A stretch of DNA of 26,403 bases from positions 1-26,403 of the IMG/VR virus record IMGVR_UViG_3300037258_000087. One strand, given 5' to 3'. Shown in pieces: positions 1 to 26,403 of this stretch. The notes below the pieces were generated by a model that was not told where the DNA came from, did no database searches, and saw nothing but the letters and a program-made list of their open reading frames with translations. The DNA comes from a virus. The stretch's first letter is position 1, and each line of letters begins with the position of its first letter. The position numbers were made by a program, and so were the translations under genes.

Positions 1-127
1 CCCTCTGGCACGGCTTCGCTCCCGTCCTCGGAGGCATCGGGTTCTTCGGCGCGCTCACCTGGGCCGTGGGATCGGAGACCGGCCGCAGGACAACCGTCTA
101 CCTGGCCGGGGCGACCTGGACAGCACT
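1..127. repeat. Left copy of a 127-bp exact terminal duplication (circle closure)
   Basis: These bases are identical to 26277-26403. The copy lies inside a coding sequence, and joining base 26276 to base 1 keeps that reading frame open. This is what a circular molecule assembled with a 127-base k-mer produces, so the unique length is 26,276 bp. A genuine phage terminal repeat of the same size is less likely, because it would fall inside a translocase gene. Confidence 0.93.
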
Positions 128-1535
128 GAAGGCGACCAGCCGGGAGTTCCAGTCGTGGTGGTGGTCCGTACGCCACCACGTGCCCGCTGGACTCACCCGC
201 AGGCTCACCCGCAAGCGCTGGGACGGCATGGTCGAGGCCCGCAAGCTGACCGGTCTGAAGCGCGGCCGGGTGGTCGCCACGACGCTCGGGGTGTCTGTGC
301 ACCTGCACCTGACGGGCTGGCTGACACTGCCCTACGTCGTCGGCAAGCAGGACCAGTTGGAGGCCGGTCTGGGTCTGAAGCACGACAGCACCAGGATCGT
401 GAAGGGGAACCGGGCTGACCGGTGCGTGCTGGAGGTCCGGGTCCGGGACCTGTCATCAGTGGCATTCAACTGGCCCGGCGTGGACAGCCCCGACATCCGG
501 CGGCCGGTTCCGCTGGCCCAGACCGAGCACGGCGACCTGGTCAAGGTGCTGGTCCCGCAGCGCACGGTGATCGCCGGGACCTCCGGCGCGGGCAAGTCGG
601 TGCTGCTGCGGATCTACGGGTCCGCCGCCGTGCTGTGCGCGAACGCCGACCTCACCTATGTCGACGCCAAGGCGGTGGAGGGATCGCTGTGGCGGGGGCT
701 GGCCGACGTGGCGACCACCGGCACCGAGATCACCGCCATGGCCGCCCGGCTCAAGGCGGGCATGTCCGCCCGGCTCGCCGACATGGCAGTCCGGGGCGAG
801 GTGGACCACGTCCCGACGGCTGCCAGCCCGGCCCGGATCATCATCGTGGATGAGGGCGCGGAACTGAAGCGGCTGAAGCTGACCCAGGCCCGCGAGGACT
901 TCGAGTCGATCGCACAGCTCGGGCGCGCGGCCGGGTACTGGCTGGTCTGGGCCACGCAGTACCCCACCGACGGCTCCGGGGGCCTGCCGGTCGGCATCGG
1001 TACCCAGGCGGACACCACGATCGGTCTCCGGGTCGAGACACCGCGTATCAACCGGGTGGTCTGGGGGGACGACGCGATGACCCAGGGATGGGCGTCGCAC
1101 CTTCTCCCGGCCGTAGCCGGATGGATGATGCTGCGCGACTCCGAGCACGGCCGGCCGGAGCGCAGCCGGACGTTCTTCCTGACCAAGGAGCACGTCCAGG
1201 CGATGCCCAGGACCACGGTCCGGGTGGCGTTCGCGAAGCCGCTGGAGCCCGTCTCCGGGCCGCTTTCGGTGCCGCCGATGCCCGCGTACCAGCCGACGGT
1301 CCACACGCCGTCAGCGCTCTCACGGGTAGTGCGCCGGCGCACCCTGGCCGACGACCTGGCGGACGCTCTGGAGACCTTCGGTCCGCTCACCCAGGCGCAG
1401 CTCAACGCCGCCCTGGGCAAGCCGAAGTCCAGCTCCAGCGTCTCCGACGCACTCAAGCGCCTGGTCAACTCCGGCCGAGTGGCCGTGGACAGCGGCACCT
1501 ACACCGTCACTTCGATCAACGCAGAGGAGAACTGA
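1..1535 (+). CDS. traB: FtsK/TraB-type DNA translocase of conjugative transfer (3' part; 5' part at 26096-26276)
   Basis: Across the circle junction this gene is 571 aa, with its ATG at 26096 and TGA at 1533-1535. Numbered on the full protein, a proline/alanine-rich linker (about residues 20-60) leads to one hydrophobic segment (about 68-83). Then come a basic region, a Walker A motif GTSGAGKS (253-260) and a Walker B motif ending VDE (343-345) in an FtsK/SpoIIIE-like motor. The C-terminal 65 residues look like a winged helix, as in FtsK gamma and Streptomyces TraB DNA-recognition domains. TraB proteins of Streptomyces plasmids and AICEs form membrane hexamers that pump double-stranded DNA between hyphae without a relaxase. 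The position directly upstream of an SpdB-like gene supports this role. A phage-borne FtsK homologue with another role is possible but less likely. The start shares ATGA with the preceding small gene. Confidence 0.85.
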   Translation, partial: LWHGFAPVLGGIGFFGALTWAVGSETGRRTTVYLAGATWTALKATSREFQSWWWSVRHHVPAGLTRRLTRKRWDGMVEARKLTGLKRGRVVATTLGVSVHLHLTGWLTLPYVVGKQDQLEAGLGLKHDSTRIVKGNRADRCVLEVRVRDLSSVAFNWPGVDSPDIRRPVPLAQTEHGDLVKVLVPQRTVIAGTSGAGKSVLLRIYGSAAVLCANADLTYVDAKAVEGSLWRGLADVATTGTEITAMAARLKAGMSARLADMAVRGEVDHVPTAASPARIIIVDEGAELKRLKLTQAREDFESIAQLGRAAGYWLVWATQYPTDGSGGLPVGIGTQADTTIGLRVETPRINRVVWGDDAMTQGWASHLLPAVAGWMMLRDSEHGRPERSRTFFLTKEHVQAMPRTTVRVAFAKPLEPVSGPLSVPPMPAYQPTVHTPSALSRVVRRRTLADDLADALETFGPLTQAQLNAALGKPKSSSSVSDALKRLVNSGRVAVDSGTYTVTSINAEEN

Positions 1536-1537
1536 CC

Positions 1538-2476
1538 GTGAAGACCTACACCCCGAAGCCGGTCCGGCTGCCGGACGCCGTCCGCCACACCGACGAAGGC
1601 AACCCGTACACCGAGCCCCAGTGGCAGCGGTTCGAGCCGCGCCCGGTACCGCCGCTGAACCTGCGGCGAGCCGGTGAGCTGGCCGTGGTCGGCCTGGCGT
1701 TCGCGCTCATGGTCGCCGCCGCAGCCTGGTCCACCGTCTCCATCGGCGTCGTGCTGCGCGGGGGCGTCGGCTACGCCGTGGCGGGCGTCTTCGACGTCGG
1801 CTGGGGCGTCTGCCTGCTGCTGGAGAACCTGTTCCTGCACGACGACGACCGGCTGAGGCTGATCCGGCGCACCGGCTGGGGACTGCTGGCCTTCACCATG
1901 GCCGTGCTGTTCGCCCGGGGCGCTGTGGAGCACAACTGGCTGTTGGCCGTGGCAGGGTGCGCGGGCAGTGGGTTCGCGAAAGCCGTCTGGTACGTGACGA
2001 TGCGGTGCCTGGAGCCCGACCTCACCCACGACGACAAGGTGAACATCCGCGCCGACCGGTCCAGGGCACAGCGCGCCGCACTGCGCGCCGACATGGACGC
2101 CGACGCGGCCCGCCGGACGGCCTACGCCGACGCCAGGCGGGCTGCGCTGCTGCCGCCGGTGCCGGTCGCTGCCGAGAGCGTCACGGCGGAACAGGTTCCG
2201 AACCTCGCTGACGCGGAGATCGACTGGTCGGAACTCGAAGAGTCGGTGACGGCCCCTGCGCAGGTCACGGCAGGTTCGGAAGTTCCGAACGAGGTTCCGG
2301 CCGTGGTTCGGAACCAGTTCGGAACCGACGTGCGGAACCGTTCCGAACTGCTGCGAAACCTGATCGCTGCCGGAACCACGGACACGGCCGAACTGAGGGC
2401 ATCAGTCGAAGACGCCGGGTTCGCCGCTCCGTCTCCGGAATATGTCCGCCGTTTGGTCCGCAAGTCGCAGCACTGA
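1538..2476 (+). CDS. SpdB-like plasmid spread membrane protein
   Basis: This GTG-started protein of 312 aa begins 2 bases after the traB stop; GAGGAG at 1524-1529, inside the end of traB, can serve as its ribosome binding site. A hydrophilic N-terminus (about 1-45) precedes four predicted membrane segments (about 47-72, 78-100, 112-128 and 134-155). A charged Arg/Ala-rich cytoplasmic tail follows. Architecture and position match the SpdB proteins that follow traB in Streptomyces plasmids and AICEs, where they promote intramycelial spread and pock formation. The tail beyond residue about 215 is encoded over a dense array of TTCCGAA palindromes, so its sequence may partly be dictated by DNA-level function. 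The family call rests on topology and context rather than a catalytic motif. Confidence 0.72.
   Translation: MKTYTPKPVRLPDAVRHTDEGNPYTEPQWQRFEPRPVPPLNLRRAGELAVVGLAFALMVAAAAWSTVSIGVVLRGGVGYAVAGVFDVGWGVCLLLENLFLHDDDRLRLIRRTGWGLLAFTMAVLFARGAVEHNWLLAVAGCAGSGFAKAVWYVTMRCLEPDLTHDDKVNIRADRSRAQRAALRADMDADAARRTAYADARRAALLPPVPVAAESVTAEQVPNLADAEIDWSELEESVTAPAQVTAGSEVPNEVPAVVRNQFGTDVRNRSELLRNLIAAGTTDTAELRASVEDAGFAAPSPEYVRRLVRKSQH
2193..2377. repeat. Array of GGTTCSGAACC palindromes inside the spdB-like gene
   Basis: Perfect palindromes with a 1-nt centre occur at 2193-2205 (AGGTTCCGAACCT), 2274-2290 (GTTCGGAAGTTCCGAAC), 2304-2316 (TGGTTCGGAACCA) and 2333-2345 (CGGAACCGTTCCG). Half or partial copies lie at 2227-2234, 2293-2299, 2317-2326, 2341-2348 and 2371-2377. 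They fall in codons for a low-complexity hydrophilic tail. A role as TraB recognition sequence, clt locus or partition/regulatory site is inferred, not shown. Confidence 0.8.
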
Positions 2477-2529
2477 ACGGCGCGCGTCTCCGGCTGGCCG
2501 GCGCGGGTTCACGACCCGGACGCGCACGA

Positions 2530-2549
2530 GACCGCCTCCCAGGGCGGTC
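2530..2549 (+). terminator. Hairpin between spdB-like gene and small membrane genes
   Basis: GACCGCC (2530-2536) pairs with GGCGGTC (2543-2549) across a 6-nt loop. It lies in the only sizeable gap (2477-2568) of the transfer operon and is not followed by a U tract. It could be a partial terminator, an mRNA processing or stability hairpin, or a protein-binding site. The ribosome binding site of the next gene (GAAGGAG) follows about 8 bases later. Confidence 0.4.
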
Positions 2550-2568
2550 CGAGCGAAGGAGAAATCGC

Positions 2569-2739
2569 ATGACGTCCGCCCTGTTTCCCGCTATCGCGTT
2601 CGTGGGTCTGGTCATTCTGGTCTACGCGGCCAAGGCGCACCGGGGACCGATCGTCCTGGCCACCATCGCCACCGTACTGATCACCGGTGGCTGGCAGCAC
2701 GCGCTCTCCAGCGTGCTCGGCATCATTCAGGGGCTGTGA
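2569..2739 (+). CDS. Small two-TM membrane protein (56 aa)
   Basis: ATG at 2569 is preceded by a good ribosome binding site (GAAGGAG at 2556-2562). The 56-aa product is almost entirely hydrophobic. One segment spans about residues 4-21 and another about 27-42, joined by a short basic turn (KAHRG). It ends with TGA at 2737-2739, whose final A is the A of the next ATG, so the two genes are coupled. Tiny membrane proteins downstream of traB/spdB are usual in Streptomyces transfer operons, which makes a Spd-like accessory role the best inference. A holin-like role cannot be excluded from sequence, but no lysin gene accompanies it. Confidence 0.7.
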   Translation: MTSALFPAIAFVGLVILVYAAKAHRGPIVLATIATVLITGGWQHALSSVLGIIQGL

Positions 2740-2900
2740 TGGCCCGCCGCAGGAAGAACGGCGGCTCCAAGGGCCTGATCAAGATCCTTGTTTGCGTAGT
2801 GGCCGCCGTGTGGCTCTGGACGGTGGTGTCCCCTCACCTGATGGCCACGACGACTACGACCAGCACCTGCGTCATCGGCCAGAAGAACTGCAAGCCGTAG
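2739..2900 (+). CDS. Small single-TM protein with a Cys-bracketed C-terminal loop (53 aa)
   Basis: The ATG overlaps the preceding stop by one base (TGATG). A very basic N-terminus (ARRRKNGGSKG) precedes one membrane segment (about residues 13-34). A short Thr-rich external tail follows, with two cysteines nine residues apart (CVIGQKNC) that could form a disulfide outside the cell. By the positive-inside rule the N-terminus is cytoplasmic. It is the last gene of the rightward unit, ending 21 bases before the convergent terminator. I do not recognise a family; a Spd-type accessory protein of the transfer apparatus is inferred from context. Confidence 0.65.
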   Translation: MARRRKNGGSKGLIKILVCVVAAVWLWTVVSPHLMATTTTTSTCVIGQKNCKP

Positions 2901-2921
2901 CTGTACGCGTCGCCTGAGAAC

Positions 2922-2958
2922 GAGCCCCTGCCGGGTGTACAGGCCCCGGCAGGGGCTC
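2922..2958. terminator. Bidirectional terminator between convergent units
   Basis: A perfect 14-bp stem, GAGCCCCTGCCGGG (2922-2935) and CCCGGCAGGGGCTC (2945-2958), encloses a 9-nt loop. It lies exactly between the last rightward gene (stop 2898-2900) and the last leftward gene (stop at 2967), so it can end both transcripts. It lacks a long U tract, which is common in high-GC actinobacteria. Confidence 0.9.
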
Positions 2959-2966
2959 AACCATGA

Positions 2967-3536
2967 TCATATGGTGTACAGGACCCCGGCCAGGGTCCGG
3001 GAGATGTTCGCCGTGCTGGCTGTGTTCCAGGTCGCAGTGATGCTCAGGGTCAGCTGGACCGTGGTGTTAAACGTGCCCGTCCCCCCGGGGGTGATCTGGT
3101 AGTTAGCCGCAGCCGTACCGGACGTGACGTCCTGGTTCTGGAAGGTACTGCACACGAGGGCACCACTGGTTCCGACGGTGGTGAACAGCATCCACCCTTC
3201 CGCTGTCCACCCGAGGTTGGTGCTGGACCCTGCCCGCTCGGTCAGGGTGAAGGCCCTGATCGAGGTGTCAGAGATCGTTCCGGTGGCTCCCAGGCGCAGT
3301 GTCGTCGTCAGTGTGGGCGGGCCTGTGCCGTTGGAGTCGGCTGTCCCGAACACGTTGAACCGGAACCCGTTGTTCACGGCCGAGATGGTGTTGGCGGGGA
3401 TGACAAAGCTACCGATCACGGTCTCCGTGACCGTGTTCGACACGGACCCGGTGGTGAACTGGCTCACCACTGACGGCAGTTCGTTCAGCAGGGCGGAGGT
3501 GACCCGTGCTCCGTCTGCCACCGGACTGATTCCCAT
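2967..3536 (-). CDS. Putative distal tail / receptor-binding structural protein
   Basis: This 189-aa protein is the last gene of the virion operon. It starts at ATG 3536 behind a clear GAAGGGA ribosome binding site, 10 bases after the stop of the large minor tail protein. The N-terminal 35 residues look like a virion attachment segment. The rest is Thr/Ser/Gly-rich beta sequence with no Cys pair or enzymatic motif, ending in a hydrophobic strand (AGVLYTI). Size, composition and place at the end of the tail genes fit a trimeric tail-tip or receptor-binding protein, but no specific family is recognised. It is a likely determinant of host range. Confidence 0.55.
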   Translation of the reverse strand: MGISPVADGARVTSALLNELPSVVSQFTTGSVSNTVTETVIGSFVIPANTISAVNNGFRFNVFGTADSNGTGPPTLTTTLRLGATGTISDTSIRAFTLTERAGSSTNLGWTAEGWMLFTTVGTSGALVCSTFQNQDVTSGTAAANYQITPGGTGTFNTTVQLTLSITATWNTASTANISRTLAGVLYTI

Positions 3537-3546
3537 AGCGGTCCCT

Positions 3547-5805
3547 TCAGTAGAGCTGGAGGTAGGTGGGGCTGTACAGGGACAGGGCAGCGCCGCCGTT
3601 GTGGGACCGTACGACGCCGTTCACCGACCGGGTGACACTGGAGAACGTCTGCGGGCTGGACGATCCGGAGACAGCCCCCACCGTCATCCGCTCGCCGCCC
3701 ATCAGGATGTCGAACGGCAGATCCCCTGCGGCCGTGGTCCACAGCACTGCCGGATTGGTCTTCGTCACCAGGAACGACGTATCCGAAGGACCGATTCCGT
3801 TGGTCAGTGTGCTGCCGTCCGTGTCGGACCTGGTGTACCCGTCGCCCGTGCTGCTCACCTGCTGGTAGGCCAGGTCGGGCGTCGTGACGAAGTTGATGAC
3901 GTGCTGGAACTGGTCGATGGTCTCCGTGGACCCGATCACGTACATCCCGGCCGTGTCCAGCGGAGCATAACCGCACTGCGCGGGAAGGTTCTTGATCCCC
4001 ATGCGAAGCCCGGGAATCATGGTCAGCACCTGGGTTCGCGTCGCATTCGTGCCGCCGGCGTAGAAGGACGGGTGGGCGAGGTTGACCGAGACGGCGGAGA
4101 ACCGGGGCAGGTCCACCGTGCCTACGTAGACCCGCCACCCGGCCTGGTCGGCGGTCGCCTGGTCCGTCGGCAGGTTCAGGCTGGGAGCGTCCTGGTAGCT
4201 GCCCACGCCGGTCGGGGGCGGGCTGGTGTTCAATGGGCCTACTGACTGAACCGACCGGCTGGATGCACCGTTGATCCTGGATACGGTGACGTCGTTCTTG
4301 GTGTACCGGTCATCGTCCGTCGGCATCGGTACCGCTGTCAGCTGGTACGCGGCGTAGTCCAGGGTCAGGAAGTACGGCTGCGAGTAGAAGAACGCGCGCG
4401 ACCACATACCTACAGCCAGCTGGGTCTTGTCCTCGAACAGAAACCCGGTGTCAGCGTCGGTGCACTGCTTCAGCAGGTTGGGCGGGGTGTCCGGGAGCTG
4501 TACCCCCAGCAGAGTCCCCACGGCGGGCTGTCCGACGGAGGAATAGGCGAACCCGTTCTGGAGAAGCAGGCGGTGTGCCCTGGTGTCGGCGGGCTCATCC
4601 AGGAACCCGCTGACCGCGCCGATAGTGGTCCCGCCCAAGTCGGAGGCGGAAGACGTCTTATTCTGCACGGACAGGTGACCGAACACCACACTGGTCAGAT
4701 TCTTGTCCGGGGCCACGGCGACTCCGGACACGGTCCGGATGGACCCGCTTGTGTTCGGTCCTATGACCGTGGCCGTACTCGCCAGGATGTCAACCACGGT
4801 GACGGTGCATACGGCCGCATTCCAGTCCACGCACAGGCGGACCAGTTTCCCGTCAATGCTGACGGCCACCGGTCCCGTGGTGTTCAGCACGGCCCCCGTA
4901 TTGTCGTACCAGATGATGTTAAATTGTCCACCGCCGTAGTAGACCTCCGTCAGTGCACACGCGCCTGTGGACTGAATACGGATCAGCCGCGACAGGGTTG
5001 CGATCCCTCCGGCCGGGACCGAGATCAGGACACGGACCTGGTCCTGTTCGGTGTCCGTGTGCACCGGGACGGTGCCGGAGAACGATCCGCTGGCCATGAC
5101 CGGCAGGGGGCTCGATCCCGGGAACACGGTGCTGGACGACAGGGTAGGTGTGCCTGTGATCAGCATGGGAGTCCCACCGCCGGGCGCGGCCGACGCCATG
5201 GACGTGGACCCGGAGGGGTCCTCCAGCGCCCAGTACGCGACCGGCGGGTTGGGTGAGTACCCGATGACCGTCCCCGATAGATCGGCCCCCGGGGAGCCGG
5301 CAGCTAGGGCCTGGTACATGGCCGACCCGCTGACGGTCACACTCTGGTTGAACCTGCGCAGCGGGCCGTACGCCTCCATCGCCACCCAGAAGTCGGTTCC
5401 GGTGGTGTCCCAGTCCTGCGGCCACGCCGGGGTCTCACCCCAGAACCGGTACGACTTGCCGAATCCGAGCGGCACCGACACCCGCAGCTGGGTGTTGCGG
5501 CCGATCTTCCCGTACAGCGGACTGGCCGTGTTCCGGGGGCTGAACCGACCGTCCCGGTTGTTGATCTGGAAGGTGCACGACGCCGGGCTGACAGAGGACG
5601 TCTCGTCGCTCTGCCCGTAGGTGATCGATACCGGAGTGTCCCCCCGGGTCATCACGTACGCGGTGATGTCCGTCCAGATCCCGTCCACCAGGATCTCCAC
5701 CATGACGGGGCCGCCGTTGTTCTGCTCCCCGGATGACGGCAGGTTGGCCGGGTACGCGTGAAGCGGGTGGTAGTACCCGTTCATCGCCTGCTGGACAGCG
5801 CTCAT
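3547..5805 (-). CDS. Large minor tail protein / tail hub-like protein (752 aa)
   Basis: The N-terminal region (about residues 35-130) has the pattern of actinophage minor tail proteins: VEILVDGIWTDIT, a conserved stretch around INNRDGRFSPRN, and a Trp-rich strand. A middle section (about 195-390) looks like an inserted LamG/concanavalin-like carbohydrate-binding domain (start PPVAYWALEDPSG, Val/Thr-rich strands). The last 60 residues carry a GERMTV...RSVNG...H beta module that recurs in the connector protein of this element. It lies between a small tail protein and the last gene and probably forms the distal tail/baseplate hub. Start 5805 is 4 bases after the upstream stop; an internal ATG at 5703 lacks a ribosome binding site. 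Confidence 0.72.
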   Translation of the reverse strand: MSAVQQAMNGYYHPLHAYPANLPSSGEQNNGGPVMVEILVDGIWTDITAYVMTRGDTPVSITYGQSDETSSVSPASCTFQINNRDGRFSPRNTASPLYGKIGRNTQLRVSVPLGFGKSYRFWGETPAWPQDWDTTGTDFWVAMEAYGPLRRFNQSVTVSGSAMYQALAAGSPGADLSGTVIGYSPNPPVAYWALEDPSGSTSMASAAPGGGTPMLITGTPTLSSSTVFPGSSPLPVMASGSFSGTVPVHTDTEQDQVRVLISVPAGGIATLSRLIRIQSTGACALTEVYYGGGQFNIIWYDNTGAVLNTTGPVAVSIDGKLVRLCVDWNAAVCTVTVVDILASTATVIGPNTSGSIRTVSGVAVAPDKNLTSVVFGHLSVQNKTSSASDLGGTTIGAVSGFLDEPADTRAHRLLLQNGFAYSSVGQPAVGTLLGVQLPDTPPNLLKQCTDADTGFLFEDKTQLAVGMWSRAFFYSQPYFLTLDYAAYQLTAVPMPTDDDRYTKNDVTVSRINGASSRSVQSVGPLNTSPPPTGVGSYQDAPSLNLPTDQATADQAGWRVYVGTVDLPRFSAVSVNLAHPSFYAGGTNATRTQVLTMIPGLRMGIKNLPAQCGYAPLDTAGMYVIGSTETIDQFQHVINFVTTPDLAYQQVSSTGDGYTRSDTDGSTLTNGIGPSDTSFLVTKTNPAVLWTTAAGDLPFDILMGGERMTVGAVSGSSSPQTFSSVTRSVNGVVRSHNGGAALSLYSPTYLQLY

Positions 5806-5808
5806 GGA

Positions 5809-6321
5809 TTACTCATCCCAGAGCACGGAGCACAGCATGTTGACTGCCGCGCTGAAGGTCACGCGGACCCGGAGGAACTTCGAGACGGCCACGTAGGACC
5901 ACTCTTCAGGCAGGAACTGGTAGTGGTACTCGACCGGCCCGGCTCCGTTGGACTCCCCGGATATCTGGATCGCGTCGAAGGTGCGGACAGCGGTGATGGA
6001 CCCTTCTCCGGACGACGTGTAGCCGGTGCCGGTCGTGCTGAGCGTCATCAGGGACGCGGGCGCGTTGGGGTCCAGCGGCTGCACCCCCGATGCGGAGTGG
6101 GCGGTCACCGTAGCCGCTACGTCGGTCTGGATCAGCTCTATCAGTCCGGTGCCGGTGGTCGCCGGTGCCGAGTCCAGGGTGAATCCCCAGGACACGATCT
6201 TCAACTGGCGGGTGGACGGCGTGGCGATCTGGAGCATGGTCTTGACCGACGTGCCTGTGGTCACCTTGACGATGCCCGCCGTCGTCTGCATGGGTGCGTT
6301 CCACGCCTGGTACCGGTGCAT
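5809..6321 (-). CDS. Distal tail protein, small (170 aa)
   Basis: The ATG at 6321 follows a strong ribosome binding site (GGAAGGTAGG) that overlaps the end of the tape measure gene. The product is a beta-rich protein with no membrane segment or catalytic motif. Features include an N-terminal HRYQAWNAPMQT segment, a central TTGTG-type loop and an aromatic patch near residues 130-145 (YHYQFLPEEWSYV). In siphophage gene order, the position after the tape measure is usually a distal tail or minor tail protein. The exact role (Dit-like versus other tip protein) cannot be read from the sequence. Confidence 0.6.
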   Translation of the reverse strand: MHRYQAWNAPMQTTAGIVKVTTGTSVKTMLQIATPSTRQLKIVSWGFTLDSAPATTGTGLIELIQTDVAATVTAHSASGVQPLDPNAPASLMTLSTTGTGYTSSGEGSITAVRTFDAIQISGESNGAGPVEYHYQFLPEEWSYVAVSKFLRVRVTFSAAVNMLCSVLWDE

Positions 6322-6324
6322 GGC

Positions 6325-8277
6325 CTACCTTCCGAAAGCTATCTGGACGTCGCCTCCGCGAATGCGGACGTACTTCTTGATCATCTGGGCCAGCATCTCG
6401 TCCATCGGTGCACCGGAAGAGTTGATCTCCAGTACTACCCGCTGCGAGCCGCCCCCCTGGCCAGCCATCGCCAGAGTCTGGGCGTTGGAGTACACGGTGG
6501 ACCCGGTAGGGAGATGGACCCGCTCCGGACCGTTCTCGCCTACCAGGACATCCCCCCCGCGTATACCTCCGGTGGCTGCTGTAGAGGTGATGCCGCCGTG
6601 AGCGAAGCTCGTGATAGCCCGGCCAGGAGACCCGGTGGCGACGAACTTCTCCGTCACGGTGACGGTCTTGCCCTCCAGGCTGTCGATCGACGCCTGGGCC
6701 GCTGCCCTCTCCCTCAGCAGCTGGGAGATATCGGCCTCAACCGCAGTGCGGTGGCTGGCCGGTACGGTCTTCAGTGATGCCTTCGCCTGGGCGATCTTGT
6801 TGTTGAGATCACTGATATTCCCCTCCAGAGCGATCTTCTTGGGCATCTCGTCAACGGTGGCCTTCCACCCGTCTACTGTCTTCGTCGCTCCGCCGAAGAA
6901 CGTGGCGACGTCCCCCTGGAACCCCTTGATGTCCGCTGCCGCAGACTTCATGCTGCTCTGCGTCGGACCCGGGATCTTGGCGAGGGCACTGACTACGTCG
7001 TACGCAGCTTGCAGCACTCCGTTGGCGAACCCGGCGAGCCCCACGAGGATTCCGTGAATCACCGTCAGGACGATGTCGGATATCCCGACGAAGACTTCGG
7101 TGACCACCTCCCGGAATTTCAACGAGGTGTTCCACGCATAGACCAGGTAGCTGCCCAGGGCTACGAGAGCGACCCCGACGAGGACTATCGGGTCAGCATC
7201 CATGACTACGTTGAACAGGGCCTGAGCGATGGTCCAGATCTTCACTGCCGCCGCGATGCCCAGGATGGTGGGCGCGAGAACCTTCATCACCGACATAGGA
7301 ATCTTGTTCAGTGCAGAAGCCATGGCCTCCAGGACATTCAGCTGGATACCGCCCATGGGACCGGCCGCAGCGACGAACCGGCCTATGAAGGTGGCCAGAT
7401 CCTGGAACAGCTTGACGAGTCCCGGACCTGACTTTGCACCCATGGAGAGAAAATCCTGGAACGTCTTGGACTGGAACCCGGTGGCCAGGTGCGTGGCGAG
7501 AGAAGTGATGCCGTCGATGACACTCTTCAGCGCTCCGGTGGCGAAACTGCTGAACTCCTTGACCAGCTCCTGGAACTTGTCAGTGTGCACACCAGTATTG
7601 ATCTTGTCCATCAGCCCCTGGAACTCGGTTGCCGCTGCGTGGACCAACGGGGTGAGGTCGGGGAGCAGGCCCCTGAGGATGTTCATGCCCTCTGTGAAGA
7701 TCGGCATCGTGCTGCTGGCCAGGGAGTTGGACCATGCCTGGAAACTCGACTTCAGCTGAGTGAACGCGGTCGCCGCCGCGATGGTCATACTCGGCGTGTC
7801 CTTCAGCTGGGCGTTGAGTGCAGCTTGATCTGTAAGCATCGCCTGGGACGGGGCCTTGTGTGCTGCCAGCGCGGCGTTGTACGCGGTCTGGGCTGACTGC
7901 GCCTGCTTCGACCCGGCCCCGTGCGCAGCTACGGCCGCGTTCAGGCTGGCCTCCGCCTTGGCCATTTGTGCGGACGGGGCGGCGTGAGCGGCCACGGCCG
8001 CGTTGTACGTGCTCTGAGCCGCGCTGAGATTGGTGATGTTCTTGATCTGTGGAAGAACCGCGAGACCGAACGCCCCCACAGCCACACCTGCCGCACCCAC
8101 AGTGATCGCGGCAGACGCAGCGGCTGCGATCATCGGAACGAGGGAAGTGCCGAACAGCGCCATACCGGTGCTGGCACTGAAGGCGGACGCCCTGAGTTCC
8201 TCCATATGAGCTTTGAGGTCATCGAAGGTGTGCCCGGTGGTGTTCCGGGCCAGCACGGTGATACTGACGCTAGCCAT
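6325..8277 (-). CDS. Tail tape measure protein
   Basis: From ATG 8277 the product is 650 aa. A short conserved start is followed by a strongly hydrophobic stretch (about residues 45-75) and an Ala/Gln-rich repeat helix (about 85-157). Further hydrophobic helices lie between about 310 and 440, and a coiled segment (about 490-545) precedes a Gly-rich tail. This is the usual make-up of tape measure proteins, which set tail length and help eject DNA. At about 0.15 nm per residue it predicts a tail near 100 nm. A GTG at 8286 is an alternative start. No peptidoglycan-hydrolase motif (M23, LysM, lytic transglycosylase) is visible, which matters because no lysin gene is present. Confidence 0.88.
   Translation of the reverse strand: MASVSITVLARNTTGHTFDDLKAHMEELRASAFSASTGMALFGTSLVPMIAAAASAAITVGAAGVAVGAFGLAVLPQIKNITNLSAAQSTYNAAVAAHAAPSAQMAKAEASLNAAVAAHGAGSKQAQSAQTAYNAALAAHKAPSQAMLTDQAALNAQLKDTPSMTIAAATAFTQLKSSFQAWSNSLASSTMPIFTEGMNILRGLLPDLTPLVHAAATEFQGLMDKINTGVHTDKFQELVKEFSSFATGALKSVIDGITSLATHLATGFQSKTFQDFLSMGAKSGPGLVKLFQDLATFIGRFVAAAGPMGGIQLNVLEAMASALNKIPMSVMKVLAPTILGIAAAVKIWTIAQALFNVVMDADPIVLVGVALVALGSYLVYAWNTSLKFREVVTEVFVGISDIVLTVIHGILVGLAGFANGVLQAAYDVVSALAKIPGPTQSSMKSAAADIKGFQGDVATFFGGATKTVDGWKATVDEMPKKIALEGNISDLNNKIAQAKASLKTVPASHRTAVEADISQLLRERAAAQASIDSLEGKTVTVTEKFVATGSPGRAITSFAHGGITSTAATGGIRGGDVLVGENGPERVHLPTGSTVYSNAQTLAMAGQGGGSQRVVLEINSSGAPMDEMLAQMIKKYVRIRGGDVQIAFGR
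7807..8030 (-). repeat. About 3.5 degenerate 22-residue repeats in the tape measure protein
   Basis: Successive units centred on TYNAAVAAH, SLNAAVAAH, AYNAALAAH and ALNAQL recur roughly every 22 residues, separated by A/G-P/G-S-K/A-Q linkers. The third unit is also recognisable at DNA level. Unit number may tune tail length or a helical scaffold. Confidence 0.75.
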
Positions 8278-8844
8278 CCCAGGCACTCCCCTCGTTCACC
8301 AGTGGCCTACCGGCCTGTTCGATCAGGACCATGCGGAGCAGGCCGACCGGCTCACGCATCAGCGCGCTCGGGAGGCAGTGGAACCGGCTGCACAGACCCA
8401 GGACCAGTTCCGCGTTCTCCAGCTCCTCCGGCTTGGTTACAAAGGAGCCATCGGGATGGACTCCACCGGTGCACTCTCCCCAGCGGCGGAGCCGATCTCC
8501 AAAGGGCCGGAGACCCCCATCACAGCAGAGAACCACGCCTGGACCATCGGCAGCACGAACCTGGTGTCCAGGCTGTTGAGGCCCTCAGCGCTGCACGGGA
8601 CGGGGGTACCGTCCTTGCGCAGGATGTTCCAGCTGATCAGTGCCTGGGAGAAAGACGAGACCAGCTTGGCCGCGTGCTCGACCCTGACCTGGGTTCCATC
8701 GGTGATGCTCAGGAGTCCCATGACTTCCCCGATGGACAACGTGGTGGCTTCCACCACGAGTCCCTTGTACTTCGGGTCCTCGAAATCCAGGACGAAGGTG
8801 TCCGGGTCGTAGACGAATCCCTGCGGTTCGCTGCTCAGCTCCAT
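8270..8844 (-). CDS. Tail assembly chaperone fusion (GT-type) made by -1 frameshifting
   Basis: The upstream chaperone frame (8844 to stop at 8437) and the overlapping -1 frame (open from 8536 to the stop at 8270) are joined at a slippery heptamer at 8506-8500. The predicted fusion is 191 aa: 115 residues of the first frame, then 76 residues that include an acidic helix (PEELENAELVLG) and SALMREPVGLLRM, the kind of helical tail seen in T-domains. The second frame has no convincing start of its own near the shift, which supports frameshift expression. In lambda-like tails G and GT chaperone the tape measure protein before tube polymerisation, and this gene lies directly upstream of the tape measure. 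Confidence 0.78.
8437..8844 (-). CDS. Tail assembly chaperone (G-type, zero-frame product)
   Basis: This 135-aa acidic protein is encoded between the tail tube candidate and the tape measure gene, starting at ATG 8844 and overlapping the upstream gene by 10 bases. The body contains EDPKYKGLVVEATTLSIGE and a helical C-terminal half typical of actinophage tail chaperones. Most ribosomes should stop at TAA 8439-8437, giving this short form, while a minority shift at residue 114-115 to make the fusion. It is an assembly factor and is not expected in the mature virion. Confidence 0.8.
   Translation of the reverse strand: MELSSEPQGFVYDPDTFVLDFEDPKYKGLVVEATTLSIGEVMGLLSITDGTQVRVEHAAKLVSSFSQALISWNILRKDGTPVPCSAEGLNSLDTRFVLPMVQAWFSAVMGVSGPLEIGSAAGESAPVESIPMAPL
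8500..8506 (-). promoter_or_regulatory. Slippery heptamer C CCT TTG for -1 programmed frameshift
   Basis: On the minus strand the bases read CCCTTTG. With the zero frame fixed by ATG 8844, the codons are CCT (residue 114) and TTG (115), so the heptamer has the canonical X XXY YYZ phasing. Slipping gives CCC TTT and enters the open downstream frame. A GC-rich region (CTCC...GGGGAG) that can fold follows about 10 bases later. Confidence 0.8.
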
Positions 8845-9248
8845 GTCGGCACCGTGCCGTCACCCAGGACGCCGGGCGAGGACCAGGTCAGTTCGCCGGT
8901 CGCCGCACGGGTGAGCTGGTAGTCGGTGTACAGGGTCTCGTTCGCCAGCGTGGCCCCGTTGACCACCAGCGTGGTGGTGCGCAGGACACTGGTGGACGGC
9001 ACAGTGCTGAACACCGTGTGGGACAGGGCCGAGTTGAACACGCCGTTGATCGTGATGGAGAAGTCGGCGAGAAGCAGAAGCCGCTCGTTGGACAGCTTGT
9101 CCACGCCGGTGATGTCCTGGACGCCGCGCGGAGTGGCGTACTGCAGGTTCGTCACATCGTTCTTGATCGCTGTCGCGGTGGTCCCGTCGGACAGATCCAC
9201 GCTCAGCGTGGTCCACCCGAGACCGGAAGCCTTGGCCAATGGACTCAA
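8835..9248 (-). CDS. Probable major tail tube protein
   Basis: This 137-aa protein is encoded directly upstream of the tail chaperone frameshift pair, where siphophages keep the tail tube gene. Its beta-rich sequence contains IKNDVTNLQYATPRGVQDIT, then DKLSNERLLLLADFS and NGVFNSALSHTVF, a pattern I associate with small actinophage tail proteins. It starts at TTG 9248, which overlaps the upstream stop (TTGA). A second in-frame TTG at 9239 has better spacing from a GAGGGG and may be the real start. Tube identity is inferred from position and fold; the 248-aa protein upstream is the alternative. Confidence 0.6.
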   Translation of the reverse strand: MSPLAKASGLGWTTLSVDLSDGTTATAIKNDVTNLQYATPRGVQDITGVDKLSNERLLLLADFSITINGVFNSALSHTVFSTVPSTSVLRTTTLVVNGATLANETLYTDYQLTRAATGELTWSSPGVLGDGTVPTWS

Positions 9249-9664
9249 CCCCTCTCGACTGCACCGGCGATGGACGCCTGGTGCTCACTGAAGTCGTCCA
9301 CCCAGTTCACGGACGACAGTTGCACCGGGCCGGTGCTGCGCGGGTTGCCCCTGCGGTCACCTTCCCGGACGATGTACAGCTCCGGCCGGTCCACCCGGAC
9401 ACGGTGGACAGCGGCCTGGAAGCATGGCTGACCAGCCTCGTACACAAGCCAGTTCTCCAGCTCGGACAGACGCTGCCAGACGAATTTCCTGCCTGAGTGC
9501 GTAGCGGTGTGGATCATCTTCTCGTCCAGCACGTCGGCTCGCACTTTCCACCCGTGCAGGTAGTTGGGGCATTCGACTTCAGCGCAGCTGGCCGGTCGCC
9601 AGTGCGTGCTGATCGGAGCAGCTATCTGGTAGGTCTTGTACGAGCTGGGCGGCAGTCCGGCCAT
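9245..9664 (-). CDS. Conserved actinophage tail-region protein with Cys pair (139 aa)
   Basis: The first half carries THWRPASCAEVECPNYLHGW, a signature often seen in small proteins among actinophage tail genes, with Cys at about 27 and 32. It continues with a Trp/Tyr-rich middle and a basic segment (RRGNPRSTG), ending in a soluble acidic/hydrophobic tail. It has no membrane segment. It overlaps its neighbours by one and four bases, so it is part of the tightly coupled tail operon. The role is unknown; a minor tail or assembly protein is the reasonable guess. Confidence 0.6.
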   Translation of the reverse strand: MAGLPPSSYKTYQIAAPISTHWRPASCAEVECPNYLHGWKVRADVLDEKMIHTATHSGRKFVWQRLSELENWLVYEAGQPCFQAAVHRVRVDRPELYIVREGDRRGNPRSTGPVQLSSVNWVDDFSEHQASIAGAVERG

Positions 9665-10410
9665 CAGAAAGCCACCCCTGCTGCGCGGTTCTTCACGACG
9701 ACGACGGAGAACGTGAGCGACGTGAACCCGGCCGAAGTGCTGGTGGTCGCGTTCAGGTACTCGCGGATCGTGGCGGTGTTGGCCGTCGCCAGTCGCTGCG
9801 TGAACGGTGCCGCCGTCACCGTGGTGAAGGCCAGCCCCGTCACATCGGAGAAGGATGAGTTGTTGGCGCTGTCACGGACCTTGATCGTCACGTCAGTCCC
9901 GGTGAAGGCGGTCACCTGGAGATACGCCTGGGCACCGAACGCCAGGGAGGATGTGGTGTCGATGCTCGTGCCCGCCGTGGCTGCGGTGTCGGTCCGGAGT
10001 CCCGGGGTCAGCTGACTGCCCCACTCCAGGCCGAACCCGTCCGATTGCGCGCCGACCGCGAAGGTGAGTGACCCGTCCGCCCCACGGGTTCCGTCGTAGT
10101 TGACCTGCTTCCCCGTCATGCAGGCAGCGGCATTGCCCAGGATGACGCCGCGTGCGTAGGTGATCAGGACGTCCGCTCGGGGGAGTGCGGACAGTACGGG
10201 ATGGGACGCCCCGGCGGACCCGTCGAAGAATGCTGAGAAATCGATCTCAGCAGTACGTTCCCCACCGAGCCGCTGGTGTGCGTACGCGTTGATCGGGGTG
10301 ACGTCCAGGGTGGCCGGTCCGCCGTGGATGGACGACAGCGCCCCGATATCCCCGGACAGGTTGTATCCGCCCACGTACAGGTTGTCACCGAGACCGGTCG
10401 ACTTAGCCAC
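9664..10410 (-). CDS. Virion structural protein, tail tube/minor tail candidate (248 aa)
   Basis: The GTG at 10410 is chosen because an excellent AAGGAGG lies six bases upstream and the start overlaps the lipoprotein stop by eight bases (GTGGCTAA). The N-terminus (GLGDNLYVGGYNLSGDIGAL) and the following DVTPINAYAHQRLGG segment resemble actinophage tail structural proteins. A Thr/Ser/Ala-rich beta region with VKVRD/TIKVRD-like strands makes up the second half, perhaps an exposed Ig-like domain. It lies after the tail-completion genes and could be the main tube protein or a tube-decorating protein. No enzyme motif is present. Confidence 0.6.
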   Translation of the reverse strand: MAKSTGLGDNLYVGGYNLSGDIGALSSIHGGPATLDVTPINAYAHQRLGGERTAEIDFSAFFDGSAGASHPVLSALPRADVLITYARGVILGNAAACMTGKQVNYDGTRGADGSLTFAVGAQSDGFGLEWGSQLTPGLRTDTAATAGTSIDTTSSLAFGAQAYLQVTAFTGTDVTIKVRDSANNSSFSDVTGLAFTTVTAAPFTQRLATANTATIREYLNATTSTSAGFTSLTFSVVVVKNRAAGVAF

Positions 10411-10654
10411 CGGACACCTCCTTGTTGACCTGAGCCAGTTGGGATGCAGACAGGCCGACGCAGTGGGGGGTCTGCTGCCAGGTCGGGGCGACCGATCCCG
10501 ACGCGTACGCCTTGAGGATCTCCGCCTTGCACTTCGAAGCGTCGGGCCGGGTCGTGCTGGAGCATCCGCTGAGCGCCAGCACAAAGACCACGGCGGCGAC
10601 GACTGCTGCCCTGGCAGCCGGCGAGACCGTCCCGGTCCGCAGGATGTGGTTCAT
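10403..10654 (-). CDS. Small secreted lipoprotein within the tail operon
   Basis: From ATG 10654 (sharing ATGA with the upstream stop) the product is 83 aa. Residues 1-35 form a signal peptide with a basic start, a hydrophobic core (AAVVAAVVFVLA) and a lipobox LSGC; Cys at about residue 34 would be lipidated. The mature part is about 50 residues with two further cysteines (SKCKAEIL... and TPHCVGLS) that could form a disulfide. Similar short Cys-containing domains occur in actinobacterial lipoproteins and phages. A lipoprotein among tail genes suggests superinfection exclusion at the cell surface; this is inference from known phage lipoproteins in other systems. Confidence 0.7.
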   Translation of the reverse strand: MNHILRTGTVSPAARAAVVAAVVFVLALSGCSSTTRPDASKCKAEILKAYASGSVAPTWQQTPHCVGLSASQLAQVNKEVSGG

Positions 10655-11106
10655 GCGTCCTCTTCCCACAGGTCGTTGACGATCATAGGGAGGTTGATGG
10701 TGATTACCCGGTACAGCTTCCGGTCGATGTCCAGATACCCGGCGCGAGCGGCCAGCTTCGCTCCCTCAGCTCCTCGGACGTCTACCTGGCGTACAGCACC
10801 GCCCAGGGTGAAGTCGCCGACGTAGGCAGCCATCAGGACGTCCAGCGCACTGACCAGGTTCGGGTCGATGATGTCGGGCGGCTGGGTCAGCATGGAGGTG
10901 TAGAGGCGAACGTTGAGGGTCACCACGACCGAAGTGGAGTCGAGCCCTGAAGTCATGGCGGGTTCCACCGTGCTGGCCCACACGGCGCACGTCAGACCGT
11001 TGCCGGGACTGTTCTTGGGTTCGTGGGTGTTGACCGATTCGAACACGCCCAGGGCCATGGCGTGCGACACGGCCCGGTCCAGGATGGTGGAGATATCGAG
11101 GGTCAT
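10651..11106 (-). CDS. Tail terminator / tail completion protein
   Basis: This 151-aa protein overlaps the upstream gene by four bases and the lipoprotein gene by four. It has an N-terminal helix (TLDISTILDRAVSHAM), a central beta hairpin with VVVTLNVRLYTSM, a helix (LVSALDVLMAAYVG) and a C-terminal strand ending in an acidic WEEDA. Size, order after a gp10-like gene and mixed alpha/beta pattern match tail terminator proteins that cap the tube and join it to the head. Assignment is by synteny and pattern. Confidence 0.6.
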   Translation of the reverse strand: MTLDISTILDRAVSHAMALGVFESVNTHEPKNSPGNGLTCAVWASTVEPAMTSGLDSTSVVVTLNVRLYTSMLTQPPDIIDPNLVSALDVLMAAYVGDFTLGGAVRQVDVRGAEGAKLAARAGYLDIDRKLYRVITINLPMIVNDLWEEDA

Positions 11107-11492
11107 AGCTCCCGGACCCTCTCATCCAGTACACGGTCCATGATCTCTTCTGCGCGGCCCTCGGTCTCGGTCTCGACCTGACGGAAGGTGAAGTAGCCGG
11201 GGAACCGGGTCTTGGGGCTGTTCCGGCTACCGGTGCCCTCCAGCCACGGTCCGTAGATCACTCCCCCGTCGGTGACGTCGTACCGGTCCTCGGACACACG
11301 GTCCACGCGGATATGCGACGTGTAGACGTGCCGGTTGACCCGGATCACCTCATCCAGACGCTCCAGGACCCGGTGCTCTGCCCAGTCGGAGGTGTCCTGG
11401 ACGCCCTGCTCCACTGCCCGGCGGACTATCTGACGTCCCTCATCGGTCCAGATGGCACCTTCGAACCTGATCTGAACGTCGTAGTCAGCCAT
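11103..11492 (-). CDS. HK97 gp10-like head-tail joining / tail completion protein
   Basis: This 129-aa soluble protein has a long amphipathic helix (EGRQIVRRAVEQGVQDTSDWAE) followed by beta segments. It contains GGVIYGPWLEGTGSR and RFPGYFTFRQ, a pattern typical of HK97 gp10-like proteins of actinophages. The C-terminus is a charged helix. It begins one base after the connector gene and overlaps the next gene by four bases. Family members sit at the head-tail interface or help finish the tail. Moderately sure of the family; the biochemical role in this element is by homology. Confidence 0.65.
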   Translation of the reverse strand: MADYDVQIRFEGAIWTDEGRQIVRRAVEQGVQDTSDWAEHRVLERLDEVIRVNRHVYTSHIRVDRVSEDRYDVTDGGVIYGPWLEGTGSRNSPKTRFPGYFTFRQVETETEGRAEEIMDRVLDERVREL

Positions 11493-11493
11493 G

Positions 11494-12561
11494 TCAGACC
11501 ACCCGCCGGCGGGCCTGGCGGCCGTAGTCCCGGTACGCGGAAGCCCGGAGGTCGTCCAGTCCGGTCCCGATGCCGGTCACCTTGTTGTCCCCGCTGCCCT
11601 GGCTGGACGCGTACGCGCCCGGTTCCTGGGTCAGCTGCACGATGGCCGTGGCCAGTGCCAGGTCCCGGATACGGGCAGGCACGAGGTTCACGGAGACCAC
11701 GGCGGCCAGCGTGTGAGTGGCCGCCGTGGTGCCCAGGTCGCCGCGCACCACCGTGAACTGGCGCGGGGCGTAGACAGTGGCTCCGGAGTGCGCGGACAGT
11801 ACCGATCCGTCCCAGGCCCGCTTCACCGTCAGGGTGTTCCCGGCGATGTCCACGATCAGCAGGCGTTCGGAGTCCAGCAGCAGGGTCTCATTGACCGTGT
11901 ACTTGGTCCCGTCGGTCACACCCAGGGACACATCCGACGCCAGGGCGGTGGTCAGCCCCGACAGCTGGGTCTGCGCGGTCGTCACCATGTTCTTCCCGGT
12001 GACCGTCATCCGCTCGGTGTCCACCAGGATGACGTCACCGACTCCGACACTGGAGGAGTCGGTACCGGTGACAGCGGTCCCGGTGGTGTCGGTCACGGCC
12101 GCAGCCAGAGCGCCGCCGGTCCGGGTCCGGGTCCAGTAGCCGAACGTGCCCGTGAGAGCCACGTCGCGCTGAGGGGTGCTGCCCTGGCCGAAGGACGCGC
12201 TGGAGGCCCGGTTCAGCTCCAGATAGGTGTACGGCGGGGCGTACTGGGGATGTCCCCAGAAGATGTCGGCGTTGTCGATCACGTTCCCGCCGCTGGTCAC
12301 CACCGGCACGTTCACGGTGGTGTCGGCCAGCTCAGAGGCGTCGAACCAGATCCGCCACGGGTACGCCGACTGGAAGTTCGGCCAGTCGAAGTACACGGTC
12401 CCTACCGTCGGGTAGAAGACCCGGTGCATCAGCCCGTCCACGTCGTCCGACGCGCTGGAGATGGCACGGTCTATCTGACGGTCGCTACGGGCCGTCTGCT
12501 TGACGTCAAGCGCCTGCTTAACGTCCTCCCTGCTGGCATAGCAAGGACGGGTGACTGTCAT
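11494..12561 (-). CDS. Head-tail connector (gp6-like adaptor) with large beta-rich extension
   Basis: The open frame extends upstream to 12861, but the true start is ATG 12561, preceded by AAGGATCAAGG, giving 355 aa. Residues 1-45 (CYASREDVKQALDVKQTA, then a helix up to DDVDGLMHR) resemble gp6-type connector proteins, which bind under the portal. Ordinary connectors are nearer 100-180 aa. Here a beta-rich stretch (about residues 150-285) is added, with two copies of a DxERM/L-V module, before the C-terminal helices (RDLALATAIVQLTQEPG). The extension may form a neck collar or stabilise the capsid exit. The upstream gap 12562-12649 holds a weak inverted repeat (AACCCG/CGGGTT) and no gene. Confidence 0.7.
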   Translation of the reverse strand: MTVTRPCYASREDVKQALDVKQTARSDRQIDRAISSASDDVDGLMHRVFYPTVGTVYFDWPNFQSAYPWRIWFDASELADTTVNVPVVTSGGNVIDNADIFWGHPQYAPPYTYLELNRASSASFGQGSTPQRDVALTGTFGYWTRTRTGGALAAAVTDTTGTAVTGTDSSSVGVGDVILVDTERMTVTGKNMVTTAQTQLSGLTTALASDVSLGVTDGTKYTVNETLLLDSERLLIVDIAGNTLTVKRAWDGSVLSAHSGATVYAPRQFTVVRGDLGTTAATHTLAAVVSVNLVPARIRDLALATAIVQLTQEPGAYASSQGSGDNKVTGIGTGLDDLRASAYRDYGRQARRRVV

Positions 12562-12649
12562 CCTTGATCCTTGCTTTCTTGATCGAGAACCCGGTGAGGG
12601 GTGGGAGTGACGGGTTATGGAGTTGTTGACCGAAGTGTACGGCCGGGAA

Positions 12650-12868
12650 CTACATCCCGGCCATGGACTCGGGGTCCCAGTCCCGGGGGTACTGCCAGCC
12701 GTCGAACGGGCAGAACAGCACTCCCGGTGAGGTGGCCGGACCCTGCCGCAGCGGCTCGCCGTCGTTGGGGCAGGCCACCGGCGGCTGGGTCTTGTAGTAG
12801 GTGATGTACTCGGACTGCTCGACCAGGGTGGCGTAGAGGTCCCACCCCATGACCCCGTCACCGGCCAT
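12650..12868 (-). CDS. Small zinc-ribbon protein of the head operon (72 aa)
   Basis: The ATG at 12868 shares a base with the upstream stop and has GGAAGG upstream. The sequence MGWDLYATLVEQSEYI leads to CPNDGEPL and, 20 residues later, LFCPFDGW. These two partial knuckles contain only one Cys each, with nearby Asp/His-free loops. The CP(N/F)DG pattern is common in short actinophage proteins near the capsid genes. It may bind metal or act as a small assembly factor; no function is established from sequence. ATG codon 7 (MGWDLY) is a possible alternative start. Confidence 0.6.
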   Translation of the reverse strand: MAGDGVMGWDLYATLVEQSEYITYYKTQPPVACPNDGEPLRQGPATSPGVLFCPFDGWQYPRDWDPESMAGM

Positions 12869-13038
12869 CAGGTGGCCTTCCGCGTCCGTGTGCGGTCCAC
12901 TGGCCGCCTGGCGGGAGCGGTGCGGGCCTTCGGCTCGGAGACCTCTGCGGACGCCTCCACAGTGGCATCCGGGGCTTCGTCCACTACCACCGCATCCAGG
13001 GTCCGGTCGGTCGTTCCTGCCGACGTAGTCTTCCCCAT
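12868..13038 (-). CDS. Small basic/acidic disordered head-region protein (56 aa)
   Basis: The frame is open from 13092, but ATG 13038 overlaps the preceding stop (TAATG), giving 56 aa. The N-terminal half is Thr/Asp/Val-rich and acidic. The C-terminal half is strongly basic and Pro/Arg-rich (RRPVDRTRTRKAT). There are no membrane segments and no Cys. It looks disordered and could bind DNA or RNA electrostatically, or be an unstructured tail segment. The tight coupling on both sides argues that it is translated. Confidence 0.5.
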   Translation of the reverse strand: MGKTTSAGTTDRTLDAVVVDEAPDATVEASAEVSEPKARTAPARRPVDRTRTRKAT

Positions 13039-13502
13039 TACGCTGCCACCACCGTTCCGCCGTCCTCGTACGGGATGTACGTGATCGACCACTTCACCGA
13101 CCCGGTGTCGTTGGCCGACGTGGTGATGTCGATGCTGCCGACAGGCACCAGGAAGCCCAGGGCTCCAGGCACTTCGGCCGCACCGGCGGTATTGACCACC
13201 AGCGCGCCCCCGAGGGTCAGCGGAAGCGACAAGTGCCCGCCGATCTCCAGGGACGTCACGGCCGTGGCGCTGGTGAGGTCCACGGCCGTGCCCGTAGCCG
13301 GGGTGGAGGTGACCTTGACGGTGGTGATGGTGGCACCGATGGCCACCGTCGCCTCGCCGACCAGCGACGTGATCACTACCCGGCCGCCGGACACAGTGAA
13401 GATGTGCCCCAGCCCGTTCTGGGGGAGCGTAGCCGTGGCCCGGTCCACCTTGACGCCCAGGAGAGCGGTCCTGATGCCGTAGTCGCTGATCTTGTACGTC
13501 AT
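13038..13502 (-). CDS. Putative capsid decoration protein, tandem paralogue 2 (154 aa)
   Basis: This beta-rich, Thr/Val/Gly-rich protein is clearly related to the gene just upstream. Shared blocks are ALLGVKV / LLLGAMV near residue 15, a F-T-(V/I)-(S/A)-GG-x-V-x-IT segment near 35-47, a T-x-TGT-x-x-DL segment near 70, a (S/T)-(I/V)-DITTS segment near 125-130, and a shared end W-x-(I/L)-TY-(I/V)-P...VVA. It lies between the capsid protein and the connector gene, where decoration proteins are coded. A decoration or stabilising role on the capsid lattice is inferred from location and composition. Confidence 0.6.
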   Translation of the reverse strand: MTYKISDYGIRTALLGVKVDRATATLPQNGLGHIFTVSGGRVVITSLVGEATVAIGATITTVKVTSTPATGTAVDLTSATAVTSLEIGGHLSLPLTLGGALVVNTAGAAEVPGALGFLVPVGSIDITTSANDTGSVKWSITYIPYEDGGTVVAA

Positions 13503-13503
13503 C

Positions 13504-13974
13504 TCAGACCGCCACCACGGATGCGCCGGTGTCCAGGGGGACGTAGGTCAGGTACCAGGCGATCACGCCGTCCATCGAAGTGCCCGACGTGGTGATGTCG
13601 ACCGTGCCAGCAGCCACGGCCAGGTATCCCTGTTTGAACCCGATCTCTGCGAATCCGACGGACCGGATGATCGAGTCACCCACTACTCCGGAGATGCCCA
13701 GGAGGTCGCCCGCAGGGGTGTCCGTGGTCCCGAGGTCCGTGGCGGTCACCAGGTCGCCCGAGGTTCCGGTGGTCGGGTTCGCCGACAGCTTGACGGTGTT
13801 GGCCACCGTCATCACGGTGGTCACCACACCCCAGAGTGCGGTGATCGCCACGTTTCCACCGGCGATGGTGAACAGGGACTTGGTCTCCGAGGCGCTGAGA
13901 GTGTACGGCTTGGCCGTCACCATGGCCCCGAGCAGCAGCTGTCGCTGCTGGCTGCCCTTGATTCCGCTGGACAT
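13504..13974 (-). CDS. Putative capsid decoration protein, tandem paralogue 1 (156 aa)
   Basis: This 156-aa protein starts at ATG 13974, three bases after the preceding stop, and ends one base before its paralogue begins. It shares with that neighbour the order of Gly/Thr-rich strands, the TTGTSGDL loop, the VDITTS strand and the closing WYLTYVPLDTG segment. It has no Cys and no enzymatic residues. The pair probably arose by tandem duplication followed by divergence. Small beta-barrel proteins here commonly coat or cement HK97-type capsids. Identity as decoration protein is unproven. Confidence 0.6.
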   Translation of the reverse strand: MSSGIKGSQQRQLLLGAMVTAKPYTLSASETKSLFTIAGGNVAITALWGVVTTVMTVANTVKLSANPTTGTSGDLVTATDLGTTDTPAGDLLGISGVVGDSIIRSVGFAEIGFKQGYLAVAAGTVDITTSGTSMDGVIAWYLTYVPLDTGASVVAV

Positions 13975-13977
13975 GGA

Positions 13978-14427
13978 TCACGCTCCCAGGATGGCGAGGT
14001 TCGCCGGGGTGCGCTGCACGGTGAGGTCGTGGAAGACCGCTACCAGGGTGGCGTTGGTGCAGGTGACCTTGAGGTAGTCGTACCCGTCGGCCATCTGCGA
14101 GCCGAAGATCGAGAAGACCGAGGTGTAGCCGGTCGTCCCGGCCAGGGCCAGGCTGTCGGTGGTCCACACGGCGGTCTGCTTGGTCCAGGCGGCGGTGCCG
14201 GTGTCGGACGTGGTCTGGTACCAGTGCGCGGCCTGGCCGAAGCCGTTGGCCGGGGTGAAGGCCGTGTAGCCGCTGCCGAACACCTTGGACGCGGTCACCA
14301 CGACGCTGGACGCGCCGGAGCTGGTGACGACGTACGAGACGGAGGACGCACCGGAGACGTTCAGGCCGACGGTGTCGGCCAGGCTGACGACGTTGAAGAC
14401 CCGTCCCAGTCCTTCCATTCCTGCCAT
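13978..14427 (-). CDS. Small beta-rich protein downstream of the capsid gene (149 aa)
   Basis: Start ATG 14427 has only a weak ribosome binding site (GAGAG). The protein begins with a short Met/Gly segment and continues with alternating Val/Ser/Thr strands (VSYVVTSSGASSVVVTASK). It contains aromatic stretches (AHWYQTT, AAWTKQTAVW) and ends with KVTCTNATLVAVFHDLTVQ. It is not obviously related to the next two genes but has similar bulk features. The place after the major capsid gene suggests another head-associated structural protein (decoration or head fibre). No family is recognised with certainty. Confidence 0.5.
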   Translation of the reverse strand: MAGMEGLGRVFNVVSLADTVGLNVSGASSVSYVVTSSGASSVVVTASKVFGSGYTAFTPANGFGQAAHWYQTTSDTGTAAWTKQTAVWTTDSLALAGTTGYTSVFSIFGSQMADGYDYLKVTCTNATLVAVFHDLTVQRTPANLAILGA

Positions 14428-14485
14428 GATCTACTCTCATTCCCGGACGGGGCGTGACTGCCGTCCATTGAGCCCTGCGGGCGGG

Positions 14486-14511
14486 CCGGGTCCGACGGAT
14501 GCCGGACCCGG
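14486..14511 (-). terminator. Hairpin after the major capsid gene
   Basis: CCGGGTCCG (14486-14494) and CGGACCCGG (14503-14511) form a perfect 9-bp stem with an 8-nt loop, 10 bases after the capsid stop (reading leftward). There is no U tract. In tailed phages a hairpin here often lowers expression of downstream genes relative to capsid protein or protects the capsid mRNA 3' end. Confidence 0.6.
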
Positions 14512-14521
14512 GTACTGCGAC

Positions 14522-15952
14522 CTACCGGCTCTGGAGCTGGACGAACGCCGAGAGGGTGCTGGCGCTGCTGTTGTGCGGAGTGAGCGCCGACTGCAGCCAC
14601 GGGCGGCCGTCCACCCGCTCGATGATCCGGTAGGCGATCTGGTCGTTCTGGAACAGGAACTGGTCGCTGCTGTCCACCCGGACCTGCTGGCGGTCACCGA
14701 TCAGGTAGTACGAGAGGTCCACGAAGTTGATGTCGCCCGTGGTGCCCAGGGCAGAAACCTTCTCTGTGAAGATCACCGGACGGCCGAGGATCGTCATGGG
14801 CGGGGTGTCCGCACCCGGCTGGCTGTAGCCGCCGATCCACACGGGACCGCCGCCGGTGCCCACGGACAGGGCCATGGTCGCCAGCTCCGGGAACGAGTCG
14901 ATGCTGGCGATCCACACCGCGCTCTTGAGCGAGGTGGGGAGCATCCGGGCGTACATGCCCACGATGTTCTCCCACTGGATCGTCGCCGACGCCTGCCCCG
15001 ACTGCTTGGACACCTGCACCGACGCCGGGCAGTTGATGAAGCCCAGCGGGGTTCCGACACCGGTCTCGGTCATGAACGCCACGTCCTCAGACCAGGCGAG
15101 ACCGGCCGGGATGCGGGTGTCGAACCACCCGGCGAACGCCGGGGCGTCGTCCAGGAGTTCGCGCGGGACCTTGAAGAACCCGGTCAGCTTCTTGGCGTCC
15201 AGGACGACCTTGCCGAAGGTCGCGGTGGACTCCGCGAGCGATGCGGCTTCCTCGGTCCAGTTGAAGACGACCCCACCGAACAGGCTGGAGACGTGGCTGG
15301 TCTCGTCCACGGTCGGGATCGGCACCCGCAGGGTGGACATGGGGATGACGGTCGCGCGCGGGCGCACGATCGACTCCTCCAAGGCCAGCTGGAGCAGCTC
15401 GGACCGCATGATCTCGGGGATCAGGAAGCCACCGGCTCCCGGCTCCTCGGAGCTGAAGGAGTTCTGGAACTCCTGCACGTTGCCCAGGCGGCGGAGCAGC
15501 TCCGCGCGGTTCTTCCGCGTGGTCGGGGACGTCGCCTCGCGGATCGCCTGGCAGTACTCGCCCATGGACGCGAAGCGGTCGTCCTCCTTGACGGACGCCT
15601 CCAGCACAGCGCCCATGGACGCCTTGTTGTAGACCGCGCCCTTGCCCTTGGCCACCATCGCGGTGCCGTCGGCAGTGAGGACCGGCTGCCCGTTCTGGAG
15701 CTGGGCACCGAGCTTCGGGCCGCCCTTGCCGGTCTCGCGGACCATGTCGAACAGCACCGACTGGACCTGGGTCCGGACCTCGTCCGTGGTGTCCGTGTTG
15801 TTCTTGGTGTACTGCTTGGCGTAGGCGTCCAGGAATTCCTTGGTCTCGCCGTTGGTCACCGCCTCCGGGCTGAAGAACTCCCTCAGCTTGGCGTGGTCAC
15901 CCAGCAGCTCCAGCAGCCCGTCAGAGGTGGTCGGAGCCATGAGCTTCGTCAT
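14522..15952 (-). CDS. HK97-type major capsid protein
   Basis: This 476-aa protein is encoded directly after the prohead protease; its ATG at 15952 overlaps the protease stop and follows AAAGGGGG. The N-terminal ~150 residues are helical and charged (ETKEFLDAYAKQYTKNN), like the delta domain removed during maturation. The rest follows the HK97 fold pattern: a GGFLIPEIMRSELLQL strand-helix near 170, PIPTVDET and FNWTEEAA in the E-loop/P-domain, KKLTGFFKVPRELLDD spine helix, WENIVGMYARM, and a C-terminal RVDSSDQFLFQNDQIAYR strand. It forms the icosahedral shell. The small genome (about 26 kb) suggests a capsid smaller than the usual T=7 size, which is inference. Confidence 0.9.
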   Translation of the reverse strand: MTKLMAPTTSDGLLELLGDHAKLREFFSPEAVTNGETKEFLDAYAKQYTKNNTDTTDEVRTQVQSVLFDMVRETGKGGPKLGAQLQNGQPVLTADGTAMVAKGKGAVYNKASMGAVLEASVKEDDRFASMGEYCQAIREATSPTTRKNRAELLRRLGNVQEFQNSFSSEEPGAGGFLIPEIMRSELLQLALEESIVRPRATVIPMSTLRVPIPTVDETSHVSSLFGGVVFNWTEEAASLAESTATFGKVVLDAKKLTGFFKVPRELLDDAPAFAGWFDTRIPAGLAWSEDVAFMTETGVGTPLGFINCPASVQVSKQSGQASATIQWENIVGMYARMLPTSLKSAVWIASIDSFPELATMALSVGTGGGPVWIGGYSQPGADTPPMTILGRPVIFTEKVSALGTTGDINFVDLSYYLIGDRQQVRVDSSDQFLFQNDQIAYRIIERVDGRPWLQSALTPHNSSASTLSAFVQLQSR

Positions 15953-17169
15953 CGTGCGCCCCCTTTCAGGGCATCGGCCAGCAGGCTTGCGAGCAGGCTG
16001 GTGTCCAACCGGTCACCCGGGTCGTAGTCCGGGTTGATCCTCTTCATCGCTGCCTGGAGTGTGGACTTGGCAGCGGAAGCGTTGGTGAGTCCTTCGGTCT
16101 GCGGGAGACGGGACAGTGCGTTCTTCACACCGGCCGCGTTCGGGGCGTCACCCGGGTGGTACTTGTAGGGCAGCGCCCAGGCAGCCTGGGTGGACTTGTC
16201 GCCCGCCTTCTCCCCGGCGCAGATGCCAGAGTAGAACGCTGCGGGGTCGTCGGAGGCGGACCCGTTGTGCCATGCCTTGGACGCATCCCACGGAGAGTTG
16301 TCCACGCCGTCGGCGTTGACCGGGCGCACCGAAGCGGAGTCGGCCGGCGCGGACGGCTTCGGCGGGATCGGCTTGACCTGGTTGCCGTCCTTGTCGAAGT
16401 AGTCGTTGTCGGTGTCGCCCTCGGGAGTCGAGTCGTCGTCTCCGTCGCCGTCGGGATCGAACCGCACCGTGCCGTCCGCACCCTTCACCCAGCCGTCGGA
16501 CCCGAGCGGCACATCCCCGATAGGGGCGGTGTTGACAGCCCTTGAGTACACCGAGAGATCCCAGCCGGCGGACGGCACCTCCTGACCGTGGATGCCGTCC
16601 GCCAAACCGTCCGCAACTGCTTCAGCGTCCGAGTACCACGTCTCTGCTGACATCTTCGCAAGCCAATAGTCCGACGGCTTTCCCGATCGCCCTGCGTAGA
16701 TGGACGCGATCTCACTCGTGATCTTGTCCAGAAGATCCGCCGTCTGACGAAGATCGTCCGCGTCCCCGATGGCCATGCTGAAACCATTATGGATCATCAT
16801 CTGGGAGTGCGGGGCCATCTCCAGTTTCCCCGGGCTGGCGGCCTGAGCAATGAAGGACGCGGCCGAAGCTGCTAGTCCGTCCACGATGACATGGACAGAT
16901 CCCTTGCGCTGCTTGAGCTGGTTGAAGATCGAGATCCCATCAAACACATCCCCGCCGGGACTGGAGATGTGTAGCTCGATATCGCCCTTGACCCCCTTGA
17001 GGTCAGCCAGAAATGACCCGGCAGACACCCCGTAAAACCCGATTTCGTCGTAGATGCTCACCTGAGCGGGAGATCCGTCAGCAGAATTGGCGATGGAGTA
17101 CCAGCCGGGGAGCGTCCCCTGGAGGTTCTGGAGCCTGCGGGTCGACCGCAGTGGCTTGGCCGCGTGCAC
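15949..17169 (-). CDS. ClpP-like prohead maturation protease with long C-terminal extension
   Basis: This GTG-started protein has 406 aa. Residues about 35-200 are a ClpP/S14-type serine protease: HISSPGGDVFDGISIF (oxyanion region), GLAASAASFIA with probable nucleophile Ser102, and MMIHN with catalytic His127. It would cleave the capsid delta domain and possibly itself. Unusually, it continues with an acidic Asp/Gly/Asn-rich stretch (about 237-263) that resembles calcium-binding loops. After a Pro-rich linker comes a conserved-looking domain (about 290-385) with WDASKAW, FYSGICAGEKAGD and LPYKYHPGD. Such a tail occurs in some actinophage proteases and could serve scaffolding. It starts one base into the HNH gene stop. 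Confidence 0.85.
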   Translation of the reverse strand: MHAAKPLRSTRRLQNLQGTLPGWYSIANSADGSPAQVSIYDEIGFYGVSAGSFLADLKGVKGDIELHISSPGGDVFDGISIFNQLKQRKGSVHVIVDGLAASAASFIAQAASPGKLEMAPHSQMMIHNGFSMAIGDADDLRQTADLLDKITSEIASIYAGRSGKPSDYWLAKMSAETWYSDAEAVADGLADGIHGQEVPSAGWDLSVYSRAVNTAPIGDVPLGSDGWVKGADGTVRFDPDGDGDDDSTPEGDTDNDYFDKDGNQVKPIPPKPSAPADSASVRPVNADGVDNSPWDASKAWHNGSASDDPAAFYSGICAGEKAGDKSTQAAWALPYKYHPGDAPNAAGVKNALSRLPQTEGLTNASAAKSTLQAAMKRINPDYDPGDRLDTSLLASLLADALKGGAR

Positions 17170-17624
17170 TACGTCACCTTCTTAGGATGCTTGAGAACCA
17201 GTCGGGACGCAGTCCGAACCCGGTGGCAGTTGGCGCATACCACTTCGCACTTCTCGATCTCTTCCCGAACAGCCTGCATGGATCGCGTCCCGGACCGAGA
17301 GATGCTGAACCTCTTCGTTCCCCGGACATGGTCGAAGTCCATGCAGATCGGGGGGAACATACCCCCGCAGTCCGCGCACGGGACGCTCTTGAGGTCGTCA
17401 AGGATCTTCTGCCGGTCGTCCCTCCGGTCCCGGTTGTACTCCGCGATCCAGTCCTTGTTGGACTGGCTGTAGTCCGCCAGGTACGCGGACTTCGCGGTAC
17501 GGCAGGGCTCGCAAGCGGCTTCACCCGCACGAACGTGTGCCTGATGGCCAGCAGGAGTTCCGGTTCGACCGTGGCGGGAGCATGCAGTGTGTTCCATACC
17601 TCGTATTCTGCAACACGTCCTCAC
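17169..17624 (-). CDS. HNH endonuclease with N-terminal Cys/His module
   Basis: The GTG at 17624 overlaps the portal stop (GTGA), giving 151 aa. Residues 11-45 carry the HGRTGTPAGHQAHVRAGE...CEPC motif, common in actinophage proteins and probably zinc-linked. The C-terminal half is an HNH fold: CADC (83-86), MDFDHVRG with His99, and CANCHR with Asn132 and His134. The two CxxC knuckles bind structural zinc. HNH proteins coded near terminase and portal assist DNA cleavage during packaging in HK97-like cos phages, while others are mobile homing nucleases. Tight overlap with both neighbours argues for the packaging role. Confidence 0.8.
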   Translation of the reverse strand: MRTCCRIRGMEHTACSRHGRTGTPAGHQAHVRAGEAACEPCRTAKSAYLADYSQSNKDWIAEYNRDRRDDRQKILDDLKSVPCADCGGMFPPICMDFDHVRGTKRFSISRSGTRSMQAVREEIEKCEVVCANCHRVRTASRLVLKHPKKVT

Positions 17625-19003
17625 CTCCCGCTCACCTCCACCGGGATATAGCCGTTGCTCAGTACCTTGCGCAGCAGGGCTGCCATGTCCTCACCGGGCC
17701 CGGCAGGCGCAGCGGGAGCGCCTGGCTCCGCAGGCGGCACGGCGACCCAGCCGGGCGGGAGTGACGGGCTCTGGGTCGCCTTCTCGACCACACCCATGTC
17801 GGGCAGGCCCACGACCTCCAGCACATCACCGGGATCGAATCCGGCAGCCACCAGTGAAGCGGCGGCGGCGGCCTTGCCTGCCAGTTCGGTGACAGCCGTC
17901 TCGGCGTTGACCGGGCTCGGGTCGTCGTAGTCGAACTCCACGTTGGCCCCGGTCGACCCGAACAGCGGCAGCAGTTTGGAGTTGAGCGTGTCGCGGCGGC
18001 GGTTCAGCCGGGGCAGGATCTGCCAGGCTACGAAGACCTCCTGCGCCGTCTGGGCATTGGCCCGGTTGACGTCGTCGGCCGTGCCCAGCATGGTCTTGTG
18101 GATGCGCCACGCCTCGCGGAGTTCATCGCGGTTGGCCAGCCGGAGTTCGCCGTACTCCATGTCCTTGTTGGTGTGCGCCGACGGGTTCCACTCCGCGCCG
18201 TCTTCCAGTACGCCGACGTGGCCGGCACGGGCGACGCCACGGTGGGACTCGCGCCAGCGGTCCACCAGCTGATCGAAGTCACGATCGTTCAGCTTGTTCG
18301 GGACAGTGATGACGCCACCCGGGTCGGCACCGTTCAGGAACAGGTTTCGCTGGTACTCGGTGGCGTACCGCTGCTGCTGGATATTGGGCATGATCGCTGC
18401 GACCGGACCGGCACCCCGGTACGGGTCCAGCGGATCGGGCCGCTTCTCCAGGATCACTTCGGACGCCTTCAGCGGTACCTGCTCGCCGTTGGGACCCGTG
18501 TAGATCCACCCCGTCAGTGTCCCGTCAGGTGCGGGCACCGGCTCCATGCGGTCGGGGCGGACGTACCAGATACCGGTGGGAAACCCGATCTCGGTGTCCA
18601 GGACCCAGAAGGTCTCCCCGGTCAGTTCCTCGTGCTGCTGGCTTCCCTCACGGAACTCGAACCCCGAGTGCATCGTGTTGGGCTGGTTCCACAGCTGGAT
18701 CGCCGGATGCTGGATCACTTCGGTGCGCTGGTCGCTGCCCTGGTCGCCGGTGGTATACCGGCGGCGGCCGTCTACCGGCTGCTTCCGGTACAGCCGCCAT
18801 GTGGGCGTAGCGGAGGCTTCCGCCAGCAGGGACACGATGGAGAACACCGTGCCGGACATGCCGTACTGGCGCATGGACGTCTCGCGGTCCTGGCGGCCGT
18901 TGCCCAGGGTGAAGCTGTGGCCCCGCAGCAGGCTGCCTGTGTTGCCGACGTTGACCGGCGGCGCTCCCTGGGCGTTGCGGACCTTCCGCAGGAAGCTAGT
19001 CAC
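17621..19003 (-). CDS. Phage portal protein (HK97/SPP1-like)
   Basis: This 460-aa protein is coded between terminase and prohead protease. After a short basic start it has MRQYGMSGTVFSIVSLLAEA and TPTWRLYR. A wing/clip region with EVIQHPAIQLWNQPN, WYVRPDRMEPV and VILEKRPDPLDPYRG follows, then the stem/crown helices (QYRNLFLNGADPGGV-like segment near 225-240, WRIHKTMLG near 285). The C-terminal 60 residues are Pro/Ala/Gly-rich and likely flexible. Twelve copies would form the ring through which DNA passes. The GTG start overlaps the preceding small membrane gene by eight bases. Confidence 0.88.
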   Translation of the reverse strand: MTSFLRKVRNAQGAPPVNVGNTGSLLRGHSFTLGNGRQDRETSMRQYGMSGTVFSIVSLLAEASATPTWRLYRKQPVDGRRRYTTGDQGSDQRTEVIQHPAIQLWNQPNTMHSGFEFREGSQQHEELTGETFWVLDTEIGFPTGIWYVRPDRMEPVPAPDGTLTGWIYTGPNGEQVPLKASEVILEKRPDPLDPYRGAGPVAAIMPNIQQQRYATEYQRNLFLNGADPGGVITVPNKLNDRDFDQLVDRWRESHRGVARAGHVGVLEDGAEWNPSAHTNKDMEYGELRLANRDELREAWRIHKTMLGTADDVNRANAQTAQEVFVAWQILPRLNRRRDTLNSKLLPLFGSTGANVEFDYDDPSPVNAETAVTELAGKAAAAASLVAAGFDPGDVLEVVGLPDMGVVEKATQSPSLPPGWVAVPPAEPGAPAAPAGPGEDMAALLRKVLSNGYIPVEVSGR

Positions 19004-19229
19004 CGCCGTCCGTCTTCCAGTCCAGGGCCAGCAGCGACAGGCCGGAGACGACGAACCCGGCGATGGTGTTCCCGACGAACGCGCCGGTATCGATCATGGC
19101 GAAGGCCGCCACGGTGAGTCCGTGGTCGGCCAGCCATCCGGTAGTCACGGTGCGTACCCTGCGCCAGCGGACCAGGACCGGACGCGCGCGGGAGGCACTC
19201 CAACGAGCGGGAGCAGCCTCTACCGCCAT
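18996..19229 (-). CDS. Small membrane protein between terminase and portal (77 aa)
   Basis: ATG 19229 is preferred over an upstream GTG (19250) because GGAGG sits seven bases before it. The product has a basic N-terminal region (about residues 10-30) and one or two membrane segments between about 37 and 70 (GLTVAAFAMIDTG, NTIAGFVVSGLSLLAL). It ends in an acidic WKTDGGD. Comparable short membrane genes occur between terL and portal in actinophages and their role is unknown. Holin activity is conceivable but nothing specific supports it. The gap 19230-19295 upstream holds no gene on either strand. Confidence 0.7.
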   Translation of the reverse strand: MAVEAAPARWSASRARPVLVRWRRVRTVTTGWLADHGLTVAAFAMIDTGAFVGNTIAGFVVSGLSLLALDWKTDGGD

Positions 19230-19295
19230 TGCCGGGCCTCCGTTGTCCACATGTGATAGGAGTGTCGCACGGACTGGCCGGTATGTACAAGGAGG

Positions 19296-20603
19296 TCACA
19301 TGCGGAACGACCGGTAGCGCGGCGTGCGCCCCAGGTCCTTCTCAGCGGTCATGTACCTGGTGCAGTCCATGCCGTGATCGTCCACCTTCAGCGGCTGCTC
19401 CTTGGCCTGCTTGCCGTTGCCCGTGTCCCAGATGTAGCCGACGATCTCCTCCAGCGTGCTCTGGGGCTTGCCCACGTCCTTCAGTGCCTGGTCCAGGCGC
19501 ACCACGGCGTCCCGGCAGAACACCAGCCGCGCCCTGCCGTCAGCCTGCGGCCGGAGCCGGACGGCTACCGCCTGGATTCCCTCGCTGACGTTCTTGGTCG
19601 CAGCCCGGGTGGACATCAACAGGTGCCGCTCCAGCGTCGCCCGGTCTTCGGCGTCGTGGTCGCAGATGATCGCGTACGGCCGGGCGTCCATCACCGCCAG
19701 GATGTCTTTGGCGTGGTCCTCCACCAGCCGGCGGGTCCGGTAGATCTCCTTGTACATGTACAGCCGACCGTCGGGGTCCTCCGCCCAGAACTGGCAGACG
19801 AACGGATTGGTGAAGCCGAAGTCCACGACCCAGTAGCGGGGCCAGTCCTTCGGCGGAACGAACGCGTCGCAGACGTTGAGCACCGGGTCGAACTCTTCGT
19901 AGATCAGACCCTCGGCAGCCACCCACAGGCCGCGTCGCAGCCGCTGGTACCGCACCCCGGTCAGTGCGTCCAGCTTGCCGATGTAGTCCCGTCCAGCGGC
20001 CGTCAGGACACCGCCCCGGTACAGCACCGGGTTATCCTCGTGCCGGGATTCGAGCAGCACGGTCTGCCCGGCGTCACACCGCTGCTTGAGCCAGTGGTGC
20101 GGGACGCCGGGGTTGGCATCAGAGATCAACTGCTGATACGGCATCACGCCGTTCCGGAGCCTGGTTGTGACGGCTTCCCAGTCGTCCAGTGTCAGTTCGG
20201 TGGCTTCCTGGACGAACACCATGTCGTACTCGGTGGACATCACCCGGGACGCCTTGTCGAGTCCACCGAGCGTGATCGTGCTGCCGTTGTCGTACCGGTA
20301 CTGGGCTGCTTCCTGCGCACTGCCGCCGTAGAACGACACCATCCCGGACCTGATCGCCTCAGCGGCCACGTGCTTGCGGTAGGTCACCAGACCGGACGAC
20401 GTCAGCGACACCTGGGTCTTGCGCAGCATCAGGCCGCGCGCGTCCGGGTACTTCATCATGGCCGCATTGATCTTCTCCAGCGCCGCACGGCTCTTGCCCG
20501 TGCCCGCCGGCCCGGAGAGTAGAAGCTCTCCGTCCCGGCGGCGGAACAGCTCAGCCGCCGCGCCGATCGGCGCATACCGGTGCACCAGCGCGGCGGCGGT
20601 CAC
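19296..20603 (-). CDS. terL: Terminase large subunit (packaging ATPase/nuclease)
   Basis: GTG 20603 is chosen because it shares GTGA with the stop of a 34-aa gene and gives 435 aa, the usual size; the frame is open to 20753. The ATPase domain shows Walker A GPAGTGKS (31-38), an adenine-binding-like RKTQ segment (~61), and a Walker B/catalytic segment DMVFVQEATE (127-136). The RNase H-like nuclease domain has DFGFTN (Asp261) and CDHDAED (Asp315 region), and a third acidic cluster lies near the C-terminus (KVDDHGMD). It docks on the portal, pumps DNA and cuts concatemers. The set of motifs is intact, so packaging should be active. Confidence 0.92.
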   Translation of the reverse strand: MTAAALVHRYAPIGAAAELFRRRDGELLLSGPAGTGKSRAALEKINAAMMKYPDARGLMLRKTQVSLTSSGLVTYRKHVAAEAIRSGMVSFYGGSAQEAAQYRYDNGSTITLGGLDKASRVMSTEYDMVFVQEATELTLDDWEAVTTRLRNGVMPYQQLISDANPGVPHHWLKQRCDAGQTVLLESRHEDNPVLYRGGVLTAAGRDYIGKLDALTGVRYQRLRRGLWVAAEGLIYEEFDPVLNVCDAFVPPKDWPRYWVVDFGFTNPFVCQFWAEDPDGRLYMYKEIYRTRRLVEDHAKDILAVMDARPYAIICDHDAEDRATLERHLLMSTRAATKNVSEGIQAVAVRLRPQADGRARLVFCRDAVVRLDQALKDVGKPQSTLEEIVGYIWDTGNGKQAKEQPLKVDDHGMDCTRYMTAEKDLGRTPRYRSFRM

Positions 20604-20704
20604 CGGTGCGGCCAGACCGCATCGAAGGAACCGGCGACCAGGCACAGCCATCCGACGACCTTGCCCGGCAGGTAGGCCCACTTGCGCGGCCGGGGATTGC
20701 TCAC
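20600..20704 (-). CDS. 34-aa small protein translationally coupled between terminase subunits
   Basis: A GTG start at 20704 lies behind AAGGAGAAGGA. It overlaps the TerS stop (GTGA), and its own stop at 20602-20600 overlaps the TerL GTG in the same way. The peptide starts VSNPRPRKWAYLPGK and continues with a short hydrophobic stretch (VVGWLCLVAGSFDAVW) before ending PHR. The double coupling and good ribosome binding site favour real translation. It might be a membrane microprotein or mainly a coupling device that delivers ribosomes to terL. Confidence 0.6.
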   Translation of the reverse strand: MSNPRPRKWAYLPGKVVGWLCLVAGSFDAVWPHR

Positions 20705-21249
20705 AGTCCTTCTCCTTCTGTCTGGCCCGGCATGACGATCTCGTAGCGGACACCGCCGGACAGGTCCACTTTCTGGGCAGCGTCCGCTCCCAGGAGCTTG
20801 CGGCGCGACTCGGACACCTGCCGGAGCTGAGCGGCGGCCTGGACGCCCGGACCGTCGTCCAGGACCGGTACCAGGGTCATGGTGCCGTCGGCGTCCTCGG
20901 ACTCCAGCCGGACCACCTTGCCGTGCTGGACCATCAGGTGCTCGCGCTCCATGACGCCCAGGAGGTACGCCTCAAGCCGGTCCAGCTTGGCCAGTTCCAG
21001 CTTCAGCACCTCTAGGCCGCCTTCGCTGCGCACAGCGGCCAGAGCCCGCTGGACTCGTTCCCAGGCAGTGTCAGGGGCGCATCCCATCTCCGCTGCGATA
21101 GCCCGGTAGCTCATCGACCTGGAGCGCAGCCGGGCCGCTTCGGCGTCCAGGTCAGCGGTCTCCAGGGTCGCAATGAACCTGCCGTCCGGGCCCTTCGTCC
21201 GCGTGGCCTGGTGTCCGGTCGGCTCCGGTCGGACAACGTCACCAGCCAC
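20701..21249 (-). CDS. terS: Terminase small subunit
   Basis: This 182-aa protein is encoded just ahead of terL; its GTG start (21249) overlaps the previous gene by 11 bases. Residues about 35-70 form a helix-turn-helix (RSRSMSYRAIAAEMGCAPDT then WERVQRAL), the DNA-recognition domain that finds the packaging site. Two long helices follow (about 80-105, LKLELAKLDRLEAYLLGVM), suitable for ring assembly. A C-terminal helix (SESRRKLLG) precedes an acidic tail likely to contact TerL. Family assignment is from HTH, length and position. Confidence 0.82.
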   Translation of the reverse strand: MAGDVVRPEPTGHQATRTKGPDGRFIATLETADLDAEAARLRSRSMSYRAIAAEMGCAPDTAWERVQRALAAVRSEGGLEVLKLELAKLDRLEAYLLGVMEREHLMVQHGKVVRLESEDADGTMTLVPVLDDGPGVQAAAQLRQVSESRRKLLGADAAQKVDLSGGVRYEIVMPGQTEGEGL

Positions 21250-21706
21250 GACGACGCTCCACGGCCGGGCCTTCCAGGACGACGGGCACGCCCACGGCGA
21301 ACGGTGCCGCCGGCGCGGTCTGCGCGTCGCCGTTCCCGTTGCTGAACTGGTCGGGGTCGCGCATCGGCGGTACCAGGCCGCAGGCGTGGAACAGCCGCAG
21401 CAGGTCTGCTTCTACCCGCTGCTTGACGTGGACCACGAACGCGTCGCCGCGCGCCACGTCGGCGGCACCGGCTGCCTGGAGGTCGGACAGGTCGGACCCG
21501 AAGGCCACCGCCTGGGTGTTCAGGGCCTTGATGGACGCGGCCTGGTTGGTGGCCGCCGTACCCAGCTGGGTGAGGGCGGCGGCCTGTGCAGCCACGGTCT
21601 GCTGGAGACCGGCGATGACGGCCTCGTCCGCTGCCTGGCTGGCCATGACCGTGGCCATCTGGCTCATCAGCAGGACCACGTTCGGGTCGGGATCGGGAGT
21701 AGCCAT
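21239..21706 (-). CDS. Ala/Gln-rich coiled-coil protein of unknown role (155 aa)
   Basis: ATG 21706 has AAAGGAAGA seven bases upstream. Residues about 15-75 form a long Ala/Gln/Thr helix with heptad spacing (MATVMASQAADEAVIAGLQQ...). A second helical part (about 80-110) contains GDAFVVHVKQRVEADLLRLF, and a Pro-rich tail closes it. It is the first gene after the iteron-like region and is coupled to terS by an 11-base overlap. It may help TerS or control packaging, but I recognise no family. A small scaffold or DNA-segregation accessory protein would also fit. Confidence 0.55.
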   Translation of the reverse strand: MATPDPDPNVVLLMSQMATVMASQAADEAVIAGLQQTVAAQAAALTQLGTAATNQAASIKALNTQAVAFGSDLSDLQAAGAADVARGDAFVVHVKQRVEADLLRLFHACGLVPPMRDPDQFSNGNGDAQTAPAAPFAVGVPVVLEGPAVERRRGW

Positions 21707-21720
21707 TGGATCTTCCTTTC

Positions 21721-21896
21721 GGGTGGCTCATTGGGTGGCTCATGCGTATACGGATGAGCCAGGCTCATGAGCTAGCTCATCCGTGAGCCCTTTTGGCTCG
21801 TTGTGCAGGTCAGACGGTGGCTCATGGGTGGCTCACGAGAGAAAGGCTCACCAAACGGCTCCTCCCCAGTCTCTAGGACTGGGGAGCCGATGAGCC
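21721..21896. repeat. Iteron-like array of GGCTCAT/ATGAGCC (candidate origin or operator)
   Basis: About a dozen copies occur in 176 bp. Direct copies lie at 21725-21731, 21737-21743 (12-bp spacing, both within GGGTGGCTCAT), 21762-21768, 21819-21825, 21830-21836, 21845-21851 and, degenerate, at 21795-21800 and 21857-21862. Inverted copies lie at 21754-21760, 21767-21772, 21783-21789 and 21890-21896. ATGAGCCAGGCTCAT (21754-21768) and ATGAGCTAGCTCAT (21767-21780) are perfect palindromes, and CGTATACG (21745-21752) is another. The array fills the non-coding gap 21707-21872 next to the primase-helicase gene, as plasmid iterons do. Confidence 0.85.
21862..21886 (-). terminator. Hairpin enclosing the stop codon of the primase-helicase gene
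   Basis: CTCCCCAGTC (21862-21871) and GACTGGGGAG (21877-21886) make a perfect 10-bp stem with a 5-nt loop that contains the gene's TAG (21875-21873). It could end transcription between the replication gene and the virion genes, or act at the translation level or as part of the origin. No U tract follows on the leftward transcript. Confidence 0.6.
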
Positions 21897-23876
21897 ATCC
21901 GTGATTTCTATCGGAACGATCTCCTTGAACCGCGTCGTGGACGGTGCTCCGGAAGCGGTGAGAACCGGCTTGATCCGTCCCTGCTGAACGAGGTCGTTCC
22001 ACGCACGCTTGAAGGTGGCCAGGGCCATGGACTTCGGTACGGTCAACTGCTTCACCTCCGTCTTGGTGAAGTCGTCCGCTCCCCGCCAGATCCTACGAAT
22101 GATCTCCATCACCTTGGCCTGGCTGGGGAGCATGTCGCCCGGCAGGTCCGGCAGCGGGTCATCCCGGTAGTCGTCCGACTCCTCCTGAACCAGTACCACG
22201 GACGTCTGAGCCGGGGTGAAGTCGAACGGGTCCTCCTCCCTCGTGACGATGACCTCGAGGACGAACGTCTTCGTAGCGCCTTCATCCTCATCCTTCTCCT
22301 TGGTGTTCTCCAGGACGTAGCGGGTGGTGCCGTTCTTCTTCTTGACCATCATGAACTCCGTGTTGATCCCGCCCATGACGCTGCCTCCGCCGCTGCCTCC
22401 TTCACCGCCCTTCGGTGTGTGGTGCGCCAGCATGACGCACGCCCCTGTGTCCCGCTTCAGCTGGTCCAGGCGTTCGACCACCAGACCCAGCTCCGTGTTG
22501 TCGTTCTCCTTGATGCCGACGGTTACCCGGCGCTGGGTGTCCAGCACGATGAACTTGGCGTTCAGCCTCTGGCAGACCTTCGTGTAGGCGTCCCACTCCG
22601 GACCCATCACCTGGAGCGGCTCCGGCAGGAAGTACACGCCGGTCATCCGGCGTCCGTTCTTCTGCTCCCATGCGCGGACACGCTTCTTGAAGCCCCGAAC
22701 GCCCTCCGCCACGATGTAGACCACGTTGCCCTGGGTAGCTTCGTGGCCGTTCCACGGGACGCCCGTCCCGATACACGCGGCCCAGTCCAGGGCCACCAGC
22801 GACTTGCCCGACCCGGGCTCACCGTTCACCCGGCAGAGGGTCTCCAGGGTGAGCCAGCCACGGATCAGCGGCTCAGGGTCCCGGATGCTGTCCAGGGCCT
22901 CCGTGTCCAGGAGCCTGGCCATCAGGGCGTCCACGGGGTCCACGGCCGCGACGACCGGCACCGCGTCCGCCAGCGTCCAGCCGGCCGCGAAGTGGTCCCA
23001 CGGGTCCTTTCCCGTGCGGGCCTGGACGACCTCGACCGCGAGTCCGGCCTCCCGCAGGTACGCGGCACGTGTCTCTGCGCACTTGCGGCCGGGGTCGTCG
23101 TTGTCCTGCCAGATCCGCACCAGGGACGCGCCCCGCAGGCTCTCGGTGTACGAGGGCAGCCACTTCGCGCCGGCTCCGGCAGCCACGGTGGTCGGGACCA
23201 GGCCCACGGCGTTCAGCGCGTAGCAGTCCTTCTCGCCCTCGCAGAGGTCGATCACACCTCCGCCCGCGCAGGTCTTGAGCACGTTCCGCAGCTTGTACAG
23301 GACCGGATGGACGCCGTCCATGGACCTCACGCCGTCGGCGTTCTCCTGGTGGAACGTCTTGCCCACGCCCCGGACGTTGTAGTGGGCCGTGGTTCCGTCC
23401 TCGTTGCGGTACTCGTACCTGGCTGCCTCCGGATGCGGGGTGGAGAAGAACTCCGGTACCGGTCCGGGCTCCGGTTCCGCATCGCTCAGGGGTGTGTCGA
23501 ACAGGTCCCGCATCCGCAGGCCCAGTGCTGCGGCCACATCCGACGTGGGGCATGCACCGCTTTTGCAGTCGATCAGTACCCTGTCCCCGCCGTCGGTGAC
23601 CACCAGCGCCGCACTGTTGCCGCCGTGCACCGGGCAGAACCAGCGCTTACCGGTCCCGGAGCCCGTGCTGTCGCAGCCGTGGGCGTCCAGGGCCGCTGTG
23701 AAGCGCTCGTAGGCCGACCCCTCGGTATCCGTGCCCTCCCGGAGTCCCAGGGCCGCGTTGCGCTCCCTGCGGGTCGCCTTGACCTCCGTGTCGGCCGCGT
23801 CGGCGTAGGCCACCCTCATGTCCGTGTAGCCCATCGCCCGGTGACCGTTCGCTGTCTCGGACGCGCTCTCGCTCAT
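21873..23876 (-). CDS. Replication primase-helicase (Zn finger, TOPRIM, RepA/AAA_25-type helicase)
   Basis: The frame is open to 23990, but ATG 23876 overlaps the upstream stop (ATGA), giving 667 aa. A primase-like zinc finger comes first (CPVHGG with Cys81/His84, then Cys104 and Cys109). A TOPRIM core follows, with CEGEKD (212-217) and QDNDDPG (257-263). The helicase domain has Walker A GEPGSGKS (352-359), Walker B FIVLDT (442-447), a RepA-type VMLAHHTPK segment (481-489) and a Gly-rich loop (GGEGGSGGGS). The last ~90 residues look like a winged helix (VPKSMALATFKRAWNDLVQQG). This can prime and unwind DNA and is the element's probable replication initiator, next to an iteron-like array. Confidence 0.88.
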   Translation of the reverse strand: MSESASETANGHRAMGYTDMRVAYADAADTEVKATRRERNAALGLREGTDTEGSAYERFTAALDAHGCDSTGSGTGKRWFCPVHGGNSAALVVTDGGDRVLIDCKSGACPTSDVAAALGLRMRDLFDTPLSDAEPEPGPVPEFFSTPHPEAARYEYRNEDGTTAHYNVRGVGKTFHQENADGVRSMDGVHPVLYKLRNVLKTCAGGGVIDLCEGEKDCYALNAVGLVPTTVAAGAGAKWLPSYTESLRGASLVRIWQDNDDPGRKCAETRAAYLREAGLAVEVVQARTGKDPWDHFAAGWTLADAVPVVAAVDPVDALMARLLDTEALDSIRDPEPLIRGWLTLETLCRVNGEPGSGKSLVALDWAACIGTGVPWNGHEATQGNVVYIVAEGVRGFKKRVRAWEQKNGRRMTGVYFLPEPLQVMGPEWDAYTKVCQRLNAKFIVLDTQRRVTVGIKENDNTELGLVVERLDQLKRDTGACVMLAHHTPKGGEGGSGGGSVMGGINTEFMMVKKKNGTTRYVLENTKEKDEDEGATKTFVLEVIVTREEDPFDFTPAQTSVVLVQEESDDYRDDPLPDLPGDMLPSQAKVMEIIRRIWRGADDFTKTEVKQLTVPKSMALATFKRAWNDLVQQGRIKPVLTASGAPSTTRFKEIVPIEITDGSSAPQS

Positions 23877-24103
23877 GCCGCCCTCACCACGGTCTCCAGG
23901 CCGCTGGTCACGTACGGCATCCGGAGCAGCTCCCCGAAGTCGGGGTGGTCCTCGCTGAAGCGGAATCCGCACCGGGAGCACCCGAGCCACTGGGTCCAGT
24001 TGGCGGAGAGGCTGTCCCGCGTCTCCAGGGGCGCTCCGAAACAGTCGTGGGTACCGTCCGCGCTCCGTCGCCGGTCCGTTTCGGTCGTGCTAGCGTTGCT
24101 CAC
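23873..24103 (-). CDS. Small Cys/His protein, first gene of the leftward unit (76 aa)
   Basis: The GTG at 24103 follows an excellent AAGGAGA. The N-terminus is Ser/Thr/Arg-rich. A possible metal site is formed by HDC near residue 19-21 and LGCSRCGFRF near 42-50 (one CxxC knuckle). The C-terminus is an amphipathic helix. It is directly coupled to the primase-helicase gene, so a role in replication or its control is likely. No family is recognised. The knuckle with GFRF resembles Zn-ribbon domains of small phage proteins. Confidence 0.65.
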   Translation of the reverse strand: MSNASTTETDRRRSADGTHDCFGAPLETRDSLSANWTQWLGCSRCGFRFSEDHPDFGELLRMPYVTSGLETVVRAA

Positions 24104-24124
24104 AGCGAAATCTCCTTCGCTCTC

Positions 24125-24156
24125 GCCCCCGGTTGGCTTCCCACCATCGCGGGGGC
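24125..24156 (-). promoter_or_regulatory. Leader hairpin of the leftward operon
   Basis: GCCCCCG (24125-24131) and CGGGGGC (24150-24156) form a 7-bp GC-only stem around an 18-nt loop in the 5' leader, about 20 bases before the first start codon. A second inverted repeat, CGGAC-N5-GTCCG, lies at 24169-24183. They could terminate or attenuate leftward transcription; nothing shows which factor would act. Confidence 0.5.
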
Positions 24157-24223
24157 TCTTCCATGTCCCGGACCGCGTGTCCGAGAAGCGTAGCCCGGTT
24201 CTGCGGTCCTGGTCGTCCCCCTG

Positions 24224-24254
24224 ATCATACCACTATTGACCGTCCTATGGTCAT
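24224..24254 (-). promoter_or_regulatory. Leftward promoter candidate for replication/virion operon
   Basis: On the minus strand ATGACC (24254-24249) and TATGAT (24229-24224) are separated by 19 bp. The -10 matches the primary sigma consensus at five of six positions; the -35 matches four of six and its spacing is long. Its -35 region overlaps that of the rightward promoter. The transcript would have a leader of about 110 nt. Confidence 0.5.
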
Positions 24255-24264
24255 GCGGTACAGT
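24236..24264 (+). promoter_or_regulatory. Strong rightward promoter giving a leaderless mRNA
   Basis: TTGACC (24236-24241) and TACAGT (24259-24264) are separated by exactly 17 bp, close to the HrdB/sigma-70 consensus. The expected start point, six to seven bases after the -10, coincides with the ATG at 24271, and no ribosome binding site precedes that ATG. This predicts a leaderless transcript for the RHH gene. Confidence 0.75.
24237..24253. promoter_or_regulatory. Candidate RHH operator between overlapping divergent promoters
   Basis: TGACC (24237-24241) and GGTCA (24249-24253) are inverted repeats separated by 7 bp, with further copies GGTCAT at 24249-24254 and ATGACC at 24271-24276. The site covers both -35 elements. 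Part of the symmetry follows simply from two -35 boxes facing opposite ways, so binding by the RHH protein is a hypothesis. Confidence 0.45.
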
Positions 24265-24270
24265 GTGCGT

Positions 24271-24417
24271 ATGACCAAAACCGAGAGAGGGACCGTTCAA
24301 GTGGCTGTGTACCTCCAGCCCGCTGAACGCCAGTCCCTCCGGGAGGTGGCAGCGGCGAGCGGAGTATCGATGTCCGTCTTCGTTGCCCGCCTTATCCGGA
24401 AGGAGCTGGACAAATGA
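24271..24417 (+). CDS. Ribbon-helix-helix (CopG/Arc-like) regulator, 48 aa
   Basis: The frame is open from 24133, but the near-consensus promoter ends six bases before ATG 24271, which is therefore the start. The product has a beta strand (VQVAVYLQPA) followed by two helices (ERQSLREVAAASG and SMSVFVARLIRKELDK), the complete RHH fold. Such proteins bind DNA as dimers through the strand, often at their own promoter, and control plasmid copy number or phage development. Its gene opens the rightward (transfer) unit and lies opposite the replication/virion operon, so it is the best candidate for the regulator that chooses between them. It is coupled to the next gene by ATGA. Confidence 0.8.
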   Translation: MTKTERGTVQVAVYLQPAERQSLREVAAASGVSMSVFVARLIRKELDK

Positions 24418-24632
24418 CCGGAAACGTGACCCGCGAAGAGAGCAATGGGCGGATCACCTGCAACCCCTGCCACCGCCCCATCGGGCGCGGGGATGTGTAC
24501 CTGGCCCTGGAGCGGGTCCACCTGGGCGGCCGTACCCGGATTCTGAACGCGCACCCCGGCCACCTGGTCCACGGACCGGTGGCGGCCGGATCGCTCGCGC
24601 CGTCGGTGACCGCGTCGGGGGTGTCGGCATGA
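24414..24632 (+). CDS. Small zinc-ribbon-like protein (72 aa)
   Basis: The ATG overlaps the RHH stop. One knuckle is visible (TCNPCHRPIGRGDVY, CxxC then His), and a NAHPGHLVH segment about 30 residues later could provide His ligands. The combination resembles short metal-binding proteins of actinophages in which CxxC pairs with a later HxxH-type motif. The C-terminal 20 residues are Ala/Gly/Ser-rich. No specific role is known; it could be a regulatory or host-takeover protein. It shares its end with the next start (ATGA). Confidence 0.6.
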   Translation: MTGNVTREESNGRITCNPCHRPIGRGDVYLALERVHLGGRTRILNAHPGHLVHGPVAAGSLAPSVTASGVSA

Positions 24633-24886
24633 TGTCCGCCGCCCGCCTTCGCCAGATCGAGGCGTTCACGGACCACGAACTGGTGACCGCATGCGAACTG
24701 CAAGGCTTCGTCACGGAGCTTCTCGCCGCCGTCCGGGAGATCCCGGAATGCGCCCGCTGCGGCGACACCGGCCACTGCGCATGCTTCCACGACGCCTGCC
24801 GCGTGTGCGGCAGCAAGGACCACGGCCGGCACTCCGGCGGTTCCCTGGCAGCGGGCGTCAGTGCCGCCGGAAAGGTGTCGGCATGA
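24629..24886 (+). CDS. Small protein with clustered Cys motifs (85 aa)
   Basis: The start is ATG 24629 (overlapping stop), with a second ATG immediately after. The N-terminal 40 residues are helical (HELVTACELQGFVTELLAAV). Residues about 41-66 hold CARCGDTGHCACFHDACRVCG, a compact set of six Cys and two His in DnaJ-zinc-finger-like spacing. A Gly/Ser/Ala tail ends it. It probably binds two zinc ions and may contact nucleic acid or protein. It is a member of a run of four coupled small genes. Confidence 0.6.
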   Translation: MMSAARLRQIEAFTDHELVTACELQGFVTELLAAVREIPECARCGDTGHCACFHDACRVCGSKDHGRHSGGSLAAGVSAAGKVSA

Positions 24887-25137
24887 CCAGGAAGGTGGAC
24901 CGGCCGCACCTGCGCACGGGTACCCAGGGGATGGCCCGCCCTGCGGCCAAGCTCACTGACGCGGAGGTGGTCCGCATCCGCGAGCAGTACGCGGCCGGCA
25001 CGGCCAACCAGCGTCGCCTGGGCCTCTACTACGGGGTGACGTGCAGCGTCGTCGGGCACATCGTCCGGGGCGAGTCCTGGACCCACGTCGGAGGACCGGT
25101 CACCCATGCGGGGCGGGGTGCTCAGGACCGTGGCTGA
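24883..25137 (+). CDS. Small helix-turn-helix DNA-binding protein (84 aa)
   Basis: The ATG at 24883 overlaps the previous stop. Residues about 20-68 form an HTH of the kind found in phage and HNH-associated proteins: AKLTDAEVVRIREQYAAG, then a turn with YYGVTCSVVGHIVRGESW. The N-terminus is basic. It probably binds DNA and may assist regulation of the transfer unit or replication; no operator is identifiable. The C-terminal ~15 residues are Gly/Arg-rich and may be unstructured. Confidence 0.65.
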   Translation: MTRKVDRPHLRTGTQGMARPAAKLTDAEVVRIREQYAAGTANQRRLGLYYGVTCSVVGHIVRGESWTHVGGPVTHAGRGAQDRG

Positions 25138-25357
25138 CATGGAACTCAAGTGCCTCTCGTGCATCGTTGAGCACAAGATGTGGAACCAGACGGTCACCTC
25201 CGCCCGGGGCGTGGAACCCGAGATGCGGACCGCCGTCACCCTGGCCGCGATCGAAGGACTCGGTCCGGTCACCCCGATCTGCTACCAGCACCTCCAGATC
25301 AACCGGCCCACCGGCCTGATGATCGCAAACGGTCAGCTCCCGTCCCCCGGCCGCTGA
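25130..25357 (+). CDS. Small Cys-containing protein (75 aa)
   Basis: GTG 25130 overlaps the previous gene by eight bases (GTGGCTGA), the same arrangement as at 10403-10410; ATG 25106 and ATG 25139 are alternatives. The protein carries KCLSCIVEHK (CxxC, then His) and, about 45 residues later, TPICYQHLQ (Cys and His), a plausible four-ligand zinc site. A central helix (VTLAAIEG) and a short Pro-rich end complete it. This pattern is typical of actinophage small proteins near regulatory genes. Function unknown. Confidence 0.6.
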   Translation: MADMELKCLSCIVEHKMWNQTVTSARGVEPEMRTAVTLAAIEGLGPVTPICYQHLQINRPTGLMIANGQLPSPGR

Positions 25358-25402
25358 CAGCACTCTCCCGGCACACGAGCCGGAACCGACAGGGGAAATG
25401 AA

Positions 25403-25570
25403 ATGAAGGACGTCGAACGCACCCTCCGCAAGGCGTACCGCGTGGACGCGGACGCCGCAGCCCTGATCAGGGCCAACGAGATGACGGGCAAGTACGATCA
25501 CCCGTCCTGGATCAGCCGCAGGATCGCATCCGTGATCGACAGGTACACCGACTGGAAGTGCCCGAAGTAG
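25403..25570 (+). CDS. Small helical protein of unknown function (55 aa)
   Basis: ATG 25403 has AGGGGAA about six bases upstream. The charged, all-helical product starts MKDVERTLRKAYRVDAD and contains a WISRRIASVIDRYTDW segment with aromatic residues suited to dimerisation or nucleic acid binding. It ends WKCPK. The gene stands alone between short gaps: 25358-25402 has no feature and 25571-25656 has a hairpin. I recognise no family. The good ribosome binding site and codon use like its neighbours support it. Confidence 0.6.
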   Translation: MKDVERTLRKAYRVDADAAALIRANEMTGKYDHPSWISRRIASVIDRYTDWKCPK

Positions 25571-25585
25571 CCGAACAGCAGAGAC

Positions 25586-25612
25586 GGCGCTCCCCCTGAC
25601 AAGGAGAGCGCC
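25586..25612 (+). terminator. Hairpin before the tra cluster
   Basis: GGCGCTC (25586-25592) and GAGCGCC (25606-25612) form a 7-bp stem, with two more G-C pairs inside after a mismatch. It separates the small regulatory genes from the transfer genes and probably reduces read-through. The ribosome binding site AAAGGAG of the next gene follows about 30 bases later. Confidence 0.6.
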
Positions 25613-25656
25613 GCACCGCACCGGATACAACCGCCCGACCCGCAAAGGAGAGCATC

Positions 25657-25995
25657 GTGTCCCAGCCCCTTGATCGTACCGCCCCCGAGTCCTCCGACAC
25701 CGACCTCACCATCAGGATGCTGGTCTCCGTCAGCTCCACGTGCCTGGACCTGGTCGCCAAGCTCGACCACGAGCGCCGCGAGCTGCGGCGCGAGCTGTCC
25801 CTGGAACGGGAGGTCAGCGCGGCCCTGTCCCCGTCCGCCGACAGCCATGCGCTTCTCGGCCGCGACGACCGGACCGAGGTCCTGGACCGGATCGAGATGG
25901 CGCGCAAGCGCTACGAGGCCAACCGCCCCGTCTCCCGGGACGGCGGCCCGCAGGACACACCCACCGTCCGGCTGCGGCCCCGGCGGACGCCGTGA
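25657..25995 (+). CDS. Coiled-coil hydrophilic protein upstream of traB (112 aa)
   Basis: GTG 25657 follows AAAGGAG (25644-25650). The middle of the protein (about residues 18-55) is a strongly charged helix (LVAKLDHERRELRRELSLER) likely to form a coiled coil. A second helix (TEVLDRIEMARKRYEANRP) and a basic Pro/Arg tail follow. Genes of this type precede traB in several Streptomyces transfer regions, though none has a defined function I can name from sequence. It ends in a GTGA overlap with the next gene, so it belongs to the transfer operon. Confidence 0.65.
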   Translation: MSQPLDRTAPESSDTDLTIRMLVSVSSTCLDLVAKLDHERRELRRELSLEREVSAALSPSADSHALLGRDDRTEVLDRIEMARKRYEANRPVSRDGGPQDTPTVRLRPRRTP

Positions 25996-26099
25996 GCGAC
26001 GTGTCGGCCGCCCCCGCGCTGTTCGGCTTCCTGGTCGTCGGTATCGGCCGGATAGCTCTCAAGCGCAAGACCAGGCGCAGGAATCGGAGGAAGCGATGA
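25992..26099 (+). CDS. 35-aa single-TM protein with a polybasic tail
   Basis: The GTG at 25992 overlaps the previous stop and its TGA (26097-26099) overlaps the traB ATG. The sequence has a short Ser/Ala start, one membrane segment (about residues 8-23, ALFGFLVVGIGRIAL) and a tail with ten Arg/Lys in the last dozen residues (KRKTRRRNRRKR). By the positive-inside rule the tail is cytoplasmic. A membrane anchor that binds DNA or the TraB motor fits both the charge and the location. The role is inferred. Confidence 0.65.
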   Translation: MSDVSAAPALFGFLVVGIGRIALKRKTRRRNRRKR

Positions 26100-26403
26100 G
26101 CACGCCAACGCCTGACTGGCACGATCAGATCAAGAGAATCCAAGCAGAACTGACCGCGAGTCCGTCCGCGCACGCGTCCGTCCGTCCGGGTCCGTCCGGC
26201 GCGTCCGGCCTGATCGGAGTGCATGCGGGCGCGAGTGCGACTCCCGGACGGACGCCGGACGCCGGACAGCTGAACGCCCTCTGGCACGGCTTCGCTCCCG
26301 TCCTCGGAGGCATCGGGTTCTTCGGCGCGCTCACCTGGGCCGTGGGATCGGAGACCGGCCGCAGGACAACCGTCTACCTGGCCGGGGCGACCTGGACAGC
26401 ACT
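26096..26403 (+). CDS. traB: FtsK/TraB-type DNA translocase, 5' part (continues at base 1)
   Basis: This is the N-terminal part of the 571-aa translocase described at 1-1535. ATG 26096 lies in ATGA shared with the upstream stop; AGGAAG lies six bases before it, inside the upstream gene. The first 18 residues form an amphipathic helix (PDWHDQIKRIQAELTA). A low-complexity linker (about residues 20-60) follows, then the membrane segment. The linker is coded by GTCCG/CGGAC repeats. Bases after 26276 duplicate the start of the window. Codon 61 ends at base 26278, i.e. base 2 of the window, so the protein continues without a break. Confidence 0.85.
   Translation, partial: MSTPTPDWHDQIKRIQAELTASPSAHASVRPGPSGASGLIGVHAGASATPGRTPDAGQLNALWHGFAPVLGGIGFFGALTWAVGSETGRRTTVYLAGATWTA
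26160..26267. repeat. GTCCG / CGGAC repeat cluster in the 5' end of traB
   Basis: Eight GTCCG copies lie in 26160-26207 (26160, 26164, 26176, 26180, 26184, 26190, 26194 and 26203, several overlapping by the shared G). Four inverted CGGAC copies start at 26245, 26249, 26256 and 26263. The two blocks are 37 bp apart and could form a large imperfect stem. The encoded residues are an unconstrained Pro/Ser/Ala/Gly linker. Confidence 0.75.
26277..26403. repeat. Right copy of the 127-bp terminal duplication
   Basis: Identical to bases 1-127. It should be removed when the molecule is circularised; the unique sequence ends at 26276. Confidence 0.93.

Follow-up and report, generated by a model that had tools for sequence, protein, structure and literature searches.

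What decides the route of travel is an open question for elements that combine virion formation with conjugation. In the element described here, the question comes down to a short region and a single tiny protein, which makes it readily testable. The window, i.e., the whole stretch of DNA that was analyzed, is a record of 26,403 bases carrying a 127-base direct terminal repeat at its ends (26277-26403 equals 1-127), so that a circle of 26,276 bp is its most likely form. Two outward-directed units, one on each side of a short control region, fill the window and converge near 2.93 kb:

24271..24417, plus strand: ribbon-helix-helix (RHH) gene, 48 aa, predicted to be leaderless
24414..26099, plus strand: remaining small genes of the rightward unit; several contain Cys/His-rich or HTH-like sequence
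26096..26403, plus strand: 5' part of an FtsK/TraB-like transfer ATPase gene, which reads on into 1-1535 once the element is circular
1..1535, plus strand: 3' part of the FtsK/TraB-like gene, with an FtsK_SpoIIIE domain and a C-terminal winged helix
1538-2476, rightward unit, 3' of the ATPase gene: membrane-type gene, then two short genes to about 2900
23873..24103, minus strand: first leftward gene, 76 aa, GTG start, with a good Shine-Dalgarno (SD) sequence, GAAGGAG
21873..23876, minus strand: replication gene for a primase/helicase with domain matches to Toprim and AAA_25
2967..21706, minus strand: virion genes, including terS, terL, portal, ClpP-like protease, major capsid, tape measure and tail

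This genome layout supports the region 24224-24276 as the putative main control point of the element.

The gene content combines two ways of travel. As expected of a phage-plasmid, the virion gene set is complete (terS, terL, portal, protease, capsid and tape measure), the portal being called by homology to relatives. The ATPase shows the composition of Streptomyces TraB-type proteins, an FtsK/SpoIIIE-like translocase with a C-terminal winged helix; its Pfam match to FtsK_SpoIIIE equals the cut-off (24.0 bits; cut-off 24.0), MarR_2 is matched under the cut-off at 433-472, and identity to Streptomyces plasmid proteins is at most 34% over about 80%. The similarities of capsid, ATPase and portal point to a streptomycete or a close relative as the probable host, with the capsid 45% identical to that of Streptomyces phage Dagobah and the portal 55% identical to its match in a Kitasatospora contig. 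Among the proteins scanned from the window, we found no integrase, partition gene or relaxase and no convincing lysis gene, the tape-measure protein giving one weak, partial match to ‘endolysin’ in PHROGs; no tRNAs were found, and no Rfam match exceeded its cut-off. The best explanation, which taken as a whole we regard as evenly balanced, is a small circular actinobacterial phage-plasmid-like element. P1- and N15-like phage-plasmids (PMC10879196) likewise join virion genes to plasmid-type genes, with no integrase identified here; unlike them, the window element pairs a Streptomyces-type transfer ATPase with a full virion module. In P1-like derivatives, conjugation-related functions accompanied the loss of phage genes (PMC10879196).

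The control region harbors two divergent promoters, both candidates for recognition by the housekeeping sigma factor and placed back to back, whose activity we infer from their sequences:

24236..24264, plus strand: rightward promoter, -35 TTGACC (24236-24241), 17-bp spacer, -10 TACAGT (24259-24264), predicted start at the A of the ATG at 24271
24224..24254, minus strand: leftward promoter, extended -10 TGGTATGAT (24232-24224), weak -35 ATGACC (24254-24249), 19-bp spacer, predicted start at about 24216-24217

The rightward promoter, reported in a preliminary description of this DNA as TTGACC-17-TACAGT, is present as claimed. It is the single match to TTGAC-N(16-19)-TANNNT on both strands of the window and the sole match of a sigma-70 scan, with chance expectations of 0.3 per window for such promoters and 0.03 for those in leaderless register (first-order Markov model, same composition). 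No stretch of the window is more AT-rich than the promoter interval, which shares this rank with others. A pattern search of viral contigs for the same promoter yielded none. On the leftward side, where ATGACC-19-TATGAT had been proposed, both boxes are in place, yet they are best read as an extended -10 element with a poorly spaced -35: TATGAT (24229-24224) follows a TG that sits where an extended -10 has it (TGG-TATGAT), and TGNTATRAT occurs once in the window, with 0.11 occurrences expected. Owing to this extended -10, the leftward promoter is probably independent of its badly spaced -35, which is possibly dispensable. The -35 regions, said to overlap, are separate hexamers 7 bp apart, each inside the spacer of the other promoter. 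As the predicted starts are 54-55 bp apart (24271 versus about 24216-24217), the polymerase footprints would nevertheless overlap. Both the sequence and the recurrence among related phages support exclusive occupancy of the divergent promoters, as originally suggested, and the geometry argues for collision or exclusion.

The rightward -10 box ends 6 nt 5' of the ATG at 24271, and the RHH mRNA probably starts at its own first codon. This spacing matches that of leaderless genes, which have a -10 box about 6-7 nt 5' of the start codon and no SD. Pairing with the anti-SD at the RHH start is accordingly weak, at -3.2 kcal/mol weaker than at any other annotated start in the comparison, most of which lie at -5 to -13. 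In-frame ATGs at 24247 and 24253 would give forms of 56 and 54 aa if transcription started further upstream. In S. coelicolor, about 21% of mRNAs are leaderless, and Streptomyces regulators often are (PMC4895711).

Since no close relative of the RHH gene was found in the collections searched, we turned to phages sharing the virion module, and compared ten small RHH genes from the window and these phages. In six of the ten (window, L066, L053, L049, L074 and L054), a TANNNT box lies 6-7 nt ahead of the start codon; the remaining four do not have such a box, and three of them have an evident SD. As a yardstick, this kind of box precedes an ATG close to the start in 17 of 1080 ORFs of 80 aa or more (1.6%), genes that are larger than the RHH genes. 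Because L074 came from the promoter scan, the unbiased count is four of the eight RHH genes found without the promoter as a criterion, still far over 1.6%. The claim of a leaderless RHH gene is thus strengthened by the weakest SD, by the low chance expectation in this register and by recurrence in virion-module relatives. The relatives' RHH proteins are 12-33% identical to that of the window, so that a common role is not assured. In L053, the leaderless RHH gene reads TTGATA-17-TAGAGT-6-ATG, and an extended -10, TGGTAGTAT, lies on the minus strand no more than about 35 bp from the RHH start, repeating the divergent arrangement; a divergent extended -10 was found at just two of the six leaderless RHH genes. 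Recurrent leaderless RHH genes in this phage group provide a simple signature for finding more control points. The 44.9-kb record L053/L156 (IMGVR_UViG_3300037187_000017) combines the same virion module with a D5 helicase, an integrase, a GntR regulator and two RHH genes. It also carries a TcpE/VirB4-like/TrbL/NlpC-P60 set, as is typical for conjugation by type IV secretion, and has the appearance of a virion/T4SS-like hybrid.

The assignment of the 48-aa product as an RHH-like protein is upheld by structure prediction, Foldseek and weak Pfam matches (NikA-like, Antitox_RHH and RHH_1). The best of these, NikA-like, has an E-value of 3.4e-5 and 24.4 bits versus a cut-off of 27, RHH_1 scores 14.8 versus 20.5, and no curated Pfam profile exceeded its cut-off. 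A single-sequence AlphaFold2 model (pLDDT 86.7) contains confident helices at residues 17-30 and 34-47, with the strand unassigned in the lone monomer, and agrees with the beta-alpha-alpha fold of about 45 aa that characterizes the RHH (MetJ/Arc/CopG) superfamily, whose members dimerise by means of the N-terminal strand and also use it to bind DNA. Foldseek matches were nearly all RHH proteins, with NikA as the best, and comprised StnY, Arc, CopG, AmrZ and RHH antitoxins (probability at most 0.99, E-values 0.05 and higher). No sequence match was found in the PDB, and searches for close relatives in phages, plasmids, viral contigs and 249 genomes (a Kitasatospora-centred family sample) returned distant matches only.

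Where could such a protein bind? The inverted repeat TGACC (24237)/GGTCA (24249), which had been noted across the two promoters, does exist, but as evidence for an operator or for RHH binding it does not rise above chance: a 5-bp inverted repeat as good as this one is present in 25% of random 53-mers of matched composition and in 39% of real ones. Motifs mapped genome-wide in S. coelicolor are NTGACC for the -35 and TANNNT for the -10 (PMC4895711). As NTGACC is the -35 consensus there, TGACC/GGTCA amounts to the two facing -35 boxes of back-to-back promoters; being identical to these boxes and no rarer than chance, it was rejected as an operator. A better candidate operator, judged from sequence, is a longer repeat that the preliminary description had missed, the first of the following elements:

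24248..24277, unstranded: candidate operator TGGTCATGCG-N10-CGTATGACCA, 9/10 pairs, over the rightward -10, the leftward -35 and the RHH start codon
24222..24230, plus strand: third operator-like half-site TGATCATAC, over the leftward -10

The arms of the candidate operator are centred on the rightward -10, and one of them includes ATGACC, a common start-codon context. A repeat of this kind is present in 1.2% of composition-matched 57-bp sequences, which is only moderately unusual and uncorrected for search multiplicity. TGRTCATRC, a motif picked after the region was seen, occurs five times in the window, three of them in the control region, and three similar 9-mers within 57 bp are not rare (13%). 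The inverted repeats at the other leaderless RHH starts are of sizes expected by chance and none is shared, and a common operator is not claimed. Overall, the preliminary description is partly confirmed: it is largely right, with two corrections, and its operator has been replaced. A palindromic ATGATCAT at 2964-2971, where the outward units converge, resembles the TGATCAT half-site at 24222.

The reach of the leftward promoter depends on what follows it, and two structured elements were predicted in this direction:

24104..24217, minus strand: leader of 114 nt predicted for the leftward unit, folding into stable stem-loops (-53.3 kcal/mol, z -3.0)
21862..21886, minus strand: stem-loop with a perfect 10-bp stem where the helicase gene ends; it may act as a terminator or processing site ahead of the virion genes

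One hairpin of the leader takes in the SD of the first leftward gene. At the end of the helicase gene, a 56-nt stretch folds at -32.4 kcal/mol (z -3.9), and because of this strong stem-loop the virion genes may not simply follow the leftward promoter. The gap between helicase and virion genes (166 bp, 21707-21872) is repeat-rich and has no TANNNT on its coding strand. Stem-loop and gap, as judged by sequence features, may separate replication from virion transcription, and the virion genes may need read-through or an activator at the gap. About ten TGGCTCAT/ATGAGCC repeats in both orientations occupy 21720-21897; they are candidates for a replication origin, for a clt locus, in which TraB binds short repeats, or for a site that controls late genes.

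We consider the best explanation, to which we assign an even chance, to be that the protein is an RHH autorepressor of the CopG/Arc/KorA type at a central bidirectional control region, repressing both outward units. The two promoters would not be occupied together. The rightward one would produce a leaderless mRNA for the RHH gene, the small genes and the FtsK/TraB-type transfer ATPase, and the leftward extended -10 promoter a transcript with the structured leader and the replication gene; the virion genes would be served from it too, either directly or through read-through. A dimer or tetramer of the RHH protein would bind sites in 24222-24277 and repress its own and the divergent promoter. 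In the established element, the protein would keep transfer and replication low; upon entry into a new cell without RHH protein, both units would fire until it accumulates. DNA binding, repression of both sides, promoter activity and exclusive occupancy of the control region are what we infer for this scheme.

A narrower role is unlikely, namely that the protein regulates its own gene and the rightward transfer unit, with the leftward promoter constitutive and the virion genes controlled at the gap 21707-21872 or by a host factor. The position of the best inverted repeat, centred on the rightward -10, and the stem-loop and repeat array between helicase and virion genes agree with it, yet a protein on 24248-24277 would also cover the upstream part of the leftward promoter, and the third half-site lies over the leftward -10. 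The same operator geometry bears on the hypothetical two-way switch, in which promoter exclusion and RHH repression of the leftward promoter alone would separate a rightward transfer or plasmid mode from a leftward replication or virion mode. Two outward units with overlapping footprints would suit such a switch, as would an RHH gene on the transfer side, whose expression would keep the virion side off. We nonetheless hold it to be unlikely, given that the candidate operator spans the RHH start and both promoters, which fits double repression, that replication is required in both states while the helicase gene sits on the ‘virion’ side, that the strong stem-loop 3' of the helicase gene suggests separate control of the virion genes, and that no Cro-like opposing regulator was identified leftward. 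The broader proposition, that a 55-bp region and one 48-aa RHH protein choose between TraB-type conjugation and virus particles and that leaderless mini-repressors of this kind serve related actinobacterial phages where virion and conjugation modules meet, strikes us as distinctly doubtful.

Two further readings take the protein out of this regulatory role or tie it to a partner. A NikA/MobC-like transfer accessory protein, binding an origin of transfer and not regulating promoters, would accord with NikA as the best match in both Pfam (under the cut-off) and Foldseek and with an RHH gene inside the transfer unit. RHH matches of all kinds score alike, however, and the partner relaxase expected of such a protein is missing among the scanned proteins. 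FtsK/TraB-type ATPases move double-stranded DNA without a relaxase, and the transfer ATPase here is of this type. We judge a NikA/MobC-like function very unlikely. Least probable is that the protein is the orphan, antitoxin-like half of a toxin-antitoxin pair and controls its own operon; a weak Antitox_RHH match in Pfam and antitoxin structures among the Foldseek matches speak for it, but neither Pfam nor PHROGs gave a toxin-family match for the next gene (24414-24632).

An RHH autorepressor of both sides has counterparts in known systems. If the protein merely represses both units, the locus would be a compact relative of known copy-number and transfer control. CopG of pLS1/pMV158, the 45-aa RHH repressor of the copG-rep operon, is alike in size, predicted fold and an expected autoregulation, exerted at a promoter on which replication depends as well. 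For pMV158, CopG has been shown to repress the copG-rep operon from which it is itself expressed, and its absence is required for establishment (PMC5717011). The likeness extends to L053, where the RHH gene heads the replication unit and is directed into the genes with the D5-type replication helicase. In the window, by contrast, the RHH gene is not cotranscribed with a rep gene as in CopG-type systems; it is divergent from the helicase gene, heads the transfer unit and has an mRNA predicted to be leaderless. The korA and tra promoters of the Streptomyces plasmid pIJ101 are divergent. KorA/KorB of that plasmid (PMC4170104) resemble the window protein, in the role proposed for it, as plasmid-coded repressors of a TraB/FtsK-type transfer gene, and the hosts are of the same kind, whereas the window protein is RHH, not a member of the Kor repressor families, and its gene lies inside the transfer unit of an element that also carries a full virion module. 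Arc of phage P22 is similarly a small RHH repressor at a phage regulatory promoter; unlike the window protein, it belongs to a two-operator anti-immunity system with Mnt, and no Mnt or antirepressor was identified in the window.

A helicase-based search returned L135 as the best relative (49%). In this region of a streptomycete genome (G224:C25:230000-249900), no RHH relative was detected by phmmer and no structural genes were recognised; it contains DUF2637-like, helicase and terS-like genes and one that is FtsK-like by position, and is satellite-like in appearance.
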